The position numbers were made by a program, and so were the translations under genes. The notes below the pieces were generated by a model. The model was given only the letters and a program-made list of their open reading frames with translations, did not search any database and was not told the origin of the DNA. 55,393 nt of DNA from Candidatus Gemmiger faecavium (lineage in GTDB: Bacteria > Bacillota > Clostridia > Oscillospirales > Ruminococcaceae): contig DXFO01000062.1 of the NCBI GenBank assembly GCA_019114415.1, forward strand, positions 1 through 55,393, given 5' to 3'. Below are positions 1 to 55,393 of the stretch, piece after piece. How positions within the stretch are numbered: the first letter of the stretch is position 1; the number at the start of each line of letters is the position of its first letter.

Positions 1-685
1 CGCCAATGTGTTCATCATCATCGCCGTCACCGGCACCGTGCTGGACAAGCGCGGCCGCAAGCAGAAGGAGATCTCTGCGTTCATCGTTGAGCGCACCGAC
101 CCCGGCTTCAAGGTCGGCAAGCCCGAGGACAAGATGGGCATCCGTGGTTCCTCCACCTGCGAGCTGATCATGGAAGACTGCATCATCCCCAAGGATCGTC
201 TGCTGGGCGTGAAGGGCAAGGGCTTCCAGCTGGCCATGGCTACCCTGGACGGCGGCCGTATCGGTATCGCTGCTCAGGCTCTGGGCATTGCTGAGGGCGC
301 CATCGATGAGACCGTTGCTTACGTCAAGGAGCGCAAGCAGTTCGGCCGTTCCATCGCCGCTTTCCAGAACACCCAGTTCGAGCTGGCCGAGATGAAGGCC
401 CGCGTTGACGCCGCCAAGTACCTGGTTTACGCTGCGGCTCAGAAGAAGCAGGCTGTCATGAACGGCGCCAAGGCCCGTTACAGCGTCGAGGCTGCCGAGG
501 CCAAGCTGATCGCCGCCCGCACCGCCAGCGACGTGACCCGCCGCTGCCTGCAGCTGTTCGGCGGCTACGGCTACACCCGTGACTATCCCATCGAGCGCAT
601 GATGCGTGATGCCAAGATCACCGAGATCTACGAAGGCACCAGCGAAGTTCAGATGATGGTCATTTCCGGCGCGCTGCTGAAGTAA
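1..685 (+). CDS. bcd: Acyl-CoA dehydrogenase (probable butyryl-CoA dehydrogenase), 3' part
   Basis: The gene enters from outside the window; 227 C-terminal residues are visible in the frame that begins at base 2. Acyl-CoA dehydrogenases are cytoplasmic FAD enzymes that form the alpha,beta double bond of acyl-CoA. The visible part covers the end of the middle beta domain and the C-terminal helical domain. It contains the FGGYGYTRDYPIERMMRD segment and the YEGTSEVQ motif, whose Glu is the catalytic base in short-chain members. It sits 16 bp upstream of etfB and etfA, the usual bcd-etfBA order, so crotonyl-CoA reduction in butyrate formation is the likely role. Chain-length specificity is inferred from this context. 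Confidence 0.9.
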   Translation, partial: ANVFIIIAVTGTVLDKRGRKQKEISAFIVERTDPGFKVGKPEDKMGIRGSSTCELIMEDCIIPKDRLLGVKGKGFQLAMATLDGGRIGIAAQALGIAEGAIDETVAYVKERKQFGRSIAAFQNTQFELAEMKARVDAAKYLVYAAAQKKQAVMNGAKARYSVEAAEAKLIAARTASDVTRRCLQLFGGYGYTRDYPIERMMRDAKITEIYEGTSEVQMMVISGALLK

Positions 686-701
686 GGAGGCAAGACGTAC
701 A

Positions 702-1487
702 ATGAAAGCTATCGTTTGTGTCAAACAGGTCCCTGATACTCAGGGCAAAGTTGCCGTCAAGCCGGACGGCACGATGGACCGTGCCGCCATGGCCACCATC
801 ACCAACCCCGACGACCTGAACGCCGTCGAGGCTGCTCTCCAGCTGAAAGAAGAGACCGGCTGCGAAGTCGTCGTCGTCACCATGGGCCCGCCCCCGGCCG
901 AGGGCATGCTGCGTGAGCTGATCGCCCGCGGCGCTGACCGCGGCGTGCTGGTTTCCGGCCGTGAGTTCGGCGGTTCCGACACCTTCGCCACCAGCCAGAT
1001 CCTGGCCGCTGCCGTCAACAAGATCGGCGTTGGCCCCGACGACATCGTCTTCTGCGGCCGTCAGGCCATCGACGGTGACACCGCTCAGGTCGGCCCCCAG
1101 ATCGCTGAAAAGCTGCATCTGCCCCAGGTCACCTACGTCACCGAGATCAAGAAGGACGGCAACAGCCTGACCGTCAAGCGTCAGCTGGAAGACGGCTACA
1201 TGGAGCTGAAGGTTCAGACTCCCTGCCTGCTGACCTGCATCAAGGAGCTCAACGAGCCCCGTTACATGAGCGTGTCCGGCATCTTCGAGTGCTACGACAA
1301 GCCCATCGATGTCTTTGACTACAACGCTCTGAAGGACGATCCCCTCATCGAGACCGACACCATCGGCCTGAAGGGCTCTCCGACGAACGTTTACAAGTCT
1401 TTCGCTCCCCCGGTCAAGGGCGCCGGCATGATGGTCGAGAGCGTCGGCCAGCTGGTCGGTATCCTGAACGACAAGCACCTGATTTGA
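702..1487 (+). CDS. etfB: Electron transfer flavoprotein, beta subunit
   Basis: A 261-residue protein of normal EtfB length. It begins MKAIVCVKQVPDTQG, the conserved EtfB start, and carries the DGDTAQVGPQIAEKL region near residues 124-138. AAGGAGG lies 8 nt before the ATG. EtfB pairs with EtfA to form a soluble FAD-containing electron carrier for acyl-CoA dehydrogenase. In butyrate-forming clostridia the Bcd-EtfAB complex bifurcates electrons from NADH to crotonyl-CoA and ferredoxin. Bifurcation here is inferred from family and context, not seen directly. It is the middle gene of the bcd-etfB-etfA run. Confidence 0.95.
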   Translation: MKAIVCVKQVPDTQGKVAVKPDGTMDRAAMATITNPDDLNAVEAALQLKEETGCEVVVVTMGPPPAEGMLRELIARGADRGVLVSGREFGGSDTFATSQILAAAVNKIGVGPDDIVFCGRQAIDGDTAQVGPQIAEKLHLPQVTYVTEIKKDGNSLTVKRQLEDGYMELKVQTPCLLTCIKELNEPRYMSVSGIFECYDKPIDVFDYNALKDDPLIETDTIGLKGSPTNVYKSFAPPVKGAGMMVESVGQLVGILNDKHLI

Positions 1488-1504
1488 GAGAGGAGAGAAA
1501 AACA

Positions 1505-2611
1505 ATGGCTGAATTCAATGCAATGGATACCGCCGCTTTCAAAGGCGTATGGGTGTTCTGTGAGCAGCGCGAGGGCCAGATCCAGACCATCAGCTATCAG
1601 CTGCTGAGCGAAGGCCGCAAGCTGGCCAACGACCTGGGCGTTGAGCTGTGCGGCGTTGTTCTGGGCAGCGAGCTCAATGAGGATTACATCAAGGCTCTGG
1701 GCGGCTACGGCGCTGACCGCGTTTACTACATCGACAGCCCCCTGCTGAAGGACTACACCACCGACGGCTATGCCAAGGTCCTGTGCGACCTGGTCATGGA
1801 CAAGAAGCCCGAGATCGTTCTGATCGGCGCGACCAACCTGGGCCGCGACCTGGGCCCCCGCTGCGCAGCCCGTCTGCACACCGGCCTGACCGCCGACTGC
1901 ACCCACCTGGATGTTGACGTGGAGAAGTACAAGGACTTCCTGCGCACCACCTCCAACATCGACGTGGACAACACCAAGTTCGAGGAGAACACCAACCTGA
2001 AGATGACCCGTCCGGCTTTCGGCGGTCACCTGATGGCTACCATCATTTGCCCCCGCTTCCGTCCGCAGATGTCCACCGTCCGTCCCGGCGTTATGCAGAC
2101 CCAGGCCTACGATGAGGCCGGTGCTGCCAAGGTCGTCATCGAGAAGGTCACTCCCGCTCTGACCGCCGACGACATCCATGTGGAGATCCTGGACATCAAG
2201 AAGAGCGCCAAGAAGCTGGTCGACCTGATCGGCGCCGACGTGGTCGTTTCCGTTGGCCGCGGCATCAGCTCCGACGTGGAGAAGGGCATTGCCCTGGCCG
2301 AGGAACTGGCCGGCGTTCTGGGCGGCGTTGTGGGCGCTTCCCGTGCTGTCACTGATGAAGGCTGGCTGTCCAGCGATCATCAGGTCGGCCAGACCGGTAA
2401 GACCGTCCATCCCCGCATCTACGTTGCTCTGGGCATCTCCGGTGCCATCCAGCACGTTGCCGGTATGCAGGACTCCGAGACCATCATCGCTGTCAACAAG
2501 AACGAGAGCGCGCCCATCTTTGATGTGGCTTCCTATGGCATCGTTGGCGACCTGTACAAGGTCGTTCCCGAGCTGATCAAGGAGATCCGCGCCATCAAGG
2601 CAGCTCAGTAA
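1505..2611 (+). CDS. etfA: Electron transfer flavoprotein, alpha subunit
   Basis: A 368-residue protein. I chose the ATG at 1505, preceded by GAGAGGAGAG; the frame also runs 21 bases further upstream but without a better start. The C-terminal FAD domain is clear: SVGRGISS near residue 249, GASRAVTDEGW near residue 278, and GQTGKTVHPRIYVALGISGA near residues 297-316. The NKNESAPIFDVASYGIVGD stretch follows. EtfA binds the FAD that hands electrons to the dehydrogenase. It is the last gene of the bcd-etf operon, and a strong terminator follows 36 bp after its stop. Confidence 0.95.
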   Translation: MAEFNAMDTAAFKGVWVFCEQREGQIQTISYQLLSEGRKLANDLGVELCGVVLGSELNEDYIKALGGYGADRVYYIDSPLLKDYTTDGYAKVLCDLVMDKKPEIVLIGATNLGRDLGPRCAARLHTGLTADCTHLDVDVEKYKDFLRTTSNIDVDNTKFEENTNLKMTRPAFGGHLMATIICPRFRPQMSTVRPGVMQTQAYDEAGAAKVVIEKVTPALTADDIHVEILDIKKSAKKLVDLIGADVVVSVGRGISSDVEKGIALAEELAGVLGGVVGASRAVTDEGWLSSDHQVGQTGKTVHPRIYVALGISGAIQHVAGMQDSETIIAVNKNESAPIFDVASYGIVGDLYKVVPELIKEIRAIKAAQ

Positions 2612-2647
2612 CCTCTGATCCATTCCCTTAAAAGCACATTACACAGC

Positions 2648-2696
2648 AAACATCCCCCGGAAGGCTTTCTCGCCCCTCCGGGGGATGTTTCTGTTT
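2648..2696 (+). terminator. Rho-independent terminator after etfA
   Basis: The arms AACATCCCCCGGA (2649-2661) and TCCGGGGGATGTT (2677-2689) form a long GC-rich stem, followed by TTTCTGTTTG. It closes the bcd-etfBA operon. Confidence 0.9.
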
Positions 2697-2820
2697 GTGT
2701 GGGATTTCGGGCTGCAGTATGGCAGAAGCGCCGCCCGGCAAACTTTGCCCTGCCGTGTCAGAGGTGAATTGGAGCAGGGGAGGGGGACTGGCTATACCGG
2801 GCATAAAAGCAGCATGGCAG

Positions 2821-2877
2821 AAAAAAACACAAAAAAGCCCGTGCCATCGTCGGGATTCTCGACGATGGTACGGGCCT
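2821..2877 (-). terminator. Terminator of the minus-strand lipoprotein gene
   Basis: GCCCGTGCCATCGTCG (2837-2852) pairs with CGACGATGGTACGGGC (2860-2875). Read on the minus strand, the stem is followed by a T-rich run, so it ends the minus-strand operon above it. Confidence 0.9.
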
Positions 2878-2922
2878 GCCGTCCGGCACAGATGCCGGTC
2901 GGCTTATTTCATTTTGAGGAAA

Positions 2923-3621
2923 TTACTGCATGCTGTGGCCGGCAGCGCCGATGGTCTCGGGGACCCAGCAGCTGGCGGTGTCGTCACCGGAGGCAGTCAC
3001 AAAAGCGTCGGCGATCTGGGCAGCGGTGACCGTCTCGGACAGAGCGGTGTCCACCATGATGAGCATGGCAATGTTGCCGGCGGCGCCGACCTGCAGGTCA
3101 TCCGCCTGGGCGCAGATCCACTTGGCGGGGTCAATGCCGGCGGCCATCTGGTTGGCAACCTCGGTGGCATCCACGCCATCCTTGACGCGGACCAGGACCA
3201 GGCTGTATGCCTGGCTGCCGATCATGGCCTCGGAGGCAACGGCGGCATCCAGATTGGAGGCATCCTCCAGACCAGTGTAGTAGGTGACCCAGGAAGCCTG
3301 GCTCAGATCAACGCCGCTGGTGGCAACCATGATGCCCGGGTCCACCGAAGCATAGATGCTGTCGATCAGCGCGGACAGGTCGGCATCGGCTTCCACGGGC
3401 TCGGTGCTCGTGCCGGAATCGCCGTCCGTGGTCTCGCCGCCCTCAGGCGGGGTGGCAGGCTCCTCGGGATCGACGTCGGTCTCGGGAGTGGACTCCGACG
3501 TGGAGGCGGACTCGGAAGAGGAACTGTCCGAACCGGTGGAGTCGGAGGGCGCGGAGCTGCATCCGACGACGGTAAAGGCCAGTGCGGCGGCGCACAGCAG
3601 GGCAATCAGCTTTTTCATCAT
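2923..3621 (-). CDS. Predicted lipoprotein, DUF4358-like
   Basis: A 232-residue exported protein. The N-terminus MMKKLIALLCAAALAFTVVG is a lipoprotein signal peptide followed by the lipobox Cys (VVGCSS, Cys21). Residues 22-75 are a low-complexity Ser/Glu/Thr/Asp/Pro linker. The rest is a compact domain of about 150 residues. The SLVLVRVKDGVDATEVANQM segment and a WICAQADDLQVG segment recall the DUF4358 family of Clostridia, a resemblance I judge by eye only. It starts 13 bp after the cyclo-ligase gene, with AAAGGAG upstream, and shares that gene's transcript. The function is unknown. Confidence 0.75.
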   Translation of the reverse strand: MMKKLIALLCAAALAFTVVGCSSAPSDSTGSDSSSSESASTSESTPETDVDPEEPATPPEGGETTDGDSGTSTEPVEADADLSALIDSIYASVDPGIMVATSGVDLSQASWVTYYTGLEDASNLDAAVASEAMIGSQAYSLVLVRVKDGVDATEVANQMAAGIDPAKWICAQADDLQVGAAGNIAMLIMVDTALSETVTAAQIADAFVTASGDDTASCWVPETIGAAGHSMQ

Positions 3622-3634
3622 GTTGTTTCTCCTT

Positions 3635-4258
3635 TCAAAATGCGGGAAAATTCCCGTCTTTCGACAAATAAAAAGGGTCGGGACCTCCGGTCAGGAGGTC
3701 GGCGGGGGCAAAGCGGGCGTCCCAGGCTTCGGCAGGCAGGGTGTCAAACACCAGCGCCCGCGGGCAGACCAGCACGGCATGGCCCCGGAAACCGGCGAGA
3801 AAGCGGTCGTAGTATCCGCCGCCCCGTCCCAGTCGTACCCCGTCACGGCCCGCAGCCAGACAGGGGACAACGGCCAGAGCACGGCTTCCCAGCGTTTCCG
3901 ACGGGATTACCGGGCCGGAGACCGGTTCCCGGATGCCCAGCGCGTTGGGGCGCAGGGTGTCCAGCGACAAAAGCTCCACCAGCTCCATCCTGCCGCCGCC
4001 CAGCATCCGGGGGACGCACAGCCGCTTGCCCTGGTCCAGCGCCGCCCGAAGAATGGGCTCCGTGTCCGGTTCGCTGGGCAGCGAGACAAAGCAAAAGACG
4101 GTGTCTGCGTCCTGCCAGTCGGGGCGGGCAAACAGCTTGTCCGCGATCTCCGCCCCGGCGGCGGCCAGATCCTCCGGCGTCAGGGCACGCAGGCGTGCTT
4201 TTGCCGCGCTGCGGGCTTCCCGTTTGGCCTGGGACAGATCGGTTGGGGAGTGTGACAT
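3635..4258 (-). CDS. 5-formyltetrahydrofolate cyclo-ligase
   Basis: A 207-residue cytoplasmic enzyme that converts 5-formyl-THF to 5,10-methenyl-THF using ATP. I chose the ATG at 4258 because GAGGTG lies 7 nt upstream; a GTG 15 bases earlier is also in frame. Family features are the basic N-terminal helix (KREARSAAKARLRAL), the FCFVSLPSEPDTEPIL segment and the C-terminal signature GVRLGRGGGYYDRFL. That signature holds the nucleotide and folate site. It is the first gene of a two-gene minus-strand operon with the lipoprotein, behind a promoter at 4295-4323. The lipoprotein partner does not suggest a shared pathway. Confidence 0.92.
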   Translation of the reverse strand: MSHSPTDLSQAKREARSAAKARLRALTPEDLAAAGAEIADKLFARPDWQDADTVFCFVSLPSEPDTEPILRAALDQGKRLCVPRMLGGGRMELVELLSLDTLRPNALGIREPVSGPVIPSETLGSRALAVVPCLAAGRDGVRLGRGGGYYDRFLAGFRGHAVLVCPRALVFDTLPAEAWDARFAPADLLTGGPDPFYLSKDGNFPAF

Positions 4259-4294
4259 AGGGGAGCACCTCACTCATGGGAGAGATTCCCGCCT

Positions 4295-4323
4295 ATTGTA
4301 GCATGCCGCGGAGGTTTGCACAA
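4295..4323 (-). promoter_or_regulatory. Promoter for the cyclo-ligase gene
   Basis: On the minus strand, TTGTGC (4318-4323) and TACAAT (4295-4300) are 17 bp apart. The -10 is good and the -35 is weak. The 342-bp gap 4259-4600 holds this promoter and the divergent rfbC promoter. I see nothing else in it apart from an A/T-rich run at 4408-4427. Confidence 0.6.
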
Positions 4324-4506
4324 TACGCCTGCAAGGCCCATTGTCCGTCCGCTGCCCATAAGGACGGAAAAATCCCTGGACCGTTACAGTGAAAAGAGAG
4401 GACGCCGAAAAAATTTTTGTTTTTTGTCGGACAGGAAAAAGGGGATACCCCCGCGGGAAAGGGCCGCTTACAATGGTTACAACCTGTTTGCAGACGCCGG
4501 TTGTGC

Positions 4507-4535
4507 TTGCACAGACGGGCAAAACAGAGTAGAAT
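4507..4535 (+). promoter_or_regulatory. Promoter of the polysaccharide operon
   Basis: TTGCAC (4507-4512) and TAGAAT (4530-4535) have an ideal 17-bp spacer. The predicted transcript starts near 4542, giving a leader of about 60 nt before rfbC. Confidence 0.75.
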
Positions 4536-4600
4536 ATCACTGTATAAGTAGAAGTATGCCCGGCCGTGCCGGACTTAATAAAGACAGAGGAGCAACAAAG

Positions 4601-5167
4601 ATGGGCAAGTTCAATTTTATCCAGACCGAGATCCCCGGCGTCGTCATCATTGAACCGACGGTTTTCGGCGACGACCGCGGTTATTTTATGGAGACCTACC
4701 AGGCGGATGAGTTCGCCTCGGCGGGCATCGACCATGCCTTTGTGCAGGACAACCAGAGCCGTTCCACCAAGGGCGTGCTGCGCGGTTTGCATTTCCAGAA
4801 AAACCACACCCAGGGCAAGCTGGTCCGCGTCACCCTGGGCGAAGTGTACGACGTGGCCGTGGACTGCCGCCCGAACAGCGCCACCTTTGGTAAGTGGGTG
4901 GGCGTGACCCTCTCGGCGGAAAACAAGAAGATGTTCTATATCCCGGAAGGCTTTGCCCACGGTTTCCTGGTGCTGTCCGACGTGGCCGAGTTCACCTATA
5001 AGTGCACCGACGTCTACGACCCCACCTCCGAGGGCGGTATCCCCTACGACGACCCCACCGTCAATGTCCAGTGGCCGGACTGCGGCTGTGAGCACAAGAC
5101 CAGCGCCAAGGACAAACAGCACGAGCCTTTTGCCGCACAGGATTTTGCCTGGTTTGCCAAGTACTGA
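4601..5167 (+). CDS. rfbC: dTDP-4-dehydrorhamnose 3,5-epimerase
   Basis: A 188-residue RmlC-type cupin of normal length. It epimerises C3 and C5 of dTDP-4-keto-6-deoxyglucose on the way to dTDP-L-rhamnose. I chose the ATG at 4601 after AGAGGAG; upstream in-frame sequence is non-coding in character. Diagnostic segments are the GDDRGYFMETY start of the fold, QDNQSRSTKGVLRGLHFQ with the catalytic His, the FYIPEGFAHGFLVL strand and the EGGIPYDDP loop. It heads the operon that continues with an ABC exporter and glycosyltransferases, so the rhamnose probably enters a surface polysaccharide. rfbA, rfbB and rfbD are not in the window. Confidence 0.93.
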   Translation: MGKFNFIQTEIPGVVIIEPTVFGDDRGYFMETYQADEFASAGIDHAFVQDNQSRSTKGVLRGLHFQKNHTQGKLVRVTLGEVYDVAVDCRPNSATFGKWVGVTLSAENKKMFYIPEGFAHGFLVLSDVAEFTYKCTDVYDPTSEGGIPYDDPTVNVQWPDCGCEHKTSAKDKQHEPFAAQDFAWFAKY

Positions 5168-5218
5168 TCCCGGCGTCCAGCCGTCCCAACCACACCAAAC
5201 CGGAAAGGCGGAACCTGT

Positions 5219-6019
5219 TTGCATACCATCAAAAACTATTTTGTCGGCTTTTGGCGCTACCGCTACCTGCTGCAAAACCTCATCACCCGTGACTTCAAGC
5301 TCAAATACCGCCGCAGCGTTCTGGGCGTGGCCTGGAGCGTGCTCAACCCGCTGCTGACCTGCCTGGTCATGTGGGCGGTGTTCGGCTCGCTGTTCAACAG
5401 CCGCGGGCAGGGGATTGAAAACTTCCCGGTATTCCTGATCATCGGTCAGCTGATGTTCAACTTCTTCCGGGAAGCTACCACCATGGCCATGGAGAGCGTC
5501 CTCAAAAACGCTCCGCTGCTGCGCAAGGTCTATATCCCCAAATATGTTTTCCCTCTGGAAAAGACCTGCTTTGCCCTGGTCAACTGCCTGTTCAGCTTTG
5601 TGGCGCTGCTTATCGTGGTGCTGGTCACCCGGGCGCCTCTGTCCCTGTCCACCGCCCTGCTGGCGCTGTACCCGCTGGTCATGCTCTTCTTTTTCTGCCT
5701 GGGCATCGGACTTTTGCTGTCGGCGCTGTACGTCTTTGTGCGTGACATCATGCACATCTGGGAGGTTTTCTGCACGCTGCTGGTCTATGGCAGCGCCATC
5801 TTCTACGATCCCCCCCAGATGGGCATTGCCTGGGTGCAGTATGCCATCAACCTCAACCCCATCTACTGGTATATTACCTCTGTGCGCAGCTGCGTGATGT
5901 GGGGCCAGGGGCTGACGGCCAACATGCTGCTCATCGACTTTTTGTGCGCCGCGCTCAGCATGACGCTGGGACTGTGGGTGTTCAAGGCCAATCAGGACAA
6001 GTTTGTCCTGTATATGTAA
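5219..6019 (+). CDS. Polysaccharide ABC exporter, permease (Wzm/TagG type)
   Basis: A 266-residue membrane protein of the ABC-2 family. The best start is the TTG at 5219, with AAAGGCGG just upstream; no suitable ATG is near, and the N-terminus (HTIKNYFVGFWRYRYLLQNL) is typical of Wzm/TagG proteins. The cytoplasmic DFKLKYRRSVLGVAWSVLNP motif before the first membrane segment is characteristic. About six membrane segments follow, with FVRDIMHIWE in the middle and YDPPQMG later. It forms the channel that exports undecaprenyl-linked polysaccharide or teichoic acid, working with the ATPase encoded 12 bp downstream. Confidence 0.9.
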   Translation: MHTIKNYFVGFWRYRYLLQNLITRDFKLKYRRSVLGVAWSVLNPLLTCLVMWAVFGSLFNSRGQGIENFPVFLIIGQLMFNFFREATTMAMESVLKNAPLLRKVYIPKYVFPLEKTCFALVNCLFSFVALLIVVLVTRAPLSLSTALLALYPLVMLFFFCLGIGLLLSALYVFVRDIMHIWEVFCTLLVYGSAIFYDPPQMGIAWVQYAINLNPIYWYITSVRSCVMWGQGLTANMLLIDFLCAALSMTLGLWVFKANQDKFVLYM

Positions 6020-6031
6020 GGAGGGCGCAGG

Positions 6032-6805
6032 ATGGACAGCAAGACCCCGATCATCTCTGTTGAAAATGTCTCCATGCGCTTCAACCTTGCCAAGGAAAAG
6101 CACGAGAGCCTGAAAGAATACTTTATCGCCCTCACCCACGGCGGCATCCGTTTTGACGAGTTCTTTGCCCTCAAGGATGTCACCTTCGACATCATGCCGG
6201 GGGACTTTTACGGCCTGATCGGCCTGAACGGCAGCGGCAAATCCACGCTGCTCAAGATCATTTCCGGCGTGTATAAGCCTTCCTCCGGAAAAGTCACGGT
6301 GCGCGGCACCATTGCGCCTCTCATTGAGCTGGGCGCCGGCTTTGACATGGACCTGACCGCCCGGGAAAATATCTTCCTCAACGGTACGGTGCTGGGCTAT
6401 ACCCCCAAATACATCCGCTCCAAATTTGACGAGATCGTGGAGTTCAGCGAGCTGCAAGATTTTCTGGATGTGCCGCTGAAAAACTACTCCAGCGGTATGG
6501 TGGCCCGTTTGGCCTTTGCCATCGCCACCATGACCAAGCCGGATATCCTGATTGCCGACGAGATCTTGTCGGTGGGCGACTTCCTCTTCCAGCAGAAGTG
6601 TGAAAAGCGCATGGCCGAGCTGATGAGCGGCGGCACCACCGTCATTCTGGTCAGCCATTCCATCGACCAGATCGAGCGCATGTGCAATAAGGTGGCATGG
6701 CTGGACCACGGCCATCTGCGGCGCAACGGCCTGACCGGGCCCATCGCCCAGGAGTACCGCCATTTCAAGAAACAGGACAGCATGAAGGCGGAAAAGCCGG
6801 AATGA
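6032..6805 (+). CDS. Polysaccharide ABC exporter, ATPase (Wzt/TagH type)
   Basis: A 257-residue ATPase that powers export through the preceding permease. It shows Walker A GLNGSGKST (residues 64-72), signature YSSGM (152-156), Walker B DILIADE (171-177) and the H-loop VSHSID. The long insert before Walker A and the IAPLIELGAGF segment mark the polysaccharide-exporter subgroup. It ends soon after the ATPase domain and so lacks the C-terminal carbohydrate-binding domain of many Wzt proteins. That makes recognition of a capped chain end less likely. GGAGGG precedes the ATG. Confidence 0.92.
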   Translation: MDSKTPIISVENVSMRFNLAKEKHESLKEYFIALTHGGIRFDEFFALKDVTFDIMPGDFYGLIGLNGSGKSTLLKIISGVYKPSSGKVTVRGTIAPLIELGAGFDMDLTARENIFLNGTVLGYTPKYIRSKFDEIVEFSELQDFLDVPLKNYSSGMVARLAFAIATMTKPDILIADEILSVGDFLFQQKCEKRMAELMSGGTTVILVSHSIDQIERMCNKVAWLDHGHLRRNGLTGPIAQEYRHFKKQDSMKAEKPE

Positions 6806-6875
6806 CGCTGCCCCGTCCGAGCCTTTGACTGCGCCCTGACCCCTTTGGGCGGGACGCATAAAGGGCATGCCCCGG

Positions 6876-6925
6876 GGCAAAGCCCGTCCGCTCTCTCACC
6901 GGGAGCGGCGGGGCTTTGCCTTTTT
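6876..6925 (+). terminator. Hairpin with T-run inside the polysaccharide operon
   Basis: GGCAAAGCCCGTCCGCTC and GAGCGGCGGGGCTTTGCC form a long stem followed by TTTTT, between the ATPase gene and the first glycosyltransferase. No clear promoter follows it, so it may work as a partial terminator that lowers expression of the downstream genes. Confidence 0.75.
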
Positions 6926-6960
6926 ACGGGGCTGCCCATCCATAGAATGCAGGAGTTTTT

Positions 6961-8838
6961 ATGCAGCAGAATCCGCAGGATCAAAACCGGCCGGCTGATG
7001 TGGCCGCACCGGACAGTGTCGGGGGAATGGCCAAACGCCTGATGGACCCGGCCCATCTCAAGAACCTGGCAGGCCGCAGCGTACGCACGCTGCGGGAGCA
7101 GGGCCTGGAACAGCTCTGGCGGGATGTGGTGTTCCGCGTGGGGCTGGCCTTTCACCATGACGGCTGGCGTCACCGGGCAGACATCCCCCTGCGCCGCACC
7201 CTCCGCGCCCAGCGCGCCGAAAATTTGCAGGGGCCCTGCATTTCGGTGGTGGTGCCGGTGTACAACACGCCCGTGCGCTTTTTCCGCCAGATGGTGCAGA
7301 GCGTCCAGCGCCAGACCTACCGCAACTGGCAGCTGGTGCTGATGGACGCCTCCGACGCCGAACACCCCCAGCCGGGGCAGCTGGCCCGACGGCTTGCCCA
7401 AAAGGACAGCCGCATCGTCTATCGCACCATCGAAAATGCCGGCATCGCCGCCAACACTACGGCGGGCTTTGCGGCGGCGACGGGGGAGGCGGTGGCCCTT
7501 TTGGACCACGACGATCTGCTCTATCCCAACGCCCTGTATGAGTGTGCCAAGGCTCTGAACGGCGGGGCGGACTTCGTCTATTCCGACGAGATCGTCCAGT
7601 CGGCGGACCTGAAAAAGCTGGGCGGCTACCATTTTAAGCCGGACTTTGCCCCCGACTATCTGCGGGGCTGCAATTACATCACCCACCTGGCCGTCTTTAC
7701 CCGTTCGCTGCTGGACGCGGTGGGCGCGGCCGAGTACAGCGAGTTTGACGGCGCCCAGGATCACGAGCTGTTCCTGCGCCTGACCGAGCGTGCCAGAAAG
7801 ATCGTGCACATCAAGCAGGTCCTGTATATCTGGCGGGGTCATGCCGGATCCACCGCCGCCGGTATGGAGGCCAAACCCTACGCCCTGGAAGCCGGCGTCC
7901 GCGCCGTGGATGCCCAGCTGGCAAGGCTGGGCATGCGGGGCAAGGCCATGCAGGCCCCCGGTGCGCCGGGTGCCTTCCAGGTGCGGTACGAGCTGACCGG
8001 CCGCCCGCTGGTCAGCGTGCTCATCCCCAACAAGGACCACGTTGAGGATCTGGACCGCTGCCTGCGCAGCCTGTACAAAAACGCCGGATACGATAATTTT
8101 GAAGTCCTGGTCATTGAGAACAACTCCACCGACCCGGCGACCTTTGCCTACTATGACCGCATCGTGGCCGACCCGGCCATGCCCCGGTGCAAGGTGGTGC
8201 GCTATCACGGCGGGTTCAACTTCTCGGCCATCAATAACTTTGGTGCCCGGTATGCCAGCGGCGAGTATCTGCTGCTGCTGAACAACGACATTGAGATCCT
8301 GTCCCCCGACTTTGTGCGGGAACTGCTCAGCTATGCCCAGCGGGCCGATGTGGGCGCGGTGGGCGCCAAGCTCTACTATCCCGACGACACCATCCAGCAC
8401 GCGGGCGTGCTCATGGGTATCAACGGCAGCGCGGGCCACAGCCACAAGAGCTATCCCCGCAAAGCTGTGGGCGATCTGTACCGCCTGGTCACCACCCAGA
8501 ACTATATGGCGGTCACCGGTGCCTGCCTGATGACCCGGGCCTCCCTCTACCGCCAGATGGGCGGACTGGATGAGAAGGATTTTGCCGTGGCCTACAATGA
8601 TGTGGACTACTGCCTCAAGTTGTGGAAGCGCGGGCTTTTGAATGTCTACACCCCCCGGGCCGAGGCCTACCACTATGAAAGCAAGAGCCGGGGACTGGAC
8701 ACCACCGGCGAGAATGCCCGCCGCTATGAGCGGGAGAAGGCGGCCTTCTACAACAAGTACCGCCAGTGGATCGACAACTACGATCCGTATTATAATCCGC
8801 ATTTCAACAATTTGTATGAAAATTTTGGCCTGAAATAA
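6961..8838 (+). CDS. Double-domain GT2 glycosyltransferase
   Basis: A 625-residue cytoplasmic enzyme with two GT-A domains in tandem. Domain 1 starts at ISVVVPVYN (94-102) and has DHDD near 181, the metal and sugar-nucleotide motif. Domain 2 starts at PLVSVLIPNKDH (near 348), with LLLLNNDIEIL near 436 and the acceptor-side segment AYNDVDYCLKLWKRG. Such proteins add sugars to O-antigen or rhamnan-like chains. AGGAG lies 5 nt before the ATG. A paralogue of the same design lies two genes downstream. The sugar donor and linkage cannot be read from sequence; dTDP-rhamnose is a fair guess because rfbC is in the operon. Confidence 0.88.
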   Translation: MQQNPQDQNRPADVAAPDSVGGMAKRLMDPAHLKNLAGRSVRTLREQGLEQLWRDVVFRVGLAFHHDGWRHRADIPLRRTLRAQRAENLQGPCISVVVPVYNTPVRFFRQMVQSVQRQTYRNWQLVLMDASDAEHPQPGQLARRLAQKDSRIVYRTIENAGIAANTTAGFAAATGEAVALLDHDDLLYPNALYECAKALNGGADFVYSDEIVQSADLKKLGGYHFKPDFAPDYLRGCNYITHLAVFTRSLLDAVGAAEYSEFDGAQDHELFLRLTERARKIVHIKQVLYIWRGHAGSTAAGMEAKPYALEAGVRAVDAQLARLGMRGKAMQAPGAPGAFQVRYELTGRPLVSVLIPNKDHVEDLDRCLRSLYKNAGYDNFEVLVIENNSTDPATFAYYDRIVADPAMPRCKVVRYHGGFNFSAINNFGARYASGEYLLLLNNDIEILSPDFVRELLSYAQRADVGAVGAKLYYPDDTIQHAGVLMGINGSAGHSHKSYPRKAVGDLYRLVTTQNYMAVTGACLMTRASLYRQMGGLDEKDFAVAYNDVDYCLKLWKRGLLNVYTPRAEAYHYESKSRGLDTTGENARRYEREKAAFYNKYRQWIDNYDPYYNPHFNNLYENFGLK

Positions 8839-8883
8839 GCCGATGCACCGACAAACCTGCTCCGTGTAAAGGAGGATATGGTC

Positions 8884-9696
8884 ATGCCGCAATACGATGC
8901 TCCCCATAGTCGGATGCCTGCCGAAAAGGTGCAGGAACTGTTCCGCTATGCCTGGGCGGCTTTCCGCAGTCAGTTTGCCACGCTGGCACTGATGGGCATG
9001 GGGATTGGCGTCCTCAATCAGACGATCGATCTGATGCCCACCGCCCTGCGCATTGCCGCCGGCTTTGTGCTGTCTCCCGTTCTGGTGCTGGGCTTTTACC
9101 GGGCATGCCTGGAAGCCCTGTGCGGCAAAAAGCCCCGCTGGGGAATGATGCTGTGCGGCGTGAAGAACCTGCACACCCTGGGCAATGCTCTGCTGATGGG
9201 GCTGCCCGCGGCACTTCTGGATGTGCTGCTGATCCTCTGCAATGTGGGGGCCTCGGGACTGTATATGGCTGCCGCCCAGAACTCCAATACCATGCTGCTG
9301 AGCGTTTCGGTGCTGATCGCCCGGGTGGCGGTGCAGCTGTGGTACCTCTACCGGTTCAGCCTGCTGGAATACACCTGGCTCACCGGCCGGGCCGGGAGCC
9401 TGCGTCCGGCGGTAGATATGACCATGAAAAAGACCCGGGGGACCCTGGGTTACGCAGTGCGGTTTGCCATCGGGCTGCTGTTGTGCTACCTGCCGGTGCT
9501 CGCGGTGGGCGGGACGGCAGGCAACCTGATTGTCCGGGCCGGAGTGGATACCACGGCCGCGCTGTCGGCGGGGGTGGCGGTGAATATCCTGCTGGATGCC
9601 GTCACGCCGTTCTTTGTGATGGCCAGGCTGACCTTTGCCGCCAGCTATTTTGACACGATCAAACGGGAATTTTCTTCCACAGAGGGATTGGTATGA
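8884..9696 (+). CDS. Integral membrane protein, DUF975-like
   Basis: A 270-residue protein with about six hydrophobic segments. I chose the ATG at 8884 because AGGAGG is 8 nt upstream; the ATG at 8878 is only 2 nt from it. The layout resembles DUF975 membrane proteins: a short N-terminal helix (PAEKVQELFRYAWAAFRSQF), membrane pairs, a FSLLEYTWL segment and the amphipathic SLRPAVDMTMKKTRGTL. This is by general pattern only. It lies between two paralogous glycosyltransferases, and its stop overlaps the next start (ATGA at 9693). A role in the same polysaccharide pathway, such as holding the glycosyltransferases at the membrane, is inference. Confidence 0.7.
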   Translation: MPQYDAPHSRMPAEKVQELFRYAWAAFRSQFATLALMGMGIGVLNQTIDLMPTALRIAAGFVLSPVLVLGFYRACLEALCGKKPRWGMMLCGVKNLHTLGNALLMGLPAALLDVLLILCNVGASGLYMAAAQNSNTMLLSVSVLIARVAVQLWYLYRFSLLEYTWLTGRAGSLRPAVDMTMKKTRGTLGYAVRFAIGLLLCYLPVLAVGGTAGNLIVRAGVDTTAALSAGVAVNILLDAVTPFFVMARLTFAASYFDTIKREFSSTEGLV

Positions 9697-11555
9697 ACCT
9701 GAAGCTCAAACGTATGCGGGAACTGATGGGTTACGCCCGCACCCTGACCAGGGAACAGGGGGCAGGCGCCATGCTGCAGCGGGCAGCGGGCTTTGCTGCC
9801 CGGCGGCTGCTGCCCCACCGGGGACGGTATCTGCCCTCCAAAAAGGCGCTGGCCGCCCAGCGGGAGGAGGATACCTCGGCCTTTCCCGTGATCTGCATCC
9901 TGACGCCGCTGTACAATACGCCGCCCAAGTATCTGGAGTGGTTCCTGGACAGTGTGCAGGGCCAGACCTGCGGCAGCTGGCAGCTCTGCCTGGCCGATGC
10001 CTCCGATGACGCCCATGCCTATGTGGGGGAGACCGTCCGCCGCCGTGCCGGGACCGATCCCCGCATCCGCTACTGCAAAATTGAAAACGCCGGCATTGCG
10101 GCCAACACCAACGCCGCCGCCGGGCTGGCCGACGGGCCTTACCTGGCCCTGGCCGACCACGACGACGAGCTGGCCCCCCATGCCGTCTACGCCATGGGCC
10201 GGGCTATCCTGGACGGGGAGGCAAAGGGGGCAAGACCCCGCTTCCTGTACAGCGACGAAGCCCTGTTCCGCCGCACGCCCAAAGACGCTCACGTGGGCCA
10301 CTTCAAGCCGGACTATGCCCCGGAGTACCTCATGGCCTGCAACTATATCTGCCATCTGGCGGTGTTTGAAAAGTCCCTGTTTGAGGCGGTGGGCGGGGAA
10401 CGCCCCGCCTGCGACGGCGCCCAGGACCATGACCTTTTCCTGCGCATGATCGACGAGATGCAGCGCACCGACCCCGCCGCTGCACCGGTGCACCTGCCCC
10501 AGGTGCTTTATTACTGGCGGGTACACGCGGCGTCCACCAGCGGCGGTACCGGGGCCAAACCCTATGTGGTGCAGGCGGCCCAAAAGGCGGTGAGCGACCA
10601 TCTGGCCGCCACCGGCCGCAAAGGCGAAGTGGAGGAAGGCAAGTTCTCGGGGCTTTGCCATGTGCGCTGGCAGCTGCCCGACCCGCAGCCCCTGGTCAGC
10701 ATCCTGATTCCCAACAAGGACCACACCGACGACCTGGAAAAATGCCTGCACAGCCTGTATGCCCGGACCAACTACGACCGGTTCGAGGTCATCGTCATTG
10801 AGAACAACTCCACCGAGCAGAAAACCCGGGACTATTACAAGACGCTGCCCCAGCGGTATGAGGACTGCCGTGTGGTGGAGTATCAGGGCGGTTTCAACTT
10901 CTCGGCCATCAACAACTTCGGACGCAAGGCGGCAAAAGGCGACTTCCTTCTGCTGCTGAACAACGATGTGGAGATCCTCAGCCACGACTGGCTGGGGGAG
11001 ATGGTGGCCGAAGCCAGCCAGCCCGGCGTGGCGGCCTGCGGGGCCATGCTCTACTATCCCGACGACACCATCCAGCATGCGGGCGTCATCACCGGGTTGG
11101 GAGGCTACGCGGGCCACAGCCACAAGTACCATCGCCGGGACGCCAGCGGATATATGTTCCGCCTGGCCACCGTGCAGGACTACTCCGCCGTGACGGCCGC
11201 CTGCCTGCTGGTCCGGGCCGAGGTCTATGACGCGCTGAATGGCCTGGATGAGGAATTCACCGTGGCTTTCAATGACGTGGACTTCTGCCTGCGCATCCGG
11301 GAAGCAGGGTGGCGCATCGTCTGGACACCCTACGCCGAGCTCTACCACTATGAGAGCAAGAGCCGCGGCTCCGACGAAGTGGACCCCGTCAAGAAAGCCC
11401 GCTTCGACGCCGAGCGCACCCGCCTGTATGCCCGCCATGGCCGGGAGAACATCCTCCGTGACCCGTACTATAACCCGTCCCTCTCTCTGGATTACGAGGA
11501 TTTCCGGGAAAGCGCCGACCTGCGCAACCTGAAAAACGCCGGGATGAAGCTGTGA
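9693..11555 (+). CDS. Double-domain GT2 glycosyltransferase (paralogue)
   Basis: A 620-residue paralogue of the enzyme at 6961-8838, visibly similar along its whole length. Domain 1 begins at VICILTPLYNT (near 65) with DHDDELAPH near 153. Domain 2 begins at PLVSILIPNKDH (near 332) with LLLLNNDVEIL near 420 and FNDVDFCLRI near 525. Identical short motifs such as YYPDDTIQHAGV and YHYESKSRG occur at matching positions in both. It starts inside the stop of the previous gene and is therefore translationally coupled. It is the last gene of the rfbC operon. Two such enzymes would fit a polymer with a multi-sugar repeat. Confidence 0.88.
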   Translation: MNLKLKRMRELMGYARTLTREQGAGAMLQRAAGFAARRLLPHRGRYLPSKKALAAQREEDTSAFPVICILTPLYNTPPKYLEWFLDSVQGQTCGSWQLCLADASDDAHAYVGETVRRRAGTDPRIRYCKIENAGIAANTNAAAGLADGPYLALADHDDELAPHAVYAMGRAILDGEAKGARPRFLYSDEALFRRTPKDAHVGHFKPDYAPEYLMACNYICHLAVFEKSLFEAVGGERPACDGAQDHDLFLRMIDEMQRTDPAAAPVHLPQVLYYWRVHAASTSGGTGAKPYVVQAAQKAVSDHLAATGRKGEVEEGKFSGLCHVRWQLPDPQPLVSILIPNKDHTDDLEKCLHSLYARTNYDRFEVIVIENNSTEQKTRDYYKTLPQRYEDCRVVEYQGGFNFSAINNFGRKAAKGDFLLLLNNDVEILSHDWLGEMVAEASQPGVAACGAMLYYPDDTIQHAGVITGLGGYAGHSHKYHRRDASGYMFRLATVQDYSAVTAACLLVRAEVYDALNGLDEEFTVAFNDVDFCLRIREAGWRIVWTPYAELYHYESKSRGSDEVDPVKKARFDAERTRLYARHGRENILRDPYYNPSLSLDYEDFRESADLRNLKNAGMKL

Positions 11556-11678
11556 AAGTCCCGCGCCCGGCGGTATGCCGGTAGATCGGGCCGTCCGCCG
11601 GTCTTTGCGGTTCTGGCAGAGCACCCGTGACCGGGCTTTCTCCGGACAGTTTCAGCCGGCAAGGCAAACACAACAAAC

Positions 11679-11726
11679 AACGCCGCCCGCGGCAGGGGAG
11701 TTCCCCCGCTGCGGGCGGCGTTTTGT
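11679..11726. terminator. Bidirectional terminator
   Basis: AACGCCGCCCGC.GCAG (from 11679) pairs with CTGC.GGGCGGCGTT (ending 11722). It is followed by TTTT on the plus strand and by a T-rich run on the minus strand. It serves the convergent GT2 and sugar-kinase genes. The rest of 11556-11753 shows no gene. Confidence 0.9.
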
Positions 11727-11753
11727 CTGGATGAACGGCGGATGAACGGGAAC

Positions 11754-12839
11754 TCAGCGCTTGATGTCGTAGTTCATGTTCATCAGCTCGCGGATGGAGT
11801 TGGCGTCGTCGGTGATGTTGGCGTCGCCGTGGATGGTGTGCTTGATGGCGCTGCTGGCCACCGCAAAGTTGATCATGTCCATGGGCTTGTAGTTGTTCAG
11901 CATGGCGTAGATCAGGCCGCTGGCAAAGGCGTCGCCGCCGCCCACGCGGTCCAGAATGTTGAAGGTGAACAGCTTGCTCTCGAAGGTGTGACCCTCATAC
12001 CACATGAAAGCCTTCAGGCTGTTTTCAGAGCCGGAATGGGCATACCGCACATGGCGGGCAATGCAGGTGAGGTTGGGATACCGCTCAATGAAATGCTGGA
12101 AAACCTCGTCCTCCTGCTCGTAACTGGGCTGCAGGGGAACGCCGTCCTTCCAGTCGCCCTTGGAGTGGTCGTTCTCGTCCTTCCACAGGTGGTAGGGCTC
12201 GATGCCGAACAGAACATTAACGTAAGGCAGGCACTGGGTGCAGTAATCCCGGGCTTCCTCCCAGCTCCACAGGGCGCTGCGGAAGTTGCCGTCAAAGCTG
12301 ATGGTCAGACCCTTGGCCTGGGCAACTTTCAGACAGTCGGTGATGAGCTGACGGCAGTTGGGGCCCAGCGCCGGGGTGATGCCGCTCAGGTGCAGCCAGT
12401 CGTAGCCGTCCAGCAGGGCATCCAGATCCACGGTGGAGTAATCATACTCGGTGAAGGCGCTGTGCTGGCGGTCGTAGGTGACCTTGCTGGCACGGATGCC
12501 GTAGCCGGTCTCCAGATAATAAGTGCCCAGACGATGGGTGGGGGTCTCCTCCGGGGTGGAGAGGATCATGGGCGTGCAGTGCACATCGTTGGAGCGCAGC
12601 CACCGCACCGCGCTCTTGCCCAGGCTGTTGTTGGGGACTACGCTGAAAAAGGTGCTGTCGATGCCCAGGTTTGCCAGGGCCAGGGCGATGTTTGCCTCGC
12701 TGCCGCCGTAGCTGGCCTCGAAATTGCTGGCCATGCGGATCTTTTCGTAGTTCGGCGGGGTAAGGCGGAGCATGATCTCGCCGATGGTGATGAACTTTTT
12801 GGAACTGTTGCCTCGCAGCAGGGGATTGTAGTGCTCCAT
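11754..12839 (-). CDS. kdgK: PfkB-family sugar kinase, KDG-kinase-like
   Basis: A 361-residue ribokinase-fold kinase. The ATG at 12839 follows AGGAGGACATTTG; the TTG one codon earlier is less likely. Signatures are YGGSEANIALALANLG near residue 44 (sugar-binding side) and DRVGGGDAFASGLIY near residue 303, the PfkB motif 2 with catalytic Asp in GGGDAF. The GEIMLRLTPP start is typical of 2-keto-3-deoxygluconate kinases, which make KDPG from KDG. No KDPG aldolase or uronate gene is nearby, so the substrate is only inferred. It has its own promoter and is probably a single-gene unit. Confidence 0.82.
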   Translation of the reverse strand: MEHYNPLLRGNSSKKFITIGEIMLRLTPPNYEKIRMASNFEASYGGSEANIALALANLGIDSTFFSVVPNNSLGKSAVRWLRSNDVHCTPMILSTPEETPTHRLGTYYLETGYGIRASKVTYDRQHSAFTEYDYSTVDLDALLDGYDWLHLSGITPALGPNCRQLITDCLKVAQAKGLTISFDGNFRSALWSWEEARDYCTQCLPYVNVLFGIEPYHLWKDENDHSKGDWKDGVPLQPSYEQEDEVFQHFIERYPNLTCIARHVRYAHSGSENSLKAFMWYEGHTFESKLFTFNILDRVGGGDAFASGLIYAMLNNYKPMDMINFAVASSAIKHTIHGDANITDDANSIRELMNMNYDIKR

Positions 12840-12941
12840 CAAATGTCCTCCTCAAATGTAGACCGAGACAGTGCGGCGGCACGGCAAAACGGGAATCGGA
12901 CAGGTGCCGCACGGTGTCCGGATGCTTGTTTATGCATCTTT

Positions 12942-12970
12942 ATTGTACCGTTTTTGCACTAATGTTTCAA
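12942..12970 (-). promoter_or_regulatory. Promoter of the sugar kinase gene
   Basis: On the minus strand, TTGAAA (12965-12970) and TACAAT (12942-12947) have a 17-bp spacer. The predicted leader is about 95 nt. Confidence 0.75.
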
Positions 12971-13007
12971 CCGGTGAGGCAAAAGTTTCATGATTGGAAG
13001 GAGGACG

Positions 13008-13050
13008 CAAAAAATCCCGCCGGAACTGCGGTTTGCAGCCCGAACGGGAT
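13008..13050 (-). terminator. Terminator after the DUF3169-type gene
   Basis: Read on the minus strand, ATCCCG and CTGC pair with GCAG and CGGGAT around a short loop. TTTTTGCG follows. It ends the XRE-membrane protein operon. Confidence 0.8.
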
Positions 13051-13055
13051 ACAGG

Positions 13056-13853
13056 TCATCCTTTTGCGGAGGAACTGCCAGAACGCTCCATTTTCAGGCA
13101 GGCGGCCAGGTAGGAGATCTGCCCCACACCCCAGGGGATCAGCGCGGCCAGCACCGGCAGCGGCCCGATGGGCAGATACAGGTTGACAAGCACCATGGCG
13201 ATCCAGACGACCATGGCAGTCCGGGAGGTCACAAGAAAACTGGAATAGGCGGCCTGGCCGATGCGCTGTCGCTCGGCCTCGTCACAGCTGGCCAGCCACT
13301 TTTTCTGGAACTTGAGATCGTAGACGCTGCCCTGCTTTTCGGGGTTGATGCGCCGGGTCAGGTCGACCACCCGCTGCTGGGAGAGCAGAACGAGGAAGGT
13401 GACCACCAGAAGCCCGACGATGGCCGCCAGCAGAGAAAGATAGTCCGCATAGCCCAGAGGAATCAGGGATACCACCACCGAGAAGGCTGCGAAGGCAAAA
13501 AACTGGGATGCCGTCGCCCAGAGGATGCTCCAGGACAGCAGATGTTCGGTGGACTCCAGCACATCCTCGTCCTCGCCATTCCAGGAGGCAAAGGCGGCCT
13601 TGGCCCGGCGGTAACAGACCACGCTGCCCGCCCAGAACAACAGGGCGCACAGCACGACCCAGGGCGAACAGGCCCCCAGAGCGACGCCCAGATGGCGGAT
13701 GACTTCATCCCGCGAGGGATTTTCCATGATCCAGGTGACAGCAGTGCCCAGCGCTCCGCCCGCAAACAGCGCGACAATGAGAATGGCCACAAATTTCGGC
13801 CAGTTTTGGCGGTTGTCCCGGGTGACCGGGTCCTGCGTGTTAGGTTGTTTCAT
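13056..13853 (-). CDS. Membrane protein, DUF3169-like
   Basis: A 265-residue membrane protein. I chose the ATG at 13853, 9 nt after AGGAGG; it overlaps the end of the XRE gene by 14 bp. Membrane segments occur near residues 22-45, 62-82, 113-135, 140-160 and two at 205-245. The central cytoplasmic region contains the conserved-looking RRINPEKQGSVYDLKFQKKW and ASCDEAERQRIGQAAY segments found in DUF3169 proteins. These are typically encoded next to a small XRE regulator, as here. Their function is not established; a role in sensing or resisting membrane stress is a guess from the pairing. Confidence 0.78.
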   Translation of the reverse strand: MKQPNTQDPVTRDNRQNWPKFVAILIVALFAGGALGTAVTWIMENPSRDEVIRHLGVALGACSPWVVLCALLFWAGSVVCYRRAKAAFASWNGEDEDVLESTEHLLSWSILWATASQFFAFAAFSVVVSLIPLGYADYLSLLAAIVGLLVVTFLVLLSQQRVVDLTRRINPEKQGSVYDLKFQKKWLASCDEAERQRIGQAAYSSFLVTSRTAMVVWIAMVLVNLYLPIGPLPVLAALIPWGVGQISYLAACLKMERSGSSSAKG

Positions 13854-14061
13854 CCGATGATTCCTCCTCATAGCGGAAAATATCCTCCACGGTTACGCCG
13901 CAGAGTTTGGCCAGCTTGAGCGCCAGCGTGACCGACGGGGAGTAATCTCCCCGTTCGATCTGGCTGATGGTCTGCCGCGAGACACCGGCCATGGCGCCCA
14001 TCTGCTGTTGGTTGACTCCCAGCCGGGCGCGGTGCTCCTTGAGACGATTGTACAGCGGCAT
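13840..14061 (-). CDS. Small XRE-family transcriptional regulator
   Basis: A 73-residue Cro/C1-type protein that is almost entirely the DNA-binding domain: LGVNQQQMGAMAGVSRQTISQIERG at residues 14-38 is the helix-turn-helix, followed by YSPSVTLALKLAKLCGVTVEDIF. AAAGGAGG lies upstream of the ATG at 14061. The open frame extends further upstream, but that region is the promoter with three operators. The gene is translated together with the membrane protein that overlaps its end. Regulators of this small type usually control their own operon, and the three palindromes at its promoter support this. Confidence 0.9.
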   Translation of the reverse strand: MPLYNRLKEHRARLGVNQQQMGAMAGVSRQTISQIERGDYSPSVTLALKLAKLCGVTVEDIFRYEEESSDETT

Positions 14062-14078
14062 CCGCACACCTCCTTTTG

Positions 14079-14150
14079 TGACAAGCAATTTTGTCAAAAT
14101 GACAATTTTTCTTGTCATTTGTATCTTAGCATTGACAAGGAAAGTTGTCA
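14079..14150. promoter_or_regulatory. Three copies of an 18-bp operator palindrome
   Basis: TGACAA-N6-TTGTCA occurs at 14079-14096, 14100-14117 and 14133-14150, with all 12 arm bases identical in each copy. Centres are 21 and 33 bp apart, close to two and three helical turns. One copy covers the -35 region, one lies just past the -10, and one is in the leader near the ribosome site. They are the likely binding sites of the XRE regulator. Confidence 0.85.
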
Positions 14151-14151
14151 A
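14123..14151 (-). promoter_or_regulatory. Promoter of the XRE-membrane protein operon
   Basis: On the minus strand, TTGACA (14146-14151) and TAAGAT (14123-14128) are separated by 17 bp. It is embedded among the three operators. Confidence 0.85.
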
Positions 14152-14157
14152 CACCTG

Positions 14158-14209
14158 AAAACAGAAACCCGCCGTACCCGGGCTCAAATTCACCGGGGAT
14201 ACGGCGGGT
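14158..14209 (-). terminator. Terminator after treC
   Basis: ACCCGCCGTA (14167-14176) pairs with TACGGCGGGT (14200-14209). On the minus strand TTTCTGTTTTC follows. Confidence 0.85.
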
Positions 14210-14244
14210 GCGTTGGTTTATGAGGAGGCTGCCCGCAAAACCGT

Positions 14245-15909
14245 TTACGCTTTGGGGGCGAAGCGGTAGACGACGGCCTCGTAGGGGCGCAGGGTCATGC
14301 AGGGGGCAAAGGGCTGTTCCGGCCAGTTGCCGATGAGCAGCCGGGCGTCCTGGCCTTCGGGGGCGGGCAGGGTGACCCGGGCAGGCGCGGCGTAGAAATT
14401 GCAGGCCACCACCAGGGTCTCGCCGCCCAGGGTGCGGGTGTAGGCGTAGACGTTGGGGTTGCCCGGCTCCACCGGAGCATAGAGCCCGGACTGAATGACC
14501 GGATACTCCTTGCGCAGTGCCACAAGGCGGCGGTAATAGTTCAGCACTGAGTCGGGATCGGCAGCCTCCGCGGCGGCGTTGATGGTCTCGGTGTTGGGAT
14601 TGACGGCCAGCCAGGGGGTGCCGGTGGTAAAGCCGCCCTGGGCGCTGCCGTCCCACTGCATGGGAGTGCGGCCGTTGTCCCGGGAGCGGGCGCCCAGGAT
14701 GGTGTAGATCTCCTTATCGGGCATTCCCTGGTCTTTGAGGATGCGGTAGCGGTTGGCGCTCTCCACGTCCTTGTACTGGCGGATGTCGGTGAAGTGGGCG
14801 TTGGTCATGCCCAGTTCCTCGCCCTGGTAGATGTAGGGGGTGCCCCGCAGCATATGGATGGCGGTGCCCAGCATTTTGGCGGAGACATCATGGTACTGCC
14901 CCTCGTCCCCGAAGCGGGAGACAATGCGGGGCTGGTCATGGTTGCACCAGAACACCGCGTTCCAGCCGTTGTGTGCCTGCATGCCCAGCTGCCATTTGTC
15001 CAGCAGGCCTTTCAGCTCTCCAAAGCGGTTGGGTTCCAGCTGCCATTTGTCGCCGTTTTTGTAGTCGGTTTTCAGGTGGTGGAAGCTGAACACCATGGAC
15101 AGCTCGCCCTCGGCGGGGTCGGTGTAGCGGACACAGTTTTCCAGGCTGGTGGAGGACATCTCGCCTACCGTCACCACGTCGGCGCATTTGCCGAAGCCCC
15201 GGGCATTGAGCAGCTTGAGGTATTCATGGATGCGGTGGCCGTCGGTATAAAAGCGGCGGCCGTCCCCGGCATTGTCGTCGGTATAGATGTCGGGCTTGGA
15301 GATCAGGTTGACCACGTCGAACCGGAAGGCCCGGACGCCCTTGTCCTCCCAGAAATGCAGGATGTCGAACAGCTCCTGCCGGACTTCGGGGTTCTCCCAG
15401 TTGAGGTCGGCCTGGGTGCGGTCAAAGAGATGCAGGTAGTATTTGCCGACCCGCTCCTCCCACTGCCAGGCGGAGCCGCCGAACTTGGACTCCCAGTTGG
15501 TGGGCGGCGTGCCGGGCACACCGTCCTTCCAGATGTAATAGTCCAGGTATTTCTGCTCCCCGGCCAGGGCCCGGCGGAACCATTCGTGGTCGGTGGAGGT
15601 GTGGTTGAACACCATATCCAGCATGATGCGGATGCCCCGCTTTTCCGCTTCGGCACACAGCGTCTCAAAATCCTGCATGGTGCCGTATTCGGGGTTGATG
15701 GCGCGGTAGTCTGCCACGTCATAGCCGTTGTCCCGCTGGGGGGAGGGGTAGATGGGGGTCAGCCACAGATAATCCACCCCCAGGTCGGCCAGGTAATCCA
15801 GGCGGCTGGTGATGCCGGGCAGATCGCCGATGCCGTCGCCGTTGGAATCCTGAAAGCTCTTGACATAGATCTGGTAGACGACCTTGCCGCCCAAATCCGT
15901 CTGGGTCAT
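14245..15909 (-). CDS. treC: Trehalose-6-phosphate hydrolase (GH13)
   Basis: A 554-residue cytoplasmic GH13 enzyme of normal TreC length. It splits trehalose 6-phosphate into glucose and glucose 6-phosphate. GH13 motifs are visible: DMVFNH (near 97), the nucleophile segment FRFDVVN (near 196), the acid segment VGEMS (near 249) and the NHDQPRI segment (near 319). AAAGGAG precedes the ATG, and treB ends one base before the start codon. The tre gene order makes phosphotrehalase more likely than oligo-1,6-glucosidase, which has similar motifs. It is the last gene of treR-treB-treC. Confidence 0.9.
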   Translation of the reverse strand: MTQTDLGGKVVYQIYVKSFQDSNGDGIGDLPGITSRLDYLADLGVDYLWLTPIYPSPQRDNGYDVADYRAINPEYGTMQDFETLCAEAEKRGIRIMLDMVFNHTSTDHEWFRRALAGEQKYLDYYIWKDGVPGTPPTNWESKFGGSAWQWEERVGKYYLHLFDRTQADLNWENPEVRQELFDILHFWEDKGVRAFRFDVVNLISKPDIYTDDNAGDGRRFYTDGHRIHEYLKLLNARGFGKCADVVTVGEMSSTSLENCVRYTDPAEGELSMVFSFHHLKTDYKNGDKWQLEPNRFGELKGLLDKWQLGMQAHNGWNAVFWCNHDQPRIVSRFGDEGQYHDVSAKMLGTAIHMLRGTPYIYQGEELGMTNAHFTDIRQYKDVESANRYRILKDQGMPDKEIYTILGARSRDNGRTPMQWDGSAQGGFTTGTPWLAVNPNTETINAAAEAADPDSVLNYYRRLVALRKEYPVIQSGLYAPVEPGNPNVYAYTRTLGGETLVVACNFYAAPARVTLPAPEGQDARLLIGNWPEQPFAPCMTLRPYEAVVYRFAPKA

Positions 15910-15910
15910 A

Positions 15911-17317
15911 TCAGTGAACTCCTTTCTTTTTGCCGATGATGAGGGTCAGGACAAAGGGAACCACAATGGCAACGGCCATGCAGACAAAGAACATGGGCAT
16001 ATGCTGGGGCTGGATGGAGAGGAAGCCAGGCAGTCCGCCCACGCCCACCGAGAAGGACATGACGCCGGTGCCCACCGAGATGGTGGCGGCAATGGCGGAG
16101 CCGATCATGCCGCAGATGAAGGGGAAGCCGTTTTTCAGGTTGACGCCGAACAGGGCGGGCTCGGTGACGCCCATGTAGCCGGAGATGCAGGCGGGGATGG
16201 AGACCTGGCGCTCACGCTCGCCCTTCTGCAGGACGATCATGGCCAGAACAGCGGAAGCCTGGGCGATGTTGGACAGGGCGATCATGGGCCAGAGCATGGT
16301 GCCGCCGAACTGGTTGGAAAGCTGGGTGTCGATGGCGTTGGTCATGTGATGCAGGCCGGTGATGACCAGCGGGGCATAGAGGAAACCGAAGATGGGGGCA
16401 AAGATCCAGCGCAGGTTGGTGGTCAGGCCGATATAGACCACGTTGGCGATGGCGTCGCCGATCTTCCAGCCGATGGGGCCGACGACGGTGTGGGCGATAA
16501 GGACAGACAGGACCAGGGAGAAGAAGGGGACCACGATCATGGAGATGTATTCCGGGGTGATCTTTTTGAAGAAGCGCTCCAGATAGACCAGCACAAAGGC
16601 GGCCAGGATGGCGGGAATGACCTGGGCCTGATAGCCGATCATCTCAACCTGGGCAAACCCGAAATCCCAGACGGGGATGCTCTCGGCTTCCGCCACGCTG
16701 TATGCGTTGAGCAGCTGGGGCGAGACCAGGCAGATGCCCAGGATGATGCCCAGAATCTGGGTGCCGCCCATCTTTTTAACCACCGACCAGCAGATGGCTA
16801 CGGGCAGATAGTGGAAGACGGCCTCGCCGATCAGCCACAGGAAGCTGTAGGTGCCGGCCCAGAACTGGGAGGTATCGGACAGGGTCTTGGTGCCGCCGTC
16901 AAAGATAGCAACCTCACCGATAAAGCTGCGGAAACCCAGGATCAGACCACCGACAATCAGGGCGGGGATCAGCGGGGCGAAGATCTCCGCCAGGTTGCTC
17001 ATGAACTTCTGGGCGGGGTTCTGGTTGCTCTTGGCGGCCTGCTTGGCGGCGTCCTTGCTGACGCCCTCGATGCCGGAAACTGCCGTGAAGTCGTTGAAAA
17101 ACTCGGCCACATCGTTGCCGATGATGACCTGGAACTGCCCGGCCTGGGTAAAGCTGCCCTTGACCGAAGGCAGTGCCTCAATGCCTTTGATGTCCGCCTT
17201 GGACGGGTCCGCCAGCACAAAACGCATGCGCGTCATGCAATGGGTGACGGCGCTGATGTTTTCTTTTCCGCCTACCAGTTCCAGCATTTTGGTGGCGTCC
17301 GCGGTAAATTTCCCCAT
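15911..17317 (-). CDS. treB: PTS trehalose-specific EIIBC component
   Basis: A 468-residue membrane transporter that takes up trehalose and phosphorylates it. The N-terminal EIIB domain (about 1-85) has its phosphocysteine in ISAVTHCMTRMRFVL (Cys27). The EIIC domain follows with about ten membrane segments, including the PALIVGGLILGFRS, HHMTNAIDTQL and GYMGVTEPALFGVN motifs. There is no EIIA domain, so phosphate must come from a separate EIIA, probably a glucose-type one elsewhere. HPr and EI are encoded at 34.4-36.5 kb. AAGGAGAG precedes the ATG. Two TreR-type operators lie upstream. Confidence 0.93.
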   Translation of the reverse strand: MGKFTADATKMLELVGGKENISAVTHCMTRMRFVLADPSKADIKGIEALPSVKGSFTQAGQFQVIIGNDVAEFFNDFTAVSGIEGVSKDAAKQAAKSNQNPAQKFMSNLAEIFAPLIPALIVGGLILGFRSFIGEVAIFDGGTKTLSDTSQFWAGTYSFLWLIGEAVFHYLPVAICWSVVKKMGGTQILGIILGICLVSPQLLNAYSVAEAESIPVWDFGFAQVEMIGYQAQVIPAILAAFVLVYLERFFKKITPEYISMIVVPFFSLVLSVLIAHTVVGPIGWKIGDAIANVVYIGLTTNLRWIFAPIFGFLYAPLVITGLHHMTNAIDTQLSNQFGGTMLWPMIALSNIAQASAVLAMIVLQKGERERQVSIPACISGYMGVTEPALFGVNLKNGFPFICGMIGSAIAATISVGTGVMSFSVGVGGLPGFLSIQPQHMPMFFVCMAVAIVVPFVLTLIIGKKKGVH

Positions 17318-17366
17318 GATGATCTCTCCTTAGACTTGTACGTGTTCTTTGTGTTATGTACGGTCT

Positions 17367-17417
17367 ACATATACGTATATGTCATGCTGCACTTGTATGG
17401 TATCATATACGTATATG
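17367..17417. promoter_or_regulatory. Two TreR operator palindromes upstream of treB
   Basis: CATATACGTATATG is perfect at 17368-17381 (within ACATATACGTATATGT) and at 17404-17417, with centres 36 bp apart. A third, imperfect copy lies at the treR promoter. Confidence 0.85.
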
Positions 17418-17425
17418 TTTGTCCA
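17397..17425 (-). promoter_or_regulatory. Probable treB promoter
   Basis: On the minus strand, TGGACA (17420-17425) and TACCAT (17397-17402) have a 17-bp spacer filled by the upstream operator. The -10 is weak, but the layout matches the treR promoter. Confidence 0.5.
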
Positions 17426-17551
17426 TGGGCCAGGGTGATCTTTGGAACAACACACAAAAACGCGCTGCCCGTTTTGTGCAAACAGACAACGCATTTTTGA
17501 CGGTGTTTCGATAAAAACAGACAAGTGGGGCGGGTTGTATGCTTTTGAAAC

Positions 17552-18268
17552 TCACATGCGGGAGCGCCGGGCAAAGTCCACAAAGCGGAAGCGGTCCCAG
17601 CGGTGGCGGGATTCGGTATGCTGGAACAAAGCGCCGCTTTCCAGATAGACATAGCTGGACACCACGATCATAATGTCGTTTTTGCCCAGGTCAAGGTAGC
17701 GGCGGTCCTCCTCGCTGGGGCGGCAGGCAGTGATCTCTTTCTGGGCGCAGCCGATCTTCAGGCCCAGGTCCTTTTCCAGATAGCGGTAGAGAGAATCGGC
17801 GCAGTCGGCCTCGGTCAGTTCGGGAACATACCGGCGGTTGAGAAAATCCTTGTCCAGGATGACCCGCTCTCCCTCGATCTCCCGCACGCGGTACAGCCGC
17901 CAGGCCTCGTCCTCCCGGCTCAGGTCCAGGGCCTTCATCAGTTCCCGGCAGCCCCGCACCGATTCCAGCAGAACCACGTGGGTTTTGGTCTGATACCCTT
18001 CGGCCACCGCCAGTTCCTGAAAACTGGTCAGCCCCGACACCGGGAACACCACCTTGTCCCGGTCCAGGACAAGGGCCTCGCGCCCCCGGGCTTTCTGGAT
18101 ATAGCCGTCCTGCTCCAGCATGGCCAGGGCCTTGCGCAGGGTGTCCCGGGAGACGCCGTATTCCCGGATCAGAAGATTCTCCGCAGGCAGACGGCTTCCC
18201 GCAGGGTACATGCCGCTCTGGATGCGGGTGGTGATGTCGTTGTAGACCAATACGTATTTGCTTGCCAT
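17552..18268 (-). CDS. treR: GntR-family trehalose operon repressor
   Basis: A 238-residue regulator of the HutC/TreR type. The N-terminal winged helix holds SRLPAENLLIREYGVSRDTL (residues 25-44), the GntR recognition motif, followed by the DGYIQKARGREALVL wing. The C-terminal UTRA domain (about 85-235) would bind the effector, known to be trehalose 6-phosphate in TreR relatives. It is encoded just upstream of treB-treC on the same strand. The CATATACGTATATG palindromes at both its own promoter and that of treB indicate self-regulation together with control of the transport genes. Confidence 0.92.
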   Translation of the reverse strand: MASKYVLVYNDITTRIQSGMYPAGSRLPAENLLIREYGVSRDTLRKALAMLEQDGYIQKARGREALVLDRDKVVFPVSGLTSFQELAVAEGYQTKTHVVLLESVRGCRELMKALDLSREDEAWRLYRVREIEGERVILDKDFLNRRYVPELTEADCADSLYRYLEKDLGLKIGCAQKEITACRPSEEDRRYLDLGKNDIMIVVSSYVYLESGALFQHTESRHRWDRFRFVDFARRSRM

Positions 18269-18308
18269 GGAAAGTCACCAGCTCCTGTACGGAATTATTG
18301 ATGAAATT

Positions 18309-18337
18309 ATCATAACATATACGTATAAATTGTGCAA
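18309..18337 (-). promoter_or_regulatory. treR promoter with operator in the spacer
   Basis: On the minus strand, TTGCAC (18332-18337) and TATGAT (18309-18314) are 17 bp apart. The spacer contains an imperfect copy of the tre palindrome (18316-18329), so a bound repressor would cover the promoter. Confidence 0.85.
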
Positions 18338-18382
18338 CCCGTCGGGGCGGGGCACGGAGAGGGAACGAAAGGGTCCATGGCA

Positions 18383-18430
18383 TAAAAAAGCCCGGCCCCG
18401 GTGGCCAGGACCACGGGAGCCGGACTTTAT
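18383..18430 (-). terminator. Terminator after degV
   Basis: AAGCCCGGC (from 18388) pairs with GCCGGACTT (ending 18427), with a further inner stem. On the minus strand TTTTTT follows. Confidence 0.8.
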
Positions 18431-18464
18431 GGATACGGTTGCAGGGCAGGGGACAGGCGCAGGA

Positions 18465-19352
18465 TCAGTCCTTGCGCTCGTCACCCCAGAAGAACAGCGC
18501 CACGGTGCCGGGGCCGGTGTGGCTGCCGATGGTGGTGCCGATGTTGTTGATGAGGACCTTGCCGTCCAGCTTGGGGAAGCGGGCTTCCACCAGGTCGGCG
18601 ACTGCGCGGGCGTCCTCCATGCAGGCGGACTGGGAAATGTAGCACTTGCCGGAGTAGTTCAGGCCGTCCTGTGCGTGCTGTTCCATCTTCTTGACGATCT
18701 CCTCAATGGCGCGCTTTTTGCCGCGGCATTTCTGGCGGGGGATCAGGCGGCCCATGTAGTCCACGTTGAGCAGCGGGCAGATCTTGAGAGCGGTGCCGAA
18801 CCATCCGGCAGCCTTGGTGATGCGGCCGCCCTTGACGTAGAAAGTCAGGTCACTGGAGAAGAACCAGTGATGCAGCAGCAGACGGTTGTCCATGGCCCAC
18901 TGGTACAGGGCGTCGATGGACATGCCGCCGTCCCGCAGGTCGGCCAGCTTGTCCATGAACAGGCCGGAACCGGAGGACGCGGACAGGGAATCCACGATGT
19001 AGATCTTGCGGTCGGGGAACTTTTCCATCAGTTCCTGACGGGCCAGGTTGGCGGAGTTCACAACGCCTGAAATACCGCTGGACAGGCACAAATGCAGGAT
19101 GTCCAGCCCCTGCTCCAGGAAAGGCGTGAAATACTCCACAAATTCATCCGCATTGATCTGGGAGGTCTTGGTGGAGGCGCCGTTTACCATGGCGGCATAG
19201 AACTGATCCAGGGGCATGGTCTGGCCCAGATCGTCCGGGTAGGCCTTGCCGTCCAGATAATAATGGAAGCAGGTGTAGTGGATATCCCGCGAACGAAGAT
19301 GCTCGGCGCTCAGATCGGCGGTGGAGCAGCAGCTTAAAATATAATTTGCCAT
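18465..19352 (-). CDS. DegV family fatty-acid-binding protein
   Basis: A 295-residue cytoplasmic protein. I chose the ATG at 19352 after GAGAGGA; upstream codons in frame are not protein-like. The DegV pattern is clear: an N-terminal CCSTADLS segment, the STKTSQINADEF motif near residue 69, LSSGISG near residue 98, IVDSLSASSGSGLF near residue 125, and FYVKGGRI near residue 180. It ends with the usual GSHTGPGTVALFF loop. DegV (FakB-type) proteins bind a fatty acid and present it to a FakA kinase for phosphorylation. No fakA is in the window. It is a single-gene unit with its own promoter and terminator. Confidence 0.92.
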   Translation of the reverse strand: MANYILSCCSTADLSAEHLRSRDIHYTCFHYYLDGKAYPDDLGQTMPLDQFYAAMVNGASTKTSQINADEFVEYFTPFLEQGLDILHLCLSSGISGVVNSANLARQELMEKFPDRKIYIVDSLSASSGSGLFMDKLADLRDGGMSIDALYQWAMDNRLLLHHWFFSSDLTFYVKGGRITKAAGWFGTALKICPLLNVDYMGRLIPRQKCRGKKRAIEEIVKKMEQHAQDGLNYSGKCYISQSACMEDARAVADLVEARFPKLDGKVLINNIGTTIGSHTGPGTVALFFWGDERKD

Positions 19353-19456
19353 TTTTCCTCTCACTTTCTCCGGCGGTGTACACCGGTTGATGCTGGCCCC
19401 GGCGGAAAACACCGGAGCGAAAGCGGTACAAAACCGCAATTTTGTCCAATAAAATC

Positions 19457-19484
19457 AGTATAACACATTCCCGTGAAAATACAA
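19457..19484 (-). promoter_or_regulatory. Promoter of degV
   Basis: On the minus strand, TTGTAT (19479-19484) and TATACT (19457-19462) have a 16-bp spacer. The divergent promoter of the envelope operon is 62 bp away. Confidence 0.55.
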
Positions 19485-19545
19485 AAGGAATTTGCCGCGG
19501 CTTACAGGAGTTTTACAAGGCAAAGCGACAGCCTGCCTGCTGCGG

Positions 19546-19574
19546 TTGAAATGCGGCCCAAAATCGGTTATACT
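19546..19574 (+). promoter_or_regulatory. Promoter of the LegB-like/GT-C operon
   Basis: TTGAAA (19546-19551) and TATACT (19569-19574) have a 17-bp spacer. It is the only good promoter I see before the six genes ending at 27718. Confidence 0.85.
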
Positions 19575-19646
19575 ATTTTGTAACCATATCAATGGAACAG
19601 CATCCGCTTTTGGGGCGGATATTTTTGAAAATAAAGGAGCACAAAC

Positions 19647-20630
19647 ATGGCACATACGGTTATGGTCACCGGCGCGGACGGGTTTATCGGCAGTCATCTG
19701 ACGGAGGAGCTGGTCAAGCGCGGCGAGAAGGTGCGTGCCTTCTGCCTGTACAATTCCTTCGGGTCCTGCGGCTGGATCGACACCCTGCCCCCCGAGATCA
19801 AAAACGAGATCGACATCTTTATGGGCGATATCCGCGACCCCAACGGCGTCCGCACCGCCATGCGCGGCCAGGAGCGGGTGTTCCATTTGGCGGCCCTCAT
19901 CGCCATCCCGTTCTCCTACCACAGCCCGGACAGCTATGTAGACACCAACATCAAGGGCACCCTCAACGTGCTCAACGCCGCCCGTGAGCTGGACACTTCC
20001 CGCGTGCTGGTGACCTCCACCAGCGAGGTCTACGGCACCGCCCAGTATGTGCCCATCGACGAGCACCATCCTTACCAGGGCCAGAGCCCCTACTCCGCCA
20101 CCAAGATCGGCGCCGACCGCCTGGCCGAGAGCTTCTACCGCAGCTTTGACCTGCCGGTATCCATCGTGCGACCCTTCAACACCTACGGCCCCCGCCAGTC
20201 CGGCCGGGCCATCATCCCCACCATCATCACCCAGCTGCTGGCCGGCCAGACCGAGCTCAAGCTGGGCAACCTGGCGCCCACCCGTGACTTCAACTACGTC
20301 AAGGATACGGCGGCAGGCTTTATGGCCATCGCCGACTGCGACGCCGCCATCGGCCAGGAACTGAACATCGCCACCGGCGTGGAGCACTCCATTGGCGACC
20401 TGGCCAACGAACTCATTGCCCAGATCAACCCCAACGCCAAGATCGTCTGCGAGACTGAGCGCCTGCGCCCCGAAAAGAGCGAGGTCAACCGTCTGCTGGG
20501 CGACGCCACCAAGCTGCGCAACATGACCGGCTGGGCGCCCAAGTACACCTTTGCGGAAGGCCTGGCCGAGACCATCGAGTTTTTGCGCGGCAACCTTGAT
20601 TCCTACAAGGTCGGCCAGTATATCCTGTGA
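19647..20630 (+). CDS. NAD-dependent sugar-nucleotide 4,6-dehydratase, LegB-like
   Basis: A 327-residue short-chain dehydrogenase/reductase of the extended sugar-nucleotide type. It has the NAD-binding motif VTGADGFIGSHL (residues 7-18), the active-site triad region TSTSEVYG followed by YSATK (Tyr/Lys near 150-154), and RPFNTYGPRQSGRAIIP. The NSFGSCGWIDTLPPEIK and FHLAALIAIPFSYHSPDSYVDTN segments match the LegB family, which makes UDP-linked 4-keto-6-deoxy HexNAc for legionaminic-type sugars. No other leg/neu/pse gene is present, so the product may be a different deoxy sugar. AAAGGAG precedes the ATG. Confidence 0.85.
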   Translation: MAHTVMVTGADGFIGSHLTEELVKRGEKVRAFCLYNSFGSCGWIDTLPPEIKNEIDIFMGDIRDPNGVRTAMRGQERVFHLAALIAIPFSYHSPDSYVDTNIKGTLNVLNAARELDTSRVLVTSTSEVYGTAQYVPIDEHHPYQGQSPYSATKIGADRLAESFYRSFDLPVSIVRPFNTYGPRQSGRAIIPTIITQLLAGQTELKLGNLAPTRDFNYVKDTAAGFMAIADCDAAIGQELNIATGVEHSIGDLANELIAQINPNAKIVCETERLRPEKSEVNRLLGDATKLRNMTGWAPKYTFAEGLAETIEFLRGNLDSYKVGQYIL

Positions 20631-22282
20631 TGTCTATGCTGAACAAACTGCGGGCAAGACCCGCTCTCTGCTGGGGGCTGGCCGCCGTCGCCGCTGTGGC
20701 GGTGGGGGTGGCCTGGTCCTATTACTGGCGGGTGTTCTACTACCTGGACGCGCGGGTCGATCCGCTGTTCGTCACCCTGGCCTGCGTGCTGGCCGCCCTG
20801 GGGGCGGTGCTGGCGGCGGGGGTGCTGCATTACGGCGTGCGGGACTTTGCGGCCAAGGGAGCGGTGTGCATCGCCGCCTGCGGGCTGCTCTTCGTCTTTG
20901 CCAACCCGCCCATGCAGACCCCCGATGAGTCGGAGCATTTTCTGCGTACCTACGCCATCAGCATGGGGCGCTTTGACTTTGACGCCCAGCGGGGCTATCC
21001 CGATGACGTCAGCGCGCTGTACAATGCCTTTCCCGGGGCGTGGGTCAATGCCCATACCTCGGCGGGGACGGTGACGGACGAGGAATCCGGCGAGACCGAA
21101 TACTACACCACCGCCGGAAACGCCCTCAAACAGTACGGCGAGGACGGCAAGGTCCAGAGCATCGCCGACAGCTTTGACGAATATTTCAACGACCCCGACA
21201 CCACCCCGGTGCATGAGCCGGTCAGTTTTCTGATCCTGCCCTTCCTGCCGGGGGCGGCGGGGATGTTCCTTGCACGCCTGCTGGGCTTTGGGGCGCTGGG
21301 CTGCCTGTATGCCGGGCGTATCGCAAACCTGATCGTATACACGCTGCTGTGCTGGCTGGCCCTGCGCAATGCGCAGAAGTTCCGGCCTACCTTTCTCTGC
21401 GTCATGCTGCTGCCCATGTCCCTCTGGATGGGCGCCAGCCTCAGCTATGACTCGGCGCTGCTGGCCTGTTATTACCTGATGCTGGCCCTGCTGACCCGGC
21501 GCACCTGGACCACCCGGGATGCTGCCATCTATGCGGCGGCCTGCGTCTGGGTCAACGTGGCAAAGCCCTATATCAATCTGCTGTGGGCGCTGCTGCCGCT
21601 GATCCTGCTGCGGCAGGCTTTCTGTGCCAAAGGCCGACGCTGGATGTGGACGGCAGGCATGCTGGCGGCGTCGCTGGCCGTGACCCGCCTGCTGGAGATC
21701 TACGGCGTGGTGTTCCGCTACAATTACGGCGAGATCGGCCGTATGGGCGGCAGCGACGTGGACCAGATGGGCCAGCTTGTTTTCCTTTTGAAAAATCCGC
21801 TGCGTTATCTGGCGGTTCTGATGGGTACACTGTACGAGAATGACTTTTTCGTCGGCCAGCTGGGCCTTTTCGGCTGGAAAGACCTGCCCATCGCATTTTT
21901 GAGCCTGACCGGCCCGGTGGTGCTTCTGGCAGGCACGGTGCTTTCGGCGGGCAAGGGCCAGTCCATCACCCGGCGGCGCACGGTGCCGCTGGCATTGTTC
22001 GGGCTGGTATACGCCGTGGGAGCCATGACCGCCATGTATATCACCTACACCCCGGTCACCATGGTGCGCATTGTGGGGCTTCAGACCCGGTATTTCCTGC
22101 CGGTCATCCTGGTGGCCATGATGCTGCTGGCCGCGCCTTTGCGCCGGATGCTCTCCGCCGAGCTTTCCCCCCAGAAAGCCGAGCGCTGGGCCGCACGGCT
22201 CTTTGCGCCCTATGCGGCCTTTGGGGCGGTTTTACTGTTCCAGCACTATTTTATCGGGCCGATCAGCACCATCCCGGTGTGA
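20630..22282 (+). CDS. DUF2142-like polytopic membrane protein
   Basis: A 550-residue membrane protein with about 11-12 hydrophobic segments. The loop after the third segment has NPPMQTPDESEHFLRTYAIS (near residues 90-109), the PPDE.H-type motif of DUF2142 proteins, which are thought to be GT-C-like and occur in polysaccharide clusters. The start overlaps the stop of the LegB-like gene (TGATG), so the two are translationally coupled; an ATG two codons later is also possible. An acidic soluble loop lies at about 135-195. Acting on a lipid-linked sugar at the outer face of the membrane is inference from the motif. Confidence 0.75.
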   Translation: MSMLNKLRARPALCWGLAAVAAVAVGVAWSYYWRVFYYLDARVDPLFVTLACVLAALGAVLAAGVLHYGVRDFAAKGAVCIAACGLLFVFANPPMQTPDESEHFLRTYAISMGRFDFDAQRGYPDDVSALYNAFPGAWVNAHTSAGTVTDEESGETEYYTTAGNALKQYGEDGKVQSIADSFDEYFNDPDTTPVHEPVSFLILPFLPGAAGMFLARLLGFGALGCLYAGRIANLIVYTLLCWLALRNAQKFRPTFLCVMLLPMSLWMGASLSYDSALLACYYLMLALLTRRTWTTRDAAIYAAACVWVNVAKPYINLLWALLPLILLRQAFCAKGRRWMWTAGMLAASLAVTRLLEIYGVVFRYNYGEIGRMGGSDVDQMGQLVFLLKNPLRYLAVLMGTLYENDFFVGQLGLFGWKDLPIAFLSLTGPVVLLAGTVLSAGKGQSITRRRTVPLALFGLVYAVGAMTAMYITYTPVTMVRIVGLQTRYFLPVILVAMMLLAAPLRRMLSAELSPQKAERWAARLFAPYAAFGAVLLFQHYFIGPISTIPV

Positions 22283-22336
22283 ACGGCCTTTGCAAACCCA
22301 ATGATTTGCCTTGATTGAGAGAAGGGAGGGCAGTCC

Positions 22337-24331
22337 ATGACGCTTGTTGGCGGGCTTTTGGTCCTGGCGCTGGTCTGCGCCGTCTCGGTCTGCGCGGCGG
22401 CGGATACCGGCCGGGACGCTGCGGTGTTCCCGCTGCCCGTGCTGGCCGGCAGCGTCTGCCTGCTGCTGTGCGGCGGGTATCTGGGACTGCTGGTCCCGGC
22501 GCTCTGGGTCGATTATGCTCTTTTGGCCGCGCTGGCGGTGGGGCTTGGCGTTCACGCGGGGCGTGAACTCCTGAAAGCCGCACTGTTCAGCCCCGGCTTT
22601 TTGTTTTTTGCCGCGGCATCCGTAGTGTTCTGGGTGATGTTCGCGGTGCTGCAGCCCATGTTCACCCAGTGGGATGAATTCACCTTCTGGGGGGCGGCGG
22701 CAAAACTGCTGAAAGAACACGGCATGCTCTATCCCGCCGATCCCGTCAACCTCAAGGCAGCGGCGGGACTGCCGGGGCTGGGCCTTGTGTCTTTCTTTGT
22801 GCAGGGGCTGTCCCCGGTGTTTACCGAGTGGCAGTGCCTTGCCGCCTACGATATGCTGTTCATGGCCTGCATTGCGGCGGCGTCGGCATTGCCCCGCCGC
22901 CGCTGGGCGCACAGCGCCATGGTGCTGGCGGCCGGAGTGCTGCTGCCGTTCTTTTTCAGCGTTGTCTCCCGGGGAACGGCCAGCACTGTCTACGCCAATG
23001 CCATGGCCGACATCCCGCTGGCACTGCTGTTCGGCGGGGTGGTGAGCCTGTGGTTCGCGGTGGGTCCCGGCAAACTGGGCCTGCTGCTCAACGCTCTGCC
23101 CCTGGCGCTTCTGACCCTGGCCAAGGACATGGGCTTTGCCTATGCCTTGATCGCAGTGTTCCTCATTTTCCTGGACCTGATCTTCGGTCAGGAACACAAG
23201 GATCTGCGCCCGGTGCGGATCTTCGGCGGGGCGCTGTGGCGTGCCGTGGTGCTGGCGGTGCCGGTGCTGGCAGCCTTTGTCAGCTGGAACCGCTATACCG
23301 CCGCCTGCCTGAACTCGGGCAGCGGCACCGTGGGCGGGGCGGGCCTGAGCTATGGCCAGGTCCTGACCGGGGGCCTTGCCCAGTTTTTCGGCATCGGCCG
23401 TACCGAAAAGTTCTCCGACATCATGAACCTGATGGGGGACGCTTTCTTTACCCGGGACGTCTGCCTGCTGGGGCCCGGCGTCCGGGCGCTGGCGGCCATC
23501 ACCCTGGTGGCAGCTGCGGCTTTTGTTTTTGCGGGCAAGGGGGCGCCCCGGCGGCGGGTCCTGGTGACCTGGCTGGGCTTTGCCTTCTGTTTTGCGGCCT
23601 TCTACCTGTTCCACCTGATTTTGTACTGCTATAACTTCTCCGACGTGGAAGCCTATATCCTCAAGGATTACGAGCGCTACATCGGCCCCTACTATCAGGG
23701 CTGGATGCTGGCCATGCTCTGCCTGCTGGGGCGCTCGGCGGCGGAATACAAGGGCCGGTGGTATCGCCTGGCGGACGGCGCCCTGTTGGGGGCGGCGGCC
23801 TGCGTGCTGGCGGTGTTTTTCTGGCGGGGCATTCCCACGGCGGGCTTCTGGACAAAGGCCGACAGCCTGTACCTGCTGCGCCAGGACGTCAAGGAGCGCG
23901 CTGCCGCGGCCAACGAGGTCCTGGACTGGGACGATACCGTTCTGGTCATCAGCCAGGGGGACGACGCCACCCGCTGGTACTACTACAACTATGAACTGAC
24001 CGCCCGTGTGGCGAGAGGCTACGGCGGATACTTCAACGGCGAGGATGCGTCCAGCCGCTGGGATTCCGACTTTATGAACCTGGTGGAGAGCGAAAACTGG
24101 ACGCTGTACGACTATAAGGCAGTCTGCACCCCTGATGCCCTGGTGGCATACCTGAAGGAAAAGGGCTGCAACTATCTGCTCATCGACCGGGCCGACGATT
24201 ACCTGGAACGGGATTTCAGCGATTTGTTCGAGGGCGGGCTGACCGCCGACATGCCCGCCACGCTCTACCGGTTCGACCCGGATGCCGCGACGCCCTTCAC
24301 ACCGGTGGCCGTGGCGGAAAGCGAGGGGTGA
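22337..24331 (+). CDS. GT-C-like membrane protein, copy A
   Basis: A 664-residue protein with 11-13 hydrophobic segments in the first 510 residues and a soluble C-terminal part of about 150 residues, predicted to be outside. The first outer loop has TQWDEFTFWGAAAKLL (near 112-127), an acidic motif where GT-C transferases keep their catalytic Asp/Glu. Further marks are ILKDYERYIGPYYQGWML near 440-457 and VISQGDD in the C-terminal domain. All these have counterparts at matching positions in the protein at 24999-27068. I recognise no named family; a lipid-phosphate-sugar dependent transferase is the best inference. GAGGG is upstream of the ATG. Confidence 0.7.
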   Translation: MTLVGGLLVLALVCAVSVCAAADTGRDAAVFPLPVLAGSVCLLLCGGYLGLLVPALWVDYALLAALAVGLGVHAGRELLKAALFSPGFLFFAAASVVFWVMFAVLQPMFTQWDEFTFWGAAAKLLKEHGMLYPADPVNLKAAAGLPGLGLVSFFVQGLSPVFTEWQCLAAYDMLFMACIAAASALPRRRWAHSAMVLAAGVLLPFFFSVVSRGTASTVYANAMADIPLALLFGGVVSLWFAVGPGKLGLLLNALPLALLTLAKDMGFAYALIAVFLIFLDLIFGQEHKDLRPVRIFGGALWRAVVLAVPVLAAFVSWNRYTAACLNSGSGTVGGAGLSYGQVLTGGLAQFFGIGRTEKFSDIMNLMGDAFFTRDVCLLGPGVRALAAITLVAAAAFVFAGKGAPRRRVLVTWLGFAFCFAAFYLFHLILYCYNFSDVEAYILKDYERYIGPYYQGWMLAMLCLLGRSAAEYKGRWYRLADGALLGAAACVLAVFFWRGIPTAGFWTKADSLYLLRQDVKERAAAANEVLDWDDTVLVISQGDDATRWYYYNYELTARVARGYGGYFNGEDASSRWDSDFMNLVESENWTLYDYKAVCTPDALVAYLKEKGCNYLLIDRADDYLERDFSDLFEGGLTADMPATLYRFDPDAATPFTPVAVAESEG

Positions 24332-24335
24332 GCCC

Positions 24336-24965
24336 ATGAACGAGACCAAACGGACGCTGCGGCTGTTTGCGTTGTGCTATGCCGTGGCGGTGATTTTGTG
24401 GGTGGTGTTCTGCCTGGGCAAGTGTGCGGTCATGCTGATGCACCGGGCGTCGGGGGATATGCCCCACGCCACCCTGAGTGCGGAGGACCTGACCTTCGAG
24501 AGCTTTGAATGTTATCTCGACCTGGAATGGGACACCCCGCCGGACGACGACCCCAACTGGTATCTGTCCACCGACAACGACCCCCATATCTTTTATGACG
24601 GCGGCGGCTATCTGGAGACGGTGCGCCTGTACGCCAAACACCGCCTGCCCCCGGGCAGCGTGGTATTGTACTACCTCAAACCCGGCCAGACCGATTACAG
24701 CGAGGCCCAGAAAGTCTACGGCTACGTGGTGGAGGACGGCGTGTATGAGTTCGACCTGGGCGGCAGGGAAGTGTCCGGGCTGCGCATCGACCCTGACAGC
24801 GTGGGCGGCGTGGCGACGCTGTTTGCCGGCATCGAACTGAATCCCGCCGGATTCTGGGTCTGGCGCTTTGTGCCGGACGGCGGCCAGCTGCTGCTTCTTC
24901 TTGGCCTGCCCGCCGTGGCGGCTGCCGCATGGACTTTGCTGCGCGGCCGCCGGGAGGACGCCTGA
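24336..24965 (+). CDS. Doubly anchored companion protein, copy A
   Basis: A 209-residue protein starting 4 bp after the GT-C-like gene. One membrane segment lies at about residues 8-32 and a second at about 181-200, with a polar domain of about 150 residues between them that should face outward and looks rich in beta strands. The domain contains LSTDNDPHIFYDGGGY, VVLYYLKPGQTDYS, DGVYEFDLG and VSGLRIDPDS. The same pattern recurs in the protein at 27065-27718, also just after a GT-C-like gene. I do not recognise a named family. The fixed pairing suggests a complex with its neighbour. Confidence 0.75.
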   Translation: MNETKRTLRLFALCYAVAVILWVVFCLGKCAVMLMHRASGDMPHATLSAEDLTFESFECYLDLEWDTPPDDDPNWYLSTDNDPHIFYDGGGYLETVRLYAKHRLPPGSVVLYYLKPGQTDYSEAQKVYGYVVEDGVYEFDLGGREVSGLRIDPDSVGGVATLFAGIELNPAGFWVWRFVPDGGQLLLLLGLPAVAAAAWTLLRGRREDA

Positions 24966-24998
24966 CCCCCGCCATTACCCGAAAAGGAGGACCCCTGC

Positions 24999-27068
24999 AT
25001 GGAGCTGCTTTGCGTGTTTGCGTCAATGGCGGCATTGTTTCTGTTCTGCGCGTTTCTGACCCTGCGGTGCGGGCTGCACAGCGCCCTGGCGCCGCTGACT
25101 GCCCTGTCCGGAGCGGTTTTGTGGCTGACCCTCTGGGGCATGGCCGGCCCGCTGCTGGCCGGGGCCTGGATCCTGTTCGCAGCCTTTGCCGGGCTGGGCA
25201 TCTGGGCGCTGTGGCCCCGCAAGGGGGCAAAGCCCGACTACAAAAAACTGGTAAGCCCCGGGGCGGTGCTGTTCTGGGGCATGACGGCGGCCTTTGCCGT
25301 TTACTTTTTCATCCGCCAGCCCATGGCCACCGGTTTTGACGAACTCAACCTGTGGGCCACGGCGGTCAAGGTCACCAAGGTCGACAACAGCCTTTATTCC
25401 AACGCGGTGCTGGGCACCCCCTGGGCGGTCACCCAAAATCCCGGCCTGCCGCTGCTCAGCTATTTCTTCTGCTTTTTCGGCAGATATGCCGACTGGAAAA
25501 TCTATCTGGCCTACAACGCCCTTGCTTTTGCGGTGTTCGCCGCCGTGCTGGGCGGGCTGGGCTTCTCCCGCTGGCGGCTGGCAGTGCCGCTGGCCGCGGT
25601 GCTGTGGTGTGTGCCCTACTTCTTTACCACATACAACCACACCATCTACCTGAACACCGTGTACATGACCTCCTACGGCGATATTCCCGCCGGTCTTGTC
25701 ATGGGCGGCGCGGTGGCCGCATGGCTGGCCCTGCGCAGGACGGGAGGTCCCAAATGGGCCGTACTGCCCATCCTGGCCCTGGCCGCCAACACCAAGGCAA
25801 ACACCTTTGTGCTGGCATTGGTGGCCGCGGGCATCGTGGCGGTGGACGCCTGGCTTTTGCCGGAGGAGCGTCCTTTCCGCAAGGGTCTTTTGCGCCGCAC
25901 CGGTTTTGCGGCGGCATCCTTTGCCGCCCCGCTGGCGGTGTACTACCTCTGGAACATCCGCTATGTGGGGATGCTCGTCTCCAAAAATGCCGAGACCGGC
26001 GGCGTGGGGGAGACCAGCGCTGCCCTGTCCGATGTGGTGGTCAACGGCATCAGGATCTTGATGGGCCAGCCGGTGGAAGGCTTCTTTGCCGAGCGCAAAG
26101 ATCAGTTCCTTCAGGCCATTGCCGACATGGGCAACCAGTTCTGGACGGCTGACGGCAAGCTGAGCATGATCGGTCAGGGCCGCAACGTGGTGGTGCTGAT
26201 TTTGCTGGTCTTTGTGCTGGCGGCCGTTGTGGCGCCGGGCCTGGCCCTGCGGCTGCGGGTGGCCTGCGCCGCCGTGTGCAGCACCCTGTGCTTTTTGGGC
26301 TACAACCTGATGCTGGCGCTGAGCTACGGTTTCATCTTCAAGCCCTTCCAGGCGGAGAGCCTGACCGACTACAACCGCTACATTTACAGCTATTACATCG
26401 GCTGGTTTTTGATCGCCCTGGCCTGCCTGGCCCTGGCCTTGCAGGGCAGGACCGTCCCGGCCAAGGCGGAGGCGGCCCTCCCCGCATCCCCGTGGGACCG
26501 CCGCCGGGCGCTGGCGGGGCAGGGGGCCGTGCTGCTGCTGGCCTGTGCCATGCTGTTGCGCCTGAACCAGATGGTTCTGCCTCAGCTTTCGGTGCTGGGG
26601 TTCTCCGACAGCGAATTTGCCGACCGCAAGGCCGAGCGCGCCGAGGCCCAGCTGGTCTGCAGCTATCTGGAGGAGGATGACCGGGTCTTTTATGTCAGCC
26701 AGGGAGACAACGGCGAGGGCTGGTTCTCGGCGGTGTTTGACTTTTACCCGGTGCTGGTGGACTATTCCGGCGTTGTCTCCACTATGGAGGGCGGCGGCGG
26801 GACCTTCGGTTTGCCGGAGCTGGAACCGGAAGAGGAAAGCACCAAGAAATACTACTACCATCCTTACACCGCCCAACGTCTGGACGCCACCATCCGGGAA
26901 AACGGCTGCACCGTCATTTATCTGCAAACCATCGATGAGATTTTTGTGGAAAGCTACGCGGAGCTGTTCACCGACGGTCTGGCCGCCGCGATGAACGGGG
27001 AGACGCTGCTCTACCGCGTGACCGATGCGGGCTATACCCCCGTGGAAATGGAGGTGACCGCCCGATGA
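24999..27068 (+). CDS. GT-C-like membrane protein, copy B
   Basis: A 689-residue paralogue of the protein at 22337-24331 with the same plan: 11-13 membrane segments, then a soluble C-terminal domain. Counterpart motifs are TGFDELNLWATAVKVTK (near 110-126; acidic DE conserved), LTDYNRYIYSYYIGWFL (near 455-472), YVSQGDN (near 567) and ENGCTVIYLQTIDE near the end. Both copies finish with a YTPVE/FTPVA-type tail. AAAAGGAGG precedes the ATG. The similarity is clear but distant, so the two probably differ in donor or acceptor. The function is inferred only. Confidence 0.7.
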   Translation: MELLCVFASMAALFLFCAFLTLRCGLHSALAPLTALSGAVLWLTLWGMAGPLLAGAWILFAAFAGLGIWALWPRKGAKPDYKKLVSPGAVLFWGMTAAFAVYFFIRQPMATGFDELNLWATAVKVTKVDNSLYSNAVLGTPWAVTQNPGLPLLSYFFCFFGRYADWKIYLAYNALAFAVFAAVLGGLGFSRWRLAVPLAAVLWCVPYFFTTYNHTIYLNTVYMTSYGDIPAGLVMGGAVAAWLALRRTGGPKWAVLPILALAANTKANTFVLALVAAGIVAVDAWLLPEERPFRKGLLRRTGFAAASFAAPLAVYYLWNIRYVGMLVSKNAETGGVGETSAALSDVVVNGIRILMGQPVEGFFAERKDQFLQAIADMGNQFWTADGKLSMIGQGRNVVVLILLVFVLAAVVAPGLALRLRVACAAVCSTLCFLGYNLMLALSYGFIFKPFQAESLTDYNRYIYSYYIGWFLIALACLALALQGRTVPAKAEAALPASPWDRRRALAGQGAVLLLACAMLLRLNQMVLPQLSVLGFSDSEFADRKAERAEAQLVCSYLEEDDRVFYVSQGDNGEGWFSAVFDFYPVLVDYSGVVSTMEGGGGTFGLPELEPEEESTKKYYYHPYTAQRLDATIRENGCTVIYLQTIDEIFVESYAELFTDGLAAAMNGETLLYRVTDAGYTPVEMEVTAR

Positions 27069-27718
27069 AAGACGCTCTGCGCAAGTTTTTTGCCCGCCGC
27101 GGCGCATTGCCGGCGGCCTGCTATCTGCTGACGCTGGCCGGCTGGCTGGTGCTGGGGGCGTGGAATTTCGGCAGCGATGCTGTATCCCGCGCCGAGGGGA
27201 CCCTGACCGAACAGCAGATTTCTCTGGGAGAATTCCAACTGGTGGACCTGGACGCGCAGGAGGGGGGATATACCTCCACCAGCAGCGACCCCCAGATCAT
27301 TCTGGAGGATGTGTCCGACCGGGTGGTGCGCACCCTGAGTTATCAGGCGGAGTTCGACAGTGAACCCCGGGAGATGTGCCTGTATTACACCACCGCAGTG
27401 GGGGAGCCGTACAGTCAGGACAAGCGGGTCTTTCCCACCATCGGGGAGGACGGCAGCTACATTTACACCCTGCCCCGCACCACCATCGTGTCCCTGCGTC
27501 TGGACCCCTGCAGCCCCGACGCCACCGACCCTGTCACCGTGCAGTTTGCGGGGGACGCCATCACCTTGAATGATGCCGACGCCCTGCCCTCGGGCCTGGC
27601 CTACTGGCTGCCCAGCTGGTATCAGCTGTTCTGCTTCCTGCTCTATCCCGCGCTGGCCGCGGCGATTTTGAGCTGGCTGCGCGCCGTGTGGCAGGAACTC
27701 CGCACCCGCGGCAAGTGA
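27065..27718 (+). CDS. Doubly anchored companion protein, copy B
   Basis: A 217-residue paralogue of the protein at 24336-24965. It starts within the stop of the GT-C-like copy B (ATGA), so the pair is translationally coupled. One membrane segment is near residues 15-32 and one near 185-205. The outer domain shows SSDPQIILEDVSDR, MCLYYTTAVGEPYS, DGSYIYTLP and VSLRLDPCS, in the same order and spacing as copy A. The preserved order in two copies argues for a functional unit. It is the last gene of the operon; a terminator follows at 27767. Confidence 0.75.
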   Translation: MKDALRKFFARRGALPAACYLLTLAGWLVLGAWNFGSDAVSRAEGTLTEQQISLGEFQLVDLDAQEGGYTSTSSDPQIILEDVSDRVVRTLSYQAEFDSEPREMCLYYTTAVGEPYSQDKRVFPTIGEDGSYIYTLPRTTIVSLRLDPCSPDATDPVTVQFAGDAITLNDADALPSGLAYWLPSWYQLFCFLLYPALAAAILSWLRAVWQELRTRGK

Positions 27719-27766
27719 CCCGCAGCCCGGCGGCTCTGCCCCGGTGCAAAAAACTGCTTTGTATCC

Positions 27767-27811
27767 ATCGCGCCCCGTACCCGAAGCCCCGGGTCGGGAC
27801 GCGATTTTTTT
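27767..27811 (+). terminator. Terminator of the GT-C operon
   Basis: ATCGCG..CCC (from 27767) pairs with GGG..CGCGAT (ending 27805), followed by TTTTTT. Confidence 0.85.
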
Positions 27812-27931
27812 GCGAAACTTTGTAACACTCTGCCGCCGGACGGGACAGATTGATCGAAACGCCCCGCCCCGAACGCCGGGGAAGGCCCGGGGCGCAGGCT
27901 GCGCAGCCGAAACGGAAAGGAGGGAGACGCC

Positions 27932-28420
27932 GTGCTGGGAATCGAGGAACTGTACCGCCGCTACCGGGGCGACGTCTACCGCTACCTTGCCGCCCTGACC
28001 CATGACCCGGCCCTGGCCGAGGACCTTCTCAGCGAGACCTTTCTCTGCGCGGTACAGAAAGCGGGGACTTTCCGGGAACAGAGCAGCGAAAAGACCTGGC
28101 TGTTCGGTATAGCCCGCAACCTGTGGCTGCAATCCCTGCGGAAAAACCGCCCCACGGTGGAGTACAACGACCTGCTGGGGCTGTACGTGGAGGACCGGGT
28201 GGGGGAGGCCTACGATTTCCGCCAGCTGGCCGGGCGGGTGGCCGAATTGCTGGACGCCCTGCCCGAGCGGGAGCGCACCATCGTTCAGCTGCGTGCCCAG
28301 GGCCTGCCCTATGAGGAGATTGCCGCCCGCTGCGGTATCCGGGCGGGATCGGCCCGGGTCATCGAATACCGCACCCGTCAACGATTGAAAGAAATTTTGC
28401 GAAAGGAGGGCTATCTGTGA
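27932..28420 (+). CDS. ECF-type RNA polymerase sigma factor
   Basis: A 162-residue sigma-70 family protein with region 2 (about 5-65; LAEDLLSETFLCAVQK and TWLFGIARNLWLQSL) and region 4 (about 105-155; LPERERTIVQLRAQGLPYEE, then a helix-turn-helix). The GTG at 27932 is the start, after AAAGGAGGG. It directs RNA polymerase to extracytoplasmic-stress promoters. The next gene encodes a zinc-finger anti-sigma factor and overlaps its stop (GTGA). The upstream region has GAAACTTTGTAACA at 27813-27826, which could be the -35 part of a self-recognised promoter, but the matching -10 is not certain. Confidence 0.9.
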   Translation: MLGIEELYRRYRGDVYRYLAALTHDPALAEDLLSETFLCAVQKAGTFREQSSEKTWLFGIARNLWLQSLRKNRPTVEYNDLLGLYVEDRVGEAYDFRQLAGRVAELLDALPERERTIVQLRAQGLPYEEIAARCGIRAGSARVIEYRTRQRLKEILRKEGYL

Positions 28421-28992
28421 CAGAAGAAACCATGCAAACCCGTCCCTTGCCCGAAGTACAGCCCGGTATGCCGGACGATCTGCCCGACCTGCCCTGCGAT
28501 GTCTGCCGGGACCTGATCCCTCTGGTGCAGGATGGCGCCGCCAGTCCCACCGCCACCGAGATGGTCCGCCGCCATATGGAGCACTGCGAAAGCTGCCTTG
28601 CTTTCTGGCAGGAGGGCGCCCCCGCCCAGCCCGTCCCCGATGACGGCAAGGTGCTGGGCAAGATCTACAAGCGCCTGCGCCTGCTGCTCTTTGCCGCCCT
28701 GGCGGCGGGGGCCCTGTTTGGCCTGTGGCTGATGAGCTACGGATTTGCGGGGCAGTTCAATCTGCTCATCATGCCGGCGGTGGGGGCTGTGGGAGCCCTG
28801 CTGCTCCGCCGCCGCTGGTACCTGACGCCCCTGTGTGTGGCGGTGCTGGGATTTGTCTGGCATCTCTCGCTGGAAAGCACCGGACCTGTCCTGGGGCTGA
28901 TCTATGCTGCCTTTTACGGCGGACTCTGCCTGCTGGGCGGGGTGGCCGCCCTGCTGTTCCGCTATGCATTCGGAAAGGAGGACCTTCCATGA
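28417..28992 (+). CDS. Zinc-finger anti-sigma factor
   Basis: A 191-residue membrane protein. The N-terminal domain has a zf-HC2-type signature: CDVC (residues 28-31), then HMEHCESC (residues 51-58), the H-x3-C-x2-C of ZAS anti-sigma factors. Four hydrophobic segments follow at about 86-180 instead of the single one in classical anti-sigmas. The start is GTG at 28417, 6 nt after AAAGGAGGG and overlapping the sigma stop. It should bind the ECF sigma at the membrane and release it on a signal. The polytopic C-terminus may be the sensor; this is inference. Confidence 0.85.
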   Translation: MTEETMQTRPLPEVQPGMPDDLPDLPCDVCRDLIPLVQDGAASPTATEMVRRHMEHCESCLAFWQEGAPAQPVPDDGKVLGKIYKRLRLLLFAALAAGALFGLWLMSYGFAGQFNLLIMPAVGAVGALLLRRRWYLTPLCVAVLGFVWHLSLESTGPVLGLIYAAFYGGLCLLGGVAALLFRYAFGKEDLP

Positions 28993-29720
28993 ATACCCGT
29001 GAACAAACCCCGCGCCCGCGCACCAAAGCCAAACGCCGCCTTGCCGCCGCGGGCGGGTTTGCCATTGTGCTGTTTTTGATTTTCGTGCTGGTGGCTTATA
29101 CCGGCGACCCTGTCAGCAAGCATCTGGCCATGAACACGGCGGAAACCTATGCCAACGAGACCTATCCCGGTTACGACATCAAGGCGGTGGCCGCCTCGGC
29201 CCGGCACTGGTTTCGCTACGAGGTGGTCCTGGAATCTGCCGTCAGTGAGGATACCCACTTCCTGGTGGAGGTGAAACAGGGGCGTGTCACCGAAGACTCC
29301 TACGATGAGACGGTGAAAAACGGCGGGAACACCTGGGACCGTATCATCGTTTCCCTGGGGGAGGATGTGGACGCTGCCCTGGCGGAAGCGGGCATCTCCC
29401 ATGCCGGGTTTGGGCTTTACCATGAATACTACCTGGGCAGCACCGACGAGGTCCCCGTCCCCGCCGAGGGCCACCCGTCCCTGACGGTGGACATGCCCTA
29501 CGACAAGGGTGACCTGCCGCCGGTGGCGCTGGCGCTGGACATCAACGCTCCCGACGGCGTGGACGATCCCCAGGCCGCGGCCCGGCAGCTGGCCCAACAG
29601 GTCAAGGACGCCATGGATGAGGCGGGCATCGATCTGGCAGCCTATGTCGTCACGCTGTACGGCATGAATAATCGAGTGGTCGTCACCACCGGCCTGATCC
29701 CCGCCGCCGACCTGGCCTGA
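28989..29720 (+). CDS. Membrane-anchored protein of the sigma operon
   Basis: A 243-residue protein whose start (ATG at 28989) overlaps the anti-sigma stop; the frame is open further upstream but only inside the anti-sigma gene. A basic N-terminus (RPRTKAKRRL) precedes one membrane segment at about 20-40, so the rest, about 200 residues, is predicted outside. Visible segments are ANETYPGYDIKAV, YEVVLESAVSEDTHFLVEV, and a C-terminal part with alternating strands and helices. I recognise no family with confidence. As third gene of an ECF operon it may sense envelope stress or be a target of the sigma factor. Confidence 0.75.
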   Translation: MNTREQTPRPRTKAKRRLAAAGGFAIVLFLIFVLVAYTGDPVSKHLAMNTAETYANETYPGYDIKAVAASARHWFRYEVVLESAVSEDTHFLVEVKQGRVTEDSYDETVKNGGNTWDRIIVSLGEDVDAALAEAGISHAGFGLYHEYYLGSTDEVPVPAEGHPSLTVDMPYDKGDLPPVALALDINAPDGVDDPQAAARQLAQQVKDAMDEAGIDLAAYVVTLYGMNNRVVVTTGLIPAADLA

Positions 29721-29783
29721 ATGGGGGGCCGTTTTGGAATAATGCTGCCCGCCGGTGCATATGCTAGCAGCGGGTGATCGCAT

Positions 29784-30260
29784 ATGAAACAAATTCCGTG
29801 GAAAACCTATCTGTTCTGGGTGCTGCTCACCGAGGCGGTGGGCGCGCTCTCCGGCTGGCTGACCCGGGACGGCGCCAAACAGTACGCCGAGACCATCACG
29901 CTGCCGCCCCTGTCCCCGCCGGGCATCGTCTTTCCTGTGGTGTGGACGATCCTGTTTGCCCTCATGGGCATCGGTGCAGCCCGGGTCTGGCTGGCGGCGG
30001 CCTCGGCGGAACGCACGCGGAGCCTGCGGCTGTTCTTTGTCCAGCTGGGCTTCAACTTTTTCTGGAACATCATCTTCTTCAACCTGCAGGCTTACGGTTT
30101 TGCCTTTGTCTGGCTGGCGGTGCTGTGGGTGCTGATTCTGTGGATGCTGCTCTCCTTCCGCAAGGTGGACCCCCTGGCCGGGTGGCTGCAACTGCCCTAC
30201 CTTTTGTGGGTGGCCTTTGCCGGGTATCTCAACCTCGGTGTGTGGTTCCTCAACGGATGA
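29784..30260 (+). CDS. tspO: TspO/MBR family protein
   Basis: A 158-residue protein with five membrane segments, the standard TspO fold. The loop between segments 1 and 2 has LPPLSPPGIVFPVVWTILFA, the family motif, and the last segments carry YLLWVAFAGYLNLGVWFLN with the conserved W-x2-FA-x-YLN. TspO proteins bind tetrapyrroles such as protoporphyrin IX and take part in stress responses. It lies 63 bp after the sigma operon on the same strand, with no clear promoter of its own. It may be part of that transcript. Confidence 0.93.
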   Translation: MKQIPWKTYLFWVLLTEAVGALSGWLTRDGAKQYAETITLPPLSPPGIVFPVVWTILFALMGIGAARVWLAAASAERTRSLRLFFVQLGFNFFWNIIFFNLQAYGFAFVWLAVLWVLILWMLLSFRKVDPLAGWLQLPYLLWVAFAGYLNLGVWFLNG

Positions 30261-30278
30261 AACCGTCCCGACAATAAA

Positions 30279-30325
30279 AAGATGCCGTCCCTTTCCCAAA
30301 CGGGAGAGGGACGGCATTTTTGCAT
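30279..30325. terminator. Bidirectional terminator
   Basis: GATGCCGTCCC (from 30281) pairs with GGGACGGCAT (ending 30318), with T-runs on both strands. It serves tspO and the convergent GT2 gene. Confidence 0.9.
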
Positions 30326-30345
30326 ATTGGAATGTGCGGCAAAGT

Positions 30346-31347
30346 TCAGGTAATTTTCAGCGCCCGCTGGATGCGGTAGACGATGTACCGGAACAGCCCT
30401 GCGATCAGGCTGCATTCCACCCACAGATAGTTGGGCAGATTGCGCCAGTAAAACTTGGGCTTGTCGATCTTGGGCAGGGCGATTTTGGCCTCGGCGTAGC
30501 CTTTGGCGTAGTCGTTGCCGAAACCCCGGTGACGGAACATCACCACTTTCAGCAGATACCCCAGGGCCATGGGGATGAAGTTCACCACCAGCATGCCGAT
30601 GGGCTGATTTTTGTAGGGCAGCAGAATGCTGTTGCGCCCGCTCTGGATGCTCTTGAAGGGGTTGTAGCGTACCGCGCCGGTGGTGGCGCCGCAGATGTGG
30701 CGGCAGCGGGCGGTGGGGCAGTAAACGTTTTTGTACCCGAAGTTGTTGGCCCGCCAGGAAAGGTCCACGTCCTCATAGTAGGCAAAAAACAATTCGTCAA
30801 AAACGCCGATTTTATCCAAAATGGATTTTCTGTACAGCGCCGCACCCCCGCAGGCGGAGAAAATGCGGCAGGGTTTTGTGTAGCGGCTGGCCTTGAGACC
30901 GTCGCCCCGCTTGCAGGCAAAGCCCAGGATGGTCACGTAGTCCCCGGCGTCGTCGGCCAGTTCCGGCTCATAGTACCGCAGCATCAGGCTCGACACCGCA
31001 AAGATTTTGGGGTCGGCGTCGGCGGTTTTGATGAGCTCCGCCAGCCAGTCCGGCTCGGCAAAGGCGTCGTTGTTGAACAGCACCGCATACTCGCCCTTGG
31101 CAATGGCGATGCCCTGATTCACCGCATGGGAGAACCCGGTGTTTTTATCGTTCTCGATCAGGGTATAGTTGGGGCGGCCCCGGTAGCTGCGGGCGATCTC
31201 CAGGCTTTCGTCGGTGGAGCCGTTGTCGATGATGATGAGCTCAAAATCCTGTTCGGTCTGCGCCCAGATGGACTCGATGGAATCGCGCAGCCAGCCCGCA
31301 CCGTTCAGATTGGGAATGATAACGCTTGCTTTCAAAATATGTTGCAC
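30346..31347 (-). CDS. GT2 family glycosyltransferase
   Basis: A 333-residue enzyme. The GT-A domain begins ASVIIPNLNG and has the usual IIIDNGSTD, the FNNDAF nucleotide/metal motif near residue 91, and FAYYEDVDLSWR near residue 187. A hydrophobic segment near residues 250-270 and a basic C-terminus suggest membrane association. The GTG at 31347 gives the frame used here; a TTG five codons later (after GAGGTG) is equally plausible. Such enzymes usually add rhamnose or related sugars to cell-wall polysaccharides. It is the third gene of the lrp operon and not part of the two polysaccharide clusters. Confidence 0.85.
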   Translation of the reverse strand: MQHILKASVIIPNLNGAGWLRDSIESIWAQTEQDFELIIIDNGSTDESLEIARSYRGRPNYTLIENDKNTGFSHAVNQGIAIAKGEYAVLFNNDAFAEPDWLAELIKTADADPKIFAVSSLMLRYYEPELADDAGDYVTILGFACKRGDGLKASRYTKPCRIFSACGGAALYRKSILDKIGVFDELFFAYYEDVDLSWRANNFGYKNVYCPTARCRHICGATTGAVRYNPFKSIQSGRNSILLPYKNQPIGMLVVNFIPMALGYLLKVVMFRHRGFGNDYAKGYAEAKIALPKIDKPKFYWRNLPNYLWVECSLIAGLFRYIVYRIQRALKIT

Positions 31348-31353
31348 CTCATC

Positions 31354-31839
31354 TCAGGATATGCCGTAATAGGCGTACAGCATGGCGCGCTGCCAGCTGC
31401 CCAGGGCGATGGTCACCAGCAGGACGGCAATGGAGATCAGCGCCGCGATCATCAGGGTCAAAAGCAGACAGGCTCTTGCCAGGTTCCGCTGCCGCTGGCT
31501 GCATCCCGGCAGAAAGGAAAAGCACAGCATGGCCACAAGCCCTATCACCGGAATGACGAACAACAGCAGCATCCCGAAATACCATTCGATGGAAGGCGTG
31601 GCGTCCGTCTCCTCCGGCTCCCGGCAATAGTGGGGTGCAGGAGCGCCTTTGGGCGGGGCAGGGGGCAGCGGATCGGGAACCGGCGGCGGGCAAGGGGGCA
31701 GAGACGGCTCCGGCTGAGGCACGGCCGGTTCGGGATCGGGGGAACAGGGGGGCGCGTCATAAGCCCGGGGCGCACCGCATACGGCGCACCGGTCGGCGTC
31801 CGGCATCAGGCGGGCGCCGCAGTTTTTGCAAAAATCCAT
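31354..31839 (-). CDS. Zinc-ribbon membrane protein
   Basis: A 161-residue protein. Residues 1-25 form a zinc ribbon: CKNC (4-7) and CAVC (18-21). A proline-rich linker follows (about 30-75), then two hydrophobic segments near 86-110 and 120-145. AGGAT lies upstream of the ATG. Proteins of this design are common in Firmicutes, and their role is unknown. It sits between lrp and the GT2 gene with only 6 bp to the latter, so the three are co-transcribed. Confidence 0.75.
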   Translation of the reverse strand: MDFCKNCGARLMPDADRCAVCGAPRAYDAPPCSPDPEPAVPQPEPSLPPCPPPVPDPLPPAPPKGAPAPHYCREPEETDATPSIEWYFGMLLLFVIPVIGLVAMLCFSFLPGCSQRQRNLARACLLLTLMIAALISIAVLLVTIALGSWQRAMLYAYYGIS

Positions 31840-31864
31840 GTTTGGTATCCTCCGCGCGGGGACG

Positions 31865-32293
31865 TTACAGCATCAGCGGCCGGTCGGTCTGGGTGTTCAG
31901 GATGATCTGGGTGTTGGTGGACCCCATTTTCTGCATCTTGGTCAAAAGATGCTCCAGCCCGTCGATGCTCTCGCAGCTGACTTTGACGATGAAGTTGTAG
32001 CTGCCCGTGACCCGCCAGCACTGCAGAACCTGGGGTTCGCTTTCCACCAGGGCAAGGAAGTCGTCCCGGCTGGAAGCGTTGGCGGAGATGGAGATCAAAG
32101 CCTGCACCCGGGAGGCTTCCCCCGGATGGTGCAGAATGACGGTGTATCCCCCGATGATGCCCTCCTGCTCCAGCTTGCGGATACGGCTGGACACCGCCGG
32201 ACTGGTCAGATTGACGTTTTCGGCAATCTCCTTGACGGGCATACGTGCATTTTTAATCAGTAAGCGGATGATTTTTTGGTCAAGCTCATCCAT
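31865..32293 (-). CDS. Lrp/AsnC family transcriptional regulator
   Basis: A 142-residue regulator. The N-terminal helix-turn-helix is DELDQKIIRLLIKNARMPVK through NLTSPAVSSRIRKLEQEGII, and the C-terminal RAM/ligand domain begins near residue 60 with YTVILHHPG. I chose the ATG at 32293; the frame continues upstream into the leader. Family members respond to amino acids and form octamers or dimers on DNA. A promoter lies about 140 bp upstream, and an inverted repeat in the leader (32381-32430) could be its own binding site. A probable small RNA is transcribed divergently from the same spot. Confidence 0.92.
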   Translation of the reverse strand: MDELDQKIIRLLIKNARMPVKEIAENVNLTSPAVSSRIRKLEQEGIIGGYTVILHHPGEASRVQALISISANASSRDDFLALVESEPQVLQCWRVTGSYNFIVKVSCESIDGLEHLLTKMQKMGSTNTQIILNTQTDRPLML

Positions 32294-32380
32294 AACGGCA
32301 CCTCGTATATTTGATATTTTGTTCAATGCGCACAAAAAATAAAATTAAGGAAAAGAAGGTTGTGTTCTTTCACAAAAAAT

Positions 32381-32430
32381 GAGAATCGCTTATTTCAAAG
32401 GGAAAATCGAAAAAAATTAAGCGATTCCTC
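32381..32430. repeat. Inverted repeat in the lrp leader
   Basis: GAGAATCGCTTA (32381-32392) and TAAGCGATTCCTC (32418-32430) are inverted copies, with AATCGCTTA exact. It starts at the predicted lrp transcript start and could be an operator or a 5' RNA hairpin. Confidence 0.7.
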
Positions 32431-32434
32431 AAAT

Positions 32435-32463
32435 ATTATAATAAAAAGAAAACCAAAATACAA
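32435..32463 (-). promoter_or_regulatory. lrp promoter
   Basis: On the minus strand, TTGTAT (32458-32463) and a perfect TATAAT (32435-32440) are 17 bp apart. The 379-bp gene-free stretch 32294-32672 holds this promoter, the lrp leader and the divergent small-RNA unit. Confidence 0.8.
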
Positions 32464-32472
32464 GCTTTGAAT

Positions 32473-32500
32473 TTGACATGTTAAGAAAAATGAGTATACT
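32473..32500 (+). promoter_or_regulatory. Promoter of the putative small RNA
   Basis: A perfect TTGACA (32473-32478) and TATACT (32495-32500) with a 16-bp spacer. Its -35 is 9 bp from the -35 of the divergent lrp promoter. Confidence 0.8.
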
Positions 32501-32506
32501 AAAGAC

Positions 32507-32598
32507 ACATTCAAAGACAACTTCTAACCTTTATATACTTTCCCACCCCTCTATGCACAAAGGCCCGTCCGCAAGGACGGGCCTTTGTGTTTGTTTTT
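32507..32598 (+). ncRNA. Putative small RNA, about 90 nt
   Basis: A strong promoter is followed about 50 nt later by a strong terminator: CACAAAGGCCCGTCC (32556-32570), a GCAA loop, GGACGGGCCTTTGTG (32575-32589), then TTTGTTTTT. No plus-strand gene lies between, and the next genes are on the minus strand, so this is an orphan transcription unit. The part before the hairpin has a C-rich stretch, TTTCCCACCCCTC (32539-32551), that could pair with ribosome binding sites. I recognise no known RNA family. Ends are estimated from the promoter and the T-run. Confidence 0.6.
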
Positions 32599-32672
32599 GT
32601 GGCCAGCCATCCCGCAAAAACGGGTACGGCTGCCGATACTTTATTATAGAAAAGGGCAGGGGACGGGCTTCG

Positions 32673-33194
32673 TCAGAGCAAAGGCTCCTCCCGGTGTGCT
32701 CTGGCGTAGGCGATATACCCGGCGGTGTTCTCGGCGGTATTGGCCTGCTGCTCGGGGGTGACGCTGCCCCGCACACGGCCGGGCACGCCCATGACCACGC
32801 TGCCCGGCGGGACAAGGGTGCCCTCGGTGACAAGGGCGCCCGCCGCCACGATGCTGCCTCGGCCGATCACCGCGCCGTTCATGACGGTGGCGTGCATGCC
32901 GATCAGGGCATCGTCCTCCACCGTGCAGCCGTGGACCAGAGCGCAGTGGCCCACCGTCACGTTGCGGCCGATGTGGACGCCCTGGCCCTCCCCGGTGTGG
33001 AGCACCGCGCCGTCCTGGATGTTGCTGCCAGCCCCTACGAAAATGCTGCCGGAATCCCCCCGCAGCACGGCACCGTAAAAGACGCTGCTGTCCGGGGCAA
33101 GGTGCACATCTCCCACCAGAACGGCGTTTTCCGCCACAAAGGCAGGGCTGTCCAGCATGGGCTGCTTGCCCCCGAATGCTTTGATGAGCGCCAT
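32673..33194 (-). CDS. Gamma-carbonic anhydrase-like hexapeptide protein
   Basis: A 173-residue left-handed beta-helix protein of the YrdA/gamma-CA type. The ATG at 33194 is 8 nt after GGGAGGG; a TTG two codons earlier is in frame. Hexapeptide turns run through the first 130 residues, with metal-ligand type His in LHTGEGQGVHIG (near 66-77), VGHCALVHGC and GMHATVMNGA. The conserved MGVPGRVRG follows. Related proteins bind zinc, and some hydrate CO2, but activity in any one member is uncertain. It stands alone, divergent from the HAD phosphatase gene. Confidence 0.9.
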   Translation of the reverse strand: MALIKAFGGKQPMLDSPAFVAENAVLVGDVHLAPDSSVFYGAVLRGDSGSIFVGAGSNIQDGAVLHTGEGQGVHIGRNVTVGHCALVHGCTVEDDALIGMHATVMNGAVIGRGSIVAAGALVTEGTLVPPGSVVMGVPGRVRGSVTPEQQANTAENTAGYIAYARAHREEPLL

Positions 33195-33269
33195 ATCCAA
33201 ACCCTCCCGCTGAATTTTGTCAGCTCCATTGTACTACGGCGGGCGGGGCTTTGCAAAAGGGGGAAAATC

Positions 33270-33298
33270 TTGCGCCGCAAGGGGGGATATGGTACAAT
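33270..33298 (+). promoter_or_regulatory. Promoter of the HAD phosphatase gene
   Basis: TTGCGC (33270-33275) and TACAAT (33293-33298) have a 17-bp spacer. Confidence 0.7.
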
Positions 33299-33345
33299 TT
33301 TACCCGATCGAACCGTTGAATTTCACAGGATATGGGGGAACGACA

Positions 33346-34131
33346 ATGATCCGAATGGTATGCAGTGACCTGGACGGTACTCTGCTGCGCTATGACCAGC
33401 AGGAACTGGAGGACAGGATCCTGAACCAGATCCGCGCGCTGGCGGCCCATGGCATCCGGTTCTGCCCGGCCAGCGGACGGCAGTATACCAGCCTGAAACG
33501 CCTGTTTGCCCCGGTGGCCGAGCACTGTGTTTTTCTGTGTGAGAACGGCGGCGTGCTGTATGACAATGACCGGGTGCTGGCCAAAACGCCCATGCCCCGG
33601 GCGCTGGCGGAGGAGATCGCCTGGGATTTCTGGAACGACAGCGACGGCAAGGGAGAAGTCATGCTGTCGGGCGAAAACACCTCCTACCTGATGGAGCGCG
33701 GCCTGGGCATGACCGACCGCATCCGGTTTATCGGCAACCATTATTGCAGCATCCAGGACCCCGCCCAGATCCCCGAGGACATCGTCAAGGTGTCAGTGTA
33801 TCTGGAGGAAGGGGTGGGAAACTACGTGGACCGTTTTGTCCCCCGCTGGAAGCAGGCCAACGCCGCGGTGGCGGGACCCAAATGGATCGACACCACCTTT
33901 GCCAACAAGGGCATCGGCGTGAGCAAGATGTGCCAGGCCCTGGACATCCGCCCGGAGGAGGTCATGGCTTTCGGTGACAACTACAACGATGTTTCCATGC
34001 TGGACATCGTCGGTGCGCCCTACCTGATGCAGACTGCCGCCCAGCCGCTGCTGGACCGCTACCCCAACCACACCCCCTGCCCGGAGGATACCATCCAGGC
34101 ACTGCTGGATACCCTGGAAAGCGGCAAATAA
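33346..34131 (+). CDS. Cof-type HAD phosphatase
   Basis: A 261-residue HAD phosphatase of the Cof/YbjI group. Motif I is CSDLDGTLLR (Asp9 as nucleophile, Asp11), motif II lies in FCPASGRQYTSL (near residue 43), and motif IV is FGDNYNDVSML (near residue 207). An alpha/beta cap of type C2B lies between. The ATG at 33346 follows GGGGGAA; the upstream frame overlaps the promoter and is not coding. Such enzymes remove phosphate from sugar phosphates, FMN or similar small molecules. The substrate here is unknown. Confidence 0.92.
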   Translation: MIRMVCSDLDGTLLRYDQQELEDRILNQIRALAAHGIRFCPASGRQYTSLKRLFAPVAEHCVFLCENGGVLYDNDRVLAKTPMPRALAEEIAWDFWNDSDGKGEVMLSGENTSYLMERGLGMTDRIRFIGNHYCSIQDPAQIPEDIVKVSVYLEEGVGNYVDRFVPRWKQANAAVAGPKWIDTTFANKGIGVSKMCQALDIRPEEVMAFGDNYNDVSMLDIVGAPYLMQTAAQPLLDRYPNHTPCPEDTIQALLDTLESGK

Positions 34132-34170
34132 AAGAGGATGATTCCTGCATAACTGCAAAAAAGAACCCCT

Positions 34171-34206
34171 GCGCCCCGGCTGTGCAAAAGCAGCCGGGGC
34201 GCTTTG
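34171..34206 (+). terminator. Terminator after the HAD phosphatase gene
   Basis: GCGCCCCGGCTG (34171-34182) pairs exactly with CAGCCGGGGCGC (34191-34202); the T-run is short (TTT). Confidence 0.7.
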
Positions 34207-34279
34207 GCATAGAAAGTTCCAAAAAGTTGTCAAATCTTGTCTGAATGCACAAAATGCCCGGCTGTGCCCGGGTTTTGAG

Positions 34280-34308
34280 TTGACGTTCTGTGAGAAAAAT
34301 GCTAATAT
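34280..34308 (+). promoter_or_regulatory. ptsH promoter
   Basis: TTGACG (34280-34285) and TAATAT (34303-34308) are 17 bp apart. The -35 is strong and the -10 moderate. Leader about 50 nt. Confidence 0.65.
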
Positions 34309-34364
34309 AACTATGCTAAAACTTTGGCTTAATCTGGTTTAAGCCTATGATTCGGGAGGTTACC

Positions 34365-34622
34365 ATGAAACAGTTCGTATATACCATCCAGGAGGCGGTG
34401 GGTATCCATGCCCGTCCGGCCGGCCTGCTGGTCAAGGAAGTCAAAAAGTATCAGAGCACCGTTACCATCACCAAGGGCGACGCTTCTGTCAATGCTCTCA
34501 AGCTGATGGCCCTGATGGGCATGGGCGTCAAGTGCGGCGACACTGTCACCGTTACCGTTGAGGGTGCCGACGAGGATACCGCTGCTCCCGCTCTGGAGAC
34601 CTTCTTCCACGAGCATCTGTAA
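34365..34622 (+). CDS. ptsH: HPr family phosphocarrier protein
   Basis: An 85-residue HPr that carries phosphate from EI to the sugar-specific EIIA proteins. The active-site His15 is in GIHARPAGLLV. I chose the ATG at 34365 behind CGGGAGG; six codons earlier there is another in-frame start without a site. Position 46, the regulatory Ser of Bacillus HPr, is Lys here (SVNALKLMALMGMGV). Phosphorylation by HPr kinase and CcpA-type catabolite control through this protein are therefore unlikely. HPr relatives with Lys there are known in Clostridia. ptsI follows 156 bp downstream; the gap has a possible weak hairpin (about 34653-34733). Confidence 0.93.
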   Translation: MKQFVYTIQEAVGIHARPAGLLVKEVKKYQSTVTITKGDASVNALKLMALMGMGVKCGDTVTVTVEGADEDTAAPALETFFHEHL

Positions 34623-34778
34623 GCGGAACGACATCCGTTGATCTGACGCAAAACAGCGGCTGCCCGCTGGCTTACGGCGACTGCGGCTATGCTGCCGCGT
34701 CCCACCGGGCCGGGGACAGCCGTTTTTGGCGTCCGGCGTCCGCCGGAGTGTGGACAAGCAAGTAAGGAGAGAGTAGAA

Positions 34779-36458
34779 ATGATCACCATTCAGGGCAAGG
34801 GGGTCTCTTCCGGGGTCGGTATCGGCCCGCTGTATTTTTATCACCGCGCCAAAACCACCATCACCCGTTATCAGGTAGAGGATGTGGATGCCGAGTGGCA
34901 GCGCTTCAAGGACGCGCAGACCACCGCTATTGAGCAGCTGGGTGAGCTGGCCGAGAAGGCCCGCGCCGAGGCCGGCGACGAAGCCGCCATGCTGTTCGAG
35001 ACCCATCAGATGATGGCCGAGGACCTGGACTACGAGGAAGCCATCGAGGCTCTCGTCAAGGAGCAGAAGAGCAATGCCGAGGCTGCCGTCACCGACGTGG
35101 CGGTGCAGTTTGCACAGATGTTCGAGTCCATGGACGACAGCTATATGCAGGCCCGTGCGGCTGACGTCAAGGACGTTTCCCGCCGGATTTTGTCCATTCT
35201 GAACGGCACCGTAGAGGGCGGTATCGCCTCCGAGGTCCCCGTTCTGCTGGCGGCCGACGACCTGGCCCCCTCCGAGACGGTCCAGCTGGATAAAACCAAG
35301 ATCCTGGGCTTCATCACGGCGGGCGGTTCCGGTTCCAGCCACACCGCCATTCTGGCCCGCACCATGGGCATCCCCGCCATCGTGGGTGTGGGCGACGCCC
35401 TCAAGCCGGAGTATGAGGGCCGTCAGGTCATCATCGACGGAGCCACCGGCAATGTCGTCATCGATCCCGACGACATGACCCGTGACCGCCTGCTGAAAAA
35501 GCGGGAGGAGCAGCTGCGTCTGCAGCGCCTGCTGGAATCCCTCAAGGGCCAGCCCAACATCACCAAGGACGGCAAGAGCATCCGCATCTACTGCAACATC
35601 GGCAGCCCCGAGGATGTCCACGCCGTTCAGGTCAACGACGGCGGCGGCATCGGCCTGTTCCGCAGCGAATTTTTGTACCTCAACTGCGACGATTATCCCA
35701 CCGAGGATCAGCAGTTTGAAGCATACAAGCAGGTCCTTTCCGACATGGAGGACAAGGAAGTCATCATCCGTACCTGCGACATCGGCGCCGACAAGCAGAT
35801 CGGTTACTTCAACCTCCCCAAGGAGGACAACCCTGCCATGGGCATGCGCGCTCTGCGCATCAGCCTGACCCGGCCGGACTTCTTCCGCACCCAGCTCCGC
35901 GCCCTGTACCGTGCATCGGCTTACGGCAAGCTGGGCATCATGTTCCCCATGGTCACCAGCGTGTGGGAAGTCCGCGAAGCCAAGAAACTGTGTGAGGAAG
36001 TCAAGCGCGACCTCAAGGCAGAGGGCATCCCGTACAGTGAGGACGTCCAGATCGGCGTCATGATCGAGACCCCCGCCGCGGCCATCATGTCCGACCGTCT
36101 GGCCAAGGAAGTGGACTTCTTCAGCTGCGGCACCAACGACCTGACCCAGTACACTCTGGCCTGCGACCGTCAGAACAACGACCTGGGCCGCTTCTATGAC
36201 CCGCATCATCCCGCCGTTCTGCGCCTGCTGCAGATGGTGGTGGAGAACGCCCACAAAAACGGCATCTGGGTCGGCATCTGCGGCGAGCTGGGCGCGGACC
36301 TGACTCTGACCGAGACCTTCCTGGCCATCGGCATCGACGAGCTGTCCGTCAGCCCCCGCGCGGTCCTGCCCCTGCGCAATGCGGTGCGCATGACCGATAC
36401 CCGCGAGAGCAGCCCCCGCATCCTGGAGGCGCTGAACAACGAGTATCAGGCGACCTGA
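34779..36458 (+). CDS. ptsI: PTS enzyme I (phosphoenolpyruvate-protein phosphotransferase)
   Basis: A 559-residue cytoplasmic enzyme of normal length that takes phosphate from PEP and passes it to HPr. The N-terminal HPr-binding and phospho-His part has GGSGSSHTAILAR, with the active His near residue 188. The C-terminal PEP-binding barrel has CDIGADKQIGYF, GIMFPMVTS, GTNDLTQYTLACDRQN and ICGELGAD with its catalytic Cys. I chose the ATG at 34779 after AAGGAGAGAG. It follows ptsH and ends at a strong terminator. It would supply phosphate to TreB-linked trehalose uptake. Confidence 0.96.
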   Translation: MITIQGKGVSSGVGIGPLYFYHRAKTTITRYQVEDVDAEWQRFKDAQTTAIEQLGELAEKARAEAGDEAAMLFETHQMMAEDLDYEEAIEALVKEQKSNAEAAVTDVAVQFAQMFESMDDSYMQARAADVKDVSRRILSILNGTVEGGIASEVPVLLAADDLAPSETVQLDKTKILGFITAGGSGSSHTAILARTMGIPAIVGVGDALKPEYEGRQVIIDGATGNVVIDPDDMTRDRLLKKREEQLRLQRLLESLKGQPNITKDGKSIRIYCNIGSPEDVHAVQVNDGGGIGLFRSEFLYLNCDDYPTEDQQFEAYKQVLSDMEDKEVIIRTCDIGADKQIGYFNLPKEDNPAMGMRALRISLTRPDFFRTQLRALYRASAYGKLGIMFPMVTSVWEVREAKKLCEEVKRDLKAEGIPYSEDVQIGVMIETPAAAIMSDRLAKEVDFFSCGTNDLTQYTLACDRQNNDLGRFYDPHHPAVLRLLQMVVENAHKNGIWVGICGELGADLTLTETFLAIGIDELSVSPRAVLPLRNAVRMTDTRESSPRILEALNNEYQAT

Positions 36459-36482
36459 TCCCCCTATTTCATGAGATATGGC

Positions 36483-36518
36483 CGGGAGCCCGGACCGCGG
36501 TCCGGGCTCCCGCTTTTT
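36483..36518 (+). terminator. Terminator of ptsHI
   Basis: CGGGAGCCCGGACC (36483-36496) and its exact inverse continue without a loop of extra bases (CGCGG centre) to 36512; CTTTTT follows. Confidence 0.9.
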
Positions 36519-36554
36519 GTGCCTGTATGCCTCGGGAGGGGCGGCAAAAGACAA

Positions 36555-36590
36555 AGATTTGCCGCTGTACGGCAAAAAGTATGCAAATCT
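36555..36590. repeat. Nested inverted repeat upstream of the alcohol dehydrogenase
   Basis: AGATTTGC (36555-36562) and GCAAATCT (36583-36590) enclose TTGCCG-CTGTA-CGGCAA (36559-36575). CGGCAAAA also recurs directly at 36542, 36570 and 36624. It could be a regulator site for the alcohol/aldehyde dehydrogenase pair. No convincing promoter is seen in 36519-36743. Confidence 0.5.
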
Positions 36591-36743
36591 CGCCATAAAA
36601 AAATGGGACTGACCGCAGAAATCCGGCAAAACGACAGTAGGAATATTTCCTCGGAAGTGCTAAAATGATTCGGGAAATTTAGTTATAAATCCGGAGGCAT
36701 CCGGGAACATTGATAATGCCTGAATACCGGGGAGGCCATGTCC

Positions 36744-38057
36744 ATGAATATCGTCAAAAAAGTCTACTGCCGTACCTTCCAGTTCGTCATGCGCACCGCG
36801 CTGCCCTTTCTGCCCTACCGGGAGCCCAAGCTGCTGGACGGTGTGAACGGCGTGGCCGAGCTGCTGAAACAGAAAAAAATCGCCCGGGTGCTGCTGGTCA
36901 CCGATAAAGGCATCCGCAGCCACCACCTGACCGAGCCGCTGGAGCAGGCCCTGGCCGATGCGGGCATCGGCATCAGCATTTTTGACGAGACTGTGGCCAA
37001 CCCCACCATTGCCAACGTGGAAGCCGCCCGCCAGATGTATCTGGACGACGGCTGCGGCGCTATCATCGCCTTTGGCGGCGGCTCCTCCATGGACTGCGCC
37101 AAGGCTGCCGGCGCCCGCATTGCCCGGCCCCGCAAGCCCCTCTCCCGCATGGAAGGCCTGCTGCAGGTCCTGCTGCCGCTGCCTTTGCTCATCGCGGTGC
37201 CCACCACCGCCGGTACCGGCAGCGAGACCACTCTGGCCGCCGTCATCACCGACGGCGAGACCCATCACAAGTACCCCATCAACGACTTTGCCCTCATTCC
37301 GTCCTATGCCCTGCTGGACCCGGAGGTTACCGTGGGCCTGCCGCCCATGCTCACCGCCACCACCGGCATGGACGCCATGACCCACGCGGTGGAAGCCTAC
37401 ATCGGCGGCTCCACCACCCGCGGCACCCGGGAAGCTGCCGTCACCGCCGTGCGGCTCATTCTGGAAAGCCTGCCCGTGGCCTGGGAGAACGGCGGCGACC
37501 TGACTGCCCGCGCCAAGATGCTGCGGGCGGCTTACCTGGCGGGCACTGCCTTCACCAAGAGCTACGTGGGCTACGTCCATGCGGTGGCCCATTCCCTGGG
37601 CGGCCAGTACGGCATCGCCCACGGTCTGGCCAATGCGGTGCTGCTGCCCGAAGTGCTGGAAGCCTACGGTCCCGCCGCCCATAAGCGTCTGGGCCGCCTG
37701 GCTTTGGAAGTGGGCGTGGCCAGCGCCAACGATACCCCGGCCGAGGCCTCGGCCAAGTTCATCGCCCGTATCCGGGAGATGAACGCCCGCATGGAGATCC
37801 CCCGCACGCTGGAAGGCATCCGGGAGGAGGACCTGCCCAAGCTGGCCCGCAACGCCGACCATGAGGCCAATCCCCTTTACCCTGTGCCTGTCCTGATGGA
37901 CGCCCAGGAACTCCAGGCTTTGTACCGCCTGGTCATGCCCAAAACGGAGGAAAACACCAATGACAGAACAACAGATCGCGCAGGTGCTGGAAAGTCAGCG
38001 CAGATTCTTTTCGACGGGCAAAACGCTGCCCAGAGCCTTTCGAGCAAAGGCGCTTGA
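36744..38057 (+). CDS. Iron-containing alcohol dehydrogenase
   Basis: A 437-residue type III alcohol dehydrogenase that interconverts alcohols and aldehydes with NAD(P). I chose the ATG at 36744, 8 nt after GGGGAGG. The nucleotide motif GGGSSMDCAKA lies near residue 111, and metal-site motifs are GMDAMTHAVEAY (near 210) and VHAVAHSLGGQYGIAHGLANA (near 274-294). Homology seems to end near LYRLVMPK, residue 398. The last 39 residues are read from inside the start of the next gene in another frame and look unlike protein from this family. That suggests a lost stop, a natural frameshift or a sequence error near 37940-37960. Confidence 0.9.
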   Translation: MNIVKKVYCRTFQFVMRTALPFLPYREPKLLDGVNGVAELLKQKKIARVLLVTDKGIRSHHLTEPLEQALADAGIGISIFDETVANPTIANVEAARQMYLDDGCGAIIAFGGGSSMDCAKAAGARIARPRKPLSRMEGLLQVLLPLPLLIAVPTTAGTGSETTLAAVITDGETHHKYPINDFALIPSYALLDPEVTVGLPPMLTATTGMDAMTHAVEAYIGGSTTRGTREAAVTAVRLILESLPVAWENGGDLTARAKMLRAAYLAGTAFTKSYVGYVHAVAHSLGGQYGIAHGLANAVLLPEVLEAYGPAAHKRLGRLALEVGVASANDTPAEASAKFIARIREMNARMEIPRTLEGIREEDLPKLARNADHEANPLYPVPVLMDAQELQALYRLVMPKTEENTNDRTTDRAGAGKSAQILFDGQNAAQSLSSKGA

Positions 38058-39339
38058 GGACCTTCAGAACGCCATCCTCCGCCACGAGGAGGAGATCAAC
38101 GCCGCGCTGAAAGCCGACCTGGGCAAGGGCGCTGTGGAAAGCTACATGTGCGAGACCGGCATGACCCTGTCCGAGCTGAGCTGGATGCGCCGCCACCTGG
38201 CGGGGCTGATGCGCGGCCATACCGTCATGACCCCGCTGGCTCAGTTTGCGGCCCACAGCTTCCGCAGCCCGTCGCCTTACGGCAATGTGCTCATCATGAG
38301 CCCCTGGAACTATCCCCTGATGCTGACGCTGGAACCCCTTATCGACGCCCTGGCCGCCGGCAACACCGCCGTGGTCAAGCCCAGCGCCTATGCCCCGGCT
38401 ACCTCTGCCGTCATCCAGAAACTCATTGCCGAGTGCTTTGACCCCGAGTACGTCTTTGTGGTCACCGGCGGCCGCGCCGAAAACCAGGCCCTGCTCAACC
38501 AGAAGTTTGACAAGATCTTTTTCACCGGCGGCAAGGCGGTGGGCCGGGAAGTGCTGCGCCATGCGGCGGAGTACCTGACCCCCGTCACCCTGGAACTGGG
38601 CGGCAAAAGCCCCTGCATCGTGGACGCCACCGCCAACATCCGTCTGGCGGCCAAGCGCATCGTCTTTGGCAAGTACCTCAACTGCGGCCAGACCTGCGTG
38701 GCTCCCGATTATCTCTACTGTGAGGCATCCATCCGGGACGAGCTGGTCCAGGCCATCCGGGAGGAGATCACCGCCCAGTTCGGCGCCGATCCTCTCCAGA
38801 ATGAGAACTACGGCAAGATCATCAACCAGAAGCATTTTGAACGCATTCTGGGCCTGATCGACCCTGCCAAGGTGGTGGCGGGGGGCAACGCCGATGCCCA
38901 GGCCCTGCGCATTGCCCCCACCGTCATGACCGACGTTACCTTTGACGATGCCGTCATGGGGGAGGAGATCTTCGGACCCATCCTGCCGGTGCTGACCTGG
39001 AACAGCCTGGACGAGGCCATCGCCCAGGTGGAGAGCCGCCCCCATCCGCTGGCCCTCTACTTCTTTACCTCCAGCAGCGCCAACCGCAAGCAGGTGCTGT
39101 CCCGCTGCCGGTTCGGCGGCGGCTGCATCAACGATACCATCATCCATCTGGCCACCAGCGCCATGCCCTTCGGCGGCGTGGGGGAGAGCGGCATGGGCGG
39201 CTACCACGGCAAGGCCGGGTTTGAGGAATTCAGCCACACCCGCAGCATCGTGGACAAAAAGACCTGGATCGACCTGCCCATGCGCTACCAGCCCTATACC
39301 AGCCTGAAAGACCGGATGATCCGCATGTTCCTGCGCTGA
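37960..39339 (+). CDS. Aldehyde dehydrogenase (class 3-like)
   Basis: A 459-residue NAD(P)-dependent aldehyde dehydrogenase without an N-terminal extension, similar in plan to YwdH/class 3 enzymes. Motifs are SPWNYPLMLTLEPLIDALAAGN (near 109-130), FTGGKAVGREV, the catalytic Glu in ELGGKSPCIV (near 209-218) and the catalytic Cys in NCGQTCVAPDY (near 240-250). The C-terminus has FGGVGESGMGGYHG. ACGGAGG precedes its ATG, which lies inside the alcohol dehydrogenase frame, giving a 98-nt overlap. The pair could take an alcohol to the acid or run the reverse; the substrate is unknown. Confidence 0.93.
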   Translation: MTEQQIAQVLESQRRFFSTGKTLPRAFRAKALEDLQNAILRHEEEINAALKADLGKGAVESYMCETGMTLSELSWMRRHLAGLMRGHTVMTPLAQFAAHSFRSPSPYGNVLIMSPWNYPLMLTLEPLIDALAAGNTAVVKPSAYAPATSAVIQKLIAECFDPEYVFVVTGGRAENQALLNQKFDKIFFTGGKAVGREVLRHAAEYLTPVTLELGGKSPCIVDATANIRLAAKRIVFGKYLNCGQTCVAPDYLYCEASIRDELVQAIREEITAQFGADPLQNENYGKIINQKHFERILGLIDPAKVVAGGNADAQALRIAPTVMTDVTFDDAVMGEEIFGPILPVLTWNSLDEAIAQVESRPHPLALYFFTSSSANRKQVLSRCRFGGGCINDTIIHLATSAMPFGGVGESGMGGYHGKAGFEEFSHTRSIVDKKTWIDLPMRYQPYTSLKDRMIRMFLR

Positions 39340-39380
39340 GCCCGCGGACACAGTTCGGACGAATTTGTATTCTATCATAC

Positions 39381-39423
39381 AGGGGAGGAGGAAAGCCCGC
39401 CCGGGCCGGAATCCTCCCCCTTT
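39381..39423 (+). terminator. Terminator after the aldehyde dehydrogenase gene
   Basis: GGGGAGGA (from 39382) pairs with TCCTCCCC (ending 39419) with a C/G-rich inner part; CTTTG follows. Confidence 0.75.
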
Positions 39424-39468
39424 GTGTACCCCGGCGTGGGGGAAAACTGTCTTGCGGGAGGGAACGCC

Positions 39469-40254
39469 ATGAAACGAATTTGTTCTGCTTTGTGCGTGCT
39501 GCTGGCGGCGGGGCTGCTGGCAGGCTGCACCGTGTCCATCCAACTGCCCGGCGGGGAAGCGACCCCCGCGCCCGACCCCACCCCTGAGGCGGTGACGGAA
39601 GCTACCCCCACACCCCAGCCGGTGCAGGCGACCCCCACGCCCACGCCTGCGCCCACCCCGGCGGGGGAGGAAGTGGACAGCCCGGAGGTCTTTCTGACCC
39701 CCGAACAATATGACGTCTACACCCGGGCGGACAAGGCATCCCAGCCGCTGTACGGGGATACCTTCTCGGTCATGTATCAGTACGGCTGGGACTACTCCGA
39801 CCAGCCGGAGGTGGAAAGGCAGGCGGACACCGGCACCACCTTCCGCTACCAGATCCTGGAGGGGGAGAACGCCACCCTGGAATACTACCGGGAACAGCTC
39901 CTCACCGTGTTCACTCCGGAATTTCTAGAGGAGCGGGGCTTTGATTGGCGGTTCATCTCCATCGACGGCAAGCTGGCCGCGGCGGACATCGGCATCGGCG
40001 GCAACAGCGAGCTGTCCGATGTGCCCGATACCTTCCAGCTCATTTCGGCGGACGACAATACGGTGGAGTTTTACCGCATTGCCCATTACACCATCCCCCG
40101 GGAAGGGGAGAACACCGAGGATTACATCGCCCGGCGGGCGGTCAGCTATGACAAGGTGGGACACCTTACCATCCGTCTGGTCAATACCGAAAACGGCTGG
40201 CGGGTGGACGCCTATGGCCGACCGTCCTTTGCAGGCCCCGACGACGGGGAATAA
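39469..40254 (+). CDS. Predicted lipoprotein with P/T-rich linker
   Basis: A 261-residue exported protein. The start ATG at 39469 follows GGGAGGGAA. The signal peptide ends in a lipobox (LLAGCTVS, Cys near residue 20). Residues 28-70 are a Thr/Pro/Ala-rich spacer that should hold the domain away from the membrane through the cell wall. The C-terminal domain (about 75-261) has VMYQYGWDYSDQPEVER, LEYYREQLLTVFTPEFL and IRLVNTENGWRVDAYGRP, and I do not recognise it. It is transcribed alone between two terminators, with no clear promoter found. Confidence 0.75.
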   Translation: MKRICSALCVLLAAGLLAGCTVSIQLPGGEATPAPDPTPEAVTEATPTPQPVQATPTPTPAPTPAGEEVDSPEVFLTPEQYDVYTRADKASQPLYGDTFSVMYQYGWDYSDQPEVERQADTGTTFRYQILEGENATLEYYREQLLTVFTPEFLEERGFDWRFISIDGKLAAADIGIGGNSELSDVPDTFQLISADDNTVEFYRIAHYTIPREGENTEDYIARRAVSYDKVGHLTIRLVNTENGWRVDAYGRPSFAGPDDGE

Positions 40255-40272
40255 ACCGGAAGAGACAAAACA

Positions 40273-40310
40273 AGCCCCCGGCAGGAGCGATACCTGCCGG
40301 GGGCTGCTTT
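40273..40310. terminator. Bidirectional terminator
   Basis: AGCCCCCGGCAGG (40273-40285) pairs exactly with CCTGCCGGGGGCT (40293-40305), with T-rich runs on both sides. It serves the lipoprotein gene and the metal-efflux operon. Confidence 0.9.
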
Positions 40311-40339
40311 ATATGGATAAACGGGTCATAAAGGAGCGA

Positions 40340-42205
40340 TCAGTGCTTTTTGGGAACCGAGAGCATCCGCATGGCGTTGAGCACCGCCAGCACCATGACG
40401 CCCACATCGGCAAAGACCGCCCACCACATGGTGGCGATGCCCACCGCGCCCAGGATCAGGAAGGCAAATTTGATGCCCAGAGCAAAGATGATGTTCTCGT
40501 AGACGATGCGCATGCACTTGCGGGCCAGGCGCATGGCGTCGGACAGCTTGGCGGGGTCGTCGTCCATCAGGACCACGTCGGCGGCCTCGATGGCGGCGTC
40601 ACTGCCCAGCGCGCCCATGGCAATGCCCACATCGGCGCGCATGAGGACGGGGGCGTCGTTGATGCCGTCGCCCACAAAGGCAAGGCTGGAACCCGGCCGC
40701 TTGGCGGCCAGCAGGGCTTCCACTTTCTCCACCTTGTCCCCGGGCAGCAGGCCCGCGTGGACCTCGTCAATGCCCAGCTGGGCAGCTACATGCTCTGCCA
40801 CGGCGGGGGCGTCACCGGTGAGCATGACGGTGCGCACGCCCTGCTGTTTCAAGCTGGCGATGGCCCCGGCGGAAGTGGGTTTCAGCTCGTCGGCGATCAG
40901 GATAGAACCCAGGAAGGCCCCGTCACAGGCAACGTAGACCACGGTGCCTACGCCGTCGTCGGGAATGTACGCAATGTTCAGCGCTTCCATCAGGCGGGCA
41001 TTGCCCACGGCCACGGCATGGCCGTCCACGTTGGCGCGGATGCCCTGCCCGGCGAGCTCCTGCACATCGGAGGTGCGCTTGGGGTCGGGCTGCTCGGTGC
41101 AGGCGGCCCGCAGGCTCTTGCTGATGGGGTGGTTGGAGTAGCTCTCCGCCTGGGCGGCCAGCTCGATGACCTGGGCCTCGGTGTGGTCCCCGGCGGGGCG
41201 GACCCGCTCCACCGCAAAGACGCCACGGGTCAGGGTGCCGGTCTTGTCAAAGACGGCAGTCTCGGTATGGGCCAGGGCTTCCAGATAGTTGCCGCCCTTG
41301 ATGAGCACGCCCTGCCGGGAGGCTCCGCCGATGCCGCCGAAGAAGGTCAGCGGGATGCTGATGACCAGGGCGCAGGGGCAGCTGATGACCAGGAAGGTCA
41401 GTGCACGGGTGAACCAGACCATCCACCCGCCAACAAACAGCGGCGGGATGACGGCCAGCGCCAGGGCGGCAATGCAGACGGCGGGGGTGTAGTACCGGGC
41501 AAATTTGGTGATGAAGTTTTCCGCACGGGCTTTTTTCAGGCTGGAATTCTCCACCAGGTCCAGGATCTTGGCCACGGTGGATTCGCCGTAGGGCTTGCGC
41601 ACCTCAATGCGCAGCAGGCCGTCCCCGTTGACGCAGCCGCTGATGACCTCGTCACCGGGGCGCACCGTGCGGGGAACGCTCTCGCCGGTGAGGGCGCTGG
41701 TGTTCAGGCTGGACTCGCCGGACAGCACCGCGCCGTCCAGGGGGACACGCTCGCCCGGGCGGACAACGATCACCGCGCCCACCGGCACTTCCTCAGGGTC
41801 CACGGTGTTCAGGCTGCCGTCGGCCTGTTCCAGGTTGGCGCTGTCGGGACGGATGTCCATCAGCGCTGCGATGCTGCGGCGGCTTTTGCCCACCGCGTAG
41901 CTCTGGAACAGTTCGCCCACCTGATAGAACAGCATGACGGCGACGCCCTCGCGGTATTCGCCCGCGCCCATGGCGCCCACGGTGGCAATGGCCATCAGGA
42001 AGTTTTCGTCAAAGACTTCGCCGTGGATGATGCCCAGAAAGGCCTTGTGCAGGACGTCCCAGCCGATCACCAGATAGGGGATCAGATGCAGCGCAAACTG
42101 TGCCAGCTGCGGCATGGGAACAAATTCGGTCAGACAGGCCACGGCGATCAGCAGCGCCGCGGCCGCAAGGATGCGGTACAGGGTCTTTTTCTGCTTTTTG
42201 GTCAT
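40340..42205 (-). CDS. Heavy-metal P1B-type ATPase (Zn/Cd type)
   Basis: A 621-residue membrane pump. Marks are the TGES actuator loop (near 176), SCPCALV in the metal-transport segment (CPC near 277), DKTGTLT with the phosphorylated Asp (near 315), SNHPISKSL with the HP motif, and GDGINDAPVL. It has about eight membrane segments. It has no N-terminal metal-binding domain; a separate HMA protein is encoded 38 bp upstream instead. CPC plus an ArsR-type repressor points to Zn/Cd/Pb export rather than copper. Last gene of the three-gene operon. The ribosome site is weak. Confidence 0.94.
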   Translation of the reverse strand: MTKKQKKTLYRILAAAALLIAVACLTEFVPMPQLAQFALHLIPYLVIGWDVLHKAFLGIIHGEVFDENFLMAIATVGAMGAGEYREGVAVMLFYQVGELFQSYAVGKSRRSIAALMDIRPDSANLEQADGSLNTVDPEEVPVGAVIVVRPGERVPLDGAVLSGESSLNTSALTGESVPRTVRPGDEVISGCVNGDGLLRIEVRKPYGESTVAKILDLVENSSLKKARAENFITKFARYYTPAVCIAALALAVIPPLFVGGWMVWFTRALTFLVISCPCALVISIPLTFFGGIGGASRQGVLIKGGNYLEALAHTETAVFDKTGTLTRGVFAVERVRPAGDHTEAQVIELAAQAESYSNHPISKSLRAACTEQPDPKRTSDVQELAGQGIRANVDGHAVAVGNARLMEALNIAYIPDDGVGTVVYVACDGAFLGSILIADELKPTSAGAIASLKQQGVRTVMLTGDAPAVAEHVAAQLGIDEVHAGLLPGDKVEKVEALLAAKRPGSSLAFVGDGINDAPVLMRADVGIAMGALGSDAAIEAADVVLMDDDPAKLSDAMRLARKCMRIVYENIIFALGIKFAFLILGAVGIATMWWAVFADVGVMVLAVLNAMRMLSVPKKH

Positions 42206-42243
42206 AGGTGATTGCCCCTAACTTGATGGTGTCAGAACAGGTG

Positions 42244-42459
42244 TTACAGCTCGATCTCAAAATCCGGCTCGATCTTTTTGGCCGTTTTGACGGCATCCTT
42301 CAAAATGTCGGAAAACCGCTCGTCGTCGGCATCCAGCACCAGTTTCTGAGTCATGAAGCTGACGCTGGCCCGGTTGACGCCCTCCATCTTGTTCAGGGCA
42401 TTTTCGATTTTGGCGGCGCAGTTGGCGCAATCCACTTCAATGTTGAATTTCTTCTGCAT
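42244..42459 (-). CDS. Stand-alone heavy-metal-associated (HMA) domain protein
   Basis: A 71-residue ferredoxin-like metal chaperone. The metal site is CANC (residues 11-14, in EVDCANCAAKIENAL), and EGVNRASVSFMTQKLVL follows in the usual place. AAGGAG precedes the ATG. In many Zn/Cd pumps this domain is fused to the ATPase; here it is encoded between the repressor and the pump. It probably hands metal to the pump or buffers it. The acidic C-terminus may help docking. Confidence 0.93.
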   Translation of the reverse strand: MQKKFNIEVDCANCAAKIENALNKMEGVNRASVSFMTQKLVLDADDERFSDILKDAVKTAKKIEPDFEIEL

Positions 42460-42495
42460 GTCAAAACACTCCTTAATGTAAATGATAAAAACCGT

Positions 42496-42885
42496 TTATT
42501 CCTCCACGTGCTCCATGCCCAGAGCGATCATGCTGCGGACGTGGTCATCGTCCAGGGAATAAAAAATCGCTTTGCCCTCCCGGCGGAACTTGACCAGCTT
42601 GCTGTTTTTCAAAAGCCGCAGCTGGTGGCTCACCGAACTCTGGGACAGGTTCAGAAGCTGGGCGATGTCGCCCACGCACAGCTCGCTCTCAAACAGAGCG
42701 TACAAAATCTTGATGCGGGTGGAATCCGCAAACATCCTAAACAGCTCGGCCAGGTCGTACAGGACCTCGTCGTCGGGCAGATCCTCCCGCAGGCGGGAGA
42801 CCACGTCGGGCTGTGCCGCCAGGAATTCGTTTTCGGTGGAATCAGGCTGGGCAGGTGCGCCTCTGGCATCTTCAAAGGGAAGCAT
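42496..42885 (-). CDS. ArsR/SmtB-family metal-responsive repressor
   Basis: A 129-residue winged-helix repressor. The helix-turn-helix is ELCVGDIAQLLNLSQSSVSHQLRLLKNSKLV, followed by the REGKAIFYSLDDDHVRSMI wing and the alpha5 region with Asp/His of the kind used to bind Zn in SmtB/CzrA proteins. I chose the ATG at 42885, 8 nt after AAAGGA. The frame runs back through 42918, but the first ATG there lies in the operator. It should release DNA on binding Zn or Cd and switch on the HMA and ATPase genes. Confidence 0.92.
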   Translation of the reverse strand: MLPFEDARGAPAQPDSTENEFLAAQPDVVSRLREDLPDDEVLYDLAELFRMFADSTRIKILYALFESELCVGDIAQLLNLSQSSVSHQLRLLKNSKLVKFRREGKAIFYSLDDDHVRSMIALGMEHVEE

Positions 42886-42900
42886 TTGCATCATCCTTTC

Positions 42901-42920
42901 ATATGAACGATTGTTCATGT
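42901..42920. promoter_or_regulatory. ArsR-type operator
   Basis: ATATGAAC-GATT-GTTCATGT is an inverted repeat of the SmtB/CzrA type. It lies between the -10 and the repressor's ribosome site. Confidence 0.85.
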
Positions 42921-42926
42921 GTTTAT

Positions 42927-42955
42927 ACTATACCCCTCTTCAGGGCATTTGTCAA
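42927..42955 (-). promoter_or_regulatory. Promoter of the metal-efflux operon
   Basis: On the minus strand, a perfect TTGACA (42950-42955) and TATAGT (42927-42932) are 17 bp apart. The operator starts 6 bp downstream of the -10. Confidence 0.88.
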
Positions 42956-43004
42956 CAGGAAAAACGGCACAGATAACAATAACTGTCAAAATCATGGGAG
43001 AAAC

Positions 43005-43032
43005 TTGCATTTTTGGCAGAAAAGCCTATAAT
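43005..43032 (+). promoter_or_regulatory. Promoter of the gene at 43140
   Basis: TTGCAT (43005-43010) and a perfect TATAAT (43027-43032) have a 16-bp spacer; leader about 100 nt. It diverges from the metal-efflux promoter. Confidence 0.75.
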
Positions 43033-43139
43033 GGAATCTTGGACAGAGCAGTTTTTTTTGCCGTTCCGTTGGAAAAAGCAGCAGGAAAACAAGCGGCATT
43101 TTCCCGCATCAAATCACTTGGAACTGTGAGGAAAACAAA

Positions 43140-43577
43140 ATGAAAAAGCGGCACATCCTTTTCCAGGCAGTGAGCCTGGGGTTGGCCGACTTATCGGGTA
43201 AAATGCGATTGGATCGCACCCGAGGTTGCGTTGTGCCGGAAGGGCAGGAGAAAAATCTTTCCGCCGACGGTTTGCCGGCATGGACGGATCACCAAGGGCA
43301 ACAGCAACTGATCGCGGTCGATCCCGGCAATCTCGATGATACCAGCGACCTTGTTCTTCGCTTTTCCGGGGAAGGATTTCCCCCTGATGATGTGGTGAAA
43401 GAGGAAGATTACCAGTACAGGAATTTATCGAGAGACGATTCGTACAAGGAACTGCAATTATGGTTTGTCACCCTGAGCGACGATGAGATCACCATCACCT
43501 GCGACTGGACCGACGATGCAGGGCAGGCACACCACGGCAGATATCAGGATTACTCCATTGTGGAGGATGCAGCCTGA
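43140..43577 (+). CDS. Hypothetical protein
   Basis: A 145-residue acidic protein that I do not recognise. GAGGAAAA lies before the ATG, and a good promoter is upstream. There is no signal peptide or membrane segment: the N-terminus (MKKRHILFQAVSLGLADLSG) is only weakly hydrophobic. The C-terminal half has DSYKELQLWFVTLSDDEIT and CDWTDDAGQAHHGRYQDYS, which look like beta strands of a small globular domain. It is followed after 81 bp by a lipoprotein gene on the same strand and may share its transcript. Confidence 0.65.
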   Translation: MKKRHILFQAVSLGLADLSGKMRLDRTRGCVVPEGQEKNLSADGLPAWTDHQGQQQLIAVDPGNLDDTSDLVLRFSGEGFPPDDVVKEEDYQYRNLSRDDSYKELQLWFVTLSDDEITITCDWTDDAGQAHHGRYQDYSIVEDAA

Positions 43578-43658
43578 CCTGTCCGCCCAAACCAAATGCT
43601 GTTACGGTCAAAATGATCGATAATGGAATGAAAATATTCAAAAAGGAAGAGGAGAACC

Positions 43659-44768
43659 ATGAAACAGATGCACAAAGCAGCAGCTTTTGGCCTTGCGGCT
43701 GTCATGGCGGTTTCCCTGGCCGCCTGCTCCAGCGCGCCGCAGAGCGAATCCACTGCCGAGACCACTCCGGTGGAGACCGCCGAGCCCACCCCGGCTCCCA
43801 CTCCCACGCCCGAGCCCACCCCCACGCCGGAAGCGGAAAAGACGGCGGCTTCGGTCAGCGACCTGGCCTGGGTCAAGAGCCATGACAAGGCCGATTTCAA
43901 TCTGGAGGACCTGTTCCTGGCCAACTCGACCACGCTGCTGGCCCCGGCCGGTTCCGGCAAGGCCATCAAGGTGACGGTTGAACAGTATGGCGTCAGCATT
44001 CCCGAGGGCGGCATGAACGCCCAAATCGAGAGCGAACCCAACTATGTGGGCACGTTCTACTCCTGGTATGACGAGGAAGGCAACCTCAACTGGCTGCGGG
44101 ACAGCATGCCCTACGCCAGCAATGCCTACAACACAGTCAATCCCGACAGCGACTACGGCTGGAGCATGGTCTGGAATGACGGCGGCGCGACGATGTGCAA
44201 GGTCTATACCGAGACGTCCTACCAGATGGCAGCGTGCGATACCTTCTATCCGCTCTATACGTACCAGGGCATCAGTATCCCCATCAATTCGTACTCCCGG
44301 GCGGAAGAACAGGAATTCGGAATGAACAAAGAATACGCCCCCTATGACGACCAGCTGGCCCAGGCTACGTACTATGTTTTCCTGTCCGATTCCGAGGGCG
44401 GTCTCTACGAGGTATATCTCGACGACAACATGGCAGTTCAGGCGATTATATGCTCCGACAATTTCGGGGTGCGTGAGGTGGCTATCCCCAGCATCGTGGA
44501 TATTTCGGAAGTCCCCGCCATGCCTGACTTTGCCGACCAGACCATCGAGTGCACGGTGGTGGAAAACGGCAAGCAGTACACCGTCCCCATGATGACCGGT
44601 GTCAACAACAAGATCGACACCAGCAGCGCCGATGCTACCCCCAGTGACGTGACCATCGAGGCGGACACCGCCGTGACGATGGAGGAAGGCTCTTCCACCA
44701 GCATCCCCAACAACACCGCGTTTACGATGGATGGCCCCGTGACCTTTACCATCAACTACACCGCGTAA
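43659..44768 (+). CDS. Predicted lipoprotein with P/T-rich linker
   Basis: A 369-residue exported protein. The signal peptide ends with SLAACSS (lipobox Cys23). Residues 30-62 form a Thr/Pro/Glu spacer. The large C-terminal domain (about 65-369) is unrecognised; it contains YYVFLSDSEGGLYEVYLDD and VVENGKQYTVPMMTG, and it ends with repeated Val/Thr-rich strands. AAGGAAGAGGAG precedes the ATG. It has the same signal-linker-domain plan as the proteins at 39469 and 45148, but the domains are not visibly alike. Confidence 0.75.
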   Translation: MKQMHKAAAFGLAAVMAVSLAACSSAPQSESTAETTPVETAEPTPAPTPTPEPTPTPEAEKTAASVSDLAWVKSHDKADFNLEDLFLANSTTLLAPAGSGKAIKVTVEQYGVSIPEGGMNAQIESEPNYVGTFYSWYDEEGNLNWLRDSMPYASNAYNTVNPDSDYGWSMVWNDGGATMCKVYTETSYQMAACDTFYPLYTYQGISIPINSYSRAEEQEFGMNKEYAPYDDQLAQATYYVFLSDSEGGLYEVYLDDNMAVQAIICSDNFGVREVAIPSIVDISEVPAMPDFADQTIECTVVENGKQYTVPMMTGVNNKIDTSSADATPSDVTIEADTAVTMEEGSSTSIPNNTAFTMDGPVTFTINYTA

Positions 44769-44788
44769 ACCATACGGATCTATAAAAA

Positions 44789-44830
44789 ATAAGCCTCCCG
44801 GGAAGGGGGTATCCCGGGAGGCTTATTTTT
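44789..44830 (+). terminator. Terminator after the lipoprotein gene
   Basis: AATAAGCCTCCCGGG (44789-44803) pairs with CCCGGGAGGCTTATT (44813-44827); T-runs follow on the plus strand and A-runs precede it. Confidence 0.9.
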
Positions 44831-44978
44831 TCTGTCGGCAACCTGTTTCTTCTTTTCTTATCTGAACTGCCCGGTTCAGAAAGCAGTTTGTCCAGGGGAA
44901 GCTTGTACTGAGATCTTTGTATAGGTAGGACTTGTATTGCGATACGCTCAAAAGATGGCTTGCCGGGCAAAAGGGGAC

Positions 44979-45007
44979 TTTACTTCCTCGCAGTCGAATC
45001 CTATAAT
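44979..45007 (+). promoter_or_regulatory. Promoter of the gene at 45148
   Basis: TTTACT (44979-44984) and TATAAT (45002-45007) have a 17-bp spacer. A second TATAAT at 45091 has only a weak -35, and TAATGC-CTAAA-GCATTA (45093-45109) overlaps it. The 379-bp gap 44769-45147 also holds the terminator above and a short CTGAAC..GTTCAG repeat at 44863-44880. Confidence 0.6.
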
Positions 45008-45147
45008 GAAGGAGCGCGATACTTAAGATGGATTGCTGAAACTCTGGCGAAAACAGGGATGTTTTGCTGTCCAATGGTTCAGCGCTGCGTTATAATGCCT
45101 AAAGCATTACCCACGATAGGGATGCCTAAATACAGGAGGAATGTACG

Positions 45148-45630
45148 ATGAAAAAATGGATCGCTGCGGTAGTTGTGGTTGTCATTGTCATAGCTGCTGC
45201 GGTTTGGTACAAAGCGGGGTCTGCGCCTGCAGCGGTTGAGACCCCGGAGACAGCAGCCACCCCTGCCCCTGTTGCTGCCCCGGTGCCTGCTGCTACCCCT
45301 GCTCCTACCGCGACCCCGGAAACTGCTGCTACCCCGGAACCGACGCCCGTCGCTGCCGAGACCACATCTGATACAGGTGAGAAATATGAAGTCTCCCCTG
45401 GTGTTTATAGCGACGGTACCACTAGAGAGTTGACCTCTGAAGAATGGGAATCACTGACAGAAGAGGAGTCAAAAATTTATATGGAAGCTAGAGGCAAAGA
45501 GGCCGGCTTCCAGTCTTGGGATGATTTGGATCATGTTACTGAGGAAGAAGCTCAGGACGCAATAGACAGTTTCAATCCAGATAATCCTTATATTCAAGAT
45601 ATAATCAATTCTGGCGTTTTGGACAACTAA
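45148..45630 (+). CDS. Membrane-anchored protein with A/T/P-rich linker
   Basis: A 160-residue protein. The N-terminus MKKWIAAVVVVVIVIAAAVW is an uncleaved membrane anchor or signal without a lipobox Cys. Residues 25-75 form an Ala/Thr/Pro spacer with a repeated ETAATPxP-type unit. The remaining 85 residues are acidic (TSEEWESLTEEESKIYMEARG, VTEEEAQDAIDSF) and probably helical. The coding DNA after about 45380 is richer in A/T than its neighbours. AGGAGGAATGTACG precedes the ATG. Family unknown. Confidence 0.75.
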   Translation: MKKWIAAVVVVVIVIAAAVWYKAGSAPAAVETPETAATPAPVAAPVPAATPAPTATPETAATPEPTPVAAETTSDTGEKYEVSPGVYSDGTTRELTSEEWESLTEEESKIYMEARGKEAGFQSWDDLDHVTEEEAQDAIDSFNPDNPYIQDIINSGVLDN

Positions 45631-45685
45631 GATGCTTGATATGCCTTCCAAAATTAAATGGGACATCGCAACAGTATAGATGCCA

Positions 45686-46030
45686 CTACTTGGTGTTCTT
45701 TTTTGCGGTGTTCAGGGATGAAATTAAGAGTTTTTTCATTTCAATACAGTGCTCAAGAACTGCGGTATCGCTATAATAGTTGCTTTCAATCAACAATTCC
45801 AGCCAATACTCGCTCTCGGAACATTCCTTCAATGCAATTTGGAGTTTGGCGATGAAATCAGACCGGCTATGACCATAGAAAGCCTCTCGGATATTGGCGC
45901 CAATGCTGGTTCCCGAGCGGATGAGTTGATTGGTCAAGATGCTTTCCCGTTTGGAACGCTTGATTTCATTGCACACTTTGATGATTTCTAAGGCGAAAGA
46001 TTTAGACTTGGATAGAAGAGGACTGTTCAC
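45686..46030 (-). CDS. Four-helix bundle protein (IVS/S23 type)
   Basis: A 114-residue protein of the family first described from 23S rRNA intervening sequences. It has the conserved QLIRSGTSIGANIREAFYG segment (near 35-53), then LKECSESEYWLELLIES. The members form pentameric helical bundles; the role outside rRNA inserts or retroelements is unknown. The start is GTG at 46030 with a weak upstream site. The DNA is clearly A/T-richer than the surroundings, and short repeats lie between the gene and tRNA-Leu. Recent gain by transfer is a reasonable inference. Confidence 0.88.
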   Translation of the reverse strand: MNSPLLSKSKSFALEIIKVCNEIKRSKRESILTNQLIRSGTSIGANIREAFYGHSRSDFIAKLQIALKECSESEYWLELLIESNYYSDTAVLEHCIEMKKLLISSLNTAKKNTK

Positions 46031-46067
46031 GGTTGCACCCCGTTCCTCACTTATTCCTTATTCCCTA

Positions 46068-46152
46068 TTACTTATTACTTTCCAAAAATCCCGAAAACAA
46101 GGAGAGGAAAGGAAGAGGGAATAGTGAAGAAGTAATAAGTAAAAATCCCGAA
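46068..46152. repeat. Small repeat cluster between the four-helix gene and tRNA-Leu
   Basis: TTACTTATTACTT (46068-46080) and AAGTAATAAGTAA (46130-46142) are exact inverted copies. AAAAATCCCGAA occurs directly at 46084-46095 and 46141-46152; the second copy is part of the tRNA terminator. Confidence 0.7.
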
Positions 46153-46174
46153 CGCTGTCGCATTCGGGATTTTT
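46141..46174 (-). terminator. Terminator of tRNA-Leu
   Basis: AAAAATCCCGAA.GC (from 46141) pairs with GC.TTCGGGATTTTT. On the minus strand it starts right after the encoded CCA and ends in a T-run. Confidence 0.9.
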
Positions 46175-46260
46175 GGTGCCGGTGGTGGGGGTCGAACCCA
46201 CACGCTGTTGCCAGCAACGGATTTTGAGTCCGTCTCGTCTGCCAATTCCAACACACCGGC
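46174..46260 (-). tRNA. tRNA-Leu (anticodon CAA)
   Basis: An 87-nt tRNA including an encoded CCA end. The acceptor stem GCCGGTG pairs with CACCGGC, the anticodon loop is CTCAAAA within a 5-bp stem (ACGGA/TCCGT), and GGTTCGACCCC is the T arm. The long variable arm (TTGCTGGCAACAGC region) is typical of tRNA-Leu. It reads UUG codons. Confidence 0.95.
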
Positions 46261-46272
46261 TGATACCCGATA

Positions 46273-46301
46273 AGTATACCATGCCACCGCGGGAAAATCA
46301 A
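46273..46301 (-). promoter_or_regulatory. tRNA-Leu promoter
   Basis: On the minus strand, TTGATT (46296-46301) and TATACT (46273-46278) are 17 bp apart, 12 bp before the tRNA. Confidence 0.75.
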
Positions 46302-46408
46302 GACTTTTCTGCCCGCCGGCCGCTGCCCGAAACGAGAGCGGGATGCATCTTCTTGACTTTTTTTTCACACTGTGGGATAATGCCTCTGGACAGGAAAGGT
46401 GATGAAGT

Positions 46409-46840
46409 TTGACGGTTTTGGTCATTGACGGCCAGGGCGGCGGATTGGGCCGCCAGCTGGTCGCGGCGATAAAAGCACAGTGCCCCGGCGTGTGGGTGCT
46501 GGCCGTGGGTACCAACAGTACGGCGACCTCCGCCATGCTGCGTGCCGGCGCCGATCAGGCCGCTACCGGTGAAAACGCCGTCTGTGTCTGCTGCCGCAAG
46601 GCAGATGTCATTGTGGGACCCGTCGGCATCGTCATTGCCGACGCCATGCTGGGGGAGATCACCCCCAAAGCCGCGGCAGCGGTGGGGCAGAGCTCCGCCG
46701 CAAGGATCCTGATCCCAGTCAATCAATGCGACAACATCGTCGCCGGGGCGCGGGATCTGCCCATGTCCCGCCTGATCCAGAGCGCGGTGGACGCGCTGCA
46801 AACCCTTTGTACTCCCGGTCACACGGCAGGAAGCCGGTGA
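46409..46840 (+). CDS. DUF3842-like protein
   Basis: A 143-residue cytoplasmic protein. It starts VLVIDGQGGGLGRQLV, a Rossmann-like glycine motif, and continues with LAVGTNSTATSAMLRAGA, VGPVGIVIADAMLGEITP and a C-terminal ILIPVNQCDN segment. This matches my memory of the DUF3842 family of Firmicutes, whose function is unknown. The start is a TTG at 46409 after AAAGGTGA; no better start exists. It is transcribed alone and ends at its own terminator. Confidence 0.82.
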   Translation: MTVLVIDGQGGGLGRQLVAAIKAQCPGVWVLAVGTNSTATSAMLRAGADQAATGENAVCVCCRKADVIVGPVGIVIADAMLGEITPKAAAAVGQSSAARILIPVNQCDNIVAGARDLPMSRLIQSAVDALQTLCTPGHTAGSR

Positions 46841-46924
46841 TCCGCGGCCGAAGCCGCCTGGGGAGCAAACGCGGCTGCGGGCCGCACCCCTTTGTCCTAT
46901 CATTACGAACGATTTGGATGCCAG

Positions 46925-46968
46925 GAAGGCGTCTGCTTTCAGCAAGGAAGCGGACGCCTCCTTTTTTG
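46925..46968 (+). terminator. Terminator before the lar cluster
   Basis: AGGCGTCTGCTTTC (46927-46940) pairs with GAAGCGGACGCCT (46947-46959); CCTTTTTTG follows. The promoter of larE must lie between here and 47047, but I cannot point to one with confidence. Confidence 0.88.
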
Positions 46969-47047
46969 TCTCGGCTATTCGTTAACAAAATAAATCAATC
47001 AAACCGCCGCGGCCCCACGGCCCGGCGGACCGGAGAGGAGTTACCCC

Positions 47048-47803
47048 ATGACCCTGCAACAGTTTTTTGCCCAGGTGCCCAAGGCTGCGCTGGCCTTTTC
47101 CGGCGGGACGGACTCGGCCTTTCTGATGTGGGCCTCCAGACAGTACGGCTGCGCCCTGCGGGCCTACTACATCAAGACGGCCTTCCAGCCCGCCTTTGAG
47201 CTGGCGGACGCCAGACGCCTGGCGGAGGAGCTGGGCGTTCCCATGACCGTTGTGGAACTGGATGTGCTGTCCGTTCCCGAGGCCGCCGAAAACGGTCCCC
47301 GCCGCTGCTACTACTGCAAAAAGGCGCTGTTCACCCGGCTGCGTCAGGCGGCCGCCGCCGACGGCTACACCGTGCTCATCGACGGTACCAACGCCTCCGA
47401 CGACGCGGGGGACCGTCCCGGCATGGCGGCTCTGCGGGAGCTGGAAGTCCGCTCCCCCCTGCGGGAGTGCGGCATCACCAAGGCGGAGGTGCGGCGGCTT
47501 TCCAAGGAGGCAGGGCTGTTCACCTGGGACAAGCCCGCCTACGCCTGCCTGGCCACCCGCATCCCCACCGGCACCGCCGTCACGGCGGAAATGCTGACCA
47601 GGGTGGAAAACGCCGAGTCCGCCCTGGCGGGGCTGGGCTTTGTGGATTTCCGGGTCCGGGTGGCGGACGGCGCGGCCCGCCTGCAGGTGACCGGGGACCA
47701 GATGCCCATGGTACTGGAAAAGCGGGAAGAAATTCTGAAAGCCCTGGCGCCGGATTTTTCGGCGGTGACACTGGACCTTGCGCCCCGTCGGGCGTCTGTA
47801 TAA
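47048..47803 (+). CDS. larE: LarE, sulfur transferase of nickel-pincer cofactor synthesis
   Basis: A 251-residue PP-loop enzyme. The ATP-binding loop is FSGGTDSAF (SGGTDS at 18-23). CYYCKKALF (Cys87, Cys90) and a later Cys167 in YACLATRIPTG are the visible conserved Cys. LarE adenylylates the pyridinium dicarboxylate precursor and converts its two carboxylates to thiocarboxylates, using its own Cys or a Fe-S-bound sulfide as sulfur source. Three Cys could fit the cluster type, but I cannot decide this from sequence. GGAGAGGAG precedes the ATG. First gene of the lar run, 13 bp before larB. Confidence 0.92.
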   Translation: MTLQQFFAQVPKAALAFSGGTDSAFLMWASRQYGCALRAYYIKTAFQPAFELADARRLAEELGVPMTVVELDVLSVPEAAENGPRRCYYCKKALFTRLRQAAAADGYTVLIDGTNASDDAGDRPGMAALRELEVRSPLRECGITKAEVRRLSKEAGLFTWDKPAYACLATRIPTGTAVTAEMLTRVENAESALAGLGFVDFRVRVADGAARLQVTGDQMPMVLEKREEILKALAPDFSAVTLDLAPRRASV

Positions 47804-47816
47804 AAGGAGGAGCAAG

Positions 47817-48581
47817 ATGGATAACAAGCATGACATCCTTTGCCTTTTGCGCAGCGTTGCAAATGGCGAGACCAAGCCCGAGGACGCACTGCTGGAACTG
47901 AAAGAAGCCCCTTTTGAAGATCTGGGCTATGCCAAGGTGGACCTGCACCGCAGTGTCCGCCAGGGCTCGGCGGAAGTGATCTACGGGGCGGGCAAGACCC
48001 CGGAGCAGATCGCCGGCATTGCGGCGGCCATGGGGGAGCGGGGCTGCAAGAACATCCTCATCACCCGCATCGGCAAGGAAGCTGCCGACTACGTGGCCCA
48101 AAAAGTCCCCCTGGAATACCATGAAAGCCCCCGCCTGGCCCTGGCCTTCCCCGGGGAGCGGCTGAGCCTGGGCAACATCGTGGTGGCTACGGGCGGAACC
48201 AGCGACATGCCGGTGGCGGAGGAAGCCGCCCTCACCGCCGAGGCCATGGGCAACCGTGTCACCCGCCTGTATGACGTGGGCGTGGCCGGGCTGCACCGGC
48301 TGCTGTCCAACCTGGATGTGCTGATGCAGGCCCGCTGCGTGGTGGCGGTAGCCGGCATGGAGGGTGCGCTGGCCTCGGTCATCGGCGGCCTGGTGGACTG
48401 CCCGGTCATTGCCGTGCCCACCAGTGTGGGATACGGCGCCAACTTCGGCGGGCTTTCGGCACTTTTGTCCATGCTCAACTCCTGTGCGTCGGGGTGCAGC
48501 GTGGTCAACATTGACAACGGTTTCGGGGCGGGATATCTCGCCAGCCGCATCAACCAAATGGAGGGTCTGGAAACAAAATGA
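47817..48581 (+). CDS. larB: LarB, nickel-pincer cofactor biosynthesis
   Basis: A 254-residue protein with a C-terminal domain like PurE (AIR carboxylase). LarB carboxylates nicotinic acid adenine dinucleotide and splits off AMP to give pyridinium-3,5-biscarboxylate mononucleotide. Typical segments are DLHRSVRQGSAEVIYGAGKT (near 42-61), VVATGGTSDMPVAEEA (near 122-137) and AGMEGALASVIGGLV, then IAVPTSVGYG. I chose the ATG at 47817 behind AAAGGAGGAG. The stop overlaps the larC start (ATGA), so the two are translationally coupled. Confidence 0.95.
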   Translation: MDNKHDILCLLRSVANGETKPEDALLELKEAPFEDLGYAKVDLHRSVRQGSAEVIYGAGKTPEQIAGIAAAMGERGCKNILITRIGKEAADYVAQKVPLEYHESPRLALAFPGERLSLGNIVVATGGTSDMPVAEEAALTAEAMGNRVTRLYDVGVAGLHRLLSNLDVLMQARCVVAVAGMEGALASVIGGLVDCPVIAVPTSVGYGANFGGLSALLSMLNSCASGCSVVNIDNGFGAGYLASRINQMEGLETK

Positions 48582-49933
48582 AAACGCTTTACATTGAATG
48601 TGCCATGGGTGCGGCCGGAGATATGCTCATGGCATCCCTGTATGAACTTCTGCCGGACAAAGAGGCGTTCCTGTCCACCATGAACGGCCTGGGCCTGCCC
48701 GGCGTTGCGCTGGAAGCAAAACAGGCCAAGACCTGCGGCATTGCAGGCACCCACATGGCGGTGACCGTCCATGGCGAGGAGGAGGTCGAACCCGGTGCTC
48801 CCACCGCCCACAGCCACGGCGAACCCTGCGAGGAAGCCCACCTGCACAGCCATCCCCATGACCATATGCACGGCCATGAGCATGTGCATGACCATGAGCA
48901 CCACCATGAGCATCCCCACGGCGAAGGTCACGACCATCCCCATGGCGAGGGTCACGACCATGCCCACGCCCACCATCACGCCACGCCGGGGCATATTGCG
49001 GAGATCATCAACGGCCTGCCCCTGCCGGAGGAAGTCCGTGCCGCCGCCCGCGCCGTCTACGACGACATTGCCAAAGCCGAGGCCAAGGCCCACGGCTGCC
49101 CGGTGGGGGACGTCCACTATCACGAGGTGGGCGCTCTGGATGCCGTGGCTGATGTGACCGGCGTCTGCTACGCCCTGTATCTGCTGCACCCGGACAAGAT
49201 CGTGGTGTCGTCCATCCATGTGGGCAGCGGCACGGTGCGCTGTGCTCACGGTGTCATGCCGGTGCCGGCCCCCGCCACCGCCAACCTGCTGGCAGGCGTC
49301 CCCACCTATGGCGGCAGCGTCATGGGCGAACTGTGCACCCCCACCGGTGCGGCGTTGCTGGCCCACTTTGCCGGGAGCTTCGGCCCCATGCCGGTCATGG
49401 CGGTGGAGCAGATCGGTGTGGGCATCGGCACCAAGGATTTCGGCCAGGCCAACTGTGTGCGGGCTTTCTGGGGCGATACCCGGGAGGAAGCCAATGGCCA
49501 GATCACCGAGCTGGTCTGCAACATTGACGACATGACCCCGGAGGCCCTTGCCTTTGCCTGCGGCCGTCTGCTGGAACTGGGCGCCCTGGACGTCTACACC
49601 GTCCCCGGTACCATGAAGAAAGGCCGCCCCGGCCATCTGCTGACGGTGCTGTGCGACGCCAATAAAGTCTCCGACCTGGTGCGGGAAGTCCTGCGCCATA
49701 CCACCAGCAACGGCCTGCGGGTGCGCCATTGCGAAAAGTATTTCCTGGAACCCTCGGCAGGGGAGGTACAGACCCAGTGGGGGCCGGTGCGCGTCAAGTA
49801 TGCACAGGGCTTCGGCATCCGCCACGCAAAACCCGAGTATGAGGACGCCGCCGCCCTGGCACGCAAGCACGGTGTGTCCTATCAGCAGGTTATGGAGCAG
49901 GTGCTCCGCCAGATCGACGCTGACAAAACCTGA
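48578..49933 (+). CDS. larC: LarC, nickel insertion (full-length, His-rich)
   Basis: A 451-residue CTP-dependent cyclometallase that inserts nickel into the pincer nucleotide. It starts LYIECAMGAAGDMLMASLY and has VHYHEVGALDAVADVTG (near 178-194), GELCTPTGAALLAHF, and the C-terminal LarC2 domain from CNIDDMTPE. Residues 78-134 hold 26 His, a probable nickel-storing or loading segment; part is a tandem 24-bp DNA repeat. LarC1 and LarC2 are in one frame, unlike Lactiplantibacillus plantarum, which needs a ribosomal frameshift. The nickel transporter genes follow. Confidence 0.95.
   Translation: MKTLYIECAMGAAGDMLMASLYELLPDKEAFLSTMNGLGLPGVALEAKQAKTCGIAGTHMAVTVHGEEEVEPGAPTAHSHGEPCEEAHLHSHPHDHMHGHEHVHDHEHHHEHPHGEGHDHPHGEGHDHAHAHHHATPGHIAEIINGLPLPEEVRAAARAVYDDIAKAEAKAHGCPVGDVHYHEVGALDAVADVTGVCYALYLLHPDKIVVSSIHVGSGTVRCAHGVMPVPAPATANLLAGVPTYGGSVMGELCTPTGAALLAHFAGSFGPMPVMAVEQIGVGIGTKDFGQANCVRAFWGDTREEANGQITELVCNIDDMTPEALAFACGRLLELGALDVYTVPGTMKKGRPGHLLTVLCDANKVSDLVREVLRHTTSNGLRVRHCEKYFLEPSAGEVQTQWGPVRVKYAQGFGIRHAKPEYEDAAALARKHGVSYQQVMEQVLRQIDADKT
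48911..48958 (+). repeat. Tandem 24-bp repeat in larC
   Basis: Two copies at 48911-48934 and 48935-48958 differ at only two bases and each encodes HPHGEGHD. It is part of the His-rich segment and could change in copy number. Confidence 0.85.
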
Positions 49934-49993
49934 ATGAACGCGGCTTCCCCGCGGCCAAAACGGCGGGGTCTATGACAGAAAGAGATGAATACG

Positions 49994-51610
49994 ATGCAGA
50001 CAAAACGGATCTTTTCTCTGATGCTGGCAGCCGCCATGGCGGCAGGCCTGCTGGCAGGCTGCGGCGGACAGGATACCTCCGCGCAGGCTACCGCCGAACA
50101 GACGGAGGCCAAGGACTCGGTGGTCATTGCCATGGGGCCGACCTCGGAGCCGGAAGCGGGCTTTGACCCGGCCTACGGCTGGGGCGCGGGCGAGCACGTC
50201 CATGAGCCCCTGATCCAGAGCACCCTCACCGTCACCAACACCGACCTGACCATCGGGTATGACCTTGCCACCTCCTGCGAGGCCAGCGAGGACGGCCTGA
50301 CCTGGACGGTCACCATCCGGGACGACGTCAAGTTTACCGACGGCGAGCCCCTGACGGCGGAGGACGTGGCCTTCACCTACAATACCGTCAAGGCGTCCAG
50401 CTCGGTCAACGACTTCACCATGCTGGACTATGCCGAGGCGGTGGACGACACCACGGTGGTGTTCCATATGGCCCATGCCTTCTCCATCTGGCCCTACACC
50501 ATGGCCATTGTGGGTATCGTGCCGGAACACGCCTATGACAGCGCCACCTACGGTTCCAACCCCATCGGGTCGGGCCGGTACATTCTGAAACAGTGGGACC
50601 GGGGCCAGCAGGTCATTCTGGAAGCCAACCCCGACTACTACGGCGAACAACCGAAAATGAAGCAGGTGACCATCCTCTTCATGGAGGAGGACGCCGCTTT
50701 CCTGGCCGCTCAGGCGGGCCAGGTGGACGTGGCCTATACCTCCGCCACCTACTCCGACCAGACCATCGGCGGCTACACCCTGACGGCTTACGACAGCGTG
50801 GATAACCGCGGCATCAACCTTCCCGCGGCGGAACCCTCGGTCAACGCCGACGGCGTGGCCACCGGCAACGCGGTGACGGCGGACATTGCGGTGCGCCGGG
50901 CCATCAATATCGGCATCGACCGCCAGGAGATGATCGACAACGTTCTCAACGGCTACGGTACGCCCGCATACAGCGTCTGTGACCAGCTGCCCTGGTACAA
51001 CCCGGCATCGGAAGTGGAATACGATCCCGAAGCCGCCACCCAGATCCTGGACGAGGCCGGCTGGGTCATGGGCAGTGACGGCGTGCGGGAAAAGGACGGC
51101 GTCAGGGCGGAGCTGAATCTGCTGTATTCCAACGGAGACTCGGTGCGCCAGGCACTGGCGGCAGACCTGGCCAACCAGCTGGGCGAACTGGGCATTCAGT
51201 GCACCATCGAGGGCGTGGGCTGGGATACCGCCTATGACCGTGCCCAGTCCACGCCGCTGGTCTGGGGCTGGGGTGCGCACACGCCCATGGAACTGTACAA
51301 CATTTACTACTCCCCGGAGGATGCCGGCACGGCGGGGTACTCGCCCTATTCCAACGATACGGTGGATCAGTATATGGACGAAGCCCTTGCCTGCAGCGAC
51401 CTGGAACAGTCCTATGAACTGTGGCAGAAAGCCCAGTGGGACGGCACCACCGGCGTCACCCAGGACGGGGACATCCCCTGGGTGTGGCTGGTCAACGTCA
51501 GCCACCTGTACTGGGTGCGCGACGGCCTGCAGGTGGCCGAGCAGAAGATCCACCCCCACGGCCACGGCTGGTCTATTGTGAACAACGTGGATCAGTGGAG
51601 CTGGGCATGA
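49994..51610 (+). CDS. Solute-binding lipoprotein of a Nik/Opp-type ABC transporter (probable nickel)
   Basis: A 538-residue SBP family 5 lipoprotein. I chose the ATG at 49994, 9 nt after AAAGAG; the ATG at 49985 touches that site. The lipobox is LLAGC (Cys23). Family features are EPLIQS near the N-terminus, LTWTVTIRDDVKFTDGEPLTAEDVAFTYN (about 95-125 region) and an IRRAINIGIDRQ-like AVRRAINIGIDR. The C-terminus has KIHPHGHGW, which may help bind metal. By family it could bind peptides, but placement directly after larEBC makes nickel or a nickel chelate the likely ligand. Gene 1 of five in the transporter. Confidence 0.88.
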   Translation: MQTKRIFSLMLAAAMAAGLLAGCGGQDTSAQATAEQTEAKDSVVIAMGPTSEPEAGFDPAYGWGAGEHVHEPLIQSTLTVTNTDLTIGYDLATSCEASEDGLTWTVTIRDDVKFTDGEPLTAEDVAFTYNTVKASSSVNDFTMLDYAEAVDDTTVVFHMAHAFSIWPYTMAIVGIVPEHAYDSATYGSNPIGSGRYILKQWDRGQQVILEANPDYYGEQPKMKQVTILFMEEDAAFLAAQAGQVDVAYTSATYSDQTIGGYTLTAYDSVDNRGINLPAAEPSVNADGVATGNAVTADIAVRRAINIGIDRQEMIDNVLNGYGTPAYSVCDQLPWYNPASEVEYDPEAATQILDEAGWVMGSDGVREKDGVRAELNLLYSNGDSVRQALAADLANQLGELGIQCTIEGVGWDTAYDRAQSTPLVWGWGAHTPMELYNIYYSPEDAGTAGYSPYSNDTVDQYMDEALACSDLEQSYELWQKAQWDGTTGVTQDGDIPWVWLVNVSHLYWVRDGLQVAEQKIHPHGHGWSIVNNVDQWSWA

Positions 51611-51762
51611 CCGTTTCCGTTCCCCTGTACGGGGGAACGTGATGCGGGGTATACGGGAGACCTGCCGGAACCGCAGCCGCACAGGGGCGACGGAGCGTCC
51701 GCCTTTGTGCGGCTGTGCCGCGGGCAGAAAAGTCCCTGGAAACGCAAGGAAAGGATGGGATT

Positions 51763-52758
51763 TTGTTGAAACACCGCCTCCGGTTTGCAGCGGGAAAGCT
51801 GCTCAGGATGGCATTGCTGATGCTGGGGGTCAGTATCCTGACCTTTGCGCTGATGACCGCCTCCCCCCTGGACCCGCTGCAGACAAACGTGGGCCAGGTG
51901 GCGCTGGGCTCCATGAGCGCCGAACAGGTGGCCAAGCTGGAAGCCTACTGGGGCGTGGGTACGCCGCCGGTGGAGCGCTACCTGGGCTGGCTGGGCGACG
52001 TGCTCCATGGTGACTTCGGGACCTCGCTGCTTTACCGCCAACCGGTGCTGGAAGTGGTGGGCCAGCGGCTGGCAGGGTCCTTGTGGCTGCTGCTGTTTGC
52101 CTGGATCATCTCGGGTGTGCTGGGCCTTGTGCTGGGCGTGACGGCGGGGGCGACCCGCGGCCGTCTGCCCGACCGCCTGATCCGCGGATACTGCCTGCTC
52201 ATTTCCAGCACGCCGGCATTCTGGCTGGCCCTGCTACTTTTGCTGATCTTCTCGGTCTGGCTGGGATGGCTGCCCATCGGGCTGTCGGTGCCCATCGGGG
52301 CGGACGCCGCCAGCATTACCCTGGCGGACCGGATCCGGCACGCCATTTTGCCCGCCCTGACCCTGAGCATCACCGGCGTGGCCAACATTGCCCTGCACAC
52401 GCGGGAAAAGATGGTGGATGTCCTCAACAGCGACTACGCCCTGTTTGCCCGCGCCCGGGGAGAGTCCGACCTGCGCATCGTGCTGCGGCATGGGCTGCGC
52501 AATGTGGCTCTGCCTGCCATCACGCTGCAGTTTGCCTCCATCAGTGAGATCATCGGCGGCTCGGTGGTGGTGGAACAGGTCTTTACCTATCCCGGACTGG
52601 GACAGGCTGCCGTCACAGCGGGCCTGGGCAGCGATATGCCCCTTTTGCTGGGCATCACCGTCATTACGTCGGCCATCGTGTTCGGCGGCAATCTGATTGC
52701 CGACCTGCTGTACGGCGTGGTGGACCCCAAGATCAGAAGGGGGGCGGCCAGGGAATGA
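51763..52758 (+). CDS. ABC transporter permease, NikB/OppB type
   Basis: A 331-residue membrane protein with six segments. The start is a TTG at 51763 (or the next TTG at 51766) after AAGGAAAGGA; no ATG fits, and the frame upstream is not protein-like. The EAA loop is visible as YALFARARGESDLRIVLRHGLRNVALP (near 225-251), and VEQVFTYPGLGQ follows, both typical of DppB/NikB permeases. The WGVGTPPVERYLGWLGDVLHGDFGTS segment is the conserved periplasmic part. It pairs with the next permease, whose start overlaps this stop (ATGA). Confidence 0.9.
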   Translation: MLKHRLRFAAGKLLRMALLMLGVSILTFALMTASPLDPLQTNVGQVALGSMSAEQVAKLEAYWGVGTPPVERYLGWLGDVLHGDFGTSLLYRQPVLEVVGQRLAGSLWLLLFAWIISGVLGLVLGVTAGATRGRLPDRLIRGYCLLISSTPAFWLALLLLLIFSVWLGWLPIGLSVPIGADAASITLADRIRHAILPALTLSITGVANIALHTREKMVDVLNSDYALFARARGESDLRIVLRHGLRNVALPAITLQFASISEIIGGSVVVEQVFTYPGLGQAAVTAGLGSDMPLLLGITVITSAIVFGGNLIADLLYGVVDPKIRRGAARE

Positions 52759-53579
52759 AAGTAACCAACCGCAGACGCAGCACGCTGGTGCTGGTCCTGC
52801 TTGCCGTGGCGGTGCTGGCCGCCGTTACCGTGGCCGGAATGCTCCTGAACAGCCGGGCCATGGAGACGGATTTTGCCCGCAAAAATCTGATGCCCTGTCT
52901 GGAGTTTCCCTTCGGCACTGACTGGATGGGCCGGGATATGCTGGCCCGGACGCTGGCGGGCCTTTCCCTGAGCATCCGCATCGGCCTGCTGACCGCGGCG
53001 GTCAGCGCCTGCATCGCCCTGGCTATGGGCGTTGTTTCGGCCACCATGGGCCGCTGGGCGGACCGGGCCGTCTGCTTTGTCATTGACCTGGTCATGGGCA
53101 TCCCCCATATCCTGCTGGTCATGCTCATCTCCATTGCCTGCGGCAAGGGATTTGCGGGCGTGGTGGCAGGCGTTGCCCTGAGCCACTGGACCTCTCTGGC
53201 CCGGGTCATCCGGGGCGAGGTCATGCAGCTGCGCCAGGCACCCTATATCCTGGCCGCGCAGAAACTGGGCGTCCGCCCGTGGCAGATCGTCCGGCGGCAT
53301 ATGCTGGTGCATCTGCTGCCCCAGTTCCTCACCGGACTGATTTTGCTTTTCCCCCATGCCATCCTGCATGAGGCCAGCGTGACCTTTCTGGGCTTTGGCC
53401 TGTCGTCGGAACAGCCGGCCATCGGCGTCATTTTGTCCGAGAGCATGCGGTATCTCACCACGGGGAAATGGTGGCTGGCGCTGTTCCCCGGCATTTCGCT
53501 GGTGATCGTTGTGCTGCTGTTTGCCCTGCTGGGGGAGCGGCTGCGTCTGCTGCTGGACCCCGCCAGCGCACAGGAATGA
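52755..53579 (+). CDS. ABC transporter permease, NikC/DppC type
   Basis: A 274-residue permease with a short N-terminal tail, one membrane segment, then the conserved FGTDWMGRDMLARTLAGLSLSIRIG (near 54-78) and five further segments. The EAA loop is YILAAQKLGVRPWQIVRRHMLVHLLP (near 165-190). EASVTFLGFGLSSEQPAIGVIL near the C-terminus is the typical DppC/NikC segment. It overlaps the stop of the preceding permease by 4 bp and is followed after 11 bp by the first ATPase. Together they form the channel of the importer. Confidence 0.92.
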   Translation: MKVTNRRRSTLVLVLLAVAVLAAVTVAGMLLNSRAMETDFARKNLMPCLEFPFGTDWMGRDMLARTLAGLSLSIRIGLLTAAVSACIALAMGVVSATMGRWADRAVCFVIDLVMGIPHILLVMLISIACGKGFAGVVAGVALSHWTSLARVIRGEVMQLRQAPYILAAQKLGVRPWQIVRRHMLVHLLPQFLTGLILLFPHAILHEASVTFLGFGLSSEQPAIGVILSESMRYLTTGKWWLALFPGISLVIVVLLFALLGERLRLLLDPASAQE

Positions 53580-53590
53580 GGAGGCCGACC

Positions 53591-54526
53591 ATGCAGCCAA
53601 TATTGCAAATCGAACATCTGTCCATCCGTTTTACCCAGTACGCCAAGGGCCTGCACCGGCGGGAACTGCCGGTCATCAAGGACTTGTCCCTGACCATCGA
53701 ACCGGGGCAGGTGGTAGCGGTGGTGGGCGCCAGCGGGTCGGGCAAAAGCCTGCTGGCCCATGGCATCCTGCACATTTTGCCCCGCAACAGCCACATGGAG
53801 GGCCGCATCCTGTACGACGGCAGCGACCTGACCCCCAAGCGCGCCGCCAAACTGCGCGGGCATGAGATCGTGCTGGTCCCCCAGGGCGTGACCTACCTGG
53901 ACCCCCTGATGAAGGTGGGGGCACAGGTGCGCGGCGACGATGCAAGCCCCGCCGCGAAACAGCGAGCCCGGGAGGCACTGGCCCGTTACGGCCTTGCCCC
54001 CGAGACGGAGCAGCTCTATCCCTTTGAGCTTTCGGGCGGCATGGCGCGCCGGGTGCTGATTGCCACGGCGGTCACCCAGTCGCCCCGGCTCATCATTGCC
54101 GACGAGCCCACACCGGGCCTGGACGCGAAGGCTGCGGGCCGTATCCTGGGGCATTTCCGGGAGCTGGCCCAGGGCGGCGCGGGCGTGCTGCTCATCACCC
54201 ATGACCTGGAACTGGCCCTGACCATCGCCGACCAGGTAGCGGTGTTTTACGCGGGCCAGACCATCGAGGTGGCGTCCGCTGACGATTTTGCCGACCCCGC
54301 CGCCCTGCGCCATCCCTTTACCCGGGCGCTGTGGCGGGCCATGCCGGAGCACGGGTTCCAGCCCATCCAGGGAGCGCAGCCCTATCCCGGCACCATGGCC
54401 GCGGGCTGTCCCTTTGCGGGACAGTGCGCCCGCAGCACGCCCCAGTGCCGGGAAGCCGGGGAAGTCCCCCTGCATTCCTGGCAGGGCGGCATGGTGCGGT
54501 GCCTTAACCCGCAGACGGAGGAATGA
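53591..54526 (+). CDS. ABC transporter ATPase, NikD/DppD type
   Basis: A 311-residue ATPase. Walker A is GASGSGKSLL (near 44-53), the signature is LSGGMARRV, and Walker B is LIIADEPTPGLD. The C-terminal region after about 255 is the oligopeptide/nickel importer extension with GCPFAGQCARSTPQCRE and a final Cys, which in relatives can hold a Fe-S cluster or regulate. I chose the ATG at 53591 after GAGGCC; the frame is open upstream but inside the permease gene. It works with the ATPase encoded next, as in NikDE. Confidence 0.92.
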   Translation: MQPILQIEHLSIRFTQYAKGLHRRELPVIKDLSLTIEPGQVVAVVGASGSGKSLLAHGILHILPRNSHMEGRILYDGSDLTPKRAAKLRGHEIVLVPQGVTYLDPLMKVGAQVRGDDASPAAKQRAREALARYGLAPETEQLYPFELSGGMARRVLIATAVTQSPRLIIADEPTPGLDAKAAGRILGHFRELAQGGAGVLLITHDLELALTIADQVAVFYAGQTIEVASADDFADPAALRHPFTRALWRAMPEHGFQPIQGAQPYPGTMAAGCPFAGQCARSTPQCREAGEVPLHSWQGGMVRCLNPQTEE

Positions 54527-54528
54527 CC

Positions 54529-55137
54529 ATGACCCTGCAAGCAAACAATGTGACCTTTACCTACCGCGGCAGGCACGGCGCGCCGGTGCTGCAAAACATC
54601 AGCCTGACCATACAGTCCGGCGAGCGGGTGGGCCTCAAGGCGCCCAGCGGCCGTGGCAAGACCACGCTCTGCCGCCTGCTGGCAGGATATGAACGCCCGC
54701 AGTCCGGCCAGGTGCTGCTGGACGGCCAGCCGGTGTGGGGAATGCGGGGCGTCTGCCCGGTACAGATGATGTGGCAGCACCCCGAGACGGTGGTGGACCC
54801 GCTGCTGCGCTTGGGAGCGACCCTGGAGGAAAGCGGCCCCGTCGACCGCCGCCTGCTGGCGGAACTGCACATCGAGGACGGCTGGATGGAGCGCTACCCG
54901 GCGGAACTTTCCGGCGGAGAATTGCAGCGTTTCTGTCTGGCACGGGCCTTGAACCCGGCCACGCGGTTTTTGCTGTGCGATGAGATCTCGGCCATGCTGG
55001 ATCTGGTGACCCAGGCGCAGATCTGGGATTTCCTCGTCCGGGAAGCCGAACGCCGGGAACTGGGGCTGCTCATCGTCAGCCACAGCGACAGCCTGCTGGA
55101 GCAGGTCTGCACCCGCATCGAAACTCTGCCTGTCTGA
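54529..55137 (+). CDS. ABC transporter ATPase, NikE type (short)
   Basis: A 202-residue ATPase. Walker A is APSGRGKTTL (near 38-47), the signature is LSGGELQRF, and Walker B is LLCDEISAMLD. The ATG at 54529 is 7 nt after GGAGG; the ATG at 54523 is too close to it. It is shorter than DppF/OppF because it lacks the C-terminal extension, which resembles NikE. Last gene of the lar-nik run, followed by terminator-like hairpins. Confidence 0.9.
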   Translation: MTLQANNVTFTYRGRHGAPVLQNISLTIQSGERVGLKAPSGRGKTTLCRLLAGYERPQSGQVLLDGQPVWGMRGVCPVQMMWQHPETVVDPLLRLGATLEESGPVDRRLLAELHIEDGWMERYPAELSGGELQRFCLARALNPATRFLLCDEISAMLDLVTQAQIWDFLVREAERRELGLLIVSHSDSLLEQVCTRIETLPV

Positions 55138-55218
55138 AATGCCCCGCCCGAGGATACCCCCATCCGCGGCGCCGGGATTTTCCCAAAAAGCAAGCCGGAA
55201 TACCCCAAAACACAAAAC

Positions 55219-55268
55219 AGCCGCGCCCGTGTCAGGAGCACAAAAGGTTCCCGGACACGGGCGCGGCT
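55219..55268. terminator. Terminator after the nickel transporter genes
   Basis: AGCCGCGCCCGTGTC (55219-55233) pairs exactly with GACACGGGCGCGGCT (55254-55268). T content is higher on the minus-strand side, so it may also serve a minus-strand gene beyond the window. Confidence 0.8.
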
Positions 55269-55287
55269 GCATTTGTATGGAGAAAAG

Positions 55288-55334
55288 CAGCGCGCCACCC
55301 GCGGCCCTGTGGCCGTATGGGTGGCGTCGCGCTG
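55288..55334 (-). terminator. Second hairpin near the right end
   Basis: CAGCGCGCCACCC (55288-55300) pairs with GGGTGGCG-T-CGCGCTG (55319-55334). On the minus strand CTTTTCTCC follows, so it probably ends a gene lying to the right of the window. No gene is seen from 55138 to the end. Confidence 0.6.
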
Positions 55335-55393
55335 ATCTATATAATGGCCCGCTGTATGGGGACCGTGCCAGTCGTTGCATCAGGCAGGTCCGG

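Follow-up and report, generated by a model that had tools for sequence, protein, structure and literature searches.

Tandem pairs of a predicted GT-C glycosyltransferase and a doubly anchored CBM-like protein in a LegB-containing cassette of Candidatus Gemmiger faecavium

Two paralogous gene pairs lie in tandem in the 55,393-nucleotide stretch of Candidatus Gemmiger faecavium DNA analyzed here (the window; contig DXFO01000062.1 of assembly GCA_019114415.1). Each pair combines a large gene, encoding a polytopic protein with a predicted GT-C fold, and a small gene, encoding a predicted CBM-like domain between two membrane helices. The pairs form part of a conserved six-gene cassette with genes for a LegB-type dehydratase and a DUF2142 protein at its head; the small gene is found almost exclusively with the large one, and the cassette is linked genomically to nonulosonate genes. 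We consider the chances about even that the pairs are two-subunit GT-C transferases, with a catalytic large and an acceptor-binding small subunit, that make a legionaminic-type surface glycan. Somewhat more tentatively, we propose that they represent an undescribed, obligate two-subunit GT-C class in which acceptor binding falls to a CBM-like protein of its own with two membrane anchors. This class would be dedicated to nonulosonate wall glycans in gut bacteria around Gemmiger, and its acceptor module would be traded among partners of GT-C enzymes, DUF2142 proteins, and exporters of polysaccharides.

All features described here are on the forward strand. The first pair comprises large A (positions 22337 to 24331; 664 amino acids), a predicted GT-C glycosyltransferase on the basis of its AlphaFold2 model, Foldseek matches, and topology, and small A (24336 to 24965; 209 amino acids; HMM score of 277 bits, and alignment with the modeled small B). 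Small A begins 4 nt past the large A stop, a start that agrees with close homologs. The second pair comprises large B (24999 to 27068; 689 amino acids; HMM score of 944 bits) and small B (27065 to 27718; 217 amino acids; assigned from its AlphaFold2 model); these two reading frames share 4 nt. The first-pass annotation had described tandem paralogous pairs in these frames, and our data bear this out: all four are open, each has a GC3 pattern typical of real genes, large A and large B share 28% identity over 675 columns (E = 1e-39), and small A and small B share 29% (E = 4e-16).

The motifs it had listed are also present. Both large proteins carry a DE motif (QWDEFTFW in A, GFDELNLW in B), a DY.RYI..YY.GW segment (DYERYIGPYYQGW and DYNRYIYSYYIGW), and a VSQGD-type C-terminal motif (ISQGD and VSQGD), and both small proteins contain S..DP.I, LYY, DG.Y, and LR.DP.S. 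The acidic pair of large A, D113-E114 (22673 to 22678), is invariant in 40 of 40 aligned large proteins and is a candidate catalytic site by virtue of this invariance and its outer-side position; alignment places the corresponding pair of large B at 25338 to 25343. According to our own helix assignment, the motif sits in the first large outer loop, past the fourth predicted helix; this corrects the earlier placement in the first outer loop, as the motif does not follow the first helix. Among the small proteins, the D of "DP," R145, D147, and P148 are invariant in 44 of 44 aligned sequences; these residues may play a structural role.

Pfam and NCBIfam searches with the four proteins of the window yielded nothing above cutoff; weak matches below it were to FixQ (large B, E = 0.037) and LpqS (small A, E = 0.0098). 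Across the family, the best Pfam E value was 0.018 for 25 large members and 0.069 for 24 small members, apart from DUF1858 in one of the latter (L108). A mobile origin was considered and rejected: a phage search gave no match, and there was a single 33% match on a 305-kb Subdoligranulum replicon.

The AlphaFold2 model of large A is of high confidence (pLDDT, 92.3; pTM, 0.92) and predicts a GT-C fold. Its best 11 Foldseek matches in the PDB are all GT-C proteins (probability, 0.75 to 1.00; E values, 9e-4 to 0.1), namely AftA, ArnT, Pmt4, AglB, ALG12, yeast OST, EmbC, AftD, and ALG3. AftA is the best (E = 9e-4; probability, 1.00) and the only one of the 11 with E ≤ 0.001; query-normalized TM-scores across the GT-C matches range from 0.24 to 0.44. 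By our assignment, large A crosses the membrane with 14 helices, and its C-terminal domain lies on the outer side. Lysine plus arginine makes up 18% of its short inner loops versus 6% of the outer ones, and all 17 mapped conserved residues lie in outer loops or close to outer helix ends. The GT-C-like character proposed from the sequence is thus upheld by the predicted fold, a non-GT-C identity being disfavored by the Foldseek search, and models and genomics also back the proposed outer-face chemistry.

That AglB, yeast OST, and Pmt4 are among these matches, and that nonulosonates are described on flagellins in the sources drawn on here, fits an alternative in which the target is not a polysaccharide but surface proteins, modified by an oligosaccharyl- or O-glycosyltransferase. 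One relative's cluster (L272) also encodes a PgfM-like protein, below cutoff; the Pgf name refers to protein glycosylation. We nevertheless consider such a target very unlikely: a CBM-like partner would better suit a polymer acceptor, and the cluster of another relative (L275) encodes a protein of the YfhO family, which is known from teichoic acid decoration (PMC8035078).

The small proteins had been described as doubly anchored, and the model of small B (pLDDT, 96.2; pTM, 0.86) agrees, with membrane helices at residues 14 to 44 and 185 to 216 flanking a beta-sandwich at residues 50 to 168. Foldseek identifies the sandwich as a CBM-like domain (27212 to 27568): its best PDB match is CBM86 (6sgf; E = 1.8e-6), with a TM-score of 0.55 over the target and 0.36 over the query, and further matches include CBM6 and CBM35. 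Sandwiches that are not CBMs, from an O-GlcNAc hydrolase and the ligand-binding domain of EphA2, likewise score E < 0.001. The high-confidence model therefore predicts a CBM-like fold, and the small protein would presumably bind sugar. A PDB sequence search with the small protein gave no convincing match; a weak one, with the capsid protein 7bjp (E = 0.017), was judged to be due to chance. The small domain does not match the C-terminal domain of the large protein (0.7%).

Pairing of the two genes is close to absolute from the small gene's side. Among 197 family genomes, 57 of 58 small matches lie directly behind a large gene, as do 72 of 72 in 43 named loci, where 37 of the 72 pairs overlap by exactly 4 nt. 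The annotation's suggestion that pairing was preserved after duplication is borne out by these counts, the duplication being old, and small genes mostly lacking a large neighbor were not what we found. The converse relationship is loose: 45 of 102 large match rows in the 197 genomes, some of which are fragments or split matches, have no small match directly behind. Pair-specific coevolution was sought in a mirror-tree comparison, which gave no extra signal (large B with small B, 0.931; large B with small A, 0.936). We infer that the large and small proteins form a physical complex. Strict pairing and frequent 4-nt overlaps would equally suit a chaperone subunit, that is, a small protein that assembles or stabilizes the GT-C protein and takes no part in sugar recognition. 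This seems quite unlikely given the predicted CBM-like fold and the reuse of the domain ahead of two ABC-2 permeases, where it precedes the transporter domain, and ahead of a DUF2142 protein.

At the head of the cassette, a LegB-type NAD-dependent 4,6-dehydratase (19647 to 20630; NCBIfam TIGR04180, 500.5 bits against a cutoff of 475) is followed by a DUF2142 polytopic membrane protein (20627 to 22282; Pfam PF09913, 142.6 bits), probably a further GT-C-type enzyme, whose frame opens with GTG and shares its first 4 nt with LegB. LegB is present in 36 and DUF2142 in 39 of the 43 named loci. Three loci in which no free small gene was detected have a small-like domain at the head of the neighboring DUF2142 protein; hhalign matches it to the small domain at 94.7%, compared to 0.1% for a reversed control and ≤0.2% for ten column shuffles. 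These fusions account for three of seven family-level large-only loci; no DUF2142 was seen at L262, L263, or L266, and the end of the contig truncates it at L264. A fourth candidate, the N-terminal outer domain of a DUF2142 protein from Bacilli (L236), failed to match the small domain (0.23%), which leaves three loci behind the fusion claim. A protein at L239 that looked GH43-like by eye had no Pfam match, and its weak domain match was left out of the evidence.

The source genome encodes further nonulosonate enzymes on another contig (G000:C25): LegC (429 bits; cutoff, 420), a NeuB-type synthase (463; cutoff, 400), and a NeuC-type epimerase (368; cutoff, 236) all exceed their cutoffs, as does LegB. 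NeuB at ≥220 bits occurs in 34 of 36 cassette genomes versus 26 of 161 others, counted among genomes that are kin to one another and after removal of large rows from GtrA-type or weak loci, duplicates, and NeuB rows of <220 bits; one genome (G522) was counted as noncassette because its only large match scores 64.7 bits. In 25 of the 36, NeuB lies ≤6 kb from the cassette, and one locus (L271) reads LegB-DUF2142-large-small-LegC-nucleotidyltransferase-NeuB-NeuC. These associations would fit a legionaminic-type surface glycan. Since nonulosonate donors are CMP activated and cytoplasmic, the nonulosonate is not necessarily the sugar that is transferred in the GT-C step.

Among the large-only homologs, all six GT2 neighbors tested (6/6) are fused to GtrA, directly upstream of the large gene at L248 and L253, directly downstream at L251, and two genes upstream at L254, L258, and L260. 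On this basis, a polyprenyl-phosphate donor seems plausible. The window operon yielded no GT2-GtrA unit; GtrA matches of the source genome fall on other contigs (C10, C17, C31, and C32), with none on C56, and one large-only paralog with GT2-GtrA is located at G000:C17.

We infer the donor and acceptor of the proposed transfer as follows. Each pair would be one two-subunit glycosyltransferase at the outer face, in which the large subunit takes a sugar or oligosaccharide off a polyprenyl-(pyro)phosphate carrier and uses the invariant Asp-Glu of its first large outer loop for transfer. The two membrane helices of the small subunit would hold its sandwich over the membrane, where it would grip the acceptor or growing polysaccharide next to the active site. 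With two paralogous pairs and the DUF2142 protein, a cassette may provide three GT-C-type steps that assemble or decorate a surface glycan containing a legionaminic-type nonulosonate, for which LegB would supply a first enzyme of the pathway.

Multicomponent transmembrane glycosylation systems, as outlined in a 2021 review, consist of a GT-A synthase, a GtrA flippase, and a GT-C transferase (PMC8035078). The large protein resembles their outer-face GT-C transferase, and large-only homologs adjoin GT2-GtrA fusions; the paired large genes differ in that no GT2/GtrA unit was found in their operon, their partner is CBM-like and membrane anchored, and LegB and DUF2142 genes accompany them. The same review raises as an open question whether some systems with smaller GT-C enzymes depend on an additional protein for acceptor-polymer binding, and speculates that they may (PMC8035078).

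The first-pass annotation knew of no named system with this design, a claim that is not supported in that form: the published layout of WpsI/WpsH is similar, and the idea that a protein apart from the GT-C enzyme binds the acceptor is already in print (PMC8035078, PMC12802301). In the accounts drawn on here, lactococcal WpsI is a DUF2142-type protein with 11 transmembrane segments and a putative polymerase, and WpsH, its putative copolymerase, has a large outer loop flanked by a signal peptide and one transmembrane helix (PMC12599335, PMC10821137, PMC8327497). In both cases, a polytopic GT-C-type protein adjoins a protein whose outer loop is membrane held at both ends. This printed likeness, together with the DUF2142 protein of the window operon, raises the alternative that a repeat-unit polymerase (large) works with a copolymerase or chain-length regulator (small), whose sandwich would act as a timer or ruler for the chain and would not choose the acceptor. 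We regard this as unlikely: WpsI is DUF2142, whereas large has no DUF2142 match in Pfam (the cassette encodes that family separately); the Wps roles are putative in the source papers; and small, with two membrane helices rather than a signal peptide and one helix, is likened to WpsH by published description and not by sequence. The window pairs are also duplicated and tied to nonulosonate genes, unlike WpsI/WpsH as described.

CBM-bearing GT-C enzymes offer a further comparison. EmbC, AftD, and the GT136 enzyme ORF12 are described as having a fused CBM (PMC11127046) and likewise combine a GT-C catalytic unit with a beta-sandwich that serves as acceptor-polysaccharide module; the module lies inside those enzymes, whereas its proposed counterpart in the window is a protein of its own with two membrane anchors, and three relatives carry a similar domain fused to DUF2142. 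For mycobacterial AftA and AftB, a 2025 report proposes that separate extracytoplasmic proteins, LpqZ and FecB, replace the missing CBM (PMC12802301). This separate-partner proposal is similar to ours, and AftA is the protein that large A resembles most in structure; LpqZ and FecB, however, are described as lipoproteins with SBP-type pockets (PMC12802301), unlike the small proteins, whose CBM-like domain has a membrane helix on either side. In the excerpted parts of a 2025 review of gut surface polysaccharides, Gemmiger is not named and the structure of the Faecalibacterium capsule is called unknown (PMC12413058); the cassette suggests that common gut commensals may carry a glycan of sialic-acid-like type. 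Nearly always encoded with its enzyme, duplicated with it, and CBM-like in predicted fold, the small protein is a candidate partner of the kind envisaged, and its family bears on the 2021 and 2025 proposals that GT-C enzymes use extra proteins for acceptor recognition.

The genes for large A (22337-24331), small A (24336-24965), large B (24999-27068), and small B (27065-27718), all on the + strand, are real and correctly placed, as judged from open frames and coding pattern. Large A and large B are paralogous (28% identity, E 1e-39), as are small A and small B (29% identity, E 4e-16), and the motifs listed in the first-pass annotation occur in both copies of each protein. The unit exceeds these four genes: two others precede the pairs, encoding a LegB-type 4,6-dehydratase (19647-20630; TIGR04180, 500.5 bits versus a cut-off of 475) and a DUF2142 membrane protein (20627-22282; PF09913). 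Among 43 named loci, from genera including Gemmiger, Subdoligranulum, Fournierella, Anaerofilum, and Faecalibacterium, DUF2142 is present in 39 and LegB in 36; five of the seven LegB-less loci sit at contig ends. We found neither gene at locus L227, and locus L236 is without LegB although its flanks are present. The genome carrying this contig (C56) is 2.5 Mb, and the nearest named relatives at the locus are Gemmiger (large A is 94% identical to a Gemmiger gallinarum protein), which makes a species of Gemmiger the most likely source. Genes 3' of the cassette differ among loci; in the window, 27932-28992 immediately after the cassette encodes a sigma-70-family factor and an anti-sigma-like zinc-finger (zf-HC2) protein, a position shared by only some relatives. 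Elsewhere in the window, 4445-11555 is a probable locus for polysaccharide export and assembly, with an RmlC-family epimerase (PF00908), an ABC-2 permease (5219-6019; PF01061), a TagH/Wzt-like ATPase (6032-6805; match below cut-off), and two double GT2-like proteins.

Of 58 small matches in the family sample, 57 had a same-strand large gene no more than 400 bp upstream, and the remaining one lies within an ABC-2 permease as one of its domains. Every one of the 72 small frames at the 43 named loci lies behind a large frame, with a gap of ≤40 nt (overlaps included) for 68 and an exact 4-nt overlap in 37, start positions being approximate. Thus, the small proteins do not occur mostly apart from the large ones. 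One small homologue in a congener (L108:4944-5795, +), a single open frame with a DUF1858 domain, has no large neighbour in the stretch covered. Trees of both proteins from 32 two-pair loci (31 named loci plus the window) separated copies A and B, with no misplacements among 64 proteins, which suggests from sequence relationships that the pair duplication is older than these genera. The genomic evidence agrees with the proposal that pairing was kept after duplication; some genomes have three pairs (L229, G400, and G491). Distance correlations were high, but those of cognate partners were no higher than those of non-cognate ones (0.931 for large B with small B, 0.936 for large B with small A), so pair-specific co-evolution was not seen.

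Large yielded nothing over cut-off in Pfam and NCBIfam and no match in a PDB sequence search up to E 10. Its structural model (pLDDT 92.3, pTM 0.92) retrieved GT-C enzymes or complexes as all 11 of the best Foldseek PDB matches (AftA, ArnT, Pmt4, AglB, ALG12, yeast OST, EmbC, AftD, and ALG3, some of them represented by two chains or entries); E was ≤0.001 for AftA only and up to 0.1 for the others, and TM-scores were modest. The GT-C fold first suspected is predicted with high confidence. Fourteen membrane helices, picked by hand from the model's secondary structure, with the N terminus outside, agree with the positive-inside rule: in 40 sequences, lysine plus arginine make up 18% of short inner loops and 6% of outer ones. 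Eight residues invariant in 40 sequences (D113, E114, P146, P204, W317, R447, Y448, and D620) map to outer loops or close to outer helix ends, the expected place for GT-C active-site residues.

The small model (pLDDT 96.2) places a beta-sandwich (residues 50-168) between helices 14-44 and 185-216, in line with the predicted double membrane anchor. In the PDB it matches CBM86, a xylan-binding module, best (E 1.8e-6; target-normalised TM-score 0.55). Next come domains from two hydrolases, modules of the CBM6 and CBM35 families, and some non-carbohydrate sandwiches, EphA2 among them; a CBM-like fold is predicted with high confidence. Two permeases also carry a small-type domain ahead of their ABC-2 transporter domain (PF01061): L164:310-2010 (-), where it occurs twice in tandem, and L238:1294-2766 (+). 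The genes next to these permeases, by eye, are an RmlD-like gene and GT2-like and ABC ATPase-like genes. Possibly, the domain is a substrate-recognition module of polysaccharide exporters. We inspected seven family-level loci with large but no detected small. In three (L261, L265, and L267), the adjacent DUF2142 protein (PF09913, 117-145 bits) has an additional N-terminal helix and an outer domain that aligns with the profile of the small domain (hhalign 94.7%, 116 columns; reversed control, 0.1%; ten column shuffles, ≤0.2%); this fusion couples a small-type module to a GT-C-type partner. DUF2142 was not seen in L262, L263, and L266, and in L264 it is cut by the contig end. L236, a Bacilli record considered as an eighth fusion candidate, failed the match test. 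The protein at L239:1465-2856 (-), predicted to be secreted, has no match in Pfam; its C-terminal end weakly matches the small domain (17 bits).

Single-sequence queries matched both large and small in 34 of 35 genomes of the genus, the exception being 68% complete, and neither in 26 other genomes searched. Profiles detected large in 37 and small in 30 of 197 family-sample genomes; in the class sample, large was found in 12 of 291 and small in one, the window's own. Because its family and class counts fall below those of large, small has the narrower detectable range. A large homologue (33%) lies on a Subdoligranulum variabile 305 kb replicon listed as a plasmid (OY725868.1:152876-154660).

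Of 20 stretches taken around large matches without detected small, 18 yielded a large frame and neighbours. All six GT2-like neighbours tested, including one in the window's genome (contig C17), are GT2-GtrA fusions, located directly upstream of large (L248 and L253), directly downstream (L251), or two genes upstream (L254, L258, and L260). In three-component systems, such a fusion makes up the half that produces the donor, and its presence near large-only homologues suggests that the large family uses polyprenyl-phosphate sugars. The C17 case, L248:3865-5880 (+), is a third large paralogue behind a GT2-GtrA fusion, a compact two-gene form of a three-component glycosylation system. Clusters of relatives also encode large polytopic proteins: a YfhO protein (L275:13263-15749, +; PF09586, 504 bits) and one matching PgfM models below cut-off (L272:12466-14919, -).

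Contig C25 of the window's genome encodes consecutively LegC, a CBS-nucleotidyltransferase-like protein, NeuB, and NeuC; LegC, NeuB, and NeuC exceed curated cut-offs, and the genome has two cytidylyltransferase-family matches. In the family sample, whose genomes are related, a NeuB match of at least 220 bits occurs in 34 of 36 cassette genomes versus 26 of 161 without the cassette, and NeuB lies ≤6 kb from the cassette in 25 of the 36; in Gemmiger it is located away from it. At L271, genes for LegB, DUF2142, large, small, LegC, nucleotidyltransferase, NeuB, and NeuC follow one another in that order. From this context, the glycan probably contains a legionaminic-type nonulosonate, and the sugars transferred in the GT-C steps may be different ones.

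We propose that a lipid-linked sugar or oligosaccharide would arrive at the outer face and be transferred by large, with D113 and E114 serving the reaction; small, anchored beside it, would grip the acceptor chain via its sandwich domain, and the two pairs plus DUF2142 would form successive or differing linkages. Sugar binding by small, the large-small complex, and the product are our inference.

A passage in a 2021 review (PMC8035078) speculates, as an open question, that systems of smaller GT-C enzymes may require a second acceptor-binding protein; the large/small pair makes this explicitly stated question testable. PMC12802301 suggests lipoproteins as acceptor binders for AftA/AftB, and PMC11127046 describes a fused CBM that binds acceptor yet is non-essential under tested conditions. 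We found no account of the pair in the open-licence literature, where absence is weak evidence. The earlier interpretation is partly supported, and extended: the predicted GT-C fold and double anchor and the kept pairing have support; the statement that no named system has this design does not, because passages in PMC12599335, PMC10821137, and PMC8327497 describe lactococcal WpsI/WpsH, a putative polymerase and co-polymerase (roles that PMC10821137 assigns both ways round), whose two-protein layout resembles that of large and small.
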